Assembly: GCF_017255295.1 (NCBI RefSeq)
Contig: NZ_JAFKDE010000004.1
Coordinates: 62,001-126,000 of the forward strand
From: Nitratireductor aquimarinus
GTDB lineage: Bacteria > Pseudomonadota > Alphaproteobacteria > Rhizobiales > Rhizobiaceae
DNA: 64,000 nt
Direction: 5' to 3'
Every line of letters begins with the position of its first letter. Positions within the stretch are counted from its first letter, which is position 1. The translations under genes and the position numbers were made by a program. Below, in pieces: positions 1 to 64,000 of this stretch. The notes under the pieces are model-generated. The model did not search any database. It was not told where the DNA came from and saw only the letters and a list, made by a program, of their open reading frames with translations.

Positions 1-39
1 ACGCCCCGTGATCTTTTTGGAGATGCCGGATTTCGTCAT
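1..39 (-). CDS. 5' end of a gene leaving the window (unidentified)
   Basis: The first 13 codons of a possible minus-strand gene run off the left edge, reading MTKSGISKKITGR. The ATG at 37-39 is preceded on its own strand by AGGGG with a 9-base spacer, a good ribosome binding site. The gene would be divergent from the large regulator at 264, so the two would share the intergenic region 40-263. Too little is visible to name a product. The short basic N-terminus looks neither like a signal peptide nor a membrane segment. It could still be chance. Confidence 0.35.
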   Translation of the reverse strand, partial: MTKSGISKKITGR

Positions 40-263
40 GTTGCTCTGCCCCTTGATGTGCGAAACGGCCCCGTCCGTCTTGCCAGAGGGGCTCGGCTCC
101 ACCAGTCTGAATCGGGTTTCGGTATGACGCGGGCTCGCCGGCAAACAAAGTGATGAAACGGTTCAATTTTGGTATAAAACCATCCCCGGACACGTGAAAT
201 CGGCGATGCGCGGATTCGCTTCTGAAGGGCGAGCATGACCAGCGCCAGAAGACAGGCAACTTA
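40..263. other. intergenic region between divergent genes, with short leader ORF
   Basis: This stretch of about 220 bases separates the edge gene from the regulator. It contains a 10-codon ORF (ATG at 235, stop TGA at 265-267) preceded by AGGG with a 5-base spacer. Its stop overlaps the TTG start of the 923-aa regulator, whose own Shine-Dalgarno is weak. No clear terminator or RNA gene was seen. The 66-codon minus-strand frame at 36-236 has atypical composition and is judged non-coding. Confidence 0.4.
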
Positions 264-3035
264 TTGACACAGGTCGAACTCGACATCGCTGGCGGCGCGC
301 TGCGGCGGGAGGGCGAAACCCTGCCATTGCGCCCGAAGACCCTGGCCGTTCTTCTTGCGCTCATCGAGCGGCAGGGCGAGACGGTCAGTCAGGACGAGTT
401 GCGCCGTCTGATATGGGGAAACCGGCACGGCAGCGATGCCGGCCCGAAACAGTGCATCCGGGAGTTGCGCCGCCTTCTGGGCGACAGCGCCACCGCCCCC
501 CGCTTCATTGAGACGGTTGGTCGCTACGGCTACAGGCTCTCCGGGCAAATCGACATTCCCGGCGCGAACACACCTTCCCCTTCCAGCGAACGTCCCCTAT
601 GCGTGGGGCGCGAACGAGAACTGGAAGCACTCACCAAAAGCCTGACCGCCGCCCGCCGCGGCAATCGCGCCATCGCGCTGATCGCCGGAGAGAGCGGAGC
701 CGGCAAGACGCGCCTCGTCGACAGTTTTCTGGCCACCCTGACCGGCGCAGCCCCGGCCATGTGGATCGCGCATGGCCAGTGCCTGCCGCATCCGGGCGCC
801 CGCGAGCCCTACGGCCCATTGCTCGAAATCCTCTCGCAGATCGTCAATGCCCGCCCCGTCGCAAACCTGCCGCGCCTCCTGCGTGAAACGGCCCCCACCT
901 GGCTGGGGCATCTGCCCGGAGCCGATCACGGCCACGACCCGGCAACGTTCGACCCCGGCCAGAAATTCGGCCCCGACCGTCCGGACCCGATGCCGCGCGA
1001 ATTCACGCTTCTCATGGAGCGGATCACCCGCGAACAGCCGGGCATACTGGTTCTGGAGGATCTGCACTGGTCCGACCAGAGCACACTCGCCTGGCTCTGC
1101 GCCTGGGGGCTGCAGCGCACACCCGCGCGCCTGATGGTGCTCGTCACCTATCGTTTCGATGAGGTGGATACTGCGGACGAACTCGCCACGACACTCAGCC
1201 ACCTGAACCGGCAACCGGGCATCCAGACGCTGGCTCTGGAGGGGCTTGGCGCAGAAGCCGTGCATGACTATCTGGCGCAGCGCTTTCCCGGCAACGCGTT
1301 TCCGCCCTCGCTCGCTGCCGCTCTGGCCCACCGCACGGAAGGTCACGCCATCCTCGTCGAAGCGGTCACGGAGCAATGGCTGCGGAATGGCGATATCGGT
1401 CGGGCGGCCGGACGCTGGCAGTTGAACCGCCCCGAGAAAGAACTGGTTCTGGCAATCGCCCCCGGCGTGCGTGACGTGATTTCAGCAGAAATTGGCCGCC
1501 TCACACCGGCCGAGCGCCAGCTTCTGGAAGCTGCAAGCGTCGCCGGACCACGTTTCTCTGCCGCTGCCATGGCCGACACGCGGGAAGCACGGGAAGACGT
1601 CGAACACAGGCTGGAGAACCTTGCCCGCAATCGCCGCTTCATTGAACAGGCCGGCGTGAGCCAACAGCCCGATGGCACGCTCGCCACGCGCTATGCCTTC
1701 CGGCATGCGCTTTATCATGAAGCGATCTATGACGGCATCCCCGCCGCCATCCGGCAGGGCCTGCACCAGCGCATCGGCGACCGGCTCGAGACCATCTTTG
1801 CATCCGACACTGCCGAAGTGGCGACAACGCTTGCAGACCATTTCGAGCGCGCGGCAGACTGGCTGAAGGCAGCCCGGTATCGCGGGCTCTCCGGCATACG
1901 CGCGCTTGATCGCGGCGCAGCCCATGACGCCGCCACGCAGCTTCGTCAGACGCTTGCGCTTCACGAACGCTGTCCGGATGCCGACAGAAGCCAGAGCTCA
2001 GCCGAACTCAGGACACTTCTCGGCCTCGGCGCGGCGCTGATCGTCTCCGAGGGTTTTACGCGCGAAGAACTCAGGGCCGTCTACAAACGCGCCAGCACGC
2101 TCGCCCTTGAGGTTGGCGACCCTGCCGAAATCGCCCCGGTTCTGGCCGGCATGTGGAACTACCATCTCTCGCGCGCAGAATTCGGCAAGGCCGAAGAGAT
2201 CGCCCTCGGTCTTCGCAACCTTTCAGCAAACGTCCCCGTGCAGATCGCCATGGCAACGCACAACGCCATTGGTCAGACCGCGTTTTTCACTGGATCCCTT
2301 GCGGCCAGCCTGCCTGAGATCGATGCTGCATTGTCCCTGCATGAGGGTGCCGAAGAGGAAGCCGGCGACACGCTGCTCGGCGAAAATGCGGGCATTGTCT
2401 GCCGACAATACGCCGCCTGCGTGCAGCAAATTCTCGGAAATGATGCAGAGGCCGACGCGCATTTGACGGCGGGCATGCGCGAAGCCGAAGCGCTCGATCA
2501 ACCGTTCGGACAGGCCCAGATGTTCTGGGCAGGCGCGATCATTGCCCACGAGCGTGGCGATGCGGCGCTCACGCTGGAGCGCGCGCAGCGCATGATCGAG
2601 ACCTGCCGGCGCGCCGACATTCCCTACTGGATCCCTCCAGGAAACATGCTGGCTGGATGGGCGCGCGCAATGCTCGGAGACCCCGCAGGCGAGGAGCAGC
2701 TGCGCAATGGCCTCACCGCCTATGAGGCGATGAACGCGCGCCTGACCCTGCCCTATGGTCTGGGGCTATTTGCCGAAGTTCTACTCCACGACGGCAGGAT
2801 CTCCGACGCGCTCAACACGCTCCGCCGCGCGCTGCGCCTCGTTCGCTCCACCGGCGAGTGCTGGTATGAAGCCGAGCTTCACCGCCTCTGGGCGAAGCTG
2901 GCGCAGCAGACAGGACGGCCCAAGAACGCGCAACGCGCCCTCGAAAGAGCGCTCAACATTGCCCGTCGTCAGGGCGCAATCGCCTTTGAGAAGCAGGCTT
3001 TGGCGCAACTGGCGGAAATCAGCCTGAAAGCCTAG
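264..3035 (+). CDS. winged-helix transcriptional regulator with AAA ATPase and TPR-like C-terminus
   Basis: This 923-aa protein combines three parts. Residues about 1-95 form an OmpR/CadC-type winged helix, with the typical ending FIETVGRYGYRL. Residues about 110-400 form an AAA_16/ORC-like ATPase with Walker A GESGAGKT (142-149) and a Walker B-like LEDLHWSD (264-271). The rest is a long helical region with TPR-like periodicity. The architecture resembles large signal-sensing regulators (AfsR/MalT-like logic) in which the TPR region binds an effector and ATP controls activity. The start is TTG at 264. An in-frame stop lies at 195 and no upstream ATG exists in frame. It may be translationally coupled to the 10-codon leader. 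It faces the diguanylate cyclase with 17 bases between stops. Target genes are unknown; the divergent edge gene is an obvious candidate. Confidence 0.8.
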   Translation: MTQVELDIAGGALRREGETLPLRPKTLAVLLALIERQGETVSQDELRRLIWGNRHGSDAGPKQCIRELRRLLGDSATAPRFIETVGRYGYRLSGQIDIPGANTPSPSSERPLCVGRERELEALTKSLTAARRGNRAIALIAGESGAGKTRLVDSFLATLTGAAPAMWIAHGQCLPHPGAREPYGPLLEILSQIVNARPVANLPRLLRETAPTWLGHLPGADHGHDPATFDPGQKFGPDRPDPMPREFTLLMERITREQPGILVLEDLHWSDQSTLAWLCAWGLQRTPARLMVLVTYRFDEVDTADELATTLSHLNRQPGIQTLALEGLGAEAVHDYLAQRFPGNAFPPSLAAALAHRTEGHAILVEAVTEQWLRNGDIGRAAGRWQLNRPEKELVLAIAPGVRDVISAEIGRLTPAERQLLEAASVAGPRFSAAAMADTREAREDVEHRLENLARNRRFIEQAGVSQQPDGTLATRYAFRHALYHEAIYDGIPAAIRQGLHQRIGDRLETIFASDTAEVATTLADHFERAADWLKAARYRGLSGIRALDRGAAHDAATQLRQTLALHERCPDADRSQSSAELRTLLGLGAALIVSEGFTREELRAVYKRASTLALEVGDPAEIAPVLAGMWNYHLSRAEFGKAEEIALGLRNLSANVPVQIAMATHNAIGQTAFFTGSLAASLPEIDAALSLHEGAEEEAGDTLLGENAGIVCRQYAACVQQILGNDAEADAHLTAGMREAEALDQPFGQAQMFWAGAIIAHERGDAALTLERAQRMIETCRRADIPYWIPPGNMLAGWARAMLGDPAGEEQLRNGLTAYEAMNARLTLPYGLGLFAEVLLHDGRISDALNTLRRALRLVRSTGECWYEAELHRLWAKLAQQTGRPKNAQRALERALNIARRQGAIAFEKQALAQLAEISLKA

Positions 3036-3052
3036 CCAGCGTTGATGCGGGA

Positions 3053-3835
3053 TTATGCGCAGGCAGCGCGCAGACCGTCGCCCGGACCAAGAAAATCGGG
3101 CACGCAGATCCGATTGCGCCCGTTGCGCTTTGCCCGGTAGAGCTGGCTGTCCGCAATCGTCATAAGCAACGAGAAGTCAGCCCTGCTTTCCGCAAAGGCC
3201 ACACCGATGCTCACGCTTAGCGGCACGACCATGTCAGACGGCGTGCGCAGCCCCAGCCGCTCGATATCGGCGCGCACCTTCTCAGCAAGCTGCACCCCGT
3301 CATCAAAAGAAGCGGCTTCAACAAACACACCGAATTCCTCACCACCGATGCGCGCCGCAAGCCCGGTCTCGCCAACCACGTTTCGGATAACGCTGGCAAT
3401 GGCGCAAAGCGCCTGATCGCCGACCAGATGACCGTGCGTGTCATTGATGTTCTTGAAGTCATCCGCATCAATGACCAGCAGAACCCCGCCTGCCCCGCGC
3501 TGACCGATCTCATCCAGATCGGTGACAAACGAGCTGCGGTTCAGCAATCTCGTCATCCCGTCCGTGCGCGCGGCAATGGCCAGTTCGTCATATACATCGG
3601 CAAGCTCTGTGTGCGCCGCTTCCAGCTGCGCATGCGCAAGCGCGATCCGGTGGTTCTGGTAGAATGTGTAGGTGCACGTGGGAAATGCGATCAAAAGCGG
3701 ACACAGAATGCTCATGATCACCGGAAACCAATTGATCCCGCCGCCAGCCAGGCTGAGCACAGCCCAGCAGATCACCAGCGAGGCGATGATGGACATAAAA
3801 GTGGCGACTGCCGCTTTGAACAATACGAGCTTCAT
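3053..3835 (-). CDS. membrane-anchored diguanylate cyclase (GGDEF domain)
   Basis: The 260-aa protein would make cyclic di-GMP from two GTP at the inner membrane. Two hydrophobic helices occupy residues about 5-32 and 36-55, then a short coiled linker (about 60-90), then a GGDEF domain to the C-terminus. The active-site motif is GGEEF at 164-168, with DADDFKNINDTHGH (about 123-136) as the Mg/GTP-binding region. The RxxD inhibitory site usually found just before the motif is absent (GETG there), so product inhibition at that site is unlikely. No separate sensor domain is visible; the small membrane part could sense something itself. It is convergent with the regulator and is followed upstream on the same strand by the outer-membrane protein. 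Confidence 0.9.
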   Translation of the reverse strand: MKLVLFKAAVATFMSIIASLVICWAVLSLAGGGINWFPVIMSILCPLLIAFPTCTYTFYQNHRIALAHAQLEAAHTELADVYDELAIAARTDGMTRLLNRSSFVTDLDEIGQRGAGGVLLVIDADDFKNINDTHGHLVGDQALCAIASVIRNVVGETGLAARIGGEEFGVFVEAASFDDGVQLAEKVRADIERLGLRTPSDMVVPLSVSIGVAFAESRADFSLLMTIADSQLYRAKRNGRNRICVPDFLGPGDGLRAACA

Positions 3836-3934
3836 GCCCGCGGCGATTATCAGCGCATGTGTTGCGAGCCGGTTAAGAACGCAAACTGCCCACAGGACAA
3901 GCGATGGGCCATGCGTCCAGCACGCTTCCCTGCA

Positions 3935-4615
3935 TCAGAACCTGTAGGACGCGCCCAGACGCAGACCGTGCGTTTTCAGCCCGATGCGCGAGGGGTTTGC
4001 GCCATCGTTGAAAACACGGCGACCAAAATCGCTGTAGCGATACTCACTTTTCAGAATGAGCCTGTTTCCCACGGCAAAGTCGACGCCGCCACCCAGCGTC
4101 CAGCCGACATGGATTTTCCGTCCACCCGGATCGAACACACCGTTGCCATGCATTCCCACAAAGCGCACGTCAGCGATTGCCGGACCAGCCGCAAGATAGG
4201 GCATGCGCCGATCCACCACATAACCGAGCCGTCCGCGCAGCGCCGCTATCCAGTCGAGCCGGGAACGCGCGACGTAACCCGGCGAAATCTGAAATCCGCC
4301 CCGCGTGTAGAAATGGCTCCTGCCTTCGGCACGCAGCCATGCCCCATCCAGCTCAACGCCGGCAACGACATTGCGGGTGACCTGTCGCTGATAACCCGCA
4401 TGGAGGCCCGCAAAGAATGCGCTGACATCCGCCCGGGAATGGTCACCGACCGCGTAGGCCTGATGCAGAGCGCCGCGCAAATTTCCCACCTGCACCCCGG
4501 CATAAAAGCCATTCCAGTCAGACGCCGTTGAAAAAAACGCCGCGTCGGGTTCGGCGGACAGCGCCCTTGAAAGCGACAGAAAAAGAACCGCCGAAACGAG
4601 ACATACCGTGCGCAT
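3935..4615 (-). CDS. outer-membrane beta-barrel protein (Omp25/31-like)
   Basis: The predicted 226-aa product has a cleavable signal peptide (residues about 1-21, ending in LSA) and a body of alternating hydrophobic strands. The typical opener WNGFYAGVQVG and a terminal aromatic residue (GASYRF) mark insertion into the outer membrane by the BAM complex. This small-porin/Omp25-31 family is abundant in Rhizobiales and contributes to envelope integrity; substrates are not known. I place the start at ATG 4615 because AGAGAGG lies 7 bases upstream of it, although the frame is open to an ATG at 4639. Confidence 0.8.
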   Translation of the reverse strand: MRTVCLVSAVLFLSLSRALSAEPDAAFFSTASDWNGFYAGVQVGNLRGALHQAYAVGDHSRADVSAFFAGLHAGYQRQVTRNVVAGVELDGAWLRAEGRSHFYTRGGFQISPGYVARSRLDWIAALRGRLGYVVDRRMPYLAAGPAIADVRFVGMHGNGVFDPGGRKIHVGWTLGGGVDFAVGNRLILKSEYRYSDFGRRVFNDGANPSRIGLKTHGLRLGASYRF

Positions 4616-4809
4616 TGTCATGCCTCTCTGCGCGTGCATTCACGACGAGCAAGTGCATGCGCAAAAAATGAAAATTTAGTTGCACGGCAAATTAAGTAGC
4701 GTCGCCTCTCCCTCTCTGCTCCGGCCCGGCGCGCGATTTCACACCCACGCGGTGCGGCAAAAGGGAGCGCTGCGCAGGAACCGCTCGTCAGGCTTCGCGC
4801 CTGTGGATA
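4616..4809. other. intergenic region between divergent omp and deoR genes
   Basis: About 190 bases separate the outer-membrane protein from the DeoR promoter. The part next to omp is A/T-rich (around 4660-4700), consistent with its minus-strand promoter. I see no hairpin terminator or coding potential. Confidence 0.4.
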
Positions 4810-4854
4810 TGATCGATAATTATTGACTCATACCCAAACGATCATTATCGATCA
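4810..4854 (+). promoter_or_regulatory. putative promoter and inverted-repeat operator of the deoR operon
   Basis: Two perfect 11-base arms, TGATCGATAAT (4810-4820) and ATTATCGATCA (4844-4854), form an inverted repeat with centres about 34 bases apart. Between and within them lie a -35-like TTGACT (4823-4828) and, 17 bases on, TATCGA (4846-4851) as a -10. The downstream arm thus overlaps the -10 and the upstream arm abuts the -35. This is the expected layout for repression by the adjacent DeoR protein. Assignment to that protein is inference. Confidence 0.6.
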
Positions 4855-4870
4855 CACCAGGGAGGATAAA

Positions 4871-5644
4871 TTGACAAGTACGCGCCACCGTTTTCCGCAG
4901 GAACGCCAGCAGCAGATGATCGACGTGATCGTCGAGCGTAAGCGCGTGGGCACGGCCGAGCTTGCCAAACTCCTCAAGATTTCACTGCCGACGGTTCGCC
5001 GTGACCTGACGGTCCTGGAGCAGGCCGGCATCGTTGCCAGAACCCATGGCGGCGTGGTCGCGCGCGGCATTGGCGAGGGCGACACCGAACCGCTCTTCCT
5101 GGAGAAGGTGCGCCACCATCAGACACTCAAGCAGCGTATCGGCCAGAAGGCCGCCGCCAGCATTGAAGACGGTCAGGTGGCGCTGCTCGATTCCGGCACC
5201 ACGGCGCTGGCCACCGCTCACGCATTGGCGGGAAGGCGCATCACCGTGGTGACGATGGACATAAAAGTCGCCGAGGCAGCCGCCGTCGGGCCAACCGAGG
5301 TCCACATCGTCGGTGGGCGTGTGAGAAATGGCTATTTCAGCCTGGTCGGCAACTGGGCGAAGACCGCGCTCGCCACCATTCAGGCCGACATCTGCTTCAT
5401 CGCCGCCGACGCCATCGATGAAGGCGGCGTGACGACGGCAACCTTCGACGAGGCCGAGACCAAGCGGCTCGCCATGTCACGCGCCAAGCGCACCGTGGTC
5501 ATCACCGATCACAGCAAATTCGGCAAACGCGTGTTCGCAGAAGTCTGCGGGCTCGACGCCATCGACGAACTCATCACCGACAGGGACGCGGAGGATCTGA
5601 TTGCGCCCTATCGGAAGCTGATACCGGCCATAACGCTCGCCTGA
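4871..5644 (+). CDS. DeoR-family transcriptional repressor
   Basis: The 257-aa protein has an N-terminal DeoR helix-turn-helix (residues about 26-60, TAELAKLLKISLPTVRRDL) and a C-terminal sugar-phosphate-binding DeoRC domain containing DSGTT and the late motif TDHSKF. DeoR repressors usually respond to a phosphorylated intermediate of the pathway they control. The start is TTG 4871, preceded by GGAGG five bases away. A longer reading from TTG 4823 is rejected because that codon is the -35 box. It is the first gene of a plus-strand operon to 15474. Regulator, BtpA and M42 genes together recall the enterobacterial sgc locus (SgcR, SgcQ, SgcX). Confidence 0.9.
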   Translation: MTSTRHRFPQERQQQMIDVIVERKRVGTAELAKLLKISLPTVRRDLTVLEQAGIVARTHGGVVARGIGEGDTEPLFLEKVRHHQTLKQRIGQKAAASIEDGQVALLDSGTTALATAHALAGRRITVVTMDIKVAEAAAVGPTEVHIVGGRVRNGYFSLVGNWAKTALATIQADICFIAADAIDEGGVTTATFDEAETKRLAMSRAKRTVVITDHSKFGKRVFAEVCGLDAIDELITDRDAEDLIAPYRKLIPAITLA

Positions 5645-5679
5645 GGGGGGCGGCCGACAACAAGAAAGAAAGGCACGGA

Positions 5680-6489
5680 ATGTCAAAGTTCAAGCAGCTC
5701 TTCGGCGACAGGAAACCCATCATCTCGATGGTGCATCTTCTGCCGATGCCCGGCTCACCGCTCTATGATGCGGATGCCGGCATTGACGGCATTGTCGCCG
5801 CAGCGCGCAAGGATCTCACCGCCCTGCAGGAAGCCGATGTCGATGCGGTGATGTTCGGCAATGAGAACGACCGCCCCTATGAGCTCAAGGTCGACATCGC
5901 CTCCACCGCCGCCATGGCCTATGTGATCGGCCAGCTGCGCAGCGAGATCAAGAAGCCTTTCGGCGTCAACGTTCTGTGGGATCCGATGAGCACCGTGGCG
6001 CTCGCAACGGCAACCGGCGCTTCCTTCGTCCGCGAAATCTTCACCGGCACCTATGCCTCCGACATGGGCCCGTGGACGCCGAATGCCGGCGAGGCGCTGC
6101 GCTACCGCAACCGCCTTGGCCGTGACGATCTGGTGATGCTCTACAACGTGTCGGCCGAATTCGCCGATTCCATGGACAAGCGCCCGCTGGCCGACCGCGC
6201 CCGCTCTGCCGTCTTCTCCTCCATTCCCGACGCCGTCCTCGTTTCGGGCGCCATCACCGGCGAGGCCGCCGAGATGACCGATCTCAAATCGGTCAAGGAA
6301 AAGGTCACCGACACACCGGTTCTGGCCAATACGGGCGTTCGCCACAACACCGTGGCCGACATTCTCAAAATCGCCGATGGCTGCATCGTGGGCTCGTCGC
6401 TCAAGGTCGACGGCAACACCTGGAACCCGGTCGATCCAGAGCGGGCCAGGGAGTTCATGCAGATCGTAAAAGCCGCCCGCGGCGGCTAA
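5680..6489 (+). CDS. BtpA/SgcQ family TIM-barrel protein
   Basis: The 269-aa protein matches the BtpA/SgcQ family. It opens with KPIISMVHLLPMPGSP, has a central GVNVLWDP, and ends with VLANTGVRHNTVADILKIAD followed by a phosphate-binding-like GSSLKVDG. Family members are predicted TIM barrels. Cyanobacterial BtpA affects photosystem I stability, while SgcQ sits in a sugar operon of enterobacteria. The enzymatic reaction is not established. There is no signal peptide, so it is cytoplasmic. It lies 35 bases after deoR and 25 before the first permease, so it belongs to the operon. An aldolase- or isomerase-like step is possible but unproven. Confidence 0.8.
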   Translation: MSKFKQLFGDRKPIISMVHLLPMPGSPLYDADAGIDGIVAAARKDLTALQEADVDAVMFGNENDRPYELKVDIASTAAMAYVIGQLRSEIKKPFGVNVLWDPMSTVALATATGASFVREIFTGTYASDMGPWTPNAGEALRYRNRLGRDDLVMLYNVSAEFADSMDKRPLADRARSAVFSSIPDAVLVSGAITGEAAEMTDLKSVKEKVTDTPVLANTGVRHNTVADILKIADGCIVGSSLKVDGNTWNPVDPERAREFMQIVKAARGG

Positions 6490-6514
6490 CCATCGGGACC
6501 TGGGGAGGAAGACC

Positions 6515-7498
6515 ATGGACGCAAGACAGGACACCACAGGCTCACACTTAAAGAGCCTGGGAATATTGACGGCGCTGATATTCGTTGCGCTTGCAATCGC
6601 CAGTCCGACATTCCTGTCATCGTCAAACCTCAAATCCATGGGCTTCCAGTTCCCCGAATTCGGGCTTCTGTCCCTTGCAGTCCTGCCGACGATGATTTCC
6701 GGTGGCATCGACCTTTCGGTCGTCGCCATCGCCAATCTGGCTTCCATCGTGGCCGCAGTGACCATGAAAGCCGGACCGGAAGTGGCATGGCTCGCCATCC
6801 CCGCCGGTCTCGCCGTGGGGCTCGTCTGCGGCGCGTTCAACGGCTTTCTCATCGCCTATCTGCGGCTGCCGCCCATCCTCGCGACGCTCGGCAGCATGCA
6901 GCTCTTCGCCGGCATCGGCATCATCATCACGCGCGGCCCGGCCATCACCGGTCTTCCCGACTGGTACACGGCGTTCGGCAACTGGACGATCGGCGGCGTG
7001 CTCCCGCTTCCGCTTGTGCTGTTTGCACTGGTCGCCTCGGGCCTTGCCTTCCTTCTGCGCCGCACGCCGGTGGGCATGCGGCTGCGCCTGTTTGGCGCAA
7101 ACCCGGTCGCCGCCGATTTCGCCGGTGTGCCCGGCAAGAAGCTGATCATCCAGATCTACGCAATCGCCGGCTTTATCGCCGCACTTGCCGGTCTGGTGGT
7201 TCTGGCGCGCGTCAACTCGGCCAATGCCGACTATGGCAGCTCCTATCTGCTGCTCGTCATCCTCATCAACATCCTTGCCGGCGTCAGCCCGGCCGGCGGC
7301 TTCGGCACCGTCACCGGCGTGGCTCTGGCCGTGATCTGCCTGCAGTTCATCTCCAGCGGGCTCAACATTCTCTCCTTCAGCGCCTTCTCCCGCGACCTCT
7401 TCTTCGGCGGCCTGCTCATTGCGGTCATGTCCTATCGCGCGGCTTTCGGTTCCTTCGATGTGAAGGCGTTCTTCAAACGAAAGGCTCACCAATCATGA
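6515..7498 (+). CDS. sugar ABC transporter permease 1 (RbsC type)
   Basis: This is a 327-aa polytopic inner-membrane protein with about 8-10 hydrophobic segments and the family hallmark MISGGIDLSVVAIANL near residue 66. This belongs to the BPD_transp_2 family (RbsC/XylH/AraH), which forms the channel for pentose, hexose or autoinducer-2 importers. GGGAGG upstream of the ATG gives a strong ribosome site. A second, different permease is encoded at 12828, so the channel is probably a heterodimer served by the single double-NBD ATPase. Its stop overlaps the next start (ATGA at 7495-7498). Confidence 0.92.
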   Translation: MDARQDTTGSHLKSLGILTALIFVALAIASPTFLSSSNLKSMGFQFPEFGLLSLAVLPTMISGGIDLSVVAIANLASIVAAVTMKAGPEVAWLAIPAGLAVGLVCGAFNGFLIAYLRLPPILATLGSMQLFAGIGIIITRGPAITGLPDWYTAFGNWTIGGVLPLPLVLFALVASGLAFLLRRTPVGMRLRLFGANPVAADFAGVPGKKLIIQIYAIAGFIAALAGLVVLARVNSANADYGSSYLLLVILINILAGVSPAGGFGTVTGVALAVICLQFISSGLNILSFSAFSRDLFFGGLLIAVMSYRAAFGSFDVKAFFKRKAHQS

Positions 7499-8595
7499 AA
7501 GAGCGTCTCCGCTCCCTGCTCAAAACCCTGATGCTGACACCGGGCCTGTCCGGGCATGAAGACCGCGTGCGCCGCCGCATCGAGAAAGAGCTCGCCGATC
7601 TGCCGCTTTCCATGCGCACGGATCGCCTCGGCAATCTGATCGCCACACTGGAAGGTGACGAAGGTGCGCCCTCCGTCATGCTGTTCGCCCACACCGACCA
7701 GCTCGGCTTCATGGTGCGCAAGATCGAGGATAACGGTCTGGTGCGCATCGAGCGGCTGGGCGGCATCCCGGAAAAGGCCCTGCCCGCGCAGGCCGTTCTG
7801 TTCTGCGTCGGCGAGGGCCGCGATGTGCAGGGCGTCATTGCCAACAAGAGCCATCACGCCACGCCGCCGGAAGAGAAATACAAGGTCACGCCCTATCAGG
7901 AAGTGTTCATCGATGTGGGCGCGGAAGACGCCGGGGGCGTCAAGGCGCTGGGCATCGAGATCGGCACGCCGGTGGTCTATGATCCGCGCGTCATTGAACT
8001 CAATGAAAACCGCCTGATCGGCACTTCGGTCGATGACCGGGCCGGCTGTGCCGTCATCGTCGAGGTCGCCCGCGCACTCGCCGCGGAAGGCCCGCGCCCC
8101 ACGGTGCATTTCGTCTTCGCCGTGCTGGAGGAGTTCAATCTTCAGGGCGCAATGGTCGCGGCCCGCGCGATCAACCCCGACATTGCCATCCAGCTCGATC
8201 TGGCGCTCAACGCCGACACGCCCGACATGACCCAGCGCGGTGAAGTCGCGCTCGGCAACGGCCCGGCGATGAGCCTCTACTCGTTCCACGGACGCGGCAC
8301 GCTGAACGGCACGATCCCGCACCCTGCCCTGCCAAAGCTCTTCTCCGACACGGCTTCATCCGAGGGGATCAATCTCCAGCGCACGGCCCACACGGGTGCA
8401 CTGACCGATTCCTCCTATGTGCAGCTCGTCAATGAGGGCGTGGCCTGTATCGATATGTGCTTCCCCTGCCGCTACACGCACACCTCGCTCGAAATGTGCG
8501 ACCTGCGCGATCTGGAAGCCCTCACGAAACTGCTGATCGCCGCGATCCGCCGGGTCGACGCCGGTTTCAGCCTCAACCGGGATGACTACACCTGA
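7495..8595 (+). CDS. M42-family metallopeptidase (SgcX-like)
   Basis: The 366-aa cytoplasmic protein has the complete M42/M28-type di-metal ligand set: H66 (FAHTDQLG), D180 (GTSVDDRAG), E212/E213 (LEEFNLQG), D235 (QLDLALNAD) and H329 (CRYTHTS). The family includes dodecameric aminopeptidases and enzymes once annotated as endoglucanases, among them SgcX of the sgc locus. The intact active site argues for real hydrolysis, perhaps of an amide or peptide bond in the imported compound. I use ATG 7495, which overlaps the permease stop. The frame continues upstream but only as an overlap with that gene. It also overlaps the kinase start by one base. Confidence 0.88.
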   Translation: MKERLRSLLKTLMLTPGLSGHEDRVRRRIEKELADLPLSMRTDRLGNLIATLEGDEGAPSVMLFAHTDQLGFMVRKIEDNGLVRIERLGGIPEKALPAQAVLFCVGEGRDVQGVIANKSHHATPPEEKYKVTPYQEVFIDVGAEDAGGVKALGIEIGTPVVYDPRVIELNENRLIGTSVDDRAGCAVIVEVARALAAEGPRPTVHFVFAVLEEFNLQGAMVAARAINPDIAIQLDLALNADTPDMTQRGEVALGNGPAMSLYSFHGRGTLNGTIPHPALPKLFSDTASSEGINLQRTAHTGALTDSSYVQLVNEGVACIDMCFPCRYTHTSLEMCDLRDLEALTKLLIAAIRRVDAGFSLNRDDYT

Positions 8596-10109
8596 TGGAT
8601 TGCTACCTCGGCATCGACATCGGAACCTTCGAAACAAAGGGCGTTCTGGCCGACGGTCAGGGACGCATTCTGGCCACGGCAAAGCGACGGCACGACATGA
8701 TCGTGCCGCAGCCCGGCTGGGCCGAACATGACGCCGAGAAAGACTGGTGGGGGGAGTTCTGCGCCATAAGCAAAGAACTGATCGCCACCACCGGCATCGC
8801 CCCCGGCGACATCAAGGCCGTGGCGGCAAGCGGCATCGGCCCCTGCATGCTGCCGGTCGATGAAGACGGCAAGCCGCTGATGAACGCCGTGCTCTATGGC
8901 GTCGACACCCGCGCTTCCGAGGAGATCGAGGAACTGACCGCCGAGATCGGCGAGGAGACGCTGCTTGCCGAATGCGGCAACACCCTCACCTCCCAGTCGG
9001 TCGGCCCCAAGATCCTGTGGCTGAAGAACAACCGGCCCGAGCTTTATGCCCGCACCCACAAGGTGATGAACTCCTCATCCTTCCTGGTGCACCGGCTGAC
9101 GGGACGCTTCGTCATCGATCATTATTCCGCGTCTTCCTCAAGCCCGCTCTACGACATCCACACCAACCGGTGGAGCGACCGTTACGCCGACCGCATCATC
9201 GCGCCCGAGCGTCTCCCGGAGCTTCTCTGGAGCACCGAGATTGCGGGCCATGTCACGGAACAGGCGGCGAAGGAAACCGGACTTGCACCCGGCACGCCGG
9301 TTACGGCGGGCACCATCGATGCGGCGGCGGAGGCCGTCAGCGTCGGTGTTCTGGGAACCGGCGAAATGATGATGATGTATGGCTCGACCATGTTCATCAT
9401 CCTCGTCACGGATCACCGCGTGGAGGATGGGCGGCTGTGGTATGCGCCATGGCTTTTCAAGGGACAGCACGCCTGCATGTCCGGCACCTCCACCAGCGGC
9501 ACGCTCACCCGCTGGTTTCAGGAGCAGTTCGCCCGCGAGCTGGATGCCGAGGAGGCGCTGCGGCTGCTCGCCGAAGAGGCGCAGGGCGCGCCGGTCGGCG
9601 CAAATGGCATCGTGGTCCTGCCCTATTTCTCCGGCGAACGCACGCCGATCCACGATCCGCATGCGCGCGGCGTCATTTTCGGCCTCGACCTCACCCACAC
9701 ACGGGCAGACATCTATCGCGGTTTCCTTGAGGGCATCGCCTATGGCGTGACGTCGGTGATCGAGACCTATGAGAGCGCCGGCGCAGCGATCGAGCGCATC
9801 GCCGCCGTCGGCGGCGGCACCAAGAACGCCGTCTGGTCGCAGGCCATCTCGGATGCGAGCGGCAAGACACAGGACGTCGCCGCCAACACGGTCGGCGCAG
9901 CCTTCGGCAACGCATTTCTCGCAGCCGTCGCCGTGGGAGCGGCCGGGCGCGACGATATCCGGCGCTGGAACCCGATGGAGCGGCGCATCGCGCCGCAGGA
10001 GGAGAACCGCGCCGTCTATGACGCGCGCTATCGCACATTCAAGGAATTGTACGCCCGCAACAGCGATCTGATGAGGGGAGCGGAACAGCGGACGTCCGAT
10101 GAAGCCTGA
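8595..10109 (+). CDS. FGGY-family carbohydrate kinase
   Basis: The 504-aa protein has the actin-fold sugar-kinase layout: an N-terminal phosphate loop GIDIGTFETKG (residues 6-16), a central AGTIDAAAEA carrying the likely catalytic Asp, and a C-terminal adenosine-binding region with VGGGTKNAVWSQ. It resembles the xylulokinase branch of FGGY kinases, which phosphorylate pentuloses, hexuloses, polyols or autoinducer-2. The substrate cannot be read from sequence. The start ATG 8595 overlaps the M42 stop (TGATG). Its position between importer genes implies it phosphorylates the transported compound or a product of the upstream enzymes. Confidence 0.9.
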   Translation: MDCYLGIDIGTFETKGVLADGQGRILATAKRRHDMIVPQPGWAEHDAEKDWWGEFCAISKELIATTGIAPGDIKAVAASGIGPCMLPVDEDGKPLMNAVLYGVDTRASEEIEELTAEIGEETLLAECGNTLTSQSVGPKILWLKNNRPELYARTHKVMNSSSFLVHRLTGRFVIDHYSASSSSPLYDIHTNRWSDRYADRIIAPERLPELLWSTEIAGHVTEQAAKETGLAPGTPVTAGTIDAAAEAVSVGVLGTGEMMMMYGSTMFIILVTDHRVEDGRLWYAPWLFKGQHACMSGTSTSGTLTRWFQEQFARELDAEEALRLLAEEAQGAPVGANGIVVLPYFSGERTPIHDPHARGVIFGLDLTHTRADIYRGFLEGIAYGVTSVIETYESAGAAIERIAAVGGGTKNAVWSQAISDASGKTQDVAANTVGAAFGNAFLAAVAVGAAGRDDIRRWNPMERRIAPQEENRAVYDARYRTFKELYARNSDLMRGAEQRTSDEA

Positions 10110-10165
10110 CTGACGGCCATCCCGGTCGACGGGGCGCACTGGAAGTGTATCAAGAGGAGGAAAAC

Positions 10166-11164
10166 ATGGCTTTGAATTTGAGGAAACTGACCGCCGGCGT
10201 GGCGCTCGGCGCCGCGCTGATCGTCGGGGCCGGCGCCGTTACGCACGCGCAGGATGCCAAGCACTCCATCGTGACGGTGGTGAAGCTTTCGGGCATCGCC
10301 TGGTTCAACCGCATGGAAGACGGCGTCAATGAATACGCCGCGGAAACCGGCCACGATGCAACGCAGGTTGGACCGGCTTCCGCCGACGCGGCGCTACAGG
10401 TGCAGATGATCGAAGACCTGATCGCCAAGAAGGTCGACGCCATCACCGTCGTGCCGAATTCGCCGGAGGCTCTGGAACCGGTTCTCGGCAAGGCGCTCGA
10501 CGCCGGCATCAAGGTCATCGGCCACGAGGCGTCCAGCCTCCAGAACATCACCTATGACGTGGAAGCCTTCGACAATGCGGCCTATGGCCGTCACCTGATG
10601 GAAGCGCTCGCACAGGCCATGGGCGGCGAAGGCGAATATGCCGTGTTCGTCGGCCATCTGACCGCCAAGACCCACAATGAATGGGTCGACGCCGCCATCG
10701 AGTACCAGAAAGAAAAATACCCGAACATGACGCTTGTCACCGACAAGCTGGAGAGCAACGAGCAGCAGCAGACCGCCTACCAGAAGACCAAGGAGCTTCT
10801 GCGCACCTATCCGAACCTGAGGGGCATTCAGGGCTCGGCAGGCGAAGATGTCGTGGGTGCGGCTCTGGCCGTTGAAGAAGCCGGTCTCGACGGCAAGGTC
10901 AAGATCGTCGGCACCAGCCTCGTTTCGGTTGCCGGCCCTTATCTGGAGACCGGCGCCATCGAGATGATCTCCTTCTGGGATCCCGCGAAGGCAGGCATCG
11001 CCATGAACAAGGTCGCTTCCATGGCCATCGCAGGTGAAGAGATCACCGATGGCATGGACCTCGGCGTCGAGGGCTACAACGCCATCAAGCTCGACGGCAA
11101 GGTGCTCTACGGCCAGGCCTGGGTCGATGTCACCACGGACAACATGAGCGAATACGATTTCTGA
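10166..11164 (+). CDS. periplasmic sugar-binding protein (RbsB/LsrB type)
   Basis: The 332-aa product has a signal peptide (residues about 1-28, ending in THAQ) and a Peripla_BP_4 fold resembling rhamnose/AI-2 binding proteins (RhaS, LsrB). Seen motifs are VKLSGIAWFNRMEDGV near the N-terminus, the repeated AKKVDAITVVPNSPEAL hinge region and GIQGSAGEDVVGAALAVEE. The start is ATG 10166 behind a near-perfect AGGAGG; the GTG at 10145 is only an upstream extension. It delivers substrate to the two permeases of this operon. Strong hairpins follow the gene. Confidence 0.92.
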   Translation: MALNLRKLTAGVALGAALIVGAGAVTHAQDAKHSIVTVVKLSGIAWFNRMEDGVNEYAAETGHDATQVGPASADAALQVQMIEDLIAKKVDAITVVPNSPEALEPVLGKALDAGIKVIGHEASSLQNITYDVEAFDNAAYGRHLMEALAQAMGGEGEYAVFVGHLTAKTHNEWVDAAIEYQKEKYPNMTLVTDKLESNEQQQTAYQKTKELLRTYPNLRGIQGSAGEDVVGAALAVEEAGLDGKVKIVGTSLVSVAGPYLETGAIEMISFWDPAKAGIAMNKVASMAIAGEEITDGMDLGVEGYNAIKLDGKVLYGQAWVDVTTDNMSEYDF

Positions 11165-11190
11165 TCGTAGCGTGTTGACGTGACCGGAAA

Positions 11191-11290
11191 CGAGAGACGC
11201 ATGGAGCCCGCCTGCGGTCCTGGCATCAGGACCGGCAGCCGTCTGCGCGCCTCTCGATCCAACCGCCGCCGGGCCTTGTCCGCCCGGCGG
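11191..11290 (+). promoter_or_regulatory. nested hairpins after the binding-protein gene
   Basis: The 152-base gap to the ATPase gene holds CGGTCCTG-GCAT-CAGGACCG (about 11215-11234). This is enclosed by CGAGAG/CTCTCG arms (11191-11196, 11251-11256). A second stem, CCGCCGGGC/GCCCGGCGG, follows (about 11266-11290, 7-base loop). No U-tract follows, so these look like 3'-end protecting or attenuating structures rather than full terminators. They should raise binding-protein mRNA relative to downstream transport genes. Confidence 0.6.
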
Positions 11291-11316
11291 CCTTGCCTGA
11301 ACAACAGAGATTTCCC

Positions 11317-12831
11317 ATGAACGACGAAGCGAGCGGAAGCACGCCCATCCTGCAGATGCGGGACATCCGCAAGGCCTACGGGCCGGTGCGCGTGCTCGAA
11401 GACGTCAATCTCGAACTGAGCACCGGTGAGGTGCGCTGTCTGGCCGGCGAGAACGGCTCGGGCAAATCGACACTGATCAAGATCCTGTCAGGCGTGGTGA
11501 GCGCCGACGCAGGCCAGGTTTCGCTGAACGGCCGCCAGTTGGGCAACGACCCGATGGGCGCCATCACCGCCGGCCTTTCGGTCATCTATCAGGATTTTTC
11601 GCTGTTTCCCAATCTGAGCGTCTGGGAGAACATCGGCTTCCTGACCTCGGTTACCTCCGCAGACGTGCTGCACAAACGCAGCGCGCGCCGCAGACTGGCC
11701 ATCGACACGCTGAAGCGCATGCAGGTGGAGATCGACCCCGACACGCCGGTCGAACTCCTCCCCGTCGCATCCAAACAGCTCGTCGCCATCGCCCGCGCGC
11801 TCGCCAACAGGGCGCGCATCATCGTCATGGATGAGCCGACCACCGCGCTGACGCGCAGCGAGGTCGCCCATCTTCTCGAGATCGTCGGCGCACTGAAGAA
11901 GGAAGGCGTTTCCTTCCTGTTCGTCAGCCACAAGATCGAAGAGGTTTTCGCCGTCTGCGACACGGTCACCGTGCTGCGCGATGGCTCCGTGGTGGTGGAA
12001 GGCCCCATCGGCGAATTCGACACCGAGCGCCTGGTCGAGGCCATGACCGGCCGTTCCGTGGACAGTCAGCGGCTCCCGCGTGAAGAAGGCGCGGTCCAGC
12101 GCCCGTTCCTCGCCGCCAGCGGCCTCGGCCGTCGCGGCAATTTCGTCGATGTCGATCTGGAGCTGCGTCCGGGCGAGATCGTCTCCGTGGTCGGCCTTCT
12201 CGGCTCCGGCCGAACCGAACTCGCCCAGACCCTGTTCGGCTACATGAAGCCGGATGCCGGGCGCATCGAGATCGATGGCGAGACCGTCACCTTCAAAAGC
12301 CAGCACGACGCCATCGAGCGGGGCATCGCCTATGTGCCGGAAGACCGGCTGACGGAAGGTCTCTTCCTCAACCAGTCGATCCGCGACAACATCACCGTCT
12401 CCAGCCTGGAAAAGTCGACCCATTTCGGCATCGTCAGCGCCGCAAGCCTGTTGCAGCGGGCACGCGACGCAGTGAAGAATCTCCGGATCAAGACGCCTGA
12501 CGTCACGCCCGCCGTGGCGACGCTTTCAGGCGGCAACCAGCAGCGCGTCGTGCTGGCGCGCTGGATGGAGATCGATCCCCGGCTTCTCATCCTCAACGGG
12601 CCGACGGTCGGCGTCGATGTGGGGTCCAAACGCGAGATCCACGAACTGCTCGTTTCGCTCAGCCGCAGCGGCACGGCGGTCATGGTCGTCACCGACGACA
12701 TCGCCGAGGCCATCGCTTTGTCCGACCGCATTCTGGTGATGGTGCGCGGGCGCATCACCGCAGGCTTCGACGCCGCGACGGTGGACGAAGACACACTCTA
12801 CAACGAAGTCATCAGGGAGGACCGGACATGA
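11317..12831 (+). CDS. sugar ABC transporter ATP-binding protein (RbsA type, two NBDs)
   Basis: The 504-aa protein carries two nucleotide-binding domains. NBD1 has Walker A GENGSGKST (44-52) and Walker B VMDEPTTAL, with a degenerate signature (LPVASKQ). NBD2 has an altered Walker A (GSGRTEL), a consensus signature LSGGNQQRV and a Walker B region reading LILNGPTVGVD, lacking the usual Asp-Glu. The expected result is one catalytic site (NBD1 Walker motifs with the NBD2 signature) and one dead site, an extreme form of the RbsA pattern. Start ATG 11317 is chosen over an upstream TTG. Its end overlaps the second permease (ATGA). Confidence 0.92.
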   Translation: MNDEASGSTPILQMRDIRKAYGPVRVLEDVNLELSTGEVRCLAGENGSGKSTLIKILSGVVSADAGQVSLNGRQLGNDPMGAITAGLSVIYQDFSLFPNLSVWENIGFLTSVTSADVLHKRSARRRLAIDTLKRMQVEIDPDTPVELLPVASKQLVAIARALANRARIIVMDEPTTALTRSEVAHLLEIVGALKKEGVSFLFVSHKIEEVFAVCDTVTVLRDGSVVVEGPIGEFDTERLVEAMTGRSVDSQRLPREEGAVQRPFLAASGLGRRGNFVDVDLELRPGEIVSVVGLLGSGRTELAQTLFGYMKPDAGRIEIDGETVTFKSQHDAIERGIAYVPEDRLTEGLFLNQSIRDNITVSSLEKSTHFGIVSAASLLQRARDAVKNLRIKTPDVTPAVATLSGGNQQRVVLARWMEIDPRLLILNGPTVGVDVGSKREIHELLVSLSRSGTAVMVVTDDIAEAIALSDRILVMVRGRITAGFDAATVDEDTLYNEVIREDRT

Positions 12832-13844
12832 ACGCGCTTGCCCGCATCTTTGCAACCCCGCAGGGCATCGTGTTCCTCGTCGCGGTGCTTTTCGCAGTCG
12901 TTCTCGGCCTGCTGAATCCGGCCTTCTTCACGCCCTCCACGCTGATCGACCTTGCCCGCAACGGGCTGGTGACCGGTATTTTCGCGATGGGCGTGATGAT
13001 GGTCCTGGCCTCCGGCGGCATCGATGTCTCGCACACCGCCATCGGCGCCTTCGCCATGTATGCGACCATGAAGATCGTGCTGGGCATCGATCTCGACCTG
13101 CCGATCATCGCCTATTTCGTCATCGCCGCCGCCATTGGCGCGGGGCTCGGGCTCGTCAACGGCCTGCTCATCGGCGGGCTGGGGCTCAACACGCTGATCG
13201 TCACGCTCGGCACGCTTTCCTTCTTCCGCGGCGCGCTGCTCACCTTCCTTGGCACCACCTACATCACCTCGGTGCCGCGTGAAGTGATCAATTTCTCCCG
13301 CACCATCCTCATCCGCATCGAGAACGCGGTCGGCCAGATGGTGTCGCTTCCCGCCTCCTTCCTCGTGCTCGTGGCGGTCACCATTGCGCTCGCCATCATC
13401 ATGAACTTCACCCTGTTTGGGCGGAAGGTCTACGCAATCGGTGGTTCGGAAGAAGCAGCCCAGCGCATCGGCATCCGCATCAAGCGGGTCAAGGTGCTGA
13501 TCTATGTGATCGCCGGCGCGATTGCCGGTCTTGCCGGCATGACGCATGTGACGCTCTCGCGCATGGCCAACCCGTTCGATCTCGTCGGCATGGAGCTGAA
13601 CGTCATCGCCGCCGTGGTTCTGGGCGGCGCGCGCATCACCGGCGGACACGGTACCGTGCTCGGCACGCTTCTCGGCGTGTTCGTGATCACCATGATCAAC
13701 ACCACGCTGCTGATGGCCGGGGTTCCATCCTACTGGCAGAAATTCGTCATCGGCTGTCTGATCATCGTGGGCACCGGCCTGCCCATCGTCTTCGACCGTC
13801 TCGCAAAACACCGCCAGCGCATGGCGCGCCCGCTGGAAGCCTGA
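12828..13844 (+). CDS. sugar ABC transporter permease 2 (RbsC type)
   Basis: This is a 338-aa multi-pass inner-membrane protein of the same family as the permease at 6515 but clearly a separate paralogue. It has the signature LASGGIDVSHTAIGAFAMY near residue 62 and the cytoplasmic loop RIGIRIKRVKVLIYVIAG that contacts the ATPase. A 4-base overlap with the ATPase gene indicates translational coupling. It probably pairs with permease 1 to form the channel. Confidence 0.92.
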   Translation: MNALARIFATPQGIVFLVAVLFAVVLGLLNPAFFTPSTLIDLARNGLVTGIFAMGVMMVLASGGIDVSHTAIGAFAMYATMKIVLGIDLDLPIIAYFVIAAAIGAGLGLVNGLLIGGLGLNTLIVTLGTLSFFRGALLTFLGTTYITSVPREVINFSRTILIRIENAVGQMVSLPASFLVLVAVTIALAIIMNFTLFGRKVYAIGGSEEAAQRIGIRIKRVKVLIYVIAGAIAGLAGMTHVTLSRMANPFDLVGMELNVIAAVVLGGARITGGHGTVLGTLLGVFVITMINTTLLMAGVPSYWQKFVIGCLIIVGTGLPIVFDRLAKHRQRMARPLEA

Positions 13845-13869
13845 ACGCAATCCCCTGGGAGGACAAGGC

Positions 13870-14865
13870 ATGAAAAAGATCCTGAACAACCCCGCAGACT
13901 ATGTCGATGAAATGCTCGAAGGCATGGTCGCTGCCCATCCTGAAACCTATGCGCAGCCGGTGCGCCGCGTGATTGCGCGGGCAGCGGGCGCGAAGAAGGG
14001 CAAGGTCGGCATCGTGACGGGCGGCGGCTCCGGCCATCTCCCGATCTTCACCGGATATGTGGGCACCGGCCTGCTCGATGCCTGCGCCATTGGCGACGTG
14101 TTTGCCAGCCCCTCCGCCGAGCAGATGGCCGAAGCGATCCGGCTGGCCGATGGCGGCGCGGGCGTGCTGCGCCTTTATGGCAATTACGGCGGCGATGTCA
14201 TGAATTTCGACATGGCCGGCGAAATGGCCGAGATGGAACACGACATCCGCACCACCACCGTTCTTTTGACGGACGATGTGGTTTCGGCCCCTAAGGAGGA
14301 GGCCGAGAAGCGGCGCGGCGTGGCCGGCATGGTCTATGCCTTCAAGATCGCTGGCGCTGCCGCCGAACGCGGCGGCGATCTGGATGAAGTCACCCGCATC
14401 GCCCGGAAAACCGCCGATGCCTGCCGCTCCATCGGCATGGCACTGACGCCCTGCACCATCCCGCAGGCAGGCAAGCCGACCTTCGAGATCGGTGAAGCGG
14501 AAATGGAAATGGGCATGGGCATCCATGGCGAGCCCGGCATCTGGCGCGACGCGATCAAGCCCGCCGACGAGATTGCAGAAGAGATGCTGGAGCGCCTCAT
14601 GGCCGACCAGCCTCTGGCAAAGGGCGACCGCATTTCCATTCTCGTGAACTCGCTCGGCGCAACGCCCGCCGAAGAGCTCTACATTCTCTACCGCCACGCA
14701 AAGCAAAAGCTTGATGCGCTCGGTGTCGAGATCGTGATGCCGCTGGTTGGCCGCTACGCGACCTCCATGGAGATGACGGGCGCGACCATCACGGTCATCA
14801 AGCTGGACGAAGAGCTTGAAACCCTGCTCAAGGCTCCGGCAGACTGCGCCTTCTGGCGCGTATAG
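13870..14865 (+). CDS. dhaK: dihydroxyacetone-kinase-type subunit DhaK
   Basis: The 331-aa protein matches DhaK, the ketose-binding half of dihydroxyacetone-type kinases. The N-terminal GIVTGGGSGHLP loop is present, and the essential His that forms a covalent hemiaminal with the ketose lies in MGIHGEPG (His219). DhaK-type kinases act on dihydroxyacetone but also on longer ketoses such as erythrulose in some actinobacteria and proteobacteria. No PTS-type DhaM is present, so the partner DhaL is expected to use ATP. A GGGAGG-like site precedes the ATG and the gene lies 25 bases after permease 2. The true substrate is unknown. Confidence 0.9.
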   Translation: MKKILNNPADYVDEMLEGMVAAHPETYAQPVRRVIARAAGAKKGKVGIVTGGGSGHLPIFTGYVGTGLLDACAIGDVFASPSAEQMAEAIRLADGGAGVLRLYGNYGGDVMNFDMAGEMAEMEHDIRTTTVLLTDDVVSAPKEEAEKRRGVAGMVYAFKIAGAAAERGGDLDEVTRIARKTADACRSIGMALTPCTIPQAGKPTFEIGEAEMEMGMGIHGEPGIWRDAIKPADEIAEEMLERLMADQPLAKGDRISILVNSLGATPAEELYILYRHAKQKLDALGVEIVMPLVGRYATSMEMTGATITVIKLDEELETLLKAPADCAFWRV

Positions 14866-14877
14866 GGAGAGGACGCG

Positions 14878-15474
14878 ATGATCGACAGTTCAGCCATCGC
14901 GAAAGCATTGAGCGGCATTGCCGCTCACACCGCGACTGCCAGCGAGGAGTTGTGCAGCGCCGACGGCGCACTCGGTGACGGCGATCTCGGCATTACCGTA
15001 TCCAAGGGGTTTGCCGAAGCCGCAGAAACCGAGCTTCCCGACGATGTGGGCATGGCGCTTTTTGCAGCCGCCAAGGCCTTCCAGCGCGTCTCGTCATCCT
15101 CTTATGGAACGCTGCTGGCCACCGGTTTCATGGCTGCCGCGAAGCTGGAGAAGGGAAAGACGGAAATTGCGCCGGACGACATTCCGGTCCTCGTCGCCGC
15201 CGCCCGCGACGCCATGATGGCGCGCGGCAAAGGCAATCTCGGCGACAAGACGGTGCTCGACAGCCTCGACGCCATCGCAGAGGCGCTCGAAGGCGCAACG
15301 CCGGAAACCATGGTCGACACGGCCATCACCGCCGCCGGCGACGCCGTTGAACAGTTCCGCAACCAGCCCAACAGGCTCGGCCGCGCCCGTATGTTCGGCG
15401 AGAAGAGCATCGGACTGGCCGACCCCGGCCAACTGGCCTTTCTGCGCATCGTCGAAGGGCTGAAACACGGCTAA
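14878..15474 (+). CDS. dhaL: dihydroxyacetone-kinase-type subunit DhaL
   Basis: The 198-aa all-alpha DhaL domain binds ATP-Mg and phosphorylates the ketose held by DhaK. The metal-binding cluster DGALGDGDLGITVSKG (residues about 29-44) is intact, as is the later NLGDKTVLDSLD. It starts 12 bases after dhaK behind GGGAGAGG and is the last gene of the operon, followed by two hairpins. Because no PTS phosphotransfer subunit is encoded nearby, an ATP-dependent rather than PEP-dependent kinase is the likely form. Confidence 0.9.
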   Translation: MIDSSAIAKALSGIAAHTATASEELCSADGALGDGDLGITVSKGFAEAAETELPDDVGMALFAAAKAFQRVSSSSYGTLLATGFMAAAKLEKGKTEIAPDDIPVLVAAARDAMMARGKGNLGDKTVLDSLDAIAEALEGATPETMVDTAITAAGDAVEQFRNQPNRLGRARMFGEKSIGLADPGQLAFLRIVEGLKHG

Positions 15475-15867
15475 AGCAATTCCAGGAAAAGCGGGAACGC
15501 TCTAGCCACATGCCGGCGGTGCGCATCACCGCCGGTTTCCCGGCGACAGGCAAAACTGCCTGCCTCCGCAACACCCTATCCGATAGTGGTGCTGGCTCGG
15601 GTTTCGCCATTCAGGCATACTGCCCCTCCTGACTGGTTCATTCCACAGACCAGATCATTGAGGGGCGCATGTGCTTTGTTAAGCGGACATGGCGATTTAC
15701 CATCAAGGCGATGGTGCTTTTGTTCGCCCATAACCGCCCCTTCCCCATGAGCAATAACCGGCACTTCGGGCAGGTTCGCCAGATCTGCATGCCCGCGAAC
15801 AAGGTGTGGACGCACAACACGCATTCAGCCGCAATGCATAACGCGCCAGCAGAAATGGGAGGCTAGC
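15475..15867. other. 393-base gap: repeat fragment, terminator hairpins, no convincing gene
   Basis: Beginning at the dhaL stop is AAAGCAATTCCAGGAAAAG (around 15473-15492). This looks like one half of a short dispersed intergenic repeat common in Rhizobiales. The terminator hairpins follow. From about 15600 the sequence is less GC-rich and carries overlapping 60-80 codon frames on both strands without recognisable products. The immediate upstream region of the hydrolase (GGGAGG at about 15857-15862) supplies its ribosome site. Confidence 0.5.
15513..15562 (+). terminator. tandem hairpins ending the sugar operon
   Basis: CCGGCGGTG-CGCAT-CACCGCCGG (about 15513-15535), a 9-bp stem followed by TTT, lies 38 bases after the dhaL stop. 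A second stem CAGGCA-AAAC-TGCCTG (about 15547-15562) follows. The first is a plausible Rho-independent terminator with a short U run. Confidence 0.6.
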
Positions 15868-17865
15868 ATGTCGACGTCGTACGACCAGATTATCGCCCTG
15901 ATCATCGCGCTCTCCAGCGGAGAAGCAGATGACATGCATTTCCGCACGATCATGGAAGGTGGCGCACAGAAGGCCTATCCGGTCGCGCTTGCGCCATGCC
16001 CGCGCCCCCTTGGAAGAACGGAGATCGAAGGCAAAACCATCGTCTGTGGCACGGTGACGGTTCCGGAGGATCACGCGCAGCCCGAAGCGGGAACGCTCGA
16101 TCTGGTCTTTACGGTTCTGCGCTCCAATTCCTCCTATCCCGCCCCCGATCCCGTCGTGCATCTGCATGGCGGCCCCGGAGCGGGGGTGCTTGGCGGACTA
16201 CGGAAATTCGCGGAGATATTCGATCCCTGGCGTGACACGCGGGACATCGTGATCTTCGATCAACGCGCCGCCGGTCTCTCGGCGCGTTCCACCACCTGCT
16301 ATGACGCACTCACCATCAATGTGATCGACATTGCCAAGGAGACAATCACCTCCACCGAAACCGAGGAGGATACGGTGCGGCCATCGAAACTGGTGGCGGA
16401 CTGTGTGCGGGAACTGCAGGAAGCAGGCGTCGGACTTGAGAACTTCAACACCTATCAGAATGCGCTCGACGTGCGTGCGGTGGTGAAAACGCTCGGATAT
16501 GAAACCTACAATCTCTACGGCATATCATACGGCACGAAACTCTCACTGGAAGTCATGCGCAGCGCACCGGAAGGACTGCGCTCGGTCATCATCGATGGCG
16601 TCGCACCGCCCGCAATCCATCTCTATGACACGCTTGCGGTGCCGGAGCATGAGGCTATTCTCGCCTTCCTGGCGGAATGCAAGGCAGACGAAGCCTGCAA
16701 CCGGGCTTATCCGGACCTCGGGCAGAAGCTCAACGAAGCCTATGACAACGCTCTTGCCGGCAAGGTCCGGATTCAGGGCGCGACCATGCCGCCACAGATC
16801 GTTTCCGTCCTGCTCAGCAAGCGCAACGGGCAGTACGGACAGGGCAGCTACACGGCCTATATACCCGCAGCGATCTATGAGATGGCGCGCGGCGAAGAGA
16901 TGCCGACGGTGGCCATGCTTGTCGAAAAAGAGCTGAGCTTTCCCCTGCCCGGCGCCACAGACGCCCGCAATGCAGCAAAGAAACTGACAGATGCAGAAGA
17001 GCGTCTCGTAAACATCGTGCTGGCCGAAGCGGAAGCGCTGAAAGCAAGCGACAGCGCGCTCGACCTGACCATACAGGAACTCAAGGACGCACTGTTGCGC
17101 GACCGCACCTTCGGTCCTCTTGCAGCCCTTTTCGATGAAGAGATGTCAAAGGCGATCGGCCCGCTTACCACCAACCCGGAACGCCTGCGGGCCGCGGTGA
17201 TCGACTATGCCGCCATGCAGAACGCAACGCCCTCGAAGGATCTTCTGCGCAATTTTGTCAGCCAGTATTTCGATGGCGCGGCGCAGCAACGACTTCAGGC
17301 GCTGGTCACGGCAATGTCGGATAGCGAGGTGCAGAAGGCCTTCGACGCCATCAGGGCCGCGACAGCACGTCTGGAGAAGGACATTCTCGGCAGCTCGCAC
17401 CTGTGGATCTACGCCTGCCAGGAAGACCGGCCCTACAACAGCCTCGAGCGCTACAGGGAGGTAACGGACGGGCTTGAGTACGGGCGCATCATCCGATCAG
17501 GCTGGGACAGGATGGCCCAGGATTTCTACACGGTGTGCGAACTCTTCGAACCGCAGCCGCGTGAGGGGTTTCACGACCCGGTCGTCAGCGACATTCCAAC
17601 CCTCTCAATCGGCTCGACATGGGATGTGCAGACTGCGGCAAGCTGGGCGCAGCTGGCCGCCGAGACGCTGAGCAACAGCCAGTCCTTCATCATTCCCGAA
17701 GCCGGACATGGCGCGGTGGTCTATCAGCCCTGCGTCGTGGATATGGGGGTGGCTTTCATCAACGACCCGAGCCGCAAGCTGGACAATAGCTGTGCGGAAA
17801 GCGCCAGACCGACATTCTACATTGCTCCCTGGGTAGAAGAAGCTTCGCAAGCGCAGGACCCGTGA
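15868..17865 (+). CDS. large alpha/beta hydrolase with TAP-like C-terminus
   Basis: The 665-aa protein belongs to the prolyl-aminopeptidase/tripeptidyl-peptidase side of the alpha/beta hydrolases. The oxyanion motif HGGPGAG is at 100-106 and FDQRAAGLS at about 130. The nucleophile is Ser220 in GISYGTK. About 250 helical residues (about 245-520) are inserted before the Asp (SIGSTWDVQT) and His (EAGHGAVVY) that complete the triad. Such enzymes release N-terminal residues or cleave small esters, often in the periplasm, yet no clear signal peptide is visible with ATG 15868. The open frame continues upstream, so a longer N-terminus is possible. It is a monocistronic plus-strand gene convergent with the SH3 gene. 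Confidence 0.8.
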   Translation: MSTSYDQIIALIIALSSGEADDMHFRTIMEGGAQKAYPVALAPCPRPLGRTEIEGKTIVCGTVTVPEDHAQPEAGTLDLVFTVLRSNSSYPAPDPVVHLHGGPGAGVLGGLRKFAEIFDPWRDTRDIVIFDQRAAGLSARSTTCYDALTINVIDIAKETITSTETEEDTVRPSKLVADCVRELQEAGVGLENFNTYQNALDVRAVVKTLGYETYNLYGISYGTKLSLEVMRSAPEGLRSVIIDGVAPPAIHLYDTLAVPEHEAILAFLAECKADEACNRAYPDLGQKLNEAYDNALAGKVRIQGATMPPQIVSVLLSKRNGQYGQGSYTAYIPAAIYEMARGEEMPTVAMLVEKELSFPLPGATDARNAAKKLTDAEERLVNIVLAEAEALKASDSALDLTIQELKDALLRDRTFGPLAALFDEEMSKAIGPLTTNPERLRAAVIDYAAMQNATPSKDLLRNFVSQYFDGAAQQRLQALVTAMSDSEVQKAFDAIRAATARLEKDILGSSHLWIYACQEDRPYNSLERYREVTDGLEYGRIIRSGWDRMAQDFYTVCELFEPQPREGFHDPVVSDIPTLSIGSTWDVQTAASWAQLAAETLSNSQSFIIPEAGHGAVVYQPCVVDMGVAFINDPSRKLDNSCAESARPTFYIAPWVEEASQAQDP

Positions 17866-17932
17866 GGCGCCAGCATCTCATTCACCTGCGCTTCACAGGG
17901 CGTTCATGCGCAGAACAAGGGAATGAACCGCG

Positions 17933-18613
17933 CTAAGGCCCGGCCGCTTCAACCAGATAGCGTCCATTGACCCAGCCAGTCATGCTCTGGTCGCCGCCAA
18001 GTCCGATGCGGCACCAGCGGGACTTGGCCACCATGCGGCAGCCGAGATTGCGCACCCGGTCGCCATTGGCCAACTGGCCGATCACTGCGGACTTCGTGCC
18101 GGGCGCGGTCCGCACATTCAGGAGATCGTTGCGCGCAACACCGGACACCGCCCAGTAATCGGGACCACCGCTCAGACCGTCTGCAAAATCGGGATTGGCG
18201 CTGCGTCCCGCACCATCGGCTTCGATGTCGACGGAAAGCCGGTAATTGGCCACTTCATCGCGGCGGGCCGCACTGCGCATCATGTAGACGCGGATGCGAT
18301 AATCGCCATCGGCCGGCAGGACGCCGGTATATTCGTTCCCGGCGACCGATCCCGTGTGAATGGCCGTCTCGCTGCCAGCCGGCAGCAGGTTGAAGTAATT
18401 CGCCAGATTGTCGGTGCCGAGATCAATGGCAATGCGCTGGCCGCGTCTTGCGCCCAGAACGTAATCGACAATCTCATATCCCTTGATCCGGCCATTGATC
18501 GTTGTGCCGGAGCGACCCGCCTCGAACTGCACCCGGACCTCACGGAGGTCCTGCGCGGACGCCGGCGACCAGGCAAGCGCCGCAACCAGAAGAACAAAAC
18601 CCAGAATGCGCAT
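17933..18613 (-). CDS. secreted protein with C-terminal bacterial SH3 domain
   Basis: The 226-aa product has a signal peptide (residues 1-20, cut after ASA). A beta-rich N-terminal domain contains INGRIKGYEIVDYVL and YRIRVYMMRSAARR, similar to a small lysozyme-inhibitor-like/DUF fold. The C-terminal SH3b domain (about 155-222) contains LNVRTAPGTKSAVIGQL. SH3b domains usually bind peptidoglycan or envelope proteins. AAAGGAG precedes ATG 18613. It lies downstream of the duplicated lipoprotein on the same strand, hinting at a shared envelope role. The biochemical function is unknown. Confidence 0.7.
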   Translation of the reverse strand: MRILGFVLLVAALAWSPASAQDLREVRVQFEAGRSGTTINGRIKGYEIVDYVLGARRGQRIAIDLGTDNLANYFNLLPAGSETAIHTGSVAGNEYTGVLPADGDYRIRVYMMRSAARRDEVANYRLSVDIEADGAGRSANPDFADGLSGGPDYWAVSGVARNDLLNVRTAPGTKSAVIGQLANGDRVRNLGCRMVAKSRWCRIGLGGDQSMTGWVNGRYLVEAAGP

Positions 18614-18704
18614 TGCAGATCTCCTTTATCGGCGCACAGAAACCGTGTCACCCGATCCTCAGGGTACCGGCCAGGTCCCCGCTTCTCAACCGAACCCTGC
18701 CGCT

Positions 18705-19250
18705 TCAGGCCCTGCAATCGGCGGCGCTGGCCGCCGCCACCGTCTGATAGCGGCCATCGGCCGTGACAACCCGGGCGCATGTGCCCGTGGACGCCTTCCA
18801 CCAATAGGCCGTCAGTCCCTGGGTTCTGGCCAGCGTGTAGCCACGCGCCATGAGCTGGGTCTCACCGCCAGCGCCCCGCGCGCCGACCAGATCTGCAATG
18901 TCTGCCGGCGGCCCGCCAGCCGGTGCAGACGCAGCCATCGAAGCCTGCCCGCATTCGGCCGGACCAACCGGATCGACGCTCTGATAGCGTCCATCGCTGG
19001 TCACCACCCGTACACAGTTTCCGCTGGCCGCGTTCCACCAATAGGCGGTCAGTCCCTGCGTTCTGGAAAGCGTGTAACCGCGCGCCATGAGCTGCATTTC
19101 ACCGCCAGCGCCCCGTGCGCCAACGAGATCGGTAACACCGGCCCCGCCGCCCGCAGGCGGCATGGTCGTCATGGGTTGTGATGTCTGGGTGTCGGACTGA
19201 CACCCCGCGAGCCCGACAACGAACAGGCATGCAAAAAGTCGCTTCATCAT
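18705..19250 (-). CDS. lipoprotein with two tandem copies of one domain
   Basis: The 181-aa product carries a lipoprotein signal peptide with lipobox LAGC (lipidated Cys17). The mature part is two near-identical units, residues about 41-100 and 120-180, spaced 79 residues apart. Each contains DLVGARGAGGE, QLMARGYTL, RTQGLTAYWW, a Cys, RVVT and DGRYQ, and ends with a second Cys. The paired Cys suggest one disulfide per domain in the periplasm. The domain is seen in small rhizobial secreted proteins of unknown function. It sits between opgC and the SH3 gene, all on the minus strand. Confidence 0.75.
   Translation of the reverse strand: MMKRLFACLFVVGLAGCQSDTQTSQPMTTMPPAGGGAGVTDLVGARGAGGEMQLMARGYTLSRTQGLTAYWWNAASGNCVRVVTSDGRYQSVDPVGPAECGQASMAASAPAGGPPADIADLVGARGAGGETQLMARGYTLARTQGLTAYWWKASTGTCARVVTADGRYQTVAAASAADCRA
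18711..19130 (-). repeat. internal tandem duplication within the lipoprotein gene
   Basis: Two units, about 18951-19130 and 18711-18893, encode the same roughly 60-residue domain with a period of about 237 bases. Similarity is high at nucleotide as well as protein level, suggesting a fairly recent or homogenised duplication. Confidence 0.75.
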
Positions 19251-19366
19251 GGAAATACCCTCGCAAATTTCCCTCGCCTGCCGAGAGTATAAAATGCCGG
19301 CAAAACGTCTGCGACCGCGTAATTAGTGGTACGGAACACCGCTTCTTACTGCGGGAATACGTGGGT

Positions 19367-20545
19367 TCACACGCTTTCGCGGAGGCGTTCCTTTTCCTGC
19401 GAGCCCGGCATGAACCTGTTTTCAGCGGCCCGTTTCCTGCCCTTCTTTGCTTCTTTCTGCTGCGACAGGAACCACGCCACGCCATACTGGATGGCGATGC
19501 CAATGCCCAGCAGGGCAGCGTCCGACGCAAAATCGGGCTCATAGCGCAGCTTCAGCACCTGAAGCACGATTGCAAGAACCGAACCGGTGGCGAAAACGGC
19601 AAGCCCGTTCTTGCCCATCAGCTCAACGGGGCGGAAGACCGGCCACTGGAAGATGCGCAGAACCCAGGCGACATTGGTCAGCACATAGGCCAGCGCCAGC
19701 GCATGCAGAAGACGCGGGAGCGACAGGAAGGTCTTGTCGAAACCGGCAATGAAGAAAGGCAGCATCTTGCGGCCCGGCAGCGCCCCTGCCCTGAGCGACA
19801 CCCAGATGCAGGAGAATACGAGGAAGGCCGTGCAGAGCCAGAACAGCCATGCGCGGTAAGGCACCAGCTTGCGCCCTTCCATCATGGAGAGCCCACCGGC
19901 AATGCCCACGGCATAGATCAGCTGCCAGGCGACAGGGTTGAAGAACCAGCCGCCGGGATTGGGGTAATTGGGCAGGTTGAGCCGGAAGGTTCCCGCCAAC
20001 AGCCACACGCCCACCGCAACACCGATCAGCGCCAGCGGACTGCGCAGGCCGATCATGATGTAGAGCGGCGAGATCACAAGTAGCACGGCATAGAGCGGCA
20101 GAATGTTGAAATAGCCAAGCTGGTGCCCGAGAAGCGGCAGCCCAACCATGGTCTCCAGCGGCTTTGCGAGCAGCGGGCCGAAATTGATACGGGTCAGCAT
20201 CTCATACACGCCGAGATAAAGCGCGCCGGCCGCCACAATGCCGATGGCGATGACCGAGGTCACGATGTGCGTGACGTAGAGCACACCGGCCCGCCGCCAC
20301 ACTTTCATGCAGGCCTCAAAGAACGGACCGCTGCGGAAACCGCGCGAATAGGCAAGACCAACCGCAATCCCGGACATGAGAACGAACGCCTCGGCCGCAT
20401 CGGAAAAGCCGAAATTGCGCGACGTCAGGTTCTCATAAAGATTGCCCGGCACATGGTTGATGAAGATCGTGATCAGCGCGAGACCGCGAAACACGTCAAG
20501 GCGCTGGTCTCGGCCAACGCTTGCGGGAACGAAGGGTGCGTTCAT
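19367..20545 (-). CDS. opgC: OpgC-type membrane acyltransferase of periplasmic glucans
   Basis: The 392-aa protein has about ten membrane segments and the OpgC-family opener RLDVFRGLALITIFINHVPG, with MSGIAVGLAYSRGF following. OpgC transfers succinyl groups onto osmoregulated periplasmic glucans at the inner membrane. It starts 9 bases after opgH with AAGG upstream, so it is cotranscribed. The order opgG-small gene-opgH-opgC equals the Rhodobacter sphaeroides opgGIH/opgC operon. A basic cytoplasmic tail (KEAKKGRKRAAENR) ends the protein. Confidence 0.85.
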   Translation of the reverse strand: MNAPFVPASVGRDQRLDVFRGLALITIFINHVPGNLYENLTSRNFGFSDAAEAFVLMSGIAVGLAYSRGFRSGPFFEACMKVWRRAGVLYVTHIVTSVIAIGIVAAGALYLGVYEMLTRINFGPLLAKPLETMVGLPLLGHQLGYFNILPLYAVLLVISPLYIMIGLRSPLALIGVAVGVWLLAGTFRLNLPNYPNPGGWFFNPVAWQLIYAVGIAGGLSMMEGRKLVPYRAWLFWLCTAFLVFSCIWVSLRAGALPGRKMLPFFIAGFDKTFLSLPRLLHALALAYVLTNVAWVLRIFQWPVFRPVELMGKNGLAVFATGSVLAIVLQVLKLRYEPDFASDAALLGIGIAIQYGVAWFLSQQKEAKKGRKRAAENRFMPGSQEKERLRESV

Positions 20546-20554
20546 GGCTGGGCC

Positions 20555-22351
20555 TTACCGCTCCGCGTCGGCGGCTTCAAATGCCGGCTCAGGGACCGGC
20601 CGGAATGCCGGCGCAGACGCCTCGGCGCCACGCCAATGCGCGAGAATGGCCTCCTGCCGCAGCACGACGGGAGACGGGTTGCGGTCATCGGCGGTTTCAA
20701 ACAGCCCCGCCTCGGCCGTGCCCAGCGCGCTTCGCGAACTCACATGAATGAGGATCGGCGCAAACACCTGTGGCCCTGCCACCAGAAGAAGCCAGCCGAC
20801 ATATTCAGGCGCAAACTGGAAAGCAAGGCCCAGCGTCACCAGACCCGTCGCGCTGATCCACCAGCTCGCGGACCAGGCTTCCGAAAGGCTGACGGACCCC
20901 GCCTCGCGGTCCGTCGCCGGCCAGCCGCCATCCATGCCGAAGAAAACCTCAAGCACGGCGCGGCACTGATACATGAGCATGATCGGTGCGAGCAGGCTCG
21001 TCGAAAGGATCTCGGTCAGCGTGTTCAGAAGCGCGCGGCCTGTGCCGCCAAAAGTCTCATTTACACCGCTGATCGCCCCGCGCGCCACGATCAGAAGCTT
21101 GGGCCCGATCAGAAGGCCGAACACACCGACCAGAAGCGTCAGCGCCAGCCCCTGCTCCACGCGCGGAAAGACAGCGGAGAGGCCAGGCTCCGGGAAATAG
21201 TCCGGCACGCCCTTCAGCGTGGGTGCTGCAATGGAGGCGATGATGAACAGCGCCCAGAGCGGCGACGCCACATAGGCCATGATGTTCTGCACGAAGACGA
21301 ACCGGCTCCACGGCTTCAGGCCCGGGGCCACCATCACGCGGCCATGCTGGAGATTGCCCTGGCACCAGCGGCGGTCGCGCTTGGCGAAATCCACCACATT
21401 GTCCGGCCCCTCTTCATATGAGCCCGTCAGATCGGGATCGACCCGCACGGTCCAGCCATTGCGGGTCAAAAGCGCGGCCTCGACATAATCGTGGCTCAGA
21501 ATATGCCCGCCAAAGGGCGGACGACCCGAAAGCTCCGGCAGACCGCAACTCTGGGCAAAGGCGCGGGTGCGCACAATCGCATTGTGGCCCCAGAAAGGAC
21601 CGGCCGTGCCCTGCAGCGCGGCCAGGCCGCGCGTGTAGATCGGGGAATAATAGCCGGTCGAAAACTGCATGGCGCGACCGAAGAAAGAGCGTGCGTGCAC
21701 GATCTTCGGCAGGGTCTGCAGCAGGCCAAGCCGTGGATCGTCATCCATGCGCCGCACCATCTCGGCCATGGTCGCGCCTTCCATCAGGCTGTCAGCGTCG
21801 AGCACGATCATGTACTCGTAGAGCGCGCCGGATGTGCGGATGAAATCGGCGACATTGCCGGCCTTCTTGCCGGTGTTCTGCTCACGCCGGCGATAGAAGA
21901 TGTCGGTATGCGCGCCGCATTCGAGTTGCAGCCGCTGGAACCAGCGCTCTTCCTTTTCCGCCACTTCGGGGTCGCGCGTATCCGACAGGATGGCGAAGTC
22001 AAAACGGCCCGCCACGCCCAGTGCATGCAGGCTGCCGATCATCGCCGCCACATGCGAGAAGGTCTTGACCGGATCTTCATTGTAGACCGGGACCAGAACC
22101 GCCGTGCGGGCGCTGGTCGGCACAAGTTCAAAGGTCTTGTCCTCACGCTTGAGTGGCAGGCTCAGAAGACCGTTGAACGCATAGGCAGCGCCCCATGCGA
22201 GCCAGCCAGTGCTGGCCGCCAGAAGCACGATCCTGACCGCGTCGATCCACTGGATGCCGTCAGCGGAAAAATAGCCGACGGCAAGCGAGGAGACGAGGCC
22301 AGCCATAAGCAGGCAGAACAGGATCGATAAAACGCGTCTTACGCTGACCAT
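20555..22351 (-). CDS. opgH: glucan glucosyltransferase OpgH (short form)
   Basis: OpgH polymerises glucose from UDP-glucose and moves the chain across the inner membrane. This 598-aa protein has two N-terminal membrane helices (about 5-55). A family 2 glycosyltransferase core follows, with VPVYNEDP, VLDADSLMEG (DxD-type), FWGHNAIVR, SHDYVEAALL and the acceptor motif RDRRWCQGNL. A C-terminal block of helices ends it. The E. coli protein is about 847 aa; here the long cytoplasmic N-terminus and C-terminal tail are missing. ATG 22351 is preferred to the GTG just before it. Confidence 0.9.
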   Translation of the reverse strand: MVSVRRVLSILFCLLMAGLVSSLAVGYFSADGIQWIDAVRIVLLAASTGWLAWGAAYAFNGLLSLPLKREDKTFELVPTSARTAVLVPVYNEDPVKTFSHVAAMIGSLHALGVAGRFDFAILSDTRDPEVAEKEERWFQRLQLECGAHTDIFYRRREQNTGKKAGNVADFIRTSGALYEYMIVLDADSLMEGATMAEMVRRMDDDPRLGLLQTLPKIVHARSFFGRAMQFSTGYYSPIYTRGLAALQGTAGPFWGHNAIVRTRAFAQSCGLPELSGRPPFGGHILSHDYVEAALLTRNGWTVRVDPDLTGSYEEGPDNVVDFAKRDRRWCQGNLQHGRVMVAPGLKPWSRFVFVQNIMAYVASPLWALFIIASIAAPTLKGVPDYFPEPGLSAVFPRVEQGLALTLLVGVFGLLIGPKLLIVARGAISGVNETFGGTGRALLNTLTEILSTSLLAPIMLMYQCRAVLEVFFGMDGGWPATDREAGSVSLSEAWSASWWISATGLVTLGLAFQFAPEYVGWLLLVAGPQVFAPILIHVSSRSALGTAEAGLFETADDRNPSPVVLRQEAILAHWRGAEASAPAFRPVPEPAFEAADAER

Positions 22352-22420
22352 CACTCACTCATAATTGCCGGCATCATTGCAGGGCCGGACCGATGCCGCG
22401 CGGATGCGCGGCATGTCGGG

Positions 22421-22576
22421 TCACTTCCAGGCGAAGCGTTTCAGAAGCATCGAGAAAAGCGCCGGACGGGCGCGGCGGCGCTCCAGCACCTGATCGGGCA
22501 TGGCCATGGGGGCTGCCGGCAGTGCATGGCGTGCGAGCGTCACGTGCCTGCTATCCGTCTCAAGAACGTGCGTCAT
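22421..22576 (-). CDS. small protein between opgG and opgH (opgI position)
   Basis: This 51-aa reading starts at ATG 22576, overlapping the end of opgG by 17 bases, with GGAGAGAG as ribosome site. It ends 69 bases before opgH. The sequence is basic at the end (VLERRRARPALFSMLLKRFAWK region) and has no signal peptide or membrane helix. R. sphaeroides has a small gene, opgI, in exactly this slot. The C-terminal half also loosely resembles part of the cytoplasmic N-terminus of long OpgH proteins, so it may be a detached piece of OpgH. Function is inferred from position only. Confidence 0.5.
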   Translation of the reverse strand: MTHVLETDSRHVTLARHALPAAPMAMPDQVLERRRARPALFSMLLKRFAWK

Positions 22577-24161
22577 CTGTCTCTCTCCACTGATAGCTCC
22601 AAATTTCCGAAAGCCGTTTGTCATCCAGCTTGAGATGACCATTCATCTCCACCGGCCCGGAGCCGTTTGGCTTCAGGTCGATCACCAGCCGCCACATCCC
22701 GTTGCTCCCGATGCGGGAGACGGTGGAATGGGCGATCTCGCCACGGCTGACATTCACAACGGCTTCAATGTTCGAGTCACCCGGAAGGTTCCGCAAAACC
22801 TCACCGTCAAAGTCGACAACGAACTTGCGCAGCCCTTCCTCGTTCTTCACGCCGGAGACACCGCCCTCGCCGCCGCGCAGCGCCATGACGCGCGCAAAAC
22901 GGTTGGTCGGCTCTTCGATCGCGCCCCAGGTCAGGCGGTAGTTGAATTCCAGCTCATCGCCGGCCTTCACCGCCTTTTCGGGAACCCAGAAAGCGACAAT
23001 GTTGTCGTTGACCTCGAGATCCGTCGGGATCTCGACCAGTGTGACATTGCCGCGTCCCCACGATTCCAGAGGCTCGACCAGAAGCGAAGGCCGCTCCTCA
23101 TAGTGCGCACCGGCGTCCTGGAAGTTCGCGAAATCGCGGTCGCGCTGGAACAGGCCGAATGCCTGCGGGCTGTCCTCGGTGAAAAAGGATGTCGCCAGCT
23201 CGGACGGGTTGTTCAGATTGCGCCAGAGCTCATCGCCATCCTGACGCACGATCTTCAAACCGTCGCTGTCATGCACCTGACCGCGATAATCGTCGAACGC
23301 GCTGTCATTGTTCTCGGCGAACAGGAACATGGAGGTCATCGGCGCAACGCCCAGACGACCGATATCCCTGCGCGCAAAAAGACGCGCCGTCACATTCATC
23401 ACCGTGTTGCGGCCGGGCGAAATGACAAAGCGGTATGCGCCGGTCACGCTCTCGCTGTCCATTGCCGCGTAGACGGTCACTTCCTTGCTGCGGCGATTCG
23501 GCTTCTCGATGTAGAAATCGGTGAAACGCGGGAACTCTTCGCCATTGGCGGTCGCCGTATCAATGGCGAGGCCACGCGCCGACAGGCCATAAAGCGTGTC
23601 GCGGCCGAGCGCGCGGAAATAGCTTGCGCCAAGGAAGGAGACGAGTTCGTCCATCACGTCCGGCGCATTGAGCGGGTAGTGCAGACGGAAACCCGCCTCG
23701 CCTTCCATCACCAGATCTTCAAAAGCGGTCGGGTCGAGCGGTTTGCGATACTCGAAATCGCGGCCGGTGAAGAGGATCGGTTCAGCCGTCTCACCCTCGA
23801 CGGCGTAAAGGCGCACCGGCTCCTTGAAGAGCCAGCCCATGTGGAAGGCCTGAAGCTCAAATGGGGCCTCGCCCTGCCACAATGCGTGATCGGGGCGGAA
23901 CCGAATCGCACGGTGCTGATCGTAGGTCAGTTCGGCGATCTGCTGCGGCAGTTCGAAATCGGCCTTTGCAAAAGGTTGGGAAGCCTTGTTCTTCATGGCC
24001 TCCGTCAGCGCATCGAAGGAGAAGGGCTGCGCCCCGCTCTTCACCCCGCCGCCTTGCGCGGCAACGTCTTCGGCGCGCGCAGAGGTTGCGATTGTCATCA
24101 AGCTGGAGGCGCCCAACAGCGAGGCTGACAGGCAGGAAACAAGAAAGGATCGTCGGTCCAT
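22560..24161 (-). CDS. opgG: periplasmic glucan biosynthesis protein OpgG (MdoG)
   Basis: The 533-aa protein has the OpgG/MdoG domain throughout, with PFSFDALTEAMK near the start and ASYFRALGRDTLYGLSARGLAI in the middle. It acts in the periplasm on nascent beta-glucans, probably in branching or size control. ATG 24161 gives a twin-arginine-like signal peptide (MDRRSFLVSCLSASLL, cut near SARA), so export as a folded protein by Tat is likely. An upstream ATG (24206) only adds 15 unrelated residues. It is the first gene of the minus-strand opg operon. Confidence 0.9.
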   Translation of the reverse strand: MDRRSFLVSCLSASLLGASSLMTIATSARAEDVAAQGGGVKSGAQPFSFDALTEAMKNKASQPFAKADFELPQQIAELTYDQHRAIRFRPDHALWQGEAPFELQAFHMGWLFKEPVRLYAVEGETAEPILFTGRDFEYRKPLDPTAFEDLVMEGEAGFRLHYPLNAPDVMDELVSFLGASYFRALGRDTLYGLSARGLAIDTATANGEEFPRFTDFYIEKPNRRSKEVTVYAAMDSESVTGAYRFVISPGRNTVMNVTARLFARRDIGRLGVAPMTSMFLFAENNDSAFDDYRGQVHDSDGLKIVRQDGDELWRNLNNPSELATSFFTEDSPQAFGLFQRDRDFANFQDAGAHYEERPSLLVEPLESWGRGNVTLVEIPTDLEVNDNIVAFWVPEKAVKAGDELEFNYRLTWGAIEEPTNRFARVMALRGGEGGVSGVKNEEGLRKFVVDFDGEVLRNLPGDSNIEAVVNVSRGEIAHSTVSRIGSNGMWRLVIDLKPNGSGPVEMNGHLKLDDKRLSEIWSYQWRETDDARS

Positions 24162-24463
24162 ATATGGAACTCGTATGCAGAAAGTCTCAGGGTGAAGCCG
24201 CGGCACAAACCACGCGCTTTCAACGCATCAATTGCGGTTTAGTTTCGGCAGGGCACATAACATTCCAAGACTGCGCGTTACCAAAATTTGAAGGGACAGC
24301 GCCAAGCGGCGGATCGCTTTACAGCGTCCCATACCGACTTGCAATCCTCATCTGAATCGTGCCCAATCCCCCACCTCACCCAGGGTGAGAGAACCCACCA
24401 AAAGCCGCTGCACCCCAGGCATGTCAGGGCGAACCGCGGCGCAGAAATCCGGGGAATTTGTCA
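24162..24463. other. divergent intergenic region opgG / SDR gene
   Basis: Three hundred bases separate the divergent starts. The part nearest opgG holds A/T-rich tracts expected of its promoter. GGGGA at about 24451 serves the SDR start. Nothing else recognisable was seen. Confidence 0.4.
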
Positions 24464-25246
24464 ATGGATCTAGGACTTAACAACAAGCGCGCGCTGGTGC
24501 TCGGCGCAAGTCGCGGCCTCGGCGCGGCCATCGCGGAAGGGCTGGCGCGTGAAGGCGCAACCGTGATCGCCGCCGCGCGCAGCAAGGACAAGATCGAGGC
24601 CTGGGCCGGCAAACTGCCCGATGGCGCAGGCACGGTGGAAGCCTGCGCGCTCGACATTTCAGACCTTGCCGCCATCGATGAGCTCGCCGACAGGCTTCTG
24701 GCCGAAGGCGGCGTCGATATTCTTGTGAACAACACCGGTGGCCCGCCCCCGTCATCGGCTGTCGATGCCGGTCGCAGCGACTGGATCTCCAATTTCGAGA
24801 CCATGGCGGCCAATGTCTTCCACCTGACCGGGCGTCTTCTGCCACCAATGCGCGAGCGCAAATGGGGCCGTATTCTCACCGTCACCTCTTCGGGTGTGGA
24901 ACAGCCGATTCCGATGCTGGCGCTTTCGAACGGCATCCGCTCGGCCATTGTCGGCTGGTCCAAGACGCTCGCCACCGAAATTGCGCGCGACGGCGTGACG
25001 GTGAATGTTCTCATGCCAGGCCGCATTCACACGCAGCGTGTGGTCGAACTGGACACCGCCGCCGCAAACCGCTCCGGCAAGCCGGTGGAAGAGGTTTCGG
25101 CTGCTGCCGCCGATACGATTCCCATGGGGCGTTACGGCGATCCTGAGGAATTCGCCAACATGGCCGTTTTCCTCGCTTCCGAACGCGCGTCCTATGTCAC
25201 GGGCACCAAGGTCCGCATCGACGGCGGCGCGACCCGTTCAGTCTGA
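24464..25246 (+). CDS. SDR-family protein lacking canonical Tyr/Lys
   Basis: The 260-aa Rossmann protein has the cofactor motif GASRGLG (14-20), the structural NNTGG (89-93) and a C-terminal YVTGTKVRIDGG typical of FabG-like short-chain dehydrogenases. The active-site Ser is present (TSSG, about 142-143). Where YxxxK is expected it reads SNGIR (155-159), so Tyr becomes Ser and Lys becomes Arg. Such atypical SDRs form a recognised subgroup whose chemistry is unclear. ATG 24464 follows GGGGA by 8 bases. It is convergent with the GH1 gene (17 bases apart). Without the pair, a binding or regulatory role is as likely as oxidoreduction. Confidence 0.85.
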   Translation: MDLGLNNKRALVLGASRGLGAAIAEGLAREGATVIAAARSKDKIEAWAGKLPDGAGTVEACALDISDLAAIDELADRLLAEGGVDILVNNTGGPPPSSAVDAGRSDWISNFETMAANVFHLTGRLLPPMRERKWGRILTVTSSGVEQPIPMLALSNGIRSAIVGWSKTLATEIARDGVTVNVLMPGRIHTQRVVELDTAAANRSGKPVEEVSAAAADTIPMGRYGDPEEFANMAVFLASERASYVTGTKVRIDGGATRSV

Positions 25247-25263
25247 TCGCCTCGGGTCAGGAC

Positions 25264-26619
25264 CTAGCGCTTCAGCGCGCGCCCAAGAGCATACCATGAT
25301 GCCTTGGGCGTGCGCTCCAGCGTTTCAAAGTCCACATGGACAAGCCCGAAACGCTTCTCATAGCCGAGCGCCCATTCGTAATTGTCCAGAAGCGACCAGA
25401 CGATATAGCCTTTCACCGGCGCGCCCTCATCCAAGGCGCGCCGCACCGCCCCCAGATGCCGGTTCAGAAAATCGATGCGCGCGGGATCATCGACCCGCCC
25501 GGCCGACAGCCGGTCCGGCGCGGCCATGCCGTTTTCCGTCACATAAATCGGCAGGCCCTTCGTGTAGTTCTCATGCGCCCATGTGATGAAATGGTGCAGG
25601 CCCTCGGGATAGATCTCCCAGTCCATGAACGTTTTGGGCAGCGGCCCCTCGACCTCTTTCAGCGCCGGAAACCGGCCTGAACCGTCCGGGGCGATCAGCT
25701 TGCGCGTGTAATAATTGATGCCCAACCAGTCGACCGGCGTGCCGATCACGCCAAAATCCTTCTCAAAACCCTGCGGCATGTGAGGCCCGAGCCCTTCCAG
25801 CACATCCTCGGGATAGGCCTCGTCAAACACGCCGCCAAGGAACCAGCGATTGTAAATGCCGTCGTAAAGACGGGCGGCCTTCCGCGCCGCCTCGCTGTCA
25901 TCGGCGGGAGCGGCGTATTCGAAATTGGTGACCAGCCCAAGATTGTCCATGCCGAGCGCGCGCATCGCCTGCGTCGCCCGCCCATGCGCCAGAAGCACGT
26001 GGTGCATGGCGCGGGCGGCGGCGCGAATGTCGCGCAGCCCCGGCGCATGTGCCCCCATGAAATGGCTGAGCCAGGCCACGCACCAGGGCTCGTTGATGGT
26101 CGCCGCCGTCGCCACCCGGTCTCCGATGCGCTTCATCACCAGTTCCGTATAATCGGCGAACCAGTCTGCAATATCGCGGTTGCGCCAACCGCCCAGATCG
26201 GCAAGCGGCGCCGGCAGATCCCAGTGATAGAGCGTGGCGAAGGGTTTCAGCCCGCGCTCCAGCATGCCATCGACAAGGCGGTCGTAGAAATCGAGCCCCT
26301 CTGGATTGGCGTCTCCCCTTCCATCCGGCAGCACACGCGACCAGGAGATCGAAAAGCGATAGCAGTCGAACCCGGCGTCACGCACCAGATCGAGATCGCT
26401 TTCCCAGCGGTGATAGTGGTCGCAGGCCGTGGCCCCATCCTCGCCGCGCACCGTGTTGCCGGGCGTTGCCGCAAACGTGTCCCAGTGCGAGGTTCCGCAA
26501 CCGCCAAACCGGCTGCCCTCGATCTGATAGCTCGAAGTGGCCGTGCCAAAGACGAAATCCCCGGGGAAATCGTCGCGTGAGAATTCAAGCTCCATGGCTT
26601 CCATTCCGTTGGCGGGCAT
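25264..26619 (-). CDS. GH1 beta-glucosidase
   Basis: The 451-aa cytoplasmic glycoside hydrolase has the GH1 acid/base in TINEPW (E177), the nucleophile in YVTENG (E362), and substrate-binding GTATSSYQIEG at residues 25-35. It would release glucose (or a related sugar) from beta-glycosides. No signal peptide is present, matching import of disaccharides before cleavage. ATG 26619 has GGGGAGAGG just upstream. It lies 56 bases downstream of the LacI regulator on the same strand and is probably cotranscribed and induced with the divergent transporter operon. Confidence 0.93.
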   Translation of the reverse strand: MPANGMEAMELEFSRDDFPGDFVFGTATSSYQIEGSRFGGCGTSHWDTFAATPGNTVRGEDGATACDHYHRWESDLDLVRDAGFDCYRFSISWSRVLPDGRGDANPEGLDFYDRLVDGMLERGLKPFATLYHWDLPAPLADLGGWRNRDIADWFADYTELVMKRIGDRVATAATINEPWCVAWLSHFMGAHAPGLRDIRAAARAMHHVLLAHGRATQAMRALGMDNLGLVTNFEYAAPADDSEAARKAARLYDGIYNRWFLGGVFDEAYPEDVLEGLGPHMPQGFEKDFGVIGTPVDWLGINYYTRKLIAPDGSGRFPALKEVEGPLPKTFMDWEIYPEGLHHFITWAHENYTKGLPIYVTENGMAAPDRLSAGRVDDPARIDFLNRHLGAVRRALDEGAPVKGYIVWSLLDNYEWALGYEKRFGLVHVDFETLERTPKASWYALGRALKR

Positions 26620-26675
26620 GAGCCTCTCCCCGTTCTTTCTGGACCCGTTCTTTCTGAAAATGCCGTCTCCGCCCT

Positions 26676-27734
26676 TTAGCGGCGGCGTGGCGGTGCGGTC
26701 GTCTGGCCGATCACGAAGTCGGCCTCCCAGAGCTCGCTCAGAGGCGGCCCGTCCGGGGTCTCGATGCGCTCAAGAAGTAACTGCGCCACCCGTTTTCCCG
26801 CCTCCCGGATGGAGGAACGAACCGCCGTGAAATAGGGAATGTCCGGCGCGCTGCCCTTGTAGCCCGACTGAAGAAAGGACAGGCAGTCATCAAAGGCGAT
26901 CACGGAAACGTCTTCGCCAGCCCGCAGGCCAAGATCGACCAACGCCCGCGTTACGCCCATGGCCGGCAGAACACTCGCCACCAAAATGGCCGTCGGCGGC
27001 TCATCCAGTTCCATCAGCGCCCGCGTCGCCTGATAGCCATAGGGCTCGACCATATCGGCGCTGTGAAGCAGGCGCTCGTCAAGTGCGACGCCGGCCTCTG
27101 CCAGCGCCGCCTCATAGCCCTGCCTGCGCCGCTCGGCAAAGTTCATCGTCTCAAGACCGTTGATCAGCGCGATGCGCTCATGTCCCAGATCCAGCAGAAA
27201 CTTCGTCGCACGATGGAAAGCCCGCCGGTTGTTTACGTCCATCCAGCAATAATCCGCCCCCTCCTCATCGCAGCGCCCATGAACCACGAAAGGCATTCCC
27301 AATGCATTCAGAATGCCGATGCGGCTGTCGCCGGTCAGCGGTCCATGAACCACCACGCCATCCACACGCTGGTCTTCGGCAAGGTTCAGATAGATGCGCT
27401 CCTGCTCTTCCAGCGGCGCGAGCCGAAGGAGAATGTCGTAGCCGCTCTGCGCATAGATTTCGCCCGCCCCGGCGATGAAATCGGCGAAATGCGGATTGAT
27501 CATGATGTGTTCGGAAAGGCTCACCACATGCCCGATCATGCGTGACTTGCCGGTCGCCAGACTTGCCGCGCTGGGGCTCGGGCGATAGTTCAGCCGCTCC
27601 GCCGCCTCGACCACGCGGGCGCGCGTTTTCTCCGCCACTTCCGGAAAGCCGTTGAGCGCGCGCGAAACGGTGGTCTGCGACAGGCCAAGCGCCTCGGACA
27701 GCATCTTCAGGTTCATGGCTTTGCGGGTAGCCAA
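26676..27734 (-). CDS. LacI-family repressor of the glucoside locus (AglR-like)
   Basis: The 352-aa repressor has an N-terminal helix-turn-helix (residues about 8-30, LSEALGLSQTTVSRALNG) with hinge helix SAASLATGK, then a periplasmic-binding-like effector domain. It starts with TTG 27734 behind AAAGGA; an ATG six codons in is the alternative. A 10-base palindrome lies 18 bases upstream of its own start and a 12-base copy lies before the divergent aglE gene. It therefore likely represses both units until a glucoside is present. Confidence 0.9.
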   Translation of the reverse strand: MATRKAMNLKMLSEALGLSQTTVSRALNGFPEVAEKTRARVVEAAERLNYRPSPSAASLATGKSRMIGHVVSLSEHIMINPHFADFIAGAGEIYAQSGYDILLRLAPLEEQERIYLNLAEDQRVDGVVVHGPLTGDSRIGILNALGMPFVVHGRCDEEGADYCWMDVNNRRAFHRATKFLLDLGHERIALINGLETMNFAERRRQGYEAALAEAGVALDERLLHSADMVEPYGYQATRALMELDEPPTAILVASVLPAMGVTRALVDLGLRAGEDVSVIAFDDCLSFLQSGYKGSAPDIPYFTAVRSSIREAGKRVAQLLLERIETPDGPPLSELWEADFVIGQTTAPPRRR

Positions 27735-27751
27735 GGCGGTTCCTTTCCTTC

Positions 27752-27761
27752 AAAGCGCTTT
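27752..27761. promoter_or_regulatory. LacI-type operator at the regulator gene
   Basis: The palindrome AAAGCGCTTT has the CG-centred form bound by GalR/LacI repressors and overlaps the expected promoter/leader of the repressor gene, pointing to autoregulation. Confidence 0.65.
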
Positions 27762-27926
27762 AAAAAAATTGGTGTCACAGCGTTTTGGGGAGATCAAGCC
27801 CTTCAGGCGGACAATTGGTCGTTTTCATATCAATACGGCGGTGAAACCAATTTTCTTCATGAATCTTCGCGCTGGCAGCAAGGCGCTCTTGACTCAAAGG
27901 CTTCCCGGATTGATGCTGCCAAAATC

Positions 27927-27938
27927 CAAAGCGCTTTG
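27927..27938. promoter_or_regulatory. LacI-type operator upstream of aglE
   Basis: CAAAGCGCTTTG is a perfect 12-base palindrome, 80 bases before the aglE start. A -35-like TTGACT lies at about 27889-27894 with a weak -10 near 27912, which would place the operator just past the transcription start. Confidence 0.7.
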
Positions 27939-28018
27939 AATTTCGTTTAAAACGTTAGCAATGCGCCGGACCCGCAAAGACCTGAGGAGGAGCGGCTCCG
28001 GCCGCAATTGGAGGAACC

Positions 28019-29374
28019 ATGAAGACGTCCATGCTTATTGGCGCGTTTGCCCTGGCACTGTCCGGCAGCGTCGCCCATGCCGCCGATCTCAAATTCGCCC
28101 CGGGCGAGGATGCCCGTTTCAACTGGCAGAGTTTCGAAGACTTCAAGGCCGCGCACGATCTCTCCGGCCAGGAGATGAGCCTGTTCGGCCCCTGGCTCAG
28201 CTCCGACAAGGATCTGATCGAATCCGTCACCGCCTATTTCGAGGAAGCGACCGGCGCAAAGGTCAATTACTCAGGCTCCGACTCCTTCGAGCAGCAGATC
28301 GTCATCGACACGCAGGCCGGCAGCGCACCGAATGTCGCAGTCTTCCCGCAGCCGGGCCTCGCAGGCGACCTCGCCTCCAAGGGCCTGCTCGTGCCGCTCG
28401 GCAACGAAACTGCCGGCTGGATGAAGGAAAACTATGCTGCCGGCCAGTCCTGGGTGGATCTCGGCACCTATGCCGGCAAGGACGGGGCGAAGGCCTTCTT
28501 CGCCTTCCCCTACAAGGCAGATGTCAAATCGCTGGTCTGGTACGTGCCGGAAAACTTTGAGGATGCGGGCTATGAAGTGCCGCAGACCATGGAAGAACTG
28601 AAGGCGCTTTCCGACCAGATCGTCGCCGATGGCGAAACGCCCTGGTGCATCGGTCTCGGTTCGGGCGGCGCAACCGGCTGGCCGGCCACCGACTGGGTGG
28701 AAGACCTGATGCTGCGCACCCAGTCGCCCGAGGTCTACGACCAGTGGGTGACCAATGAAATCCCGTTCAACGATGAACGCGTCGTTGCGGCCATCGAGGA
28801 ATTCGGCGCGTTCGCGCGCAATGACGACTATGTGGATGGCGGCGCGGGCGCCGTGGCCTCCACCGACTTCCGCGACAGCCCCAAAGGCCTCTTCGCCGTC
28901 CCGCCGAAATGCTACATGCACCGGCAGGCGTCCTTCATCCCCTCCTTCTTCCCCGAGGGCACGCAGCTTGGCCGCGACGCAGACTTCTTCTACCTGCCGG
29001 CCTATGCGGAAAAGGATCTCGGCACCCCGGTTCTGGGTGCTGGCACCGTGTTCGCCATCACGAAGGATTCGGATGTGGCGCGCGCCTTCATCGAATTCCT
29101 GAAGACGCCCATCGCGCATGAAATCTGGATGGCGCAGGCCGGCTTCCTCACCCCGCACAAGGGCGTGAACCCGGAGGCCTACGCCAATGATGCGCTGCGC
29201 AAGCAGGGCGAAATCCTGACCAATGCGACCACATTCCGCTTTGACGGCTCCGACCTGATGCCTGGCAAGATCGGCGCAGGCGCTTTCTGGACCGGCATGA
29301 TCGATTATGTCGGCGGCCAGTCCGCCGAAGAGGTCGCCGGCGAGATCCAGAAGGAATGGGACGCCATCAAGTAG
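28019..29374 (+). CDS. aglE: alpha-glucoside ABC transporter, periplasmic binding protein
   Basis: The 451-aa extracellular solute-binding protein (family 1, MalE-like) has a signal peptide (residues 1-22, cut after AHA). The conserved core is rich in aromatic residues, with a central PYKADVKSLVWYVPENF and TPWCIGLGSGGATGWPATDW. Order, neighbours and length match AglE of the rhizobial aglEFGAK system for sucrose, trehalose and maltose-type alpha-glucosides. GGAGG sits upstream of ATG 28019. A strong hairpin follows the gene. Confidence 0.88.
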   Translation: MKTSMLIGAFALALSGSVAHAADLKFAPGEDARFNWQSFEDFKAAHDLSGQEMSLFGPWLSSDKDLIESVTAYFEEATGAKVNYSGSDSFEQQIVIDTQAGSAPNVAVFPQPGLAGDLASKGLLVPLGNETAGWMKENYAAGQSWVDLGTYAGKDGAKAFFAFPYKADVKSLVWYVPENFEDAGYEVPQTMEELKALSDQIVADGETPWCIGLGSGGATGWPATDWVEDLMLRTQSPEVYDQWVTNEIPFNDERVVAAIEEFGAFARNDDYVDGGAGAVASTDFRDSPKGLFAVPPKCYMHRQASFIPSFFPEGTQLGRDADFFYLPAYAEKDLGTPVLGAGTVFAITKDSDVARAFIEFLKTPIAHEIWMAQAGFLTPHKGVNPEAYANDALRKQGEILTNATTFRFDGSDLMPGKIGAGAFWTGMIDYVGGQSAEEVAGEIQKEWDAIK

Positions 29375-29394
29375 GACTGCGCATGCAACACCGC

Positions 29395-29427
29395 CCCACC
29401 CCGCCGCCATTGAGCATGCGGGGTGGG
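29395..29427 (+). promoter_or_regulatory. hairpin between aglE and aglF
   Basis: CCCACCCCGC and GCGGGGTGGG form a 10-bp GC-rich stem with a 13-base loop, 20 bases after the aglE stop and without a U-tract. It probably stabilises the binding-protein message and reduces read-through. Confidence 0.65.
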
Positions 29428-29464
29428 AGCACCGGCACAGCCGGCATGCGCCCAGGAGGCTGAC

Positions 29465-30619
29465 ATGGCCATCTCCTCGACCGAAGCCGCCCCGCGGTCC
29501 CGTCCACCGGGCCTCGGCCGCTTCCTTTTCAATATGGCGATTGCGCTTGGCATCATGATTGCCGGCATCGTCTTTGCGGTGCTCTGCGCCGTCGCCGTCT
29601 TCACCGCGCTCAACACGGTCCTGCCCGATATCAAGCTCGTCCAGGCAGTGCTTGTCATGGTGCTCGGCGTGGCCGCCTGCTTCGGCTATTTCTGGGGTTC
29701 CAACCGGCTCCTCGACCTGATCTATCCGCCACGCGGCAGCCGCGTCGCGGACAACATCAACGCCGCCAACGGCATCCGCCCCTGGCTCTTTCTGGGGCCG
29801 GCCATCGTCATTCTCGGCATTTATCTGGTCTATCCGGTCATCAACTCGATCTTCCTGTCGTTCCACGGGCCGAGCGGCGAAACCTGGGTCGGCGGAGCCA
29901 ATTACGCCTGGCTTGCCAAGGACGCAGCCTTCCGCGAGAGCATGCGCAACAACATTCTGTGGCTCATCGTCGTGCCCGCCGCCGCCACCTTCTTCGGCCT
30001 CATCGCCGCCGCCCTCACCGACCGCATCGGCTGGGGCAATGTCGCCAAGAGCCTCATCTTCATGCCCATGGCGATCTCCTTCGTCGGCGCGAGCGTGATC
30101 TGGAAATTCATCTATGATTACCGCGCCGAAGGCTCCGAACAGATCGGCATCCTCAACGCCGTCGTCACCTTCTTCGGTGGCGAGCCACAGGCGTGGATCA
30201 CCATCCCCTTCTGGAACAATTTCTTCCTGATGGTCATCCTGATCTGGATCCAGACCGGCTTTGCCATGGTCATCCTCTCGGCCGCGCTGCGCGGCATCCC
30301 GGAAGAGACCATCGAGGCGGCCATCATCGACGGCGCCTCGCCCTTCCAGATTTTCTACAAGATCAAGGTGCCGCAGATCTGGGGCACCATCGCCGTGGTC
30401 TGGACCACCATCACCATTCTGGTTCTCAAAGTGTTCGACATCGTGCTGGCCATGACCAACGGCCAGTGGGGCAGCCAGGTGCTCGCCAATTACATGTTCG
30501 ACTGGATGTTCCGCGGGCTCGATTTCGGCCGCGCCTCGACCATCGCGCTGGTCATCATGGCCATGGTCACGCCGATCATGATCTGGAACATCCGCGAAGC
30601 ACGGAAGGACATGAAATGA
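29465..30619 (+). CDS. aglF: alpha-glucoside ABC transporter permease 1
   Basis: The 384-aa permease belongs to the MalF type. Two N-terminal helices (about residues 22-75) precede the core transport domain, which holds the EAA loop IPEETIEAAIIDGASPFQIFYKI (about 278-300) contacting the ATPase. ATG 29465 follows AGGAGG; the GTG at 29423 is an extension into the intergenic hairpin. Its stop overlaps aglG (ATGA). In rhizobial agl systems it pairs with AglG. Confidence 0.88.
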   Translation: MAISSTEAAPRSRPPGLGRFLFNMAIALGIMIAGIVFAVLCAVAVFTALNTVLPDIKLVQAVLVMVLGVAACFGYFWGSNRLLDLIYPPRGSRVADNINAANGIRPWLFLGPAIVILGIYLVYPVINSIFLSFHGPSGETWVGGANYAWLAKDAAFRESMRNNILWLIVVPAAATFFGLIAAALTDRIGWGNVAKSLIFMPMAISFVGASVIWKFIYDYRAEGSEQIGILNAVVTFFGGEPQAWITIPFWNNFFLMVILIWIQTGFAMVILSAALRGIPEETIEAAIIDGASPFQIFYKIKVPQIWGTIAVVWTTITILVLKVFDIVLAMTNGQWGSQVLANYMFDWMFRGLDFGRASTIALVIMAMVTPIMIWNIREARKDMK

Positions 30620-31752
30620 GCACGCCCGTCGGCTCGCGCCCTGCCCTCTCATGGGTTGTCAACATATCCGTCCTCCTGCTCGTGGCGCTGTGGACCCTGC
30701 CGACCTTCGGCATTCTCGTCTCATCGCTTCGCGACAAGGACCAGCTCGCCGTGAGCGGCTGGTGGACCGCCCTCACCGCGTCCGAACGCAACGTGGTCGC
30801 ACGCGCAGCCCCGCCGGAAAACGCCACGCTGGAAGACGGCCGCTACGTGCTCACCGGCAATGTGTTCGAGGATGGCAGCGGCAAGGCCGTCGGCTTCGGC
30901 ATATCATCGCGCGCGCCTTCAGCCTTCGCCGTCGGCGAGAGCGCTGAATTGCGCGACGGTGGCATGCTCACCGTCGAGGCCAGTGGCGACTACACCATCA
31001 CCTATGCCGAACAGCCCGAACCCGGCCGCGGCCAGCGCATCTTCGTGAGCTCGGTCGAGCCGCCGCGCTTCACCACGGAAAATTACAAAAACGTCCTGTT
31101 CTCCGAAGGGCTCGGCAAGAGCTTCATCAACACGATGACCGTGACCATTCCGGCGACCGTCATTCCGATCCTGATTGCGGCCTATGCGGCCTACGCACTG
31201 GCATGGATGGAGTTTCCGGGCCGCGCGCTTCTGCTTGCCGCCATTGTCGGCCTGCTCGTCGTCCCGCTACAAATGTCGCTGATCCCGCTTCTGCGTTTCT
31301 ACAACACGATCGGCATCGGCAAGTCGTTCATCGGCATCTGGCTCGCACATACGGGGTTCGGCCTGCCGCTCGCCATCTATCTCCTGCGCAACTACATGGC
31401 CGGCCTGCCGCGCGAGATCATCGAAAGCGCGCGCGTCGATGGCGCGTCGGATTTCGAGATCTTCCGCAAGATCATTCTGCCGCTGTCGTTTCCCGCACTC
31501 GCCTCTTTCGCCATCTTCCAGTTCCTCTGGGTCTGGAACGACCTGCTCGTCGCCACCGTCTTCCTTGGAAACAATGAAGAACAGCTGGTTCTGACCGGCC
31601 GGCTGCGCGAACTGCTCGGCTCGCGTGGCGGCAATTGGGAAATCCTCACCGCATCGGCCTTCGTGGCCATCGTGGTGCCCATTCTCGTTTTCTTCGCATT
31701 GCAACGTTACCTGGTCCGCGGCCTTCTGGCCGGGTCCGTCAAAGGAGGCTGA
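30616..31752 (+). CDS. aglG: alpha-glucoside ABC transporter permease 2 with periplasmic insert
   Basis: The 378-aa MalG-type permease has a first helix at about 15-35. A hydrophilic, beta-rich stretch of roughly 120 residues (about 40-155) is predicted to face the periplasm, followed by five more helices with the EAA loop LPREIIESARVDGASDFEIF. Typical MalG-type permeases are about 280-300 aa, so the insert explains the extra length; it is seen in rhizobial AglG proteins. ATG 30616 overlaps the aglF stop. Confidence 0.88.
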   Translation: MSTPVGSRPALSWVVNISVLLLVALWTLPTFGILVSSLRDKDQLAVSGWWTALTASERNVVARAAPPENATLEDGRYVLTGNVFEDGSGKAVGFGISSRAPSAFAVGESAELRDGGMLTVEASGDYTITYAEQPEPGRGQRIFVSSVEPPRFTTENYKNVLFSEGLGKSFINTMTVTIPATVIPILIAAYAAYALAWMEFPGRALLLAAIVGLLVVPLQMSLIPLLRFYNTIGIGKSFIGIWLAHTGFGLPLAIYLLRNYMAGLPREIIESARVDGASDFEIFRKIILPLSFPALASFAIFQFLWVWNDLLVATVFLGNNEEQLVLTGRLRELLGSRGGNWEILTASAFVAIVVPILVFFALQRYLVRGLLAGSVKGG

Positions 31753-31760
31753 CCGCTCCC

Positions 31761-33449
31761 ATGAATGTCCTTCACGATGCTCCCTTGGAACATGCTCCCG
31801 GAGCCGTAAGCCGCCACGCCGAAGACGCCGACTGGTGGCGCGGCGCGGTCATCTACCAGATCTATCCGCGCTCCTTTCAGGATTCCAACGGCGACGGGAT
31901 CGGCGACCTCAAAGGGATCACCCAGCGTCTGCCCTACATCGCTTCGCTTGGGGTTGATGCGATCTGGCTGTCACCCTTCTTCAAGTCGCCCATGCTCGAC
32001 TTCGGTTATGATGTCTCCGACTACACCCAGGTCGATCCGATGTTTGGTTCGCTGGCCGATTTCGACGCCATGATCACCGAGGCCCACCGGCTCGGCCTCA
32101 AGGTGATGATCGATCAGGTGATCTCGCATTCTTCCGCACGGCATCCCTGGTTCGTGGAAAGCCGGCAGAACCGCACCAATCCACGCGCCGACTGGTATGT
32201 CTGGGCCGATCCGAAACCCGATGGCAGCCCGCCCAACAACTGGCTGTCGATCTTCGGCGGCTCCGCATGGGAATGGGACACGAGCCGCTGCCAGTATTAT
32301 CTGCACAATTTCCTGGCCAGCCAGCCGGACCTGAACTTCCACAATCCCGATGTTCAGGACGCGCTGCTTGAAACGGTGCGCTTCTGGCTGGAACGCGGCG
32401 TCGACGGTTTCCGTCTCGACACGATCAATTTCTATGTCCACTCGGCCGGTCTGGAAGACAATCCGCCGCTTGAGCAGGACCAGCGCAACGCCTCCATCGC
32501 GCCTGCGGTCAATCCCTACAACTTCCAGAACCACCTTTACGACAAGAACCAGCCCGAGAACCTGGAATTCCTGAAACGCTTCCGCGCGCTGCTCGATGAA
32601 TATCCCGGCACCACGGCTGTCGGCGAAGTGGGTGATGCGCAGCGCGGCCTCGACATCGTCGCCGAATATACGAGCGGCGGCGACAAGGTTCACATGTGCT
32701 ATTCCTTCGACTTCCTGTCGCAGGAACCGCTCACGCCGGGCCGTGTCCGGCGCGTCATCGAGGCATTCGGCGACAAGGCGCCCGATGGCTGGTCGTGCTG
32801 GAGCTTCTCCAATCATGACGTGGTGCGCCATGCCTCGCGCTGGGCCGATCAGGTCCACGACCGCGACGCCTTCCTGAAGATGACCACGACGCTGCTTCTG
32901 TCGCTGCGCGGTTCCGTCTGCCTCTATCAGGGCGAGGAGCTGGGCCTCACCGAAGCCGTACTCGACCTGAAAGACCTGCAGGACCCGTATGGCATCCAGT
33001 TCTGGCCGACCTTCAAGGGCCGCGATGGATGCCGCACCCCGATGGTCTGGTCGGAAACGCAGGTCAATGGCGGCTTCTCCGGCGCAAAGCCCTGGCTGCC
33101 CGTGCCGCCGGAGCACCTCCATCTGGCCGTGTCGGCGCAGGAGGGGCAGGACACGCTCCTGTCGCACTATCGCAATGCACTTGCCTTCCGCGCCCGCCAT
33201 CCCGTTTTCGCCAAGGGCGAAATCACCTTCCGGGAAGGCACTGAGGAGGTGCTTGTCTTCGAGCGCTCCATGGCCGGCCACGCCATTCTGGTGGCGGTGA
33301 ACATGAGCGACGGGCCGGTCACGCTGAAGCTCGATGTCCGGGATTATGCGACCATGGCCGATTCCGGCGCAGCCGGAACGGTGGAGGACGGCATCGTCAC
33401 GCTGCCGGCCTATGCAAGCTGGTTCGGCAGCAAGGGGATGGAGACATGA
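31761..33449 (+). CDS. aglA: alpha-glucosidase, GH13 family
   Basis: The 562-aa cytoplasmic enzyme has the GH13 oligo-1,6-/alpha-glucosidase layout: YQIYPRSFQDSNGDGIGDL near the start, nucleophile D220 in GFRLDT, acid/base E289 in VGEV and transition-state Asp D353 in SNHDVVR. It hydrolyses imported alpha-glucosides to glucose. ATG 31761 is the first Met before the catalytic domain, with GGAGG 12 bases upstream; the frame runs back into aglG. It overlaps aglK by four bases. Confidence 0.9.
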   Translation: MNVLHDAPLEHAPGAVSRHAEDADWWRGAVIYQIYPRSFQDSNGDGIGDLKGITQRLPYIASLGVDAIWLSPFFKSPMLDFGYDVSDYTQVDPMFGSLADFDAMITEAHRLGLKVMIDQVISHSSARHPWFVESRQNRTNPRADWYVWADPKPDGSPPNNWLSIFGGSAWEWDTSRCQYYLHNFLASQPDLNFHNPDVQDALLETVRFWLERGVDGFRLDTINFYVHSAGLEDNPPLEQDQRNASIAPAVNPYNFQNHLYDKNQPENLEFLKRFRALLDEYPGTTAVGEVGDAQRGLDIVAEYTSGGDKVHMCYSFDFLSQEPLTPGRVRRVIEAFGDKAPDGWSCWSFSNHDVVRHASRWADQVHDRDAFLKMTTTLLLSLRGSVCLYQGEELGLTEAVLDLKDLQDPYGIQFWPTFKGRDGCRTPMVWSETQVNGGFSGAKPWLPVPPEHLHLAVSAQEGQDTLLSHYRNALAFRARHPVFAKGEITFREGTEEVLVFERSMAGHAILVAVNMSDGPVTLKLDVRDYATMADSGAAGTVEDGIVTLPAYASWFGSKGMET

Positions 33450-34534
33450 CGGATCTCTCGCTCAAGAACATCCAGAAGAGCTACGGCAACACCAGGGTCA
33501 TCCACGGTATCGACCTGGACATAGAGGAAGGCGAGTTCATCGTCTTCGTCGGTCCTTCGGGCTGCGGCAAGTCCACGCTCCTGCGCATGATCGCCGGGCT
33601 TGAAAGCATCACCGGTGGCGAGATGTTCATCGGCGGCGCGCGCGTGAACGACATCCCGCCATCGCAGCGCGGCATCGCCATGGTGTTCCAGTCCTATGCG
33701 CTCTACCCGCACATGACGGTCTACGACAACATGGCGTTCGGCATGAAGATCGCCAAGGCCCCGAAGGAAGAGATCGACAAGCGCGTACAGGAAGCGGCCG
33801 AGATCCTGCAGCTGACACCATATCTTGATCGCCTGCCCAAGGCGCTTTCAGGCGGTCAGCGACAGCGCGTCGCCATCGGCCGCGCCATCGTGCGCAATCC
33901 GAAAGTGTTCCTGTTCGACGAACCGCTCTCCAATCTGGATGCAGCGCTTCGTGTCGCCACCCGCATCGAGATCGCCAAGCTCAAAAGCTCAATGCCCGAC
34001 ACCACCATGGTCTACGTCACCCACGATCAGGTGGAGGCCATGACGCTTGCAGACCGCATCGTCGTCCTGTCGGCGGGACATATCGAGCAGGTCGGCGCGC
34101 CCATCGCGCTATACGAAAAACCCGCCAATCTTTTCGTCGCCCGGTTCATCGGCTCGCCCGCCATGAACATCCAGCCGGCCCGCATCGAAAAGACCGGCGG
34201 GCAGACCGTGATTTCCCTTTCCGGCAGGCAGGTCGCCGTTCCCATCCCTTCTCCCGAAAGTCTGGCAGGCGCGCCGGCCCATTTCGGCGTAAGGCCGGAA
34301 GACCTGCGGGTTGCAGATGGAGATGACTTTCTCTTCGAAGGCGAAGTGCACTTTGTCGAACGGCTCGGCGAGGTCACGAATGTTTACGTAAATGTGAAAG
34401 ATGTGGATGAACCGGTCGTCGTGAAGATCGCCGGCGTCCAGAAACATGCCAGGGGCGAGCGCCTTCGCCTCACCGCATCCGCAGAAAAGATGCATCTTTT
34501 CACTAAAGAGGGGCGTTCTCTGTTCTACATTTGA
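33446..34534 (+). CDS. aglK: alpha-glucoside ABC transporter ATPase (MalK/UgpC type)
   Basis: The 362-aa ATPase has Walker A GPSGCGKST (36-44), signature LSGGQRQRV, Walker B FLFDEPLSNLDA and the switch His in VTHDQ. A C-terminal TOBE/OB regulatory domain (about 240-362) contains FGVRPEDLRV. It powers the AglF/AglG channel and may energise other CUT1 importers. ATGA overlap with aglA. No obvious terminator follows. Confidence 0.92.
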   Translation: MTDLSLKNIQKSYGNTRVIHGIDLDIEEGEFIVFVGPSGCGKSTLLRMIAGLESITGGEMFIGGARVNDIPPSQRGIAMVFQSYALYPHMTVYDNMAFGMKIAKAPKEEIDKRVQEAAEILQLTPYLDRLPKALSGGQRQRVAIGRAIVRNPKVFLFDEPLSNLDAALRVATRIEIAKLKSSMPDTTMVYVTHDQVEAMTLADRIVVLSAGHIEQVGAPIALYEKPANLFVARFIGSPAMNIQPARIEKTGGQTVISLSGRQVAVPIPSPESLAGAPAHFGVRPEDLRVADGDDFLFEGEVHFVERLGEVTNVYVNVKDVDEPVVVKIAGVQKHARGERLRLTASAEKMHLFTKEGRSLFYI

Positions 34535-34794
34535 AGCATTTCAACCGGTTTGAGCTTTTCTTGACCCGAATCGAAACCTTACCTAACGATTAACGAGGTG
34601 ACTGGGGGGCCACTGAATGACAAAGCTGTTCTGGCCCGAGAGCGCTGCCCGTTTCAAAGCGTATTTATACGGTCATGCCGGTTGTACGGACACCGATTTC
34701 GACGCTGGGCGGGGGACGTTGCGGGCCTCGTATTGCGTATCCGCAAAACCAACAATACCGGCTTCCCGCCGGTGGGGATTTGCGATGAGAGCGA
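34535..34794. other. intergenic region upstream of visN
   Basis: About 260 bases follow aglK. A TTGACC at 34561-34566 could be a -35 with a weak -10 around 34584-34590. A CtrA-like box overlaps it. A 62-codon frame (34617-34805) overlapping the visN start has poor codon bias and is not called. Confidence 0.4.
34579..34594. promoter_or_regulatory. degenerate CtrA-like box upstream of visN
   Basis: TTAC-N7-TTAAC differs at one position from the TTAA-N7-TTAA(C) half-site pair recognised by CtrA. It lies about 200 bases before visN and overlaps a candidate promoter. One short motif can occur by chance. Confidence 0.35.
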
Positions 34795-35487
34795 ATGGCA
34801 ACTGATACACGCGAAAAGCAATCCGTCCGGCCCTTGAGGGCCATATCGCGGCGCGACCTCGCCAGCCTTGCCCGCAGCTATTGCCCCAACAGTGGCAACA
34901 CCTCCTACCTGATCGCCGAAGCAGCACCCGACAGTTCCACCGGCATGGCCCGGATCCTCGTTTCCAACTGGAGCTTCGACACAATCGAAGATGTCGGGAT
35001 GACGGCCATATCCCGGCTTATCGAAAGCTCTGCTTCCACCTTTCCCGGCCTCACCTCACGCCCCTGGCACCCGGCTGCACTTGCCGCCCTTCTCTCCTGC
35101 GAAGACATTGCCAATCTGAGCCTTCATGATCATCAGGAAATCTTCCTCCTCAAACTGCCAGCGGGAAAGAAGCGCTACATCGCGCTGATTTCCGGGGATC
35201 GGCCAGGCGCTCTCGATCCGGCGGACCTGCGGCGCATGCACATCAATCTGTGCCACCACCTTTCAGGCTTCAGAACAAAGACCAATGCGCTCGGCGAACC
35301 CTTATCGGAACGCGAGCGCGAGTGCCTTTACTGGGTCTCCGAAGGCAAGACCGCGGATGAGGTCTCTCTCATCCTCAACGTGTCTTCCAACACGGTAAAC
35401 AGCTATGTCGCCCATGCGATTCACAAGCTGGCAGCAAAAAACCGAGCCATGGCCATCGCAACGGCCATTCGCAACGGGCTAATCTAG
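34795..35487 (+). CDS. visN: LuxR-type motility regulator VisN
   Basis: The 230-aa protein has an N-terminal effector-type domain and a C-terminal LuxR helix-turn-helix (about 165-225, LSERERECLYWVSEGKTADE). VisN and VisR act together, probably as a heteromer, as global activators of flagellar and chemotaxis genes in rhizobia through Rem/FtcR. The pair lies at the head of the flagellar cluster, as in Sinorhizobium. ATG 34795 was used; the partner starts 12 bases after its stop. Confidence 0.88.
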   Translation: MATDTREKQSVRPLRAISRRDLASLARSYCPNSGNTSYLIAEAAPDSSTGMARILVSNWSFDTIEDVGMTAISRLIESSASTFPGLTSRPWHPAALAALLSCEDIANLSLHDHQEIFLLKLPAGKKRYIALISGDRPGALDPADLRRMHINLCHHLSGFRTKTNALGEPLSERERECLYWVSEGKTADEVSLILNVSSNTVNSYVAHAIHKLAAKNRAMAIATAIRNGLI

Positions 35488-35499
35488 AACGGCAGATCA

Positions 35500-36153
35500 A
35501 TGACGCTTTCGGACATCGCACAGGAGCTGCAAAAGCTCACCGAAAGCACCGGTGCCGACCGGTTCCATCTCTATACGGTCAAGGGCCTCACAAGACAGCG
35601 ACTGTCCCCCGCCCTCACCGGTAGAAGCCCGCAGACAGATGATGAAGCGCAGGAACTCGCCGGTCGATTACCAAAGCGTTTCTGCAAGAAAATCGCCGAG
35701 GCCTTTCACCCCTTTCACTGGGGCATCGCCATGCCCGGTGACGACACCGGCATGCACAGCGAGGAAATCCCGCCTGCGCATGAGGCCGGCGGGCTTGTCC
35801 TGCCGCTCACCACAGAGCAGAGACACCTTGGCGCGGTCATCATGGTCGGTCAGAACATCCAGATCGAGCGCGACGCGCTGCTCGACCTGCACAGCCGGTG
35901 CAACGCGCTTTTTGCACAGATCATGGAGCAGGATCCGCTCCCCGAGGACAGCGAAGGCGCGTCGATCTCCAAACGCGAGCTGCAGTGCCTGAAGCTCACC
36001 GCCAACGGGCTGACCAGCGAAGAAATCGCCAAACGCCTCGGCCTGTCGGTGCACACTGCAAACCAGTATCTCGCAAACACCACGCAGAAGCTGGATGCGG
36101 TCAACCGCGTTCACGCGGTCGCCAAGGCGCTCCGCAACGGCCTGATCGACTGA
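35500..36153 (+). CDS. visR: LuxR-type motility regulator VisR
   Basis: The 217-aa partner of VisN has a C-terminal LuxR helix-turn-helix (about 152-212, ISKRELQCLKLTANGLTSEE) and an N-terminal autoinducer-binding-like region. It is adjacent to visN in one transcript and convergent with the minus-strand gene at 36160 (6 bases between stops, no visible terminator). The expected role is transcription activation of rem/ftcR. Family identity is firm; the VisR name rests on pairing and position. Confidence 0.85.
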   Translation: MTLSDIAQELQKLTESTGADRFHLYTVKGLTRQRLSPALTGRSPQTDDEAQELAGRLPKRFCKKIAEAFHPFHWGIAMPGDDTGMHSEEIPPAHEAGGLVLPLTTEQRHLGAVIMVGQNIQIERDALLDLHSRCNALFAQIMEQDPLPEDSEGASISKRELQCLKLTANGLTSEEIAKRLGLSVHTANQYLANTTQKLDAVNRVHAVAKALRNGLID

Positions 36154-36159
36154 AGAAGG

Positions 36160-36600
36160 CTAACCGTTGATCAGCGGTCGCTCGCTACGCACGATCCGCG
36201 AAGCCTGCAGCGCATCGGCCAGGTAGCGCGAATTCACTTCCGGGTCTTCGGCCGGATCATCAAAGGCCACGTAATTGACCTCGACAGCCGCATTGTCGTC
36301 GCTCAGTTCGAGCGTGAAATAGACGGTCACGCCACCCGGGCGCAGTTCCAGATCGAGCGAAATTTGCGGGCTTCCGCTCCACGAAACACGCGCATCGCAG
36401 CCATGGCCCAACCGTAATGTGCCCGGCATGAAATAGAGTTCGGCAGCGGACTCCACGATATCCGCAACACTCGCCAGGCTCTCAAGCCTGATGAACGCGA
36501 TGTAGTCGGCAACATCGACAAGACGCAATTCGTTCGCCACCGCGCGAATGGCATTGGCGACTATGATTTCGCGAGCAGGCGAATGCGGCTGCTTATCCAT
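36160..36600 (-). CDS. conserved flagellar-cluster protein of unknown function (orf146)
   Basis: The 146-aa soluble acidic protein has no signal peptide or membrane helix. The N-terminal half is helical (IRAVANELRLVDVADYIAFIRLE) and the C-terminal half beta-rich (GGVTVYFTLELSDDNAAVEVNYVAFD). It starts 16 bases after flhB with AGGA upstream and is the last gene of the motA-fliM-fliN-fliG-flhB transcript. A gene of unknown function occupies the same slot between visR and flhB in rhizobial flagellar clusters, so a role in motility is likely but undefined. Confidence 0.7.
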   Translation of the reverse strand: MDKQPHSPAREIIVANAIRAVANELRLVDVADYIAFIRLESLASVADIVESAAELYFMPGTLRLGHGCDARVSWSGSPQISLDLELRPGGVTVYFTLELSDDNAAVEVNYVAFDDPAEDPEVNSRYLADALQASRIVRSERPLING

Positions 36601-36616
36601 AATATAATCCTGCTGA

Positions 36617-37687
36617 CTACGGTTTATCGCCAGTTCTGTAGATGCGGCGGATCAGCTCCGCGACAGCCTTGTAGAACTGTGATGGAATCAAACTATCAAC
36701 CGAAACTTGTTTGTACATGGATCGGGCGAGCAGTGGCTCTTCGAAGACGGGGATGTTATGATTCGTCGCTATCTCCCTGATTTTCAGCGCAATGAGGTCC
36801 TGCCCCTTCGCAACCACGACGGGCGCTGCGTCCTCGTCACGGCGATATCGAAGGGCAATTGCAAAGTGCGTCGGGTTCGCGATCACAAGCGTGGCCTGCG
36901 GCACGGCCGACATCATGCGCTGGCGTGCGCGGTCGCGGGCGAGTGAGCGCAGGCGAGCCTTGACGATCGGATCGCCCTCCACCTGCTTGTGCTCATCCTT
37001 CACTTCCTGCTTGGTCATGCGCAGGTCGACACGCCACTGATGGCGGGACCAGAACAGATCGGCCACCGCGATCACCGCCACCACGAGCGTGACAACCACG
37101 AGGCTTTCCACAGCAATGTCGCGAATGACCGTGCTGAACTCGACCGGATTGGTGATCATCCCGGCAAGCAGGCGGGTCTCCGCCTCACGCATCGCAAATA
37201 TCAGGAACCCGCCCGCCACAAGGATCTTGCCAAGGGATTTGGCGAATTCGACCATGCCCTTGACGCCGAAGATGCGGCTCCAGCCTTCCTTGAGCGAGAT
37301 GCGCGAGACCTTCGGCTTGATGCGGTCGAGCACGAAACGGGGCGTGTTTTGCAACACTGAAGCTGAAATGCCGGCGGCCACCAGAAGCAGCATCACGACG
37401 CCGACCACCTTGGCGATCTCGAAGAACACCAGCTGATAGATCGCCATCGCATCCGAGCGGGTTTCGAGCGCCCAGCCATCGGCCCGTTCAAGGAAGGTCG
37501 ACAGGAAGCTGCTCAGCCGCACCGCGCTGTCCTGAGCGAAGAAGATCGTAAAAGTAAGGATCGCCAGAAAGGACGCGAAAACAGGCACCTCCTTCGAGAA
37601 AGGCAATTGTCCCTTCTCGACGGAGTCACGGATTTTCTTCTCCGTGGCCTCTTCTGTTTTGCTTTCCTTGTCAGCGCCTTCCGCCAT
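36617..37687 (-). CDS. flhB: flagellar export switch protein FlhB
   Basis: The 356-aa inner-membrane component of the flagellar type III exporter has four hydrophobic segments in the first 220 residues. A cytoplasmic domain follows with the autocleavage motif NPTH (271-274). Cleavage between Asn and Pro switches export from rod/hook to filament substrates. ATG 37687 has AAGGG upstream. Confidence 0.95.
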   Translation of the reverse strand: MAEGADKESKTEEATEKKIRDSVEKGQLPFSKEVPVFASFLAILTFTIFFAQDSAVRLSSFLSTFLERADGWALETRSDAMAIYQLVFFEIAKVVGVVMLLLVAAGISASVLQNTPRFVLDRIKPKVSRISLKEGWSRIFGVKGMVEFAKSLGKILVAGGFLIFAMREAETRLLAGMITNPVEFSTVIRDIAVESLVVVTLVVAVIAVADLFWSRHQWRVDLRMTKQEVKDEHKQVEGDPIVKARLRSLARDRARQRMMSAVPQATLVIANPTHFAIALRYRRDEDAAPVVVAKGQDLIALKIREIATNHNIPVFEEPLLARSMYKQVSVDSLIPSQFYKAVAELIRRIYRTGDKP

Positions 37688-37774
37688 CAGACCCTTCGCT
37701 CAAACGCATTCAGACCAGACCGGCCGCCCGGAACGCCTTGTCAGGCGCGACCCGGACAGGCCTTGCGAAAAGCG

Positions 37775-38785
37775 TCAGGCGGCGGCCTGCTGCTGCATTC
37801 CGGGCAGTTCGAAACTGCCCTGCTGCGAAAGCTGAACCGCCATCGCGGAAATGCGCTTGCGGGCCTGATGGATCTCCGTCTCAGGCACATCCTCGGAACC
37901 GACACTGAGTTCCGCCTCGATCATGCGCCGCGTGCGCTGGCCAAGAGCGGAAAGAACCGCCTCCACCGCATCGGGCGAAGCATTGCGCAGCGCGGTCGTG
38001 ACAAGATCGCTCGAAAGACCGTCGAACAGGGCGACGCGCGCCTTCTGGTCGAGAAGAACGATCTCCTCGAAGCTGAAGAGCTGCGAACGGATGGCTTTCA
38101 CATCGCTCGTGCCGCTGCGCTCCAGCTCGTGGATGACCTCGTCGGCCTGTTCCTTGTCGAGTTCGTTGAGCAGCGAAGCCACGCGCGCCAGACCCACGGT
38201 GGAATCCTTGCCGGCGCGCATGTCGCGCAGCAGATCGGCCATGCGGTTCTCGATCAGCTTCTTGGCCGCCGCCGGCATGTCGCCGGTGGCCGCCATGCGC
38301 GCCACAACGGCGGTGCGCAGCGCCTTTTCCAGGCTCACCAGAACCTTGGCCGCAATCGCCGGCGAAATACCGCTCAGAATGGCGGCGATCACCTGCGGAT
38401 GCTCGCTCGAAACCAGCTCGATCAGCTCTTCGGATTTCAGCTTTTCCAGCTCGGCCCAGATTTCCTCGGCCTCGCCGGCCTTCGGGTCGTTGCGTCCCAT
38501 GAGGAGGTTCATCTCCTCCTCGGAAAGCGTCTCGGTCAGAATGGTGTCAATGCTGTCGGCAGAATCCAGCAGGCCGGCGCCTTCGGTAAACTCGGCCTCG
38601 AATTCGCCGACCACCTTTTCCAGCTCCGCCTGCGGAATGGTCCGCAACAGGCGTGCGCCTTCCATCAGCGCCTTGAGCTCATCCTGCTTGAAGAATTTGA
38701 GCAGGCGGCCCGCTGCGGGCTTGCCCATAGCCACCAGAATGGTGGCCGCTTTCTGCGCCTGTGTCAGAGCCAGAGCTTCCGTCAT
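37775..38785 (-). CDS. fliG: flagellar motor switch protein FliG
   Basis: The 336-aa FliG forms the rotor face that interacts with MotA. The EHPQ motif of the middle domain is present (SSEHPQVIAAIL, about 127-138), and the C-terminal torque helix region contains the charged residues around VLLDQKARVALFDGLSSD. ATG 38785 (after AAAGG) is preferred over a TTG two codons earlier. It is encoded with fliN, fliM and motA. Confidence 0.95.
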   Translation of the reverse strand: MTEALALTQAQKAATILVAMGKPAAGRLLKFFKQDELKALMEGARLLRTIPQAELEKVVGEFEAEFTEGAGLLDSADSIDTILTETLSEEEMNLLMGRNDPKAGEAEEIWAELEKLKSEELIELVSSEHPQVIAAILSGISPAIAAKVLVSLEKALRTAVVARMAATGDMPAAAKKLIENRMADLLRDMRAGKDSTVGLARVASLLNELDKEQADEVIHELERSGTSDVKAIRSQLFSFEEIVLLDQKARVALFDGLSSDLVTTALRNASPDAVEAVLSALGQRTRRMIEAELSVGSEDVPETEIHQARKRISAMAVQLSQQGSFELPGMQQQAAA

Positions 38786-38817
38786 GACCAATCCGACCTT
38801 TCTCTTCGCAATCCAGT

Positions 38818-39198
38818 TTACTGGGCAGAAGCCCTGCCGGCAATTTCCGTAAGCTTCACGCCAAAGCGAGAAGGATCATCCTCGACCAGCGTGATCTCGC
38901 CGCGCGCGATGCGCCGGCCGTTCACCACGATCTCCACCGGCTCGCCGACACGACGGTTCAGCGAAACCGTCGATCCCTTCTTGAGCGCCATCAGCTGGGA
39001 AACAGGCATTTCCGCACTGCCCAGAACGATCTGCACCTCGACCGGAATGCTCATCACCAGTTCGGGATTGCTCGCAAAAGACCCGGCTTCGCCGCTGGTG
39101 CCCGACGTTTCCTCGTGGAGAACGTCCTTCAGCTCCTCAATGGCCTTGTTGAGCTCTTCCTCGCCGTTTTCCTGCGGCTCAGGCTCGGCATTGGTCAT
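38818..39198 (-). CDS. fliN: flagellar motor switch protein FliN
   Basis: The 126-aa C-ring protein has an acidic variable N-terminus and a SpoA/FliN domain from about residue 48 (IPVEVQIVLGSAEMPVSQL) to the end. It forms the lower C-ring with FliM and docks FliH/FliI. ATG 39198 has AGGAG seven bases upstream, better than the ATG two codons earlier. Confidence 0.93.
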   Translation of the reverse strand: MTNAEPEPQENGEEELNKAIEELKDVLHEETSGTSGEAGSFASNPELVMSIPVEVQIVLGSAEMPVSQLMALKKGSTVSLNRRVGEPVEIVVNGRRIARGEITLVEDDPSRFGVKLTEIAGRASAQ

Positions 39199-39229
39199 AG
39201 TCATTCTCCTTCACCGCGTTCCCGGCGCA

Positions 39230-40168
39230 TCATTGCGCCAGAAGACCTTCGACGACGTCCTTGCGGGCATCGAAGGGTTGTTTGATCCGCACCGTGTAGT
39301 GATGTCCGGCCTTGCCGAAATCACAGGTGAACACCGTCTTGTCGCGCACCGCCAGCCGCGCCTCGGGCTGCGCGCCGTCACCGAACTCAATGACCTGGCC
39401 TTCGTGCAGCGAGGCAAGCTCGCCGAGCGCCATGCGCATCAGCGGGATGGTCGCGCGAATGCGCACATTGGAGCGCATCACTTCATCGCTGAAACGATTA
39501 TGCCAGTCGGCCGCCTTCGCATTCTGCTGGCGCTGGTCGCTGCCTTCCAGCTCCCGCGCTTCCAGAAGCAGGCGCTGCGGCATCCAGGCCGTAAGAACGC
39601 CGCCGCTTTCCTCACCGCCGATAGCGAAGCGCATCCGCACGCCCGGCCCGTCGCGAACGACGAAACGGCGGAAATCCGCTCCCGATTGAACGGTCGGCAG
39701 CAAAAGGCGCAGGCCAAGCGAGCGAGCGCCCTTGCCATTGAGAGCCTTGGCGAAAATATCAAATGTCAGCGCCGCCACATCGCGCTCAATCGCCGATGGC
39801 GGGCGCTGCAGCGGAACAGCCGGCAGTTCCGGATTGCCGCCAAACATCGTCCCCACGAGAATGGAGATGGCCGTCGGGTCAAGACGCATGGTCAGCGCAT
39901 CGCCCGAAACTTCGCCGGCGATGACCGCGAGCGCGTCGCAGCAATCTTCCTTCGGCTTCAATTCCGCCAGTCGAACGATCTCCACATCGATCAGCTCAAC
40001 CTTCACCGCTGCGGGGAGTTTTTCTTCCAGAGCGTCCATCACGCGCGTCAGGGCGCGGGTCGCACAGGAGCCCGCTGCTTCCGACACGCGGCGCGGATCG
40101 CCGGTGGCTCCCACCAGACGCTCCACGACGAGCGCACGCATCAGTTCTGGATCTTCGGTCAGCGCCAT
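39230..40168 (-). CDS. fliM: flagellar motor switch protein FliM
   Basis: The 312-aa FliM receives CheY-P and links FliG to FliN. The middle CheC-like domain and a C-terminal SpoA domain are recognisable, although the N-terminus lacks an obvious CheY-binding peptide, as in other divergent rhizobial FliM proteins. ATG 40168 is chosen, with GGAG upstream. A longer reading from ATG 40219 would overlap motA by 20 bases. Confidence 0.88.
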   Translation of the reverse strand: MALTEDPELMRALVVERLVGATGDPRRVSEAAGSCATRALTRVMDALEEKLPAAVKVELIDVEIVRLAELKPKEDCCDALAVIAGEVSGDALTMRLDPTAISILVGTMFGGNPELPAVPLQRPPSAIERDVAALTFDIFAKALNGKGARSLGLRLLLPTVQSGADFRRFVVRDGPGVRMRFAIGGEESGGVLTAWMPQRLLLEARELEGSDQRQQNAKAADWHNRFSDEVMRSNVRIRATIPLMRMALGELASLHEGQVIEFGDGAQPEARLAVRDKTVFTCDFGKAGHHYTVRIKQPFDARKDVVEGLLAQ

Positions 40169-40199
40169 GGTCGGTTGTTGCTCCGTTGACGATCGCGCA

Positions 40200-41078
40200 T
40201 CACGCGGCCTGCTTGTCACCGGCCCCGCCGGTATTCATCGTGCTCTGCTCCACCGCATCGATGGTCGGCCGGTCATGGGCCGAAATGGTCTTGCGGCCGA
40301 ACTCCAGCGCCACCTGCGGCAGCGAGCCGTTCATGTAGGCAAGCAGCGTCTGCTTCACGATCACGTAAAGCCGGTTCTTCTTCTCACGCACGATCTTGAT
40401 CTTGGTGGCGATCGGACCGACCACCGCATAGGACATGAAAATGCCGAGGAAGGTGCCGACGAGCGCCGCGCCAACCAGGCCACCCAGAATTTCAGGCGAC
40501 TCGTTGATGGCGCCCATGGCCTTGATGACGCCCAGCACCGCCGCAACGATGCCCAGCGCCGGCAGACCTTCGGCCACCGCAACGAGCGCATTGTAGGATT
40601 TCAGCTTGTCGCGGCGGATGGTCTGGATTTCCTCATCCATCAGCGCCTCGATCTCGAACGGACGGGCATTGCCGATGATGATGATGCGGCAGTAATCGCA
40701 GATGAAGCTGGTCAGATCCTTGTTCGCCAGCACCGTCGGGTAGGACTGGAAGATCGCCGATTCCTCGGGATTGTCGATATGCGCTTCCACTTCGCTGCGC
40801 GACTTGGTGCGCAGTTCCCGCATCAGGCTGTGAAGAACGCCCAGCGTCTCCAGGTAGTCTTTTTCCTTGGGAACCGAGCCCTTCAGGGCTTCGACACAGG
40901 CTTTGCCGGCGTCCTTGACCGTCGACATCGGATTGGCGACCAGAAACGTTCCGAAAGCCGCGCCGCAGATGATCACGACTTCCCAGGGCTGGAGAAGCAC
41001 GTCCACATGGCCGCCCATCGCCATGTAGCCGCCAATCACGCAGCCGAGCGTTACCACGAGTCCGACAAGAATACCCAT
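40200..41078 (-). CDS. motA: flagellar stator protein MotA
   Basis: The 292-aa inner-membrane stator subunit has four helices, two at the N-terminus and two at about 170-230. Between them lies the cytoplasmic loop carrying the charged residues that push on FliG. With MotB it forms the proton channel. First gene of the minus-strand transcript through orf146, divergent from the DUF1217 gene with a 144-base shared promoter region. MotB is encoded far away at 55753, as usual in rhizobia. Confidence 0.93.
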
Positions 41079-41222
41079 CTATACCGCCATCTTTTACAGG
41101 CCTTTTCTCCTGTGTACCCGCCGTGGCTTGCGTGAGGCTTGAATCCCGGAACGGCGTGCGGAAAGCCTCGCGCAAGATACGCAGACTAATTTGGCGCAAC
41201 CGAAGATGGCGGAGGGTGCGCC

Positions 41223-42347
41223 TTGATCAACACGTTCACGAGCTACAACCTGATCAACCGCGACTTGTCGCGCTCGCTGGAGCGCGTCCAGTCCCAGCCA
41301 ATGGTGCAGCGCGAAACGGAATATTATCAGCAGAACATCGGCCGGGTGACCTCCATCGAGGAATTCGTCAATGATGACCGCCTGTTCCGCTACGCCATGA
41401 AGGCGCACGGTCTGGAAGACATGGCCTATGCCAAGGCTTTCATGGTGAAGGTGCTTGAAGAAGGCATCAGCGACCCGGAAAGCTTCGCCAACAAGCTGAC
41501 CGACAAGCGCTATATCGAGTTCGCCCGCACCTATAATTTTGCCGCCGGCGGCCCCGACACCACGAATTACAATCCGGCCCAGAAGGGCACCGTCGACAAA
41601 TATCTCACGCGCGCCATCAAGAATGGCGTCCCGCCAAACGACCCGACGCTGATCGCCAGCCTCAACAACTATCTGGCGAAGATCCCCGACATCAAATCGG
41701 TCGACGATCTGATGGGCGATCAGGAGATGCTGACCTTCGCGCTCATGGCGCATGGCTTCGATGTCGAGGAGGTGATCGACCTCCGCTTCCTGCGCTCGGT
41801 GCTCGAAGGCGGGATCGACGATCCGCAAAGCCCGGCCAACCAGACCGAAGACAAACGCTACAGGGCACTGGCCGAAGCGTTCAACTTCGCCCGCTATGGC
41901 GAGGACGCGACGACCTACAACATCGCCAACAATCTGGCCGTCGAGCGCTATATGCGCCAGACGCTCGAAGAGGATGCCGGCAAGGAAAACGAGGGCGTGC
42001 GGCTTGCGCTCTATTTCCAGCGCAAGGCCCCCGAATTCCGCTCCTACTACGAATTGCTGGCCGACAAGGCCATCGCGCAGGTGGTGCGCACCGCGCTCGG
42101 CTTCCCCCCTGCGCTGGCGCAGGCCGACATCGACAAGCAGGTCGAGATGATCAAGGAGCGCGTCGAGATCGCGGACTTCAAGGATCCCGAGAAGCTTGAG
42201 GATTTCCTGAAGCGTTTCACCACCATGTGGGAGCTGGAAAACCCCTCCGGCTCGCAGCAGACCTCCATCGCCGCGCTGTTCAGCCAGCCGGCGGAGTTCG
42301 GCATTTCCACCGACATGCTTTTCACCATTGCGCAGTTAAAGAGGTAG
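41223..42347 (+). CDS. DUF1217 flagellar-cluster protein
   Basis: The 374-aa protein is built of two to three repeats of about 100 residues, each with a motif like VTSIEEFVNDDRLFRYAMKAHGLE followed by a LTDKRYIEFARTYNF-type segment. DUF1217 proteins occur next to flgF in rhizobial flagellar clusters and are thought to assist the rod or export, but no activity is established. The start is TTG 41223 with GGAGGG five to six bases upstream; no ATG fits. First gene of the long plus-strand flagellar operon. Confidence 0.85.
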   Translation: MINTFTSYNLINRDLSRSLERVQSQPMVQRETEYYQQNIGRVTSIEEFVNDDRLFRYAMKAHGLEDMAYAKAFMVKVLEEGISDPESFANKLTDKRYIEFARTYNFAAGGPDTTNYNPAQKGTVDKYLTRAIKNGVPPNDPTLIASLNNYLAKIPDIKSVDDLMGDQEMLTFALMAHGFDVEEVIDLRFLRSVLEGGIDDPQSPANQTEDKRYRALAEAFNFARYGEDATTYNIANNLAVERYMRQTLEEDAGKENEGVRLALYFQRKAPEFRSYYELLADKAIAQVVRTALGFPPALAQADIDKQVEMIKERVEIADFKDPEKLEDFLKRFTTMWELENPSGSQQTSIAALFSQPAEFGISTDMLFTIAQLKR

Positions 42348-42355
42348 CAGACCAG

Positions 42356-43072
42356 ATGCAGACCGGACTTTACGTCGCTCTTTCTTCTCAGGTCGCACTG
42401 GAAAAGCGCCTTGGAACACTGGCCGACAACGTCGCCAATGCCGGCACGGTGGGCTTTCGCGGCACATCGGTGAACTTCCGGGATCTGGTGAGCGGCGACG
42501 GGCCGGATTCCGTCTCTTTCGCCGCACCCGGCTCCCCCAACATCGACACCCATCAAGGGGGCCTGCGCGAAACCAAGAACCCGTTCGATTTCGCGGTACA
42601 GGGGGAAGCGTGGTTTGGGCTCGAAACACCGGCGGGAACCGTCGTCACGCGCGATGGCCGCTTCACCATGCGCGAGACGGGCGAACTGGTCAGCCTCGAC
42701 GGGCACCCGGTGCTTGATGCCGGCGGCGCGCCGCTGCTGCTCGATCCGCTGGCCGGCCCGCCGGAAGCCAGCGCCGATGGCACACTGCGCCAGAATGGCC
42801 AGCTTGTCGGCGCCATCGGCCTCTATGAGTTCGCCCCCTCGCAAAACTACGCCCGCTTCGGCAATTCCGGCTTCGTTGCCGATGACGCACAGCCCGTTGT
42901 CGATCAGCCCGGCGTCGGCGTGGCGCAGGGCTTTGTGGAAGAAGCCAACGTCAATCCCGTGCAGCAGATGATGAACCTCATCGAAGTGCAGCGCACCTTC
43001 GAGCACGTGTCGGCGCTCATGAGCGATAGCGACACCGCGCTCAAGGACGCCATCAAGCTTCTGGGTGGGTGA
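42356..43072 (+). CDS. flgF: flagellar proximal rod protein FlgF
   Basis: The 238-aa protein has the N-terminal rod motif (LADNVANAGTVGFRG, about 22-36) and the C-terminal FlgF/FlgG signature ending in MMNLIEVQRTFEHVS. It is shorter than FlgG, consistent with FlgF. ATG 42356 follows GAGG; the open frame upstream overlaps DUF1217 only. Its stop overlaps the GTG of fliI. Confidence 0.92.
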   Translation: MQTGLYVALSSQVALEKRLGTLADNVANAGTVGFRGTSVNFRDLVSGDGPDSVSFAAPGSPNIDTHQGGLRETKNPFDFAVQGEAWFGLETPAGTVVTRDGRFTMRETGELVSLDGHPVLDAGGAPLLLDPLAGPPEASADGTLRQNGQLVGAIGLYEFAPSQNYARFGNSGFVADDAQPVVDQPGVGVAQGFVEEANVNPVQQMMNLIEVQRTFEHVSALMSDSDTALKDAIKLLGG

Positions 43073-44466
43073 GCATCACCGTGACAGAACTGCCCTCCTC
43101 CGCAACGCCGCCACGGGAAACCGTGCTGACCGCCCTGGAAGAAGCCTATCGGCGGATTGCAGGCGATGCGCGTTTTCTCGTCAGCCATGGCGGCCGGGTG
43201 AGCGAGGTCTCGCCCAGCCATTACAGCGTGCGCGGCCTGTCGGAAACGGCAAGGCTTGGCGATCTCGTGTCGCGTCGCGGCCGCAATGGCGGCGCTGCGG
43301 GTGCGGGCGAAGTCGTGCGGATTGCCCGCGACGGCGTGGTGGTTGCGCCTTATGAACGGGCCGGTGAAGTCGGGCTCGGCGAAGCGGTCTTCAATCGCGG
43401 ACCGCTCAGCCTCGCCCCCGGCCCCTCATGGCGTGGCCGCGTGGTTGATGCGCTCGGACGCCCCGCAGATGGCGGCCCTGCGCCCGCCGGTGGACCGCTC
43501 ACCACGGGCCAGGCCCCCGTCACACCGCCCGCCATGCAGCGCCAGCGGGTTTCGGAAGGTTTCCGCACCGGCGTGCGCGTGATCGACATTTTCACACCGC
43601 TCTGCCACGGGCAGCGGCTCGGCGTTTTCGCCGGTTCCGGCGTCGGCAAATCGACGCTTCTTTCCATGCTGGCGAATGCCGACGCATTCGACACCGTGGT
43701 GATCGCGCTCGTTGGCGAGCGTGGCCGCGAAGTGCGCGAGTTCCTCGAAGACACGATTGGCCCGCAGGGCATGGCGAAATCCGTGGCAGTGGTCGCCACC
43801 AGCGACGAAAGCGCCATGATGCGCCGCCGTGCGCCGGACACGGCCATGAGCATCGCCGAATATTTCCGCGACCGTGGCGACCGGGTTCTGCTCATCGTGG
43901 ATTCCATCACGCGCTTTGCCCACGCCCTGCGCGAGGTCTCCATCGGAGCCGGCGAACCGCCGGTCGCGCGCGGCTACCCGGCCTCGGTCTTCACCGAACT
44001 CCCCCGCCTTCTGGAACGCGCCGGCCCCGGCGAGACGGGAAGCGGCTCCATCACCGCCATCCTGTCGGTGCTGGTCGATGGCGACGATCACAATGACCCG
44101 GTGGCCGATGCAGTGCGCGGCATTCTCGACGGTCACGTGGTGCTCGACCGCGCGATTGCCGAACAGGGGCGCTTTCCACCCGTCAATCCGCTGGCCTCGA
44201 TCTCGCGTCTTGCGGACCGGGCCTGGACCCCGGACGAAAAGCGCCTCGTCACGCGGCTGCGCGCCATGATCGCCCGCTTCGAGGACACACGAGACATCCG
44301 CCTGCTCGGCGCTTATCAGCCCGGTCATGACCCCGAGCTCGATCAGGCCGTGCGGCAGATCCCGCTCATCTACGACGCCCTCACGCAGTCGCCGAACGAT
44401 CAACGCTCCGCCGATCCCTTCACGGATCTGGCGATGAAACTGAAAGCCGGGGAGCCGGTACAATGA
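43069..44466 (+). CDS. fliI: flagellar export ATPase FliI
   Basis: The 465-aa F1-beta-like ATPase of the export apparatus has Walker A GSGVGKST (189-196), LVGERGREVREF and the Walker B region VLLIVDSITRFAHALRE. It hydrolyses ATP to unload export substrates and works with FliH. GTG 43069 overlaps the flgF stop; a second GTG four codons in is possible. No fliJ-like gene follows; instead orf221 overlaps its stop. Confidence 0.94.
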   Translation: MSITVTELPSSATPPRETVLTALEEAYRRIAGDARFLVSHGGRVSEVSPSHYSVRGLSETARLGDLVSRRGRNGGAAGAGEVVRIARDGVVVAPYERAGEVGLGEAVFNRGPLSLAPGPSWRGRVVDALGRPADGGPAPAGGPLTTGQAPVTPPAMQRQRVSEGFRTGVRVIDIFTPLCHGQRLGVFAGSGVGKSTLLSMLANADAFDTVVIALVGERGREVREFLEDTIGPQGMAKSVAVVATSDESAMMRRRAPDTAMSIAEYFRDRGDRVLLIVDSITRFAHALREVSIGAGEPPVARGYPASVFTELPRLLERAGPGETGSGSITAILSVLVDGDDHNDPVADAVRGILDGHVVLDRAIAEQGRFPPVNPLASISRLADRAWTPDEKRLVTRLRAMIARFEDTRDIRLLGAYQPGHDPELDQAVRQIPLIYDALTQSPNDQRSADPFTDLAMKLKAGEPVQ

Positions 44467-45128
44467 CAATCAGACTGGCAAGTCTCGAACTTCCGGACGG
44501 GCGGCGAACGGAGCCCAACCCGACCGCAGCAGACCCCGCGCCCGAGCCCCCGCAGGCGGCAAAGGCAGCGCCACGGCGCAGGTCCGGTTTCCTGCCCCGG
44601 CGCATACCAAAGCCGGGCATGCTGCACACGCCGAGCAGCAGCCGCAGCGACTGGATGATCATGCTGGGCGGGATCGGCCTCGCCGCCGTCTGCGCCATGT
44701 TCCCCTGGTACATCTTCTTCAATCAGGAACAGTTCGGCGTGCGCCCGATGACCTTTGCCGGACGTCCCACGCCGGAAGGCCCATCGCGCGACGCCCTGCC
44801 CGCGCTCATTGGCGCGCGTCTGCCCACCAACATGATCCCGCTGCCGCAGGTGGATTACACCGCCACCGGCACCGTGGACCGTGGACCGGCGGCGGTGCTC
44901 GAGGATCAGCCCTTCCCCGGAGACGAGCCGGGCTTTCGCCTGGTTCACGTGGTCGGCGGCCGCGCCATGATCGAAGACGAAGATGGCTACTGGATGCTCC
45001 AGCGCGGTTCGCGCCTGCCCGATGGCAGCCGCATCTCCCGTATCCAGTGGAAGAATGGCCACTGGGAAGTGATCACCTCACGCGAACTCGTCATCACGCT
45101 TTCCGCCGACGCCGGCAACGGCACGTAA
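44463..45128 (+). CDS. single-pass membrane protein in the fliJ position (orf221)
   Basis: The 221-aa protein has a Pro/Ala-rich basic N-terminus (residues 1-60), one transmembrane helix (about 65-86, IGLAAVCAMFPWYIFF) and a periplasmic C-terminal part of about 130 residues with a beta-rich WMLQRGSRLPDGSRISRIQW segment. It overlaps fliI by four bases and precedes flgB. A gene of unknown function is found here in rhizobial clusters. It does not look like FliJ, which is a soluble coiled coil. Confidence 0.75.
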   Translation: MTIRLASLELPDGRRTEPNPTAADPAPEPPQAAKAAPRRRSGFLPRRIPKPGMLHTPSSSRSDWMIMLGGIGLAAVCAMFPWYIFFNQEQFGVRPMTFAGRPTPEGPSRDALPALIGARLPTNMIPLPQVDYTATGTVDRGPAAVLEDQPFPGDEPGFRLVHVVGGRAMIEDEDGYWMLQRGSRLPDGSRISRIQWKNGHWEVITSRELVITLSADAGNGT

Positions 45129-45195
45129 GGCCCGCACAAGACTGGCTGCCTAAAGTGCCGGAAGACATGTTCGCATAGACCGAGAGACTTGCCAG

Positions 45196-45573
45196 ATGCA
45201 GCCCGTCAATCTGTTCGACCTCGCCACACAGCAGGCCAAATGGCTGTCCGTGCGTCAGACGACGGTGGCCAGCAACGTCGCCAACATCAACACGGCCGGC
45301 TACAAGGCGCTGGAAGTGGAGCCGTTCGAAAACGTTCTGAACGGCACGCGGGTGGCGCTCCGGAACACCAATCCGAACCATCTGCAGTTTGGCGCAACGA
45401 ATGCCTCCTTCTCCGTGACCAGCAAGGATGACCCGGCAGTCCTGCCATCGGAAAACACGGTGAACATGGAAGACGAGCTGTCCAATGCCGGCGAGGTGCG
45501 CCGCTCGTTCGAGCTCAACACCGCCATCGTCAAGGCGTTTCACCGCATGCTCATGACCACGTCGAGGGGGTAA
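45196..45573 (+). CDS. flgB: flagellar rod protein FlgB
   Basis: The 125-aa proximal rod protein has the rod signature VASNVANINTAGYKALEVE (about 23-41) and a C-terminal helix (VRRSFELNTAIVKAFHRML). It is cytoplasmic until exported. ATG 45196; followed 3 bases later by flgC. Confidence 0.93.
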   Translation: MQPVNLFDLATQQAKWLSVRQTTVASNVANINTAGYKALEVEPFENVLNGTRVALRNTNPNHLQFGATNASFSVTSKDDPAVLPSENTVNMEDELSNAGEVRRSFELNTAIVKAFHRMLMTTSRG

Positions 45574-45576
45574 ATC

Positions 45577-45996
45577 TTGGATCCGCTTTCCGCTTCCCTG
45601 AAAGTCGCCGCATCCGGCCTGCAGGCGCAGTCCGAACGCATGCAGGTGGTTTCGGAAAACCTGGCGAACGCCAAGTCCACCAGCGACGTCCCCGGGGGCG
45701 ATCCCTATCGCCGCAAGACGATAAGCTTCGTCGCGGAACTCGACCGCAATATCGGCGGCAGCGTCGTCGAGGTCGGCTCGGTCGCCCGCGACCCGTCCGA
45801 TTTCACGCTGCAGTTCGACCCCGGCCATGAGGCGGCGGACGAGCGCGGCTACGTGAAAATGCCGAATGTGAACGTGCTGATCGAAATGGCCGACATGCGC
45901 GAGGCCAATCGCGGTTACGAAGCGAACCTGCAGGTGATCAAGCAGGCGCGCGAACTCATTTCCATGACCATTGATTTGATGCGGAGCCAGTCATGA
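45577..45996 (+). CDS. flgC: flagellar rod protein FlgC
   Basis: The 139-aa protein has the N-terminal [24 protein letters not shown] motif region and C-terminal [15 protein letters not shown] typical of FlgC. TTG 45577 is the start with AGGGGG six bases upstream. It overlaps fliE by four bases. Confidence 0.93.
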
Positions 45997-46301
45997 TCCC
46001 TCCAGTCGGCAGCATTGCCCCTTCGACCCTGACCGAGACCACGGGCCTTCAGCCCACCCGCCAGATGCCCGCATCCGAAACCGGCGAGGCTTTCTCCGCC
46101 ATGCTCGGCGAGGCGGCGGCCAGCACGGTTGCCAAGCTCAACCATGCCGAAGGCGTTTCGCTCAAGGCCCTGCAGGGCGAGGCCGACACCCGCGAAGTGG
46201 TGGATGCCGTGATGAGCGCCGAACAGGCGCTGCAGGCCTCCATCGCCGTGCGCGACAAGCTCGTCACCGCCTATCTCGACATCAGCCGCATGGCCATCTG
46301 A
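45993..46301 (+). CDS. fliE: flagellar hook-basal body protein FliE
   Basis: The 102-aa protein links the MS ring to the rod. The conserved C-terminal half contains [22 protein letters not shown] and YLDISRMAI. Coupled to flgC (ATGA). Confidence 0.92.
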
Positions 46302-46313
46302 GGAGCCTGATCC

Positions 46314-47102
46314 ATGAAAGCCCTTTCGATCGCCGCAACCGGCATGAGCGCCCAGCAGCTCAACCTCGAAGTCATCGCGAACAACATCGCCAATATCAAC
46401 ACGACGGGCTTCAAGCGCGCCCGCGCCGAGTTCTCGGATCTGCTTTATCAGACCGAGCGCATGCAGGGCGTGCCGAGCCGCGCCAATCAGGCCATCGTGC
46501 CGGAAGGCGCGAATGTCGGTCTTGGCGTGAAGGCCGCAGCCGTGCGCAACCTCCACATTCAGGGCCCGATGAACAACACGGGCAACAAGCTCGACGTGGC
46601 GCTGGTCGGCAAGGGCTGGTTCGAGATCGAAGGCACCGATGGCGAGCCACTCTACACACGCGCCGGCTCCTTCAACACCAATGCCACCGGCCAGCTCGTG
46701 ACCACGCAGGGCTACAACGTCAACCCGGCCATCATCGTGCCGGAGGACGCCATCGAGATCGTGATCAACAAGACCGGCCAGGTCTTCGCCCGTCTCGACG
46801 GACAGGCCGACCTTCAGGATCTCGGTCAGCTCACGCTTGCCAATTTCGCCAATGAAGCGGGTCTCGATCCGATCGGCGACAATCTCTTCCGTGAAACGCC
46901 GGCTTCCGGCGAGGCCATTCAGGGCGTGCCGGGCGATCCGGGCTTCGCCGTCATCGAACAGGGCTATCTCGAAGGCTCCAACGTGGACCCGGTGAAGGAA
47001 ATCACCGAGCTGATCTCCGCGCAGCGCGCCTATGAGATGAATTCCAAGGTCATCCGCGCGGCCGATGAAATGGCCGCAACCGTCACCCAGTCGATCCGGT
47101 AG
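46314..47102 (+). CDS. flgG: flagellar distal rod protein FlgG
   Basis: The 262-aa protein has [25 protein letters not shown] at the N-terminus, a central D1 domain, and the C-terminal signature [15 protein letters not shown]. It builds the distal rod. AGGAG precedes ATG 46314. Confidence 0.95.
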
Positions 47103-47108
47103 GTTCGC

Positions 47109-47576
47109 ATGATACGGCACAACCCCATCCCCGCGCTTTTCCTCGCACTGGCAAGCCTCTTCGCCACGGGCCTTTCGGCTGTGGCGCAGGAGCAGGCGGT
47201 TGTGTCCACCCGCGTCATCTATCCCGGCGAGACGATCTCCGTCGATGCGCTCAACGAGGTGATGCTGCGCCGCCCGCCGCGCGGCAACACCGCCGTTGCC
47301 CGCATGCTGGAAGACATTGACGGCAAGGTCGCCCGGCGCACCCTGCTGCCGGGCCGGCTCATTCCCATCAGCTATGTCCGTGAGGCCTATCTGGTGGAAA
47401 CGGGCAGCCCCGTCACCGTCACCTTCAATGAAGGCGCGCTCTCCATCTCGCTGCGCGCCGTGCCGCTTGAGCACGGGGCAGCCGGTGACATGATCCGCCT
47501 GCGCAATATCGAAAGCGGCCGCACCTTCACCGGTGTGGTCCTCGCTGACGGAACCGTCGAGGTCGGCGCCATATGA
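47109..47576 (+). CDS. flgA: P-ring chaperone FlgA
   Basis: The 155-aa protein has a signal peptide (about 1-27, cut after AVAQ) and a SAF domain (VVSTRVIYPGETI onward). It assists FlgI polymerisation around the rod in the periplasm. The C-terminal TFTGVVLADGTVEVGAI is typical. It overlaps flgI by four bases. Confidence 0.92.
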   Translation: MIRHNPIPALFLALASLFATGLSAVAQEQAVVSTRVIYPGETISVDALNEVMLRRPPRGNTAVARMLEDIDGKVARRTLLPGRLIPISYVREAYLVETGSPVTVTFNEGALSISLRAVPLEHGAAGDMIRLRNIESGRTFTGVVLADGTVEVGAI

Positions 47577-48676
47577 TTTCCCGTCTCCTTTTCGCAGTGA
47601 TGATGAGCGTCACGCTGGCCCTCCCGGCCGGCGCGGCTTCGCGCATCAAGGACATCGCCGTCTTGCAGGCCGCGCGCGACAACCAGCTTGTCGGCTACGG
47701 TCTGGTTATCGGCCTTCAGGGCAGCGGCGACAGCCTGCGCAACTCGCCCTTCACCGAACAGTCCATGCGCGCCATGCTCGAAAATCTCGGCATCGCGTCC
47801 GAAGGCGTGCGCTCGCGCGCCAAGAACGTCGCCGCCGTCATCATCACGGCAAACCTGCCGCCCTTCGTTCAGTCGGGCGCACGCATCGACGTCAACGTCT
47901 CTTCGCTGGGCGACGCCACATCGCTTGCCGGCGGCACGCTGGTCATGACGCCGCTGCGCGCTGCCGATGGCGAGATCTACGCCGTGGCGCAGGGCTCCGT
48001 CATCGTTTCCGGCTTCAATGCGCAGGGCCAGGCCGAAACGCTGACCCAGGGCGTGCCCACATCCGGACGCGTGCCCAGCGGCGCAATCATCGAGCGCAAG
48101 GTCGAGGCCTCCATGTCCGACAGCGCAACGCTGGTGCTTCAGCTGCGCAATGCCGATTTCTCGACCGCCGTGCGTGTTGCCGACGCCATCAACTCCTACA
48201 CCGGCCCGCGTTTCGGCGCGCAACTCGCCAAGGAAGAAGACGCGCGCACCATCCGCATTCGCCGGCCCAAGGGCGTTTCCTACGCCCGTTTCTACGCCGA
48301 GATCGAAAACCTGATGGTCGAATCCGACGGACCGGCCCGCGTCGTGGTGGATGAGCGCAGCGGCACCGTGGTCATCGGCAATGATGTGCGCATCTCCCGC
48401 GTCGCCATCAGCCATGGCGCGCTCACCGTGCGCATCACAGAAACGCCGCGCGTGGTTCAGCCCGAACCCTTCTCGCGCGGGCAGACGGCTGTCGAGCCGT
48501 TCACCGAAATCGAAGCCACCCAGCCCGACGCCAGAGTGGCGGTGCTGGACGGCCCCAACCTGCAAACCCTCGTTTCCGGCCTCAACCGGCTGGGCGTGAA
48601 GCCCGATGGCATCATCGCCATTCTTCAGGGCATCAAGTCCGCCGGCGCGTTGCAGGCCGAACTCGTGCTGCAATAG
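47573..48676 (+). CDS. flgI: flagellar P-ring protein FlgI
   Basis: The 367-aa periplasmic P-ring protein has a signal peptide (about 1-21) and the family opener RIKDIAVLQAARDNQLVGYGLVIGL, with VIISGFNAQGQA-type repeats (seen as VIVSGFNAQGQAETLTQG). It surrounds the rod at the peptidoglycan. Confidence 0.95.
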   Translation: MISRLLFAVMMSVTLALPAGAASRIKDIAVLQAARDNQLVGYGLVIGLQGSGDSLRNSPFTEQSMRAMLENLGIASEGVRSRAKNVAAVIITANLPPFVQSGARIDVNVSSLGDATSLAGGTLVMTPLRAADGEIYAVAQGSVIVSGFNAQGQAETLTQGVPTSGRVPSGAIIERKVEASMSDSATLVLQLRNADFSTAVRVADAINSYTGPRFGAQLAKEEDARTIRIRRPKGVSYARFYAEIENLMVESDGPARVVVDERSGTVVIGNDVRISRVAISHGALTVRITETPRVVQPEPFSRGQTAVEPFTEIEATQPDARVAVLDGPNLQTLVSGLNRLGVKPDGIIAILQGIKSAGALQAELVLQ

Positions 48677-48685
48677 GTGCGCCGC

Positions 48686-49198
48686 ATGTCTCGCAGGAAC
48701 CCATTGAAGAAAATCGCAACGGGCGCTTTCGCCGGCGTTCTCCTTGCCGCGCAGCTTGCGCCGCTGCACGCGCTGGCAGCAGAAAATCCCGCCACCATGA
48801 AGCCCGCCGAAGTGGAACGCTTCTGCGCCAACATCGCCGATGCGGCGCGCGATCGCCGTTACGCCCTTCAGGCCATGGAGCTGGAAAAGCTCAAGGGCGA
48901 GGTGGACGAACGCATCGCGGCTCTTGAGCAGAAGCGGGCCGACTACGAAGGCTGGCTCCAGCGCCGCAACATCTTTCTGGCGCAGGCCGAGGCAGGCATT
49001 GTCGAGATCTATTCGTCCATGCGGCCCGACGCCGCCGCAGAACGACTGGCGGAAGTGCGCGTCGAACTCGCCGCCGCCATCCTGATGAAGCTCGAGCCAC
49101 GCACGGCCGGCATCATCCTCAATGAAATGAACAGCAAGTCCGCAGCGACGCTGACGACCATCATCGCCAGCGCCGCGCGGCCGGAGGACCCGTCATGA
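48686..49198 (+). CDS. motE: MotC chaperone MotE
   Basis: The 170-aa periplasmic protein has a signal peptide (about 1-30, cut near ALA). A long helical stretch follows, with ALQAMELEKLKGEVDERIAALE and the C-terminal MgtE-N-like IILNEMNSKSAATLTTIIA. MotE is the dedicated folding helper of MotC in Sinorhizobium and is restricted to rhizobial relatives. ATG 48686 was used; a GTG three codons upstream directly abuts the flgI stop. Confidence 0.82.
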   Translation: MSRRNPLKKIATGAFAGVLLAAQLAPLHALAAENPATMKPAEVERFCANIADAARDRRYALQAMELEKLKGEVDERIAALEQKRADYEGWLQRRNIFLAQAEAGIVEIYSSMRPDAAAERLAEVRVELAAAILMKLEPRTAGIILNEMNSKSAATLTTIIASAARPEDPS

Positions 49199-49899
49199 CG
49201 TTCCGGCCCCTACTGATTCTGCCGCTGGCGCTGGTCGCCGGCTGCTCGCAGTCGATGAAGGAAATCGGCAAGGAACCGGCCATGACCCAGGTCGGCGCGA
49301 CCATCGACCCGGAAGTCATGGCCGCCTACAATTATCCAAAACGCCCGGCCCCGGCCCTCACCCGCTATTCGCTGTGGGACGACAAGCAGAGCCGGCTCTT
49401 CACCGATGCCCGCGCGCTCAATGTGGGCGACATCCTGACGGTCGAAATCTCGATCAACGACAAGGCGCGTTTCAAGAATGAGTCGGAGCGCTCCCGCGAC
49501 GCCTCGCGCAGCCTTGGCCTGTCCGGCTCCTATTCGGTGGGCGGTGCCGGTTCTTCGGCAGCAGCCGAAGGCCAGATCGGTTCGGGCACCTCCACCACCG
49601 GCGGCGGCCAGACGGAGCGCTCGGAAAACATCCGCCTGCTCGTTGCAGCCGTCGTCACGCAGGTTCTGTCCAACGGCAATCTGCGCATCCGCGGCACGCA
49701 GGAAGTGCGCGTCAACGCGGAACTGCGCATCCTCACCATTGAGGGCATCGTGCGGCCGAGCGACATCAACCCGCAGAACATGATCTCTTACGAACGCATC
49801 GCCGAAGCGCGCATCTCCTATGGCGGGCGCGGACGGATCAGCGAGGTTCAGCAGCCGCCCTACGGCCAGCAGTTCCTCGATCAGGTGCTTCCCTTCTAA
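49195..49899 (+). CDS. flgH: flagellar L-ring lipoprotein FlgH
   Basis: The 234-aa protein has a lipobox (LVAGC, Cys at about residue 16) and the FlgH core from SLWDDKQSRLFTDARALNVGDIL through VRPSDINPQNMISYERIAEARISYGGRG. It forms the outer-membrane L ring. ATGA overlap with motE. Confidence 0.95.
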   Translation: MTFRPLLILPLALVAGCSQSMKEIGKEPAMTQVGATIDPEVMAAYNYPKRPAPALTRYSLWDDKQSRLFTDARALNVGDILTVEISINDKARFKNESERSRDASRSLGLSGSYSVGGAGSSAAAEGQIGSGTSTTGGGQTERSENIRLLVAAVVTQVLSNGNLRIRGTQEVRVNAELRILTIEGIVRPSDINPQNMISYERIAEARISYGGRGRISEVQQPPYGQQFLDQVLPF

Positions 49900-49923
49900 C
49901 CCGCCGCTGGAGCCTCAACACGC

Positions 49924-50424
49924 ATGGCGCTGCTCGAACAACAACCACCGGAAAGCAAGGGACCATCCCTCGTCCTCCAGCTGGCCATCCTGCTGGTCAT
50001 GTCGGCGCTTGCCGGTGGCGCTGCCTGGTTCGCCGGCAGCTATCTGGAAAGCAGGACCGCCATCGAGGAAAGCGGCACGGCGGAAAGTGAAGACGCAGCG
50101 CACGGCAATGCCGGCAGCGAACAGGCTGCCGTTCCCGGTCCCGTTGGCGTCTACACGATCGAGCCAATCACCACCAATCTCGCCGAGCCCAGCGAAATCT
50201 GGGTGCGCGCGGAAATGGCGCTGGTCTTCGAGGGCGAACCCGACCCGGTTATTGCAGAGGCCGTCCATCAGGATCTCTTTGCCTATCTGCGCACGATCAA
50301 GCTGCGCCAGGTGGAAACAGCCAGCGGCTTCCAGCATCTGCGCTCCGATCTGGAAGAACGCGCCAGAGTTCGCAGCGACGGCGCCGTCAAGCAGATCCTC
50401 TTCAGGGCGCTGTTGTTCGAATGA
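49924..50424 (+). CDS. fliL: flagellar basal body protein FliL
   Basis: The 166-aa single-pass inner-membrane protein (helix about 17-41) has the FliL periplasmic domain (YTIEPITTNLAEPSEIWVRAEMAL) and C-terminal VKQILFRALLFE. It supports stator function. Overlaps fliP by four bases. Confidence 0.93.
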   Translation: MALLEQQPPESKGPSLVLQLAILLVMSALAGGAAWFAGSYLESRTAIEESGTAESEDAAHGNAGSEQAAVPGPVGVYTIEPITTNLAEPSEIWVRAEMALVFEGEPDPVIAEAVHQDLFAYLRTIKLRQVETASGFQHLRSDLEERARVRSDGAVKQILFRALLFE

Positions 50425-51158
50425 AACGTTTATTCCTGACCCTTGCCGCCGTGCTTGCGCCCTCCGCAGCGGCGGCGCAGTCCATCGATCTTGGCGCGCT
50501 GACCGGCGCGGACGGATCGACCATCGGCACGATCATCCAGCTTTTCGGCCTGTTGACGGTTCTCTCTGTCGCGCCCGGCATCCTGATCATGGTCACAAGC
50601 TTCACCCGCTTTGTGATTGCCTTCTCGATCCTGCGCGCCGGCATGGGCCTGCCGACCACACCGGCCAACCTGATCCTGATCAGCCTTTCGCTGTTCATGA
50701 CCTTCTACGTGATGGCCCCCACATTCGACCGGGCCTGGGCGGACGGCATCCGGCCGTTGATGAACAACGAGATCAGCGAACATGACGCGGTGCAGCGCAT
50801 CACGGAGCCGTTCCGTGGCTTCATGGTCAACAATGTGCGCGAGAAGGATTTCGCCCTCTTTGCCGACCTCGCCGCAGAACGCGGCAATGCCGACATCGAC
50901 GTCACGGTCGAAAGCGCCGATCTGCGTGTGCTGGTGCCTGCCTTCATGATCTCTGAAATCCGGCGCGGTTTCGAGATCGGTTTTCTGATCGTTCTGCCAT
51001 TCCTGGTCATCGATCTGATCGTCGCAACCATCACCATGTCGATGGGCATGATGATGCTGCCGCCGACCGTCGTCTCGCTGCCGTTCAAGATACTTTTCTT
51101 CGTGCTGATAGACGGGTGGAACCTGCTCGTGGGCAGTCTCGTCCGGTCATTTGTTTAG
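50421..51158 (+). CDS. fliP: flagellar export gate protein FliP
   Basis: The 245-aa export-gate protein has a signal peptide-like N-terminus and four membrane segments with MVTSFTRFVIAFSILRAGMGL and the C-terminal FLVIDLIVATITMSMGMMMLPP signature. FliQ, FliR and FlhA are not in this window. Last gene of the long plus operon. Confidence 0.95.
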   Translation: MKRLFLTLAAVLAPSAAAAQSIDLGALTGADGSTIGTIIQLFGLLTVLSVAPGILIMVTSFTRFVIAFSILRAGMGLPTTPANLILISLSLFMTFYVMAPTFDRAWADGIRPLMNNEISEHDAVQRITEPFRGFMVNNVREKDFALFADLAAERGNADIDVTVESADLRVLVPAFMISEIRRGFEIGFLIVLPFLVIDLIVATITMSMGMMMLPPTVVSLPFKILFFVLIDGWNLLVGSLVRSFV

Positions 51159-51396
51159 GGCTTTGATCCGGCAATGCAGGGCGGCGTGATCCGCCCTGCC
51201 TGAAAAGCCGACAAAAATTTTCCAGACTCTTCCAAATTAACTTTCCCGGTTATCCTTTTGGTAGGAAATCGCCGCCATAAATGCTCGTGCATGGCGGACA
51301 GATCCTGCAACGGGATCAAGGGCATGATGCCACTCCGTCAAACCGGTCAGCCCGGTATGTCCCTCGTTTATTTTGTATTTCAGGGGCGTTTATCCC
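51159..51396 (+). other. intergenic region upstream of the first flagellin
   Basis: About 238 bases include the short inverted pair GGGCGGCGTGATCCGCCC just after fliP (around 51180-51197), an AT-rich stretch (around 51215-51245) likely holding the flagellin promoter, and a long untranslated leader. I see no CtrA-type pair here, unlike the second flagellin. Confidence 0.4.
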
Positions 51397-52266
51397 ATGT
51401 CTAGTCTTATGACCAATGCGTCGGCAATGACCGCGCTGCAGACCCTCAACACCATCTCCAAGAACATGGCCACCACCCAGTCCCGCATTTCGACGGGCCT
51501 GCGCGTTGGTGAAGCTGCCGACAACGCAGCTTACTGGTCGATCGCGACTTCGATGAAGTCCGACAACAAGGCCCTGTCCAGCGTTCAGGATGCTCTGGGT
51601 CTCGGCGCCGGTAAAGTCGACACGGCTTACACGGGCATCAACGAAGTCATCGACACCGTCGACAAGATCAAGCAGAAGCTTGTCACGGCACGCGGCGCTT
51701 CGCAGGAAGACCAGCAGAAGATCCAGGGCGAAATCAATTCGCTTCAGGAGCACATCACGTCGGTCGTCGGCAACTCCAACTATGCCGGCTCCAACATCAT
51801 CCAGGACAACGCCGATGTTAACATCGTCGCTTCCTACAACCGCACCGGCACGACCGTCTCCATCGACGAAGTCACGCTGACGGGCGCCGAAGTTCTGGTG
51901 CTCGATGCAGCCGGCACCGCCGGTACTGCAGCAAACGTTGTTGCAACCGCTCTGTTCGACGCTTCCGGCGGCCAGGTTGCCGACGCGGCAGTCGACACGG
52001 CTCTTGGCACCGTCGAGACGGCTCTTGCCGCCCTCGCCGACCAGGCAGCAGAGCTCGGCGCAGCCAAGTCGCGCGTCGATCTGCAGAAAGACTTCGTTGG
52101 CAAACTCTCCGACGCCATCGAGCGCGGTGTTGGCCAGCTGGTCGATGCAGACATGAACGAAGAGTCGGCCCGTCTGTCGGCCCTGCAGGTTCAGCAGCAG
52201 CTGGGCATTCAGGCGCTGTCGATCGCCAACTCCAACTCGCAGAACATCCTTTCGCTGTTCCGCTAA
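51397..52266 (+). CDS. flagellin 1
   Basis: The 289-aa filament protein has conserved helical ends. The N-terminal part carries TNASAMTALQTLNTISKNM and ISTGLRVGEAADNAAYWSIA; the C-terminal part carries KDFVGKLSDAIERGVGQLVDADMNEES and ends QNILSLFR. A short, Ala-rich central domain lies between. ATG 51397 gives the standard N-terminus; an extended frame upstream is untranslated leader. It ends before two hairpins. Confidence 0.95.
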   Translation: MSSLMTNASAMTALQTLNTISKNMATTQSRISTGLRVGEAADNAAYWSIATSMKSDNKALSSVQDALGLGAGKVDTAYTGINEVIDTVDKIKQKLVTARGASQEDQQKIQGEINSLQEHITSVVGNSNYAGSNIIQDNADVNIVASYNRTGTTVSIDEVTLTGAEVLVLDAAGTAGTAANVVATALFDASGGQVADAAVDTALGTVETALAALADQAAELGAAKSRVDLQKDFVGKLSDAIERGVGQLVDADMNEESARLSALQVQQQLGIQALSIANSNSQNILSLFR

Positions 52267-52276
52267 TGGATTGATC

Positions 52277-52342
52277 CCGGTGCTCAGGCACCGGTATCTT
52301 TCACAAGACCCGCGGGCCGTTCGCAAGAACGGCCCGTTTTTT
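52277..52342 (+). terminator. double hairpin terminator after flagellin 1
   Basis: A first stem, CCGGTGC-TCAG-GCACCGG (about 52277-52294), is followed by CGGGCCGTTC-GCAA-GAACGGCCCG (52313-52336) and six T. This is a textbook Rho-independent terminator. Confidence 0.9.
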
Positions 52343-52361
52343 ATTGGCCTCATCCATAACA

Positions 52362-52412
52362 GTTAACCTGCGTTAACAGCCTGTTAACCATGTGTGCCTA
52401 CCTATTGTTAAC
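52362..52412. promoter_or_regulatory. cluster of four GTTAAC sites with a CtrA-type box
   Basis: GTTAAC occurs at 52362, 52372, 52383 and 52407. The second and third form TTAA-N7-TTAAC, the full CtrA consensus; two copies extend to TTAACCAT. They lie about 60-110 bases before flagellin 2. CtrA binding is inference. Confidence 0.55.
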
Positions 52413-52470
52413 CATACCCGGCGTCATCGCATGGCGCTGATCGGGGGCGGCTGAACAAAGGGGTGATCAC

Positions 52471-53340
52471 GTGGCCAGCATCATGACCAACACATCTGCA
52501 ATGGTTGCATTGCAGAGCCTGAAAATGACCAACAAGTCCATGGACGTGGTTCAGGGCCGCATTTCCACCGGTTATCGCGTCGCCGAGGCGAGCGACAACG
52601 CCGCCTACTGGTCGATTGCAACGACCATGCGCTCCGACAACAAGGCGTTATCCGCCGTGCAGGACGCACTCGGTCTGGGCGCGGGCAAGGTCGACACCTC
52701 TTACACCGCCATGAACAACGTGCTGGAAGCCGTCGACGCCATCAAGTCGAAGCTGGTCACCGCACGCGGCGCAAGCGCCGAGAACCAGGGCAAGATCCAG
52801 GCCGAAATCAGCATCCTGCTTGACCACATCAAGAGCGCCGCCACGGGCGCAAGCTATGCCGGCACCAACATTCTGGCGACCGACGACACCGGCGACATGG
52901 AAGTGGTTTCCGCCTACAACCGCTCCTCCGCAGGCGCTGTCACCGTTGGCACCATCAAGATCGACATCGGCAGCGTCAAGCTGTTCGCTGCCGGCGGCGC
53001 CGCCGGTGGCCTGGCTGACGACATCATGCTGATCGACATCGTCGCCAACGGCACGGACGCCCAGATTGACGGTTACCTGACCGACATCGAAACCGCCCTG
53101 TCGGCAATGTCCAATGCCGCAGCCGATCTCGGCGCGGCGAAGACCCGTCTCGACCTGCAGAAAGACTTCGTCTCCAACCTGATGGATTCCATCGAGCGCG
53201 GCGTCGGACAGCTTGTCGATGCCGACATGAACGAGGAATCCACGCGCCTGCAGGCCCTTCAGGTTCAGCAGCAGCTCGGCATTCAGGCCCTGTCGATCGC
53301 CAACCAGAACGCCCAGAGCATTCTCGCGCTGTTCAAGTAA
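52471..53340 (+). CDS. flagellin 2
   Basis: The 289-aa paralogue has the same length as flagellin 1. Both ends are strongly conserved (ISTGYRVAEASDNAAYWSIA; KDFVSNLMDSIERGVGQLV; ending AQSILALFK), while the central part differs. Start GTG 52471 follows AAAGGGG; an ATG four codons in is less consistent with the family N-terminus. It has its own upstream regulatory cluster and terminator, so it is transcribed separately from flagellin 1. Confidence 0.95.
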   Translation: MASIMTNTSAMVALQSLKMTNKSMDVVQGRISTGYRVAEASDNAAYWSIATTMRSDNKALSAVQDALGLGAGKVDTSYTAMNNVLEAVDAIKSKLVTARGASAENQGKIQAEISILLDHIKSAATGASYAGTNILATDDTGDMEVVSAYNRSSAGAVTVGTIKIDIGSVKLFAAGGAAGGLADDIMLIDIVANGTDAQIDGYLTDIETALSAMSNAAADLGAAKTRLDLQKDFVSNLMDSIERGVGQLVDADMNEESTRLQALQVQQQLGIQALSIANQNAQSILALFK

Positions 53341-53372
53341 GACACCGCACCGCACATCCCGGTATTCTTTCC

Positions 53373-53397
53373 AATGGGGCCGCGAAACGGCCCCATT
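53373..53397 (+). terminator. terminator after flagellin 2
   Basis: AATGGGGCCG-CGAAA-CGGCCCCATT forms a 10-bp stem followed by a T-rich run (TTTCATTTT overlapping the stem end). Confidence 0.85.
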
Positions 53398-53459
53398 TCA
53401 TTTTCGCACAAGCTTCGGCGTCTACTCTCCCATCAGAATTCGTATGGGAGCATTGGGCG

Positions 53460-55100
53460 TTGCCTGAGCAGATTCAGACCGTTGTCGCTAACCTGAAAAG
53501 CCTCGGCCCCCGCCGGCTCGCCCTTCTGGGCGGCATGCTGGCGCTGGTCATGGCCGTCGTTGTCGCGGGCGCGGCCTATCTCAACAAACCCGCCTACGAA
53601 ACGCTCTATGTCGGGCTCGACCGGTCCGACGTGAACCAGATCGGTCTGGTGCTTGGCGAAGCCGGTATCGGCTTCGACGTGGTGTCGGACGGAACCGCTG
53701 TTCTGGTTCCCGCCGGCAAGACCGCGCAGGCGCGCATGCTCCTCGCCGAAAAAGGCCTGCCGAGCAGCACCAATGCCGGTTACGAACTTTTTGACAATGT
53801 CGGCTCGCTTGGCCTGACCACCTTCATGCAGCAGGTCACGCGGGTGCGCGCGCTGGAGGGAGAAATCGCCCGCACCATCCAGTCGCTGACCGGCATCAAG
53901 GCCGCCCGCGTCCACATCGTCATGCAGGAGCGCGGCACGTTCCGCACCGAGGAGCGCCAGCCCTCCGCATCCGTCGTCATCCGCGCCTCCAGCCTCGACG
54001 CCACCAACGCCGCCTCCTCGATCCGCTATCTGGTGGCCGCTGCCGTGCCGGGGCTCGACGCGGAAAAGGTAACCATTCTCGATTCCACCGGCACGCTGCT
54101 CGCTTCCGGCGACGATCTGTCAAACAGCACCGCACAGCGCTCTATCGGCGTTGAACGCACCGTGGAAAACCAGATCGAAAAGAACATCCGCCGCGCACTC
54201 TCTCCGTATCTCGGACCGGACAATTTCCGCGCCAGCGTGAAGGCCGACGTCAACACGGACGCGCGCCAGATCGAAGAAGTCATCTTCGATCCCGATTCCC
54301 GCGTCGAGCGCTCGGTTCAGGTGGTGCGCTCCAGCGACAGCGCCAACCGCGAAACAGCAATCCAGCCCACCTCCGTCGCCCAGAACCTGCCCGAAGACGA
54401 GGCCGCCGCAAGTGCCGGACCGAAATCGTCCGAGGAGAGCGAGCGCCGCGAGGAAACCACCAATTACGAGCTGAACACCAAGCGCATCGCCACCACCAGC
54501 AACGGCTACAGCGTCGACAAGATGTCCATCGCCGTCGTGGTCAATCAGGCGCGCATCATGGACATTCTCGGGCCGAACGCGACCCCTGACCAGATCAATG
54601 CGCGCATCGCCGACATCCAGAAAGTCGTCGCTTCGGCCACCGGCTTCAACGAAACGCGCGGCGACGTGATCAACGTTTCCTCCGTCGAGTTCATCGATGG
54701 TCTGGATGGCGTACCGGTCGCCGAACCCGGCATCATCGACGCCGTCGGCCAGCACACCGGCACGCTCATCAATGCAGCCGCCTTCATTCTGGTCGCCTTC
54801 CTCGTCACCTGGTTCGGCCTGAAGCCGCTCGGCGCAAACCTGATGCGCCCGGCAATCGCGCAGGGGCCTGCCGATGAAGAGATGCAGCGTTCGCTGCCCA
54901 ACCCGGAAGAAGAGCAGGCCCGCCTCACCGATGGCGGCTACTCCGAGACCGAGTTCGAGGAAGACGACACATATGGCACCCATCGCCTGAAAATCCGTCC
55001 CGCACCGCAGGAGCGTCTGGCCCGCATGGTCGACCTCAATGAGGAGCGCACCGCGCACATCCTGCGCAAGTGGGCGCGCGTTGAGGCGGAGGCGAGCTGA
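53460..55100 (+). CDS. fliF: flagellar MS-ring protein FliF
   Basis: The 546-aa protein has one helix near each end (about 22-42 and 435-455). The periplasmic ring-building domain carries YETLYVGLDRSDVNQIGLVL and TVVNQ-type VVVNQARIMDI, and the cytoplasmic C-terminal tail binds FliG. TTG 53460 is the start, with GGGAG upstream. In Sinorhizobium fliF lies before visN; here it follows the flagellins, as in Brucella. Confidence 0.94.
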   Translation: MPEQIQTVVANLKSLGPRRLALLGGMLALVMAVVVAGAAYLNKPAYETLYVGLDRSDVNQIGLVLGEAGIGFDVVSDGTAVLVPAGKTAQARMLLAEKGLPSSTNAGYELFDNVGSLGLTTFMQQVTRVRALEGEIARTIQSLTGIKAARVHIVMQERGTFRTEERQPSASVVIRASSLDATNAASSIRYLVAAAVPGLDAEKVTILDSTGTLLASGDDLSNSTAQRSIGVERTVENQIEKNIRRALSPYLGPDNFRASVKADVNTDARQIEEVIFDPDSRVERSVQVVRSSDSANRETAIQPTSVAQNLPEDEAAASAGPKSSEESERREETTNYELNTKRIATTSNGYSVDKMSIAVVVNQARIMDILGPNATPDQINARIADIQKVVASATGFNETRGDVINVSSVEFIDGLDGVPVAEPGIIDAVGQHTGTLINAAAFILVAFLVTWFGLKPLGANLMRPAIAQGPADEEMQRSLPNPEEEQARLTDGGYSETEFEEDDTYGTHRLKIRPAPQERLARMVDLNEERTAHILRKWARVEAEAS

Positions 55101-55756
55101 TGCCCCCCGCCCTCTCGCTGTTCGACGTTCTGCCGGATTTCGGCGCGCCAACGCCGCCGCCTTCTCCCGGCGACCATGCGGCGGATCACGGTTTCAACCC
55201 GCTCTCCCAGCCGGACGAGCAGCCGGTGGCAGCGGCAGAGCCCGTCCGCCCGCTCCAGACCCAGACGGACGAACTCATCGCGGCCGCACAGATTGCACTG
55301 GCGGAGCGTCTTTCACGTGAACATGCCGAGGCCATGGAGCAGGAGCGCCAGCGCCATGCCGACGAGATGGACGCACTGCGCGCCCAGCTTGGCGAGGCCG
55401 CCGGCCAGACCATCACCCAGCACTTCACCGTTCTGGAAAATCAGGTGGTCGAGCTCGCCACGCAGGCAACCGCGCGCATGCTTGGTTCGGTTCTCACCGA
55501 GGATCTGCAAAAACGCTCCATCGCCGAGCTGGAACGCGTCGTGCGCAGCGCCATCGATGATCGTGAGGCCCTGCGCATTCGCGTCAGCGGCTCGCCGGCC
55601 CTCTGGGAGGCGCTGAAAACCGGGCTCGGCGAAAAGGCCAGCCACGTGGATTTCGCCGAAGCGCCGGGCTTCGACATAAGCGTCACAATCGATGAAGAGC
55701 TGTTTGAAACGCGGCTCACCGAGTGGTCGGAAACACTGGCAGGATTGATCTCATGA
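55100..55756 (+). CDS. fliH: FliH-like export regulator
   Basis: The 218-aa soluble protein has a Pro-rich N-terminus, a charged coiled coil (about 60-100, REHAEAMEQERQRHADEM) and a C-terminal domain of the FliH/HrpE type ending VTIDEELFETRLTEWSETLAGLIS region. FliH binds FliI and the C ring. Identity is by layout and by its place between fliF and motB; sequence similarity to FliH is low, so the symbol is tentative. One-base overlap with fliF and four with motB. Confidence 0.7.
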   Translation: MPPALSLFDVLPDFGAPTPPPSPGDHAADHGFNPLSQPDEQPVAAAEPVRPLQTQTDELIAAAQIALAERLSREHAEAMEQERQRHADEMDALRAQLGEAAGQTITQHFTVLENQVVELATQATARMLGSVLTEDLQKRSIAELERVVRSAIDDREALRIRVSGSPALWEALKTGLGEKASHVDFAEAPGFDISVTIDEELFETRLTEWSETLAGLIS

Positions 55757-57087
55757 GTTTGGCCGAGAACGAGGATCGGGCATCCGAGATCATTATCGTT
55801 CGCCGTGGCGGCGGCGGCGAGGACGAGGGCCATCATGGCGGTGCATGGAAGATCGCTTTTGCGGATTTCATGACCGCCATGATGTGCTTCTTCCTGGTCA
55901 TGTGGCTCATCAACGCTACGGATGACGACACCAAGACCGCGCTTGCCAGCTATTTCAATCCCGTAAAGCTGATCGACCAGAGCACCAACAGCAAGGGTCT
56001 GGAAAGTCTGGACGGCGATCCGGCTGATCCCGCACCGGAGGATGTCGAGGTCGATGCGCCCGGCGCACCCTCGCAGGATCACGACCAGACCTCCGGCCCG
56101 ATGAGCTTTGAAAGCGCCGTCGGCACCTCCGACACGCGCGAACTCTCCGACGAAAACCTTTTCTCCGATCCCTATGCCGTTCTGGCCGAGATCGCGTCGA
56201 ACACCGACACCATGCAGAACGTGTCGACCAAGGGCGAAGGCGGCGCGCAGAATGCAGGCCCGTCATCGGGCGCGTCGGGTGGTGAATCCTACCGCGACCC
56301 GTTTGCGCCCGATTTCTGGTCGCAGCAGGTTGCCCGTCCCGGCATCGGCGTTCAGGGCGATCCCGACGATGTGCGCGAGAATGCGGCCGGCAGCGATGTC
56401 GATCTGCCCACGAATGGCAAGAATGCGCCTCCGACCGTCGCCCGCGAAGCGCCGAAGGAGGGCGACGGCAACGCCATCGCCCTGACGCCCGTTCCAGACG
56501 TCCAGCCCCTCAAGCCGGAAGAAAAGGCAGAGGCCGAACCGGTCGAGGCCGTGCCGCCCGTCGCGCAACAGGCAGACGCGACCGCCGAGGCTGAAACCGC
56601 TGCCCCTGAGGAAACGCCAGGCGAGCGCGGCCAGAAGCTCGCCGACCAGATCCGCGAGCAGCTTGCACAGCAGTTTGCCGGCAGTCCTCTGGAAGGCTCC
56701 ATCTCGGTCGTCGCCACCGATGAAGGTGTGCTCGTCTCCATCACCGACGATCTGGAAAACGGCATGTTCCCGGTCGGCTCCGCCGTGCCGCAACGCGATC
56801 TCGTGCTCGCCATGGACAAGATCGGCCAGACCCTCTCCGATCAGTCGGGCAATGTCAGCGTGCGCGGCCACACGGATGGGCGTCCCTTCCGCAGCGAGAC
56901 CTACGACAACTGGCGTCTTTCCAGCGCCCGCGCGCAGGCAGCCTATTACATGCTGGTTCGCGGCGGTCTCGACGAGCAGCGCATCGAACAGGTCGCCGGC
57001 TTTGCCGACCGCAAGCTGAAAGTGCCCGAAGACCCCTATGCGGCCGCCAATCGCCGCATCGAAATCCTGCTGGAAGTGCCGCAATGA
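55753..57087 (+). CDS. motB: flagellar stator protein MotB
   Basis: The 444-aa protein has a single helix (about 37-56) preceded by the proton-carrying Asp38 (AFADFMTAMM). A long Pro/Ala/Glu-rich linker (about 90-290) follows, then an OmpA-like peptidoglycan-binding domain (SVRGHTDGRPF, about 375-385). ATG 55753 overlaps the fliH stop. Linker length exceeds that of enteric MotB, as in rhizobia where MotC also binds. Confidence 0.93.
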   Translation: MSLAENEDRASEIIIVRRGGGGEDEGHHGGAWKIAFADFMTAMMCFFLVMWLINATDDDTKTALASYFNPVKLIDQSTNSKGLESLDGDPADPAPEDVEVDAPGAPSQDHDQTSGPMSFESAVGTSDTRELSDENLFSDPYAVLAEIASNTDTMQNVSTKGEGGAQNAGPSSGASGGESYRDPFAPDFWSQQVARPGIGVQGDPDDVRENAAGSDVDLPTNGKNAPPTVAREAPKEGDGNAIALTPVPDVQPLKPEEKAEAEPVEAVPPVAQQADATAEAETAAPEETPGERGQKLADQIREQLAQQFAGSPLEGSISVVATDEGVLVSITDDLENGMFPVGSAVPQRDLVLAMDKIGQTLSDQSGNVSVRGHTDGRPFRSETYDNWRLSSARAQAAYYMLVRGGLDEQRIEQVAGFADRKLKVPEDPYAAANRRIEILLEVPQ

Positions 57088-58427
57088 GAGTGATTGCGAA
57101 ACTGGCCGCTGTCCTGGTGGCGGGCATGTTTCTCGACAACAGCGCCCAGGCAGCGGCCATGCAGCCCTATCAGATGGTGCGTTCGCTCCAGCGCGTGCAG
57201 GACCGCATCGCCGATGGCGATCACGCAGCACTCCCCATGCAGCAGAAGCTTCTGGGCATCATCGACGGCCGCATGAGAAACGCCACGCCTGAAGATTTCG
57301 AAGACGAGCGAAACCTCCAGGCGCTGCTTATCTACGGTCTGAGCGGCGGCAATCCGAAGACGCTCGAACTGCTTTTCTCCAGGCTCACGCTTGAGGGCAA
57401 GAAGGCCGAACTCGGTCAGGCCATCGTGCACTACGCGCTTGGCGATTATGCCTCGGCCCGCGCCACATTGCAGACGCTCGATCCAAAAACGCTGCCGCCG
57501 GAAGTCGGTCCGTCGGTCGCGCTTGTCAGCGCAACGGTCACGGCGCGTGACAATCCCCTGTTCGCCGTGAAGATGCTGGATCAGGCGAGGCTGTTAAGCC
57601 CCGGCACGCTCATCGAGGAAGCAGCCCTGCGCCGCAGCATTCCGCTGGCCGCAGCACTCAACGATACCGAGCGCCTCTCGCGCGCGTCCGAGCAATATGT
57701 CCGGCGCTATCTGCGCTCGCCCTATGCGACCCAGTTCGTCGACACGTTCGTGGCCGCCGTGGTGGAGCTGCACGACACGGTGGATCCGACCATGGTCGAT
57801 GAAGTCACCGCACAGATGTCCGACGAGCAGGCGCGCATCGTCTATCTGCGCCTCGCCCGCAAGAGCGCCATCGAGGGCTACGACCGGCTTCTCTCCTTCG
57901 CCGCCATGAAGGCCATGTCCTACAGCCAGACGACTGAGGGTGAGAGCGATCCCCGCGCCATTCTATACGCAAACATGGCGTCGGTTACCTCCGACAATGT
58001 GGACGAGGTGCTCGCCGCGCTGAATGGTCTGGATGCAGAACGCCTCTCGGCCCCCGACCGTGAATTGCTAGACGCGGCCAAAACCATCGCCAAGGCGGTT
58101 CTCGATGAGCCCCGCCACACCTCGGCCGTGTCCGAAGAGCCGGCACCCACGCCAGCACCTGCCGCCGTGCCCGTCGTCACACCTGCCGCGGCGCCCGTCG
58201 CCGTACAACCGGAGCCGCAGAACGACCCGCTTCTGCCGGATATCATTCCCGACGCCGATCTCATCCCGGACCTCGTGGAGACGCAGCCGGAGAGCGCGCC
58301 GCAGGAGCCTGTGGAGGCCGCATTCCCGGGCGACCCGATCAACGAAGCCGCCGACGCTTACATGCTGGAAATGCGCAGCAAGCTCGATGACATCGACGCG
58401 CTGCTTGAGAAGGAAACCGGTCAATGA
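57084..58427 (+). CDS. motC: periplasmic motility protein MotC
   Basis: The 447-aa periplasmic protein has a signal peptide (about 1-24, cut after SAQA). A long helical core carries FEDERNLQALLIYGLSGGNPKTL, then a Pro/Ala-rich region (about 350-400), and the C-terminus is helical. MotC, found in rhizobial relatives, modulates MotB and flagellar speed and needs MotE to fold. ATGA overlap with motB and fliK. Confidence 0.9.
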   Translation: MRVIAKLAAVLVAGMFLDNSAQAAAMQPYQMVRSLQRVQDRIADGDHAALPMQQKLLGIIDGRMRNATPEDFEDERNLQALLIYGLSGGNPKTLELLFSRLTLEGKKAELGQAIVHYALGDYASARATLQTLDPKTLPPEVGPSVALVSATVTARDNPLFAVKMLDQARLLSPGTLIEEAALRRSIPLAAALNDTERLSRASEQYVRRYLRSPYATQFVDTFVAAVVELHDTVDPTMVDEVTAQMSDEQARIVYLRLARKSAIEGYDRLLSFAAMKAMSYSQTTEGESDPRAILYANMASVTSDNVDEVLAALNGLDAERLSAPDRELLDAAKTIAKAVLDEPRHTSAVSEEPAPTPAPAAVPVVTPAAAPVAVQPEPQNDPLLPDIIPDADLIPDLVETQPESAPQEPVEAAFPGDPINEAADAYMLEMRSKLDDIDALLEKETGQ

Positions 58428-59719
58428 ACGCTGCCATCAGTCGCGGACTGCCCGCTGCCGCACAGGCACTCGATTCAGCACCGAACAAGCGCGCCAATGG
58501 CGCTGCTGACGAAGCCGGGTTTGAAGAAGCCCTGCAGGAAAGCGCGGCCAAGAAAACCAAATCCGCGCCCGGTGAGGAAACGCCGGGCGAAGACAGCGCA
58601 TGGCGTCCCATCCGCTGGACCCTGCCCCACCAGATGGACACGCAGGAAACCGAGACTGCAGAGGGCGACGCCAGCGCGACCGACCCTGCCCTTACCGACC
58701 CTGCCCTTCCGGCCAATCCGGCTCAGGCGACCGAAACGCCTGCCGCGCCGCCAGCAGCCGCCACACCAGCCAAAGCAGACCATGCCGCCATCCCGGCGAA
58801 TGCCGATACAGAAACCACCGGGGAGCAGGCGAACACCGCCGGCAAAAGCGGAACGACCCCGGCGCAGCCCGAACTGCCCGCAAATGCCGCCGCAGCAGCA
58901 CAGACGGCAGGCGCTTCGCAGGCAGCCGCCGCACAGCCCGCGCCACAGGCAGGCGACCGTGCGCGCGAGCGCTACGCTCCTGCATCCGCGTTAAACCAGC
59001 CCGCCCGCGCCCTGCCGGAAGCCGCCAGCGCAACCGCAAAGGCCCATGCCGCACTTGGCGAAAAGGCCGTTTCCCGGACGCCGGAAGAACAGCCGGTCCA
59101 GACCGGCAGAGGCGAAAACCAGACGCGCGGCGGCGGCGAGACGCTGTTGCGCGATGGCCCGCAGCAACAGCAGCAGCCCCAGCCCGAAATCCGCGTTGTG
59201 TCGATCCAGCGCGCGCCTGCACCGGCAGCGAGCAGCGAACAGGCTGCAGCCACCCAGCGCGCCGCAGCCGGTGAAGCCGCACATCTGCAAACCACGCAGC
59301 AGGGTGAAGCCGGCCGCATGGTCCAGACCCTGAAGATCCAGCTTCAGCCGGCAGAGCTAGGCCTTGTCACGGCGCGTCTGCGCATTGTCGCCGATCAGCT
59401 CACCGTCGACCTGCAGGTGGAGAACGCGGAAGCCCGCCATCGCCTCAGCACCGATAGCGAGAGCATCGTCAAGGCGCTGCGCTCGCTCGGCTATGACATC
59501 GACCGCGTGACCGTCCAGCAATCCGCATCCGGAGGCCAGAGCAACACCGCCACGGGCGGCAATACGCGCGATGGCAGTTTCCAGTCCATGAACGGCCAGA
59601 ACGATGGCGACCTTTCGCGCGGAGGCAATGGCGAACGCTCCTCACGCGAACAATCGGGCCGTGAGGGACGGCAGACGCAGGATGGCGGCGATGCGGCGAA
59701 TAACGGCCTTTATATTTAG
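58424..59719 (+). CDS. fliK: hook-length control protein FliK (MotD)
   Basis: The 431-aa protein has a low-complexity Ala/Pro/Gln-rich body (about 1-290) and the Flg_hook domain (about 300-365, KIQLQPAELGLVTARLRI). It was first called MotD in Sinorhizobium and later shown to be FliK. Base composition of the low-complexity part gives misleading long frames on both strands. Confidence 0.9.
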   Translation: MNAAISRGLPAAAQALDSAPNKRANGAADEAGFEEALQESAAKKTKSAPGEETPGEDSAWRPIRWTLPHQMDTQETETAEGDASATDPALTDPALPANPAQATETPAAPPAAATPAKADHAAIPANADTETTGEQANTAGKSGTTPAQPELPANAAAAAQTAGASQAAAAQPAPQAGDRARERYAPASALNQPARALPEAASATAKAHAALGEKAVSRTPEEQPVQTGRGENQTRGGGETLLRDGPQQQQQPQPEIRVVSIQRAPAPAASSEQAAATQRAAAGEAAHLQTTQQGEAGRMVQTLKIQLQPAELGLVTARLRIVADQLTVDLQVENAEARHRLSTDSESIVKALRSLGYDIDRVTVQQSASGGQSNTATGGNTRDGSFQSMNGQNDGDLSRGGNGERSSREQSGREGRQTQDGGDAANNGLYI

Positions 59720-60245
59720 CCTCGCAGCTCTCACCGCAGGCGCTCAGGCCGCGACCAATGCCTGCGAAAGCGAAATCCTGCGCGCCGCCGAACGCTACCA
59801 TGTTCCGCCTGGCATTCTTTACGCCGTCGGCCTCACCGAGACCGGCGTGAAAGGAAGCCTCCAGCCCCACGCACTCAACATCGAAGGCAAGGCCGTGTTC
59901 GCCCGTAGCACCAGTGAGGCGATCCGCACCTTCGAGAAGGCGCGCAGGGAAGGCAGAAAGCTGATCGATCTGGGCTGCATGCAGATCAATCACCACTACC
60001 ATGGCGATCAATTCAGGAATCTGAACGCCATGCTCGACCCCCGCCAGAATGTCGATTATGCCGCCCGTTTTCTGGTTCAGCTGAAGAAGCGTCACGGTTC
60101 CTGGTCAATGGCGGTGGCCCGCTATCATGCCGGGCCGAATAACGACCCGGCACAGAAACGCTATGTCTGCCGCGTCATCACAAACATGGTCGCGACCGGC
60201 TTCGGAACGTGGACGCCAGAGGCACGCAGTTTCTGCAACCCATAA
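59691..60245 (+). CDS. lytic transglycosylase of the flagellar cluster
   Basis: The 184-aa secreted SLT-type enzyme has a signal peptide (about 1-19, cut after AQA), a catalytic Glu in VGLTETGVKG, and the conserved DLGCMQINHHYHG and YHAGPNND motifs. It cleaves peptidoglycan to let the rod and hook pass, replacing the FlgJ muramidase. ATG 59691 (AGGA 8 bases upstream) is preferred. It overlaps fliK by 29 bases. The same gene lies between motD and rem in Sinorhizobium. Confidence 0.85.
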   Translation: MRRITAFIFSLAALTAGAQAATNACESEILRAAERYHVPPGILYAVGLTETGVKGSLQPHALNIEGKAVFARSTSEAIRTFEKARREGRKLIDLGCMQINHHYHGDQFRNLNAMLDPRQNVDYAARFLVQLKKRHGSWSMAVARYHAGPNNDPAQKRYVCRVITNMVATGFGTWTPEARSFCNP

Positions 60246-60384
60246 TTGAATCTACTGAACAGCGATACCGGAAGCCGGACCGCTCTCCGGACTCCCCATT
60301 ATTGACTCCTGAGAATTCATAGTTGTGCGCGATTCGCCCGACCAGTTACCACTTGACACATTAGTTGATTCGGAGGGCGGGCCG

Positions 60385-61059
60385 GTGATTGTGGTGATAG
60401 ACGAGCGTGAGCTGGTGACGGAAGGTTACCACTCACTTTTCAATCGAGAAGGGGTGGCGAGCGCGGGTTTCGCGCCGCAGGAATTCGGCGAATGGGTCGA
60501 AACCGTTGCAGATGATGAGTTGAAGGCCGTCAGCGCCTTTCTTCTCGGTCAGTGCGACGAAGGCGACATCCGCGCCCAGCGCATCCGCGAACGTTCGGCA
60601 GCACCGCTGATCGCGCTCAGCGAGCGCAATTCGCTCGATGACACGCTGCGCATGTTCGAATGGGGCGTCGATGATGTCGTGCGCAAGCCCGTTCACATCC
60701 GCGAAATCCTGGCGCGCATCACGGCCATTCGCCGCCGCGCCCAGCAGGATACGGCAACCTTCACCGAAATCGGCGCCATGCGCATCTATTTCGACGGGCG
60801 CGACCCGGAAGTGTCCGGCGAGCCTCTTCCCCTGCCGCGCCGCGAGCGCCGCATTCTGGAATATCTGGCCGGCAACCCGACGCGCCGCGTGACCAAGACC
60901 CAGATCTTCAACGCCATCTACGGCATTTTCGACGAAGACGTCGAAGAGAACGTCGTGGAAAGCCACATCAGCAAGCTGCGCAAGAAACTGCGCCAGAAGC
61001 TCGGCTTCGATCCCATCGATTCCAAGCGGTACCTCGGTTACAGGCTGGCGGACGGATAA
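60385..61059 (+). CDS. ftcR: flagellar transcription regulator FtcR/Rem
   Basis: The 224-aa OmpR-type activator of flagellar genes has an N-terminal receiver-like domain ([19 protein letters not shown]) without an obvious phospho-acceptor Asp in the usual place. A C-terminal winged helix (about 130-220) carries [22 protein letters not shown] and [16 protein letters not shown] 60385 (GGAGG 9 bases upstream) gives the usual FtcR start; an upstream GTG at 60325 would add 20 unrelated residues. Known as Rem in Sinorhizobium, activated by VisNR. Confidence 0.9.
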
Positions 61060-61158
61060 TCCGCCAGTTTTCTTCCTCAAAACGCGCCACCACCAGTTTC
61101 ACGCAAGTCACATCCCCTACCGTGATTGCAATCGGCGTAGACTACGAGGAGACTTCCG

Positions 61159-62415
61159 ATGGGCCTTTACGGCATGATGCGTACCGGCGTTTCCGGCATG
61201 GCGGCACAATCCAACCGGTTGTCCACCGTTGCCGACAACATCGCCAATTCCAGCACCAATGGGTACAAGCGCGCGAAGGCTGAATTCTCCTCGCTCGTCC
61301 TGCCATCGTCCGGCGGGTCCTACAATTCGGGCGGCGTCACCACGTCGATCCGCTACGAGATTTCCAAGTCCGGTCCGCTTCAGTACACGACGTCGGGCAC
61401 CGACCTCGCCATTGAGGGCGGCGGCTTCTTCGTCGTTCAGGGCACCAACGGACAGCCCTTCCTGACCCGCGCCGGCTCCTTCGTTCCAAATGCCCAGGGC
61501 GAACTGGTCAACGCCGCCGGTTACAAGCTCATGGGCTACAGCTACGCCAACGGCACGCCCGCAGTCACCGCAAACGGCTATGCCGGCCTTGAAGCAGTCA
61601 CCATCGCCCAGTCGGAACTCGTCGCAACGCCCTCGCGCAACGGCAAGCTCGCAGCCAACCTGCCGGCAAGCTCGACTGCGGTTGCAGCAGCCGATCTCCC
61701 CTCCGCCAACGCCGCGACGGCGCAGTACACCCACAAGAGCTCGCTGGTCGCCTATGACAATCTCGGCGGCAAGCAGCTGCTCGACGTCTACATGACCAAG
61801 ACCGGCCCCGACACCTGGGAGATGACGGTCTACGACCGGGCGGATGCAGCGCCCAACACGTCGTTCCCCTACGCCAATCCGCCGCTTGCAACGACCACGC
61901 TCACCTTTGATCCGACAAACGGCAAGCTGGCCGGCGGCAGCCCGACCGACATTTCGCTGACGGTGCCCGGCGGCGATGCGCTGACCATCGACCTGTCCGA
62001 CATGACCCAGCTCGACACCGGCTTCTCGGTGACCGGCGAAGTCGACGGCAGCGCGCCTTACGCCATCGACAGCGTGGAGATCGCCGAAGACGGCACCATC
62101 TTCGCGCAGTATGCGGACGGCTCCATGCGCGCTCTCTACCGCATCCCGCTCGCCAATGTGCAGAGCCCCGACCAGCTCAACGTGATCACCGGCAACGTGT
62201 TCTCCGAAAGCGCGGATTCGGGCGGCGTACAGCTCGGCTTCTCCGGTTCGGGCAATCTCGGCAAGGTCGTCGCCGGCGCGGTCGAAAGCTCCAATGTCGA
62301 CATCGCCCAGGAGCTTACCGACATGATCGAGGCGCAGCGCAACTACACCGCCAACTCCAAGTCGTTCCAGACCGGCTCGGAGCTGATGGAACTGCTGGTC
62401 AACCTGAAGCGATAA
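61159..62415 (+). CDS. flgE: flagellar hook protein FlgE
   Basis: The 418-aa protein has the hook N-terminus (GVSGMAAQSNRLSTVADNIANSSTNGYKR) and C-terminal MIEAQRNYTANSKSFQTGSELM, with a beta-rich middle. It forms the universal joint; length control by FliK. GAGGAG precedes ATG 61159. Confidence 0.95.
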   Translation: MGLYGMMRTGVSGMAAQSNRLSTVADNIANSSTNGYKRAKAEFSSLVLPSSGGSYNSGGVTTSIRYEISKSGPLQYTTSGTDLAIEGGGFFVVQGTNGQPFLTRAGSFVPNAQGELVNAAGYKLMGYSYANGTPAVTANGYAGLEAVTIAQSELVATPSRNGKLAANLPASSTAVAAADLPSANAATAQYTHKSSLVAYDNLGGKQLLDVYMTKTGPDTWEMTVYDRADAAPNTSFPYANPPLATTTLTFDPTNGKLAGGSPTDISLTVPGGDALTIDLSDMTQLDTGFSVTGEVDGSAPYAIDSVEIAEDGTIFAQYADGSMRALYRIPLANVQSPDQLNVITGNVFSESADSGGVQLGFSGSGNLGKVVAGAVESSNVDIAQELTDMIEAQRNYTANSKSFQTGSELMELLVNLKR

Positions 62416-62452
62416 GCGTCGATTTCTGGAACGGGGAAGTGGAAGAATATAA

Positions 62453-63913
62453 ATGTCACTGACATCCGCACTTAGCATCGCACAGACCGCGCTCTTCAAC
62501 ACCTCGCGCCGGACATCCGTCGTCTCACGCAACGTTTCAGAAGCCAGCAACCCCGATTACGCACATCGCAGCGCGCTGTTGACCAGCATGGTCCCCGGCG
62601 CGCGCATCGCCCAGATCCGGCGGGCAGCCGACGAGGTCCTGTTCCGGCAGAACCTCTTTGCCATCTCCGCATGGCAGGGGCAGAAAGCCATGTCCGGCGG
62701 GCTCGACACGATGCGCCTGACGGTCAATGGCGTGGACGACGCCAATGCGCCGGCCACCGCCATCAGCAAATTGCAGGAGGCGATGCAGCTCTACGCGGCA
62801 ACGCCTTCCAACGCCACGCTCGCCGAAAGCGCGGTACAGGCCGCGCATCAGGTCGTGCGCTCGCTGAATGACGGCGCCAATAGCGTCCAGACATTCCGCG
62901 CCGACGCCGACCGCGACATCGTCACGGCGGTCGACGACCTCAATTACCTTCTGGGCGAGTTCGAAACGGTCAACACCGAGATCGTCAACGGCACCCGCGC
63001 GGGCCGCGACATCTCCGACGCGCTGGACCGCCGCGACGCGCTCCTGAAGAAAATCTCCGAATATGTGGCGATTTCCACCACGACGCGTGCGGCCAACGAC
63101 ATGGTCATCGTCACCGCAGACGGCGCGACGATGTTCGAGACGGTCCCGCGTCCCGTCACCTTCACACCGAACACGGCCTATGGCCCCGGCACGACCGGCA
63201 ATGCGGTCTATGTGGACGGTGTTCCGCTGGTGCCGGGCAGCGGCGGCAACACCGACGCCAAGGGCTCAATCGCGGCAGCCCTGCAGCTGCGCGACCAGAC
63301 CGCCCTTCAGATGCAGCGCCAGCTCGACGAAGTCGCGCGCGGCCTCATCACCGCCTTCGCCGAAACCGATCCGAGCGGCATACAGCCGGACATGGCCGGT
63401 CTCTTCAACTGGGCAGGCGGCCCCGGCATTCCGCCGGCTGGCACACTGATCGACGGCCTGGCGGGCGCAATCCGCGTCAATGCCGCCTTCGACAAGAATG
63501 CCGGCGGCGACCCGTCGCTCTTGCGCGACGGCGGCGCGAATGGCGCGGTCTATCTGCACAACACCACGGGTGCTGCATCCTATTCGGATCTGCTCCTCAG
63601 CTATTCCCAGCGCCTCGACGAGCCGATGACCTTCGACCCGCTGGCCGGGCTCGATACGACCCGCAGCGTCACGGCCTTCTCGTTCGATTCCGTGAGCTGG
63701 CTGGAAGCCACCCGCAAGCAGGCGGCGAGCGGAGCTGAAGGCAAACAGGCGCTCGCCGTGCGCTCGGCGACGGCCTTATCCAATGCAACCGGCGTCAATG
63801 TCGACAATGAGATGGCGCTGCTGCTGGACCTTGAAAACGCCTACGAAGCGTCCGCGCGTCTCATCTCGGTGATCGACGAAATGCTCAAAACCCTGATGCA
63901 GGCCACCCGGTAG
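62453..63913 (+). CDS. flgK: hook-filament junction protein FlgK
   Basis: The 486-aa protein has the FlgK N-terminus (ALSIAQTALFNTSRRTSVVSRNVSEASNPDYAHR region) and the C-terminal MALLLDLENAYEASARLISVIDEMLKTL. It caps the hook before filament assembly. ATG 62453 lies 37 bases after flgE. Confidence 0.94.
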   Translation: MSLTSALSIAQTALFNTSRRTSVVSRNVSEASNPDYAHRSALLTSMVPGARIAQIRRAADEVLFRQNLFAISAWQGQKAMSGGLDTMRLTVNGVDDANAPATAISKLQEAMQLYAATPSNATLAESAVQAAHQVVRSLNDGANSVQTFRADADRDIVTAVDDLNYLLGEFETVNTEIVNGTRAGRDISDALDRRDALLKKISEYVAISTTTRAANDMVIVTADGATMFETVPRPVTFTPNTAYGPGTTGNAVYVDGVPLVPGSGGNTDAKGSIAAALQLRDQTALQMQRQLDEVARGLITAFAETDPSGIQPDMAGLFNWAGGPGIPPAGTLIDGLAGAIRVNAAFDKNAGGDPSLLRDGGANGAVYLHNTTGAASYSDLLLSYSQRLDEPMTFDPLAGLDTTRSVTAFSFDSVSWLEATRKQAASGAEGKQALAVRSATALSNATGVNVDNEMALLLDLENAYEASARLISVIDEMLKTLMQATR

Positions 63914-63924
63914 AGAGAGAGCAC

Positions 63925-64000
63925 ATGAAAACCTCCTTCATCTCATCGCTCGCCATGTCGCAGACGCTGCGCTATCAGACGATGCGCATGCAGTCGGAGC
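63925..64000 (+). CDS. flgL: hook-filament junction protein FlgL, 5' end
   Basis: The first 25 codons (MKTSFISSLAMSQTLRYQ onward) start at ATG 63925, eleven bases after flgK, behind GAGAGAG. The sequence agrees with FlgL N-termini, and flgL follows flgK in this cluster type. The rest lies beyond the window. Confidence 0.8.
   Translation, partial: MKTSFISSLAMSQTLRYQTMRMQSE

Follow-up and report, generated by a model that had tools for sequence, protein, structure and literature searches.

A CUT2 importer, FGGY kinase, BtpA and M42 operon of Nitratireductor aquimarinus as a candidate route for a ribulose-like ketose

The sgc cluster of Escherichia coli (sgcR-sgcE-sgcA-sgcQ-sgcC-sgcB-sgcX, b4300-b4305) brings together a DeoR-type regulator, a protein of the BtpA family (SgcQ) and an M42-family protein (SgcX), along with an epimerase (SgcE) and PTS uptake, the PTS being the phosphorylating system beside BtpA in that cluster. 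A second point of comparison is provided by the D-ribulose systems Rbl of Citrobacter rodentium and Aau of EHEC, which consist of a binding protein, an ATPase and two permeases, Rbl also having an FGGY kinase and a SIS isomerase. The binding protein AauA binds D-ribulose with a KD of 1.98 µM (PMC12307932), and a term search of the main text of that paper returned no mention of BtpA or dihydroxyacetone. In the available portions of open-licence papers, we found no published role of BtpA/SgcQ or of SgcX-type M42 proteins in sugar catabolism. Indeed, the open-licence papers naming SgcQ do not, judging by their titles, deal with its function; among the matches listed, searches on the BtpA family or operon mostly returned an unrelated Brucella protein named BtpA, and those on sgc gene names mostly human SGCE. 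No open-licence paper was found that joins FGGY with BtpA, or ribulose, FGGY, M42 and operon. The suggestion of the initial annotation that the locus serves an undescribed route is thus in line with the accessible part of this literature, where no described pathway was found.

The locus lies in a 64 kb stretch of Nitratireductor DNA (hereafter the window, i.e. the whole stretch analysed) and comprises ten genes at 4871-15474, all on the + strand and each above its own Pfam cut-off. It opens with a DeoR/GlpR-type regulator with a TTG start (4871..5644; DeoRC 151 bits, HTH_DeoR 55 bits), followed by a BtpA/SgcQ-family protein, presumed to be a TIM-barrel ketose-phosphate enzyme (5680..6489; PF03437 261 bits; TIGR00259 265 bits, above cut-off), CUT2 ABC permease A (6515..7498; PF02653 119.5 bits), an SgcX-like hydrolase of the M42 metallo-aminopeptidase family (7495..8595; PF05343 258.5 bits) and an FGGY carbohydrate kinase (8595..10109; FGGY_N 175 bits, FGGY_C 119 bits). 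Then come the CUT2 periplasmic binding protein, with a D-ribulose-type pocket (10166..11164; PF13407 220 bits), the CUT2 ABC ATPase with two ATPase domains (11317..12831; two stretches matching PF00005), CUT2 ABC permease B (12828..13844; PF02653 128.8 bits), a DhaK-type kinase subunit (13870..14865; PF02733 403 bits) and a DhaL-type ATP-binding subunit (14878..15474; PF02734 110 bits). Starts and stops overlap between permease A and M42, M42 and FGGY, and the ATPase and permease B; the remaining intergenic gaps measure 12-56 nt, with the exception of 152 nt between the binding protein and ATPase genes, whose starts were picked by eye. The tight operon of these families reported earlier was accordingly confirmed for all ten genes. 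Terminator-like sites were not enriched (7 found versus a shuffle mean of 7.8).

The likeness to sgc, proposed at the outset, stands for BtpA and M42. Indeed, BtpA is 48% identical to SgcQ over 267 amino acids, with a PFGVNVLWDP stretch common to both, and SgcX is the nearest of the three E. coli M42 paralogues (223 bits versus 148 for FrvX and 128 for YpdE; 35% identity), the M42-SgcX split being supported at 99/98, with long branches. By contrast, the link between DeoR and SgcR is weak (31% identity). Whereas sgc relies on PTS uptake, the operon has a CUT2 ABC importer and an FGGY kinase and no PTS gene (EIIA/B/C) among its ten, so that the replacement of the PTS, also put forward before, is borne out by gene content. 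The operon further differs from sgc in holding DhaKL and in having no SgcE-like gene among the ten; more generally, none of the ten encodes a dehydrogenase or an epimerase, as had been noted. Loci for erythritol or threitol hold a polyol dehydrogenase and tetrulose-phosphate isomerases; neither occurs among the ten genes, which rules out a pathway of this type. Relative to sgc, the operon adds a separate kinase and a soluble binding protein that shares most of its pocket with a structurally solved receptor for D-ribulose, so that substrate and intermediate could be found stepwise; it offers a way into the function of the long-unexplained sgc genes.

Recurrence was assessed at 80 loci, the best 80 of at least 581 confirmed BtpA loci; as these lie at 69-99% BtpA identity, the class proportions below cannot be extended to the family as a whole. 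Class labels derive from tblastn with thresholds that we set, and two of the 80 loci were left unclassified. The same CUT2 module recurs with a close BtpA at 17 of the 80 (class 1), indicating that the operon is more than a chance assembly. Class 2 (55 of the 80; Rhodobacterales, Devosia, Hoeflea and others) has BtpA and M42 without that module, and FGGY in 52 of the 55 (all but L145, L148 and L154). Its genes follow the same order as here (BtpA 69-76%, M42 53-68%, FGGY 55-64% identity), usually with a CUT1 importer, whose binding protein was present in 29 of 35 full-flank loci, and often with aldo/keto reductase, L-fuconolactonase-like, FucU-like, PfkB, xylose-isomerase-like and HxlB-like genes. 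Among the matches listed, as far as their accessible text goes, no published description of such loci was found, and the accessible part of a Roseobacter-group paper with a fucose mutarotase (PMC10203303) showed no link to them. The four families singled out for a neighbourhood check (BtpA, M42, FGGY and DhaKL) do co-occur elsewhere, 13 of the 80 loci combining BtpA, M42, FGGY and DhaK. Within the genus, a BtpA of at least 95% identity occurs in 7 of 10 genomes, the source genome included, and the operon is therefore not genus-universal; it was seen in all five of the other genomes fetched from these seven, where the ORF listing, which drops overlapping ORFs, misses permease A in two and splits the ATPase in two. 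Such listings choose among overlapping ORFs, sometimes wrongly, an error that class assignment by tblastn avoids. A search of viral contigs with the alignment of BtpA yielded no relative.

Upstream of the regulator gene, a promoter/operator region (4810..4854, + strand) contains an inverted repeat, TGATCGATAATTAT / ATCATTATCGATCA, 93% complementary, which flanks a TTGACT -35-like box (4823-4828), with a core GATCATTATCGATCA at 4840-4854. A site pattern derived from the window and 11 of the 17 class-1 loci has a single match in the 64 kb window and none in the 63 other loci (1,125,223 bases), whereas it is found on the DeoR upstream side in 15 of the 17 class-1 loci; L102, L112, L117 and L146 match it even though they were left out of its derivation. 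The two class-1 loci without a match are L103, which starts inside DeoR, and the Rhizobium albus locus (L116). DeoR is presumed to be the repressor of the operon. An RpiB-type gene lies near one class-1 locus, that of Rhizobium albus.

All importer components have counterparts in an Aau-like locus of E. coli (L184): permease A is 39% identical to its second permease and permease B 35% to its first, the ATPase and binding protein reaching 45% and 38%. The binding protein aligns along its length with its homologue AauA, solved with D-ribulose bound (9i1m, 224.8 bits), and keeps five of the six AauA ligand residues (Lys37, Trp43, Glu118, His167 and Glu196), as do 17 of 17 class-1 relatives. In two paralogues encoded next to deoC and rbsK, positions 167, 196 and 223 are Gln, Asp and Met; these proteins thus differ at three of the six positions despite being closer overall than AauA. 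The sixth residue, Ser223, is Gly in the window; since it is one of the two O5-contacting residues in AauA, the ligand may differ from D-ribulose. Moreover, His167 is also kept in a Sinorhizobium meliloti paralogue beside DhaKL genes (L182, with Asn at 196 and Ala at 223) and is Val in L187, so that the pocket alone does not single out ribulose. Among the importer relatives, L186 has a gene annotated as ribulokinase, and L187 has AraD, a 3-epimerase and an FGGY kinase. On this evidence, a ketopentose-like sugar is the probable cargo, and as no side-chain contact to C1 of D-ribulose is listed for AauA, a C1 substituent could fit the pocket. The structure 5bra, presumably from Ochrobactrum, was considered as an orthologue of the binding protein and rejected: its score with the class-1 protein of Ochrobactrum (309.6 bits) is lower than with that of the window (325.1 bits), which makes 5bra a paralogue.

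The FGGY kinase falls on the XylB side (TIGR01312 331 bits, below the xylulokinase cut-off of 380); the Asp of the XylB ‘GGGDNAAGAV’ stretch is kept, and the XylB ‘MH’ is replaced by ‘GP’. As for BtpA, for which no solved structure of the family was found, the family profile matches the C-terminal, phosphate-binding half of TrpA (E 1.5e-7), the likeness lying in the C-terminal half of BtpA and suggesting that the protein probably acts on a phosphorylated ketose. Nine of 12 BtpA members match Trp_syntA at E up to 1; the window's own BtpA stays below the Pfam cut-off (E 0.006). BtpA is commonly accompanied by a phosphorylating system, namely FGGY in the three main classes, and PfkB or another carbohydrate kinase near four distant BtpA loci. 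Several other distant loci (e.g. L064-L068, L082) showed no FGGY near BtpA in a search that covered FGGY alone among kinases, and L095 has no kinase beside BtpA.

With a probability of roughly 0.45, we propose that the DeoR-controlled operon imports a D-ribulose-like ketose, which the FGGY kinase phosphorylates, the ketose phosphate passing to BtpA. The cargo imported by the CUT2 system would be a ketopentose or a C1-substituted ketopentose derivative, and BtpA, as a phosphate-binding TIM barrel, would take the place of the epimerase or aldolase of other pentulose operons. Its reaction would preferably be a retro-aldol (TrpA-like) cleavage or, failing that, an epimerisation, and would feed triose or pentose phosphates. 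More broadly, and tentatively, BtpA/SgcQ proteins may form an as yet undescribed family whose members cleave ketose phosphates, as lyases (aldolases), or epimerise them, and at which several sugar routes that begin with a kinase come to a shared end in bacteria and archaea. Their SgcX-type M42 partner would then have a sugar derivative, not peptides, as its substrate, and the E. coli sgc operon would be a PTS-fed version of the same pathway. In four Brucella/Ochrobactrum-type genomes, where gene order was taken from an ORF-based listing, a single BtpA sits between a CUT2-M42-FGGY module and a second, DeoR-SDR-FGGY-HAD-CUT1 module, from which two kinase branches probably converge on BtpA; such genomes provide a sharp test of the BtpA substrate.

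The place of DhaKL is where this proposal meets its strongest competitor. DhaK retains H56, D109 and H219, which we take to be its catalytic residues, in stretches aligned with E. coli DhaK. DhaM (TIGR02364) has no match in the source genome, which rules out a PTS-type DhaKLM kinase and makes ATP dependence probable. In the favoured route, DhaKL would use ATP to phosphorylate a C3/C4 ketose that either arises in the route or enters through the same transporter. The alternative is that one ketose importer serves two parallel branches, FGGY-BtpA-M42 for a C5 ketose and DhaKL, acting independently and not as a later step of the BtpA route, for imported dihydroxyacetone or erythrulose. This would agree with DhaKL being the least conserved part of the operon (missing at 4 of 17 class-1 loci), and with the S. 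meliloti importer relative L182 (binding protein 51%, permease B 50% identity), whose neighbours include DhaK and DhaL genes (DhaK 48-50%) and where the 12.9 kb shown has no annotated BtpA, M42 or FGGY. Likewise, DhaK was not found in 8 of 18 class-2 genomes, of unstated completeness, that carry the BtpA-M42-FGGY triad with another transporter, which weakens a general release of dihydroxyacetone by BtpA; in the same survey, class-3 genomes had DhaK in 4 of 4. The gaps at class-1 loci and in triad genomes also cast doubt on the initial reading, in which DhaKL completes the core route. However, DhaK does sit in the operon at 13 of the 17 class-1 loci and is encoded elsewhere in the four remaining genomes, as a coupled step would also need; the two-branch arrangement appears somewhat unlikely. 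Open-licence papers on dihydroxyacetone kinases, including those of meliloti, offered none that was apt by its title.

The M42 protein underlay the route proposed in the initial annotation, in which M42 would cleave an amide- or amine-linked sugar after its import, FGGY would add the phosphate, and BtpA and lastly DhaKL would process the product. Its AHTD, DDR, EE, ADTPD and PCRYTH stretches, presumably the metal-ligand and catalytic motifs, align with solved M42 enzymes and are kept; in the favoured route, M42 would be a hydrolase coupled to BtpA. Its tie to BtpA is consistent: M42 lies downstream of BtpA on the same strand in 68 of 68 class-1/2 loci (a count that excludes four ‘1+3’ loci), and a same-strand FGGY follows in 65 of these 68, at most 60 nt away in 64 of the 65. 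A C1 substituent, for which the pocket could have room, would also suit a linked sugar, as would L095, a BtpA locus with a PIG-L deacetylase and no annotated M42. Yet the main hint of an amide was the M42 family name, the pocket resembles that for a free, D-ribulose-like ketose, the operon has no amine-handling gene, and BtpA-FGGY loci without M42 exist; an amide-linked substrate is thus unlikely.

It is quite unlikely that the operon is a plain Rbl/Aau-type D-ribulose utilisation locus with accessory genes. The importer architecture is the same and an FGGY kinase is present, as in Rbl, but the two kinases compared with it, those beside related importers, are only 24% (L187) and 30% (L186) identical to it, and Ser223 is changed. 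In addition, D-ribulose 5-phosphate feeds straight into the pentose phosphate pathway and would require neither BtpA nor M42, yet both are conserved.

That M42 or BtpA serves the importer or kinase as a chaperone or activator, and is no enzyme of the route, is very improbable, since BtpA is found alongside importers and kinases of unrelated types and its profile matches a half-barrel that binds phosphate, even though one NCBIfam BtpA model is named photosystem I biogenesis protein and a PNAS paper mentions PTS chaperone-like features of SgcQ. Single BtpA members also weakly match other Pfam families, e.g. Asp_Glu_race (3.3e-4).

The ten genes at 4871–15474 were recovered by gene calling and family profiles on a single strand, with the families and places proposed in the initial annotation (DeoR, BtpA, permease A, M42, FGGY, binding protein, ATPase, permease B, DhaK and DhaL). 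Their positions stood overall, with amended starts for M42 (7495, giving a four-base overlap with permease A), the ATPase (11317) and, most plausibly, the binding protein (10166). The components are of known kinds (CUT2 ketose importer, FGGY and DhaK kinases, sgc-like BtpA–M42), and what appears new is the combination built round BtpA and M42 rather than its familiar parts; among the matches listed in the literature searched, neither this operon nor any role for BtpA alongside FGGY was found described. The window comes from a Nitratireductor assembly of 4.57 Mb, and its BtpA shares 99% identity with the Nitratireductor aquibiodomus protein.

The resemblance to the Escherichia coli sgc locus is partial. 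M42 conserves the segments that carry the metal and catalytic residues in solved aminopeptidases and, of three E. coli M42 paralogues, is closest to SgcX, the two splitting from FrvX and YpdE with support of 99/98 on very long branches. The comparison is therefore right for BtpA and M42, but weak for DeoR (31%). In the excerpted text of PMC13343008, the sgc operon's own substrate is given as unknown.

A genome-contig collection was scanned with a BtpA alignment, and the best 80 of 581 relatives were retained and classed by tblastn, using the window's proteins and proteins from other BtpA neighbourhoods as queries. The window's CUT2 module was found at 13 of these 80 loci (class 1) and, joined to another module, at four more (class 1+3); 55 carried BtpA–M42 without it (class 2; FGGY in 52/55), six carried FGGY, mostly with DeoR, SDR, HAD and CUT1 (class 3), and two fell outside any class. 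Within this set, BtpA is followed downstream by a same-strand M42 in 68/68 class-1 and class-2 loci, and FGGY starts at most 60 nt from M42 in 64 of the 65 with same-strand FGGY; in class 1, the gene for permease A separates M42 from BtpA. Class 1 among the 80 comprises Nitratireductor, Stappia, Aquamicrobium, Aurantimonas, Aureimonas, Mangrovicella, Antarcticirhabdus, Microvirga, Rhizobium albus and the Brucella/Ochrobactrum group.

Class 2 (55 loci within L120–L181) forms a large Rhodobacterales/Rhizobiales cluster, of which the literature searched yielded no description. Many of its loci add a CUT1 importer, aldo/keto reductase, L-fuconolactonase-like, FucU-like, PfkB, xylose-isomerase-like and HxlB-like SIS genes (families from scans of example loci, with scores under equivalog cut-offs; SIS only in some), and L165 has an additional galactarate-dehydratase-like gene. 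Another, L172, of alphaproteobacterial type (BtpA 73%), lies in a 9 Mb record titled ‘Mycobacterium sp. KBS0706’, a label that is possibly wrong. Three E. coli/Klebsiella records (L098, L099, L184) of chromosome size (4.8–5.4 Mb) are classed as plasmids in the collection.

Along its full length, the binding protein shows homology to PDB 9i1m (224.8 bits). According to excerpts of PMC12307932, this entry is the EHEC protein AauA, in which D-ribulose is bound (KD 1.98 uM) through Lys37, Trp43, Glu118, His167, Glu196 and Ser223; for growth on the same sugar, Citrobacter rodentium uses a related transporter, Rbl, together with an FGGY D-ribulokinase. Apart from Ser223, these AauA residues are all conserved in the window protein and in 17/17 class-1 relatives; position 223 is Gly throughout. 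Paralogues closer overall (49–53%), located beside deoC, rbsK and aldose epimerase, show Gln/Asp/Met at 167/196/223; position 167 is Val in a Citrobacter relative (L187) adjoining AraD, L-ribulose-5-phosphate 3-epimerase and FGGY, and in a Sinorhizobium meliloti relative (L182) next to DhaKL genes it is His, with Asn at 196. From these residue patterns and gene neighbours, the subfamily probably serves five-carbon and smaller sugars, the window's pocket being probably nearest to the D-ribulose type and altered next to O5. The L187 stretch (4666–13880, Citrobacter portucalensis plasmid), with an Aau/Rbl-like importer and DeoR, is apparently a locus for L-xylulose or L-lyxose; L182 (1–9630) has two DhaK and two DhaL annotations and no annotated BtpA.

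Anatomy and residue conservation being what is observed, we infer all the reactions of the following route. Most likely, a D-ribulose-like ketose would be taken up under DeoR control and phosphorylated by FGGY, its phosphate would be converted by BtpA through cleavage or else epimerisation, M42 would act on a linked sugar derivative, and DhaKL would act on a C3/C4 ketose. The FGGY protein is XylB-like but under the xylulokinase cut-off (331 versus 380 bits); it conserves the Asp of the XylB ‘GGGDNAAGAV’ stretch, presumably catalytic, has the Met-His pair substituted, and is not close to kinases adjoining related importers (24–30%). DhaK conserves its His and Asp residues. No DhaM match was found in the genome, so the DhaK–DhaL pair is probably ATP-dependent.

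In the main rival reading, DhaKL would be a separate branch, with dihydroxyacetone or erythrulose entering via the same importer. DhaKL is the least fixed component of the operon, DhaK lying within the locus at 13/17 class-1 loci (1+3 included; best 80 of 581 relatives); the other four genomes encode it elsewhere (4/4), and a DhaK was found in 10/18 class-2 and 4/4 class-3 genomes among those tested. The amide-linked substrate initially proposed drew mainly on the M42 family name and is not upheld.

Sequence searches reached no solved structure of BtpA's own family. A profile built from 12 diverse members matched tryptophan synthase alpha in its C-terminal half (E 1.5e-7), with a weaker match to PcrB/GGGPS-type synthases, enzymes in which this half holds phosphate; individually, 9/12 match Trp_syntA at E ≤1 (best 8.4e-9; window's BtpA 0.006). 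BtpA neighbours are commonly FGGY, PfkB or another carbohydrate kinase, or PTS, in keeping with a phosphorylated substrate; no kinase was seen near some distant BtpA loci. In L106–L109 (Brucella grignonensis, two Ochrobactrum and one Rhizobiales genome), the CUT2–M42–FGGY module lacks BtpA between DeoR and permease A, and a single BtpA (82–83%) sits between this module and a DeoR–FGGY–HAD/SDR–CUT1 module. Exactly one BtpA-family match occurs in each genome (4/4), the simplest reading being that BtpA is the meeting point of two kinase-led branches.

Other BtpA neighbourhoods vary. In Rhizobium leguminosarum (L090, 1452–11304), genes for a CUT1 importer, two isochorismatase-family hydrolases and allophanate hydrolase, a biuret/triuret-like set, stand immediately before BtpA–FGGY; a comparable stretch occurs in R. 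beringeri (L094), and Salipiger (L093, 1–11904) has AtzF and isochorismatase near BtpA–FGGY–HAD, which suggests that some BtpA routes act on a urea- or biuret-linked sugar. A distant subfamily (about 29–33%; L096, L097, L098, L101) in Rhizobium, Paracoccus and Klebsiella neighbours phosphotriesterase-like, PfkB/ribokinase, glutamine-amidotransferase-like (this and the preceding gene without annotation in L098), TenA or Zn-hydrolase genes and a CUT2-type importer. A Thermus thermophilus plasmid (L089, 8274–16016) carries DeoR–BtpA–FGGY–SDR–CUT1 with a BtpA that shares 66% identity with the window's, an unexpectedly high value between phyla, and Sinorhizobium L095 (3152–8822) combines BtpA (48%) with DeoR, sugar isomerase, PIG-L deacetylase, Gfo/Idh oxidoreductase and alpha/beta hydrolase, no M42 being annotated.

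Upstream of deoR, a 14-nt inverted repeat with arms 17 nt apart surrounds a TTGACT box, and a 15-nt core (outline GATCANTAAYNATCA) lies immediately downstream of TTGAC. This core, derived from the window and 11 class-1 loci and also matched by four loci outside the derivation, is found on the upstream side of DeoR in 15/17 class-1 loci (1+3 included; best 80 of 581 relatives), with a single occurrence in the whole 64 kb window and none in the 63 other loci (1,125,223 bases). It is probably the DeoR operator, overlapping the -10 region. Rhizobium albus (L116/L054) is the sole class-1 locus whose upstream region is covered but lacks the pattern; there, an RpiB-type isomerase lies upstream on the opposite strand with, by eye, an apparent TRAP binding protein. 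Elsewhere in the window, a large regulator (264–3035; OmpR-type DNA-binding domain, AAA ATPase, weak TPR match) is followed by a GGDEF protein (3053–3835, minus strand), and osmoregulated periplasmic glucan genes for OpgC, an OpgH-like family-2 glycosyltransferase and MdoG occupy 19367–24206 on the minus strand.
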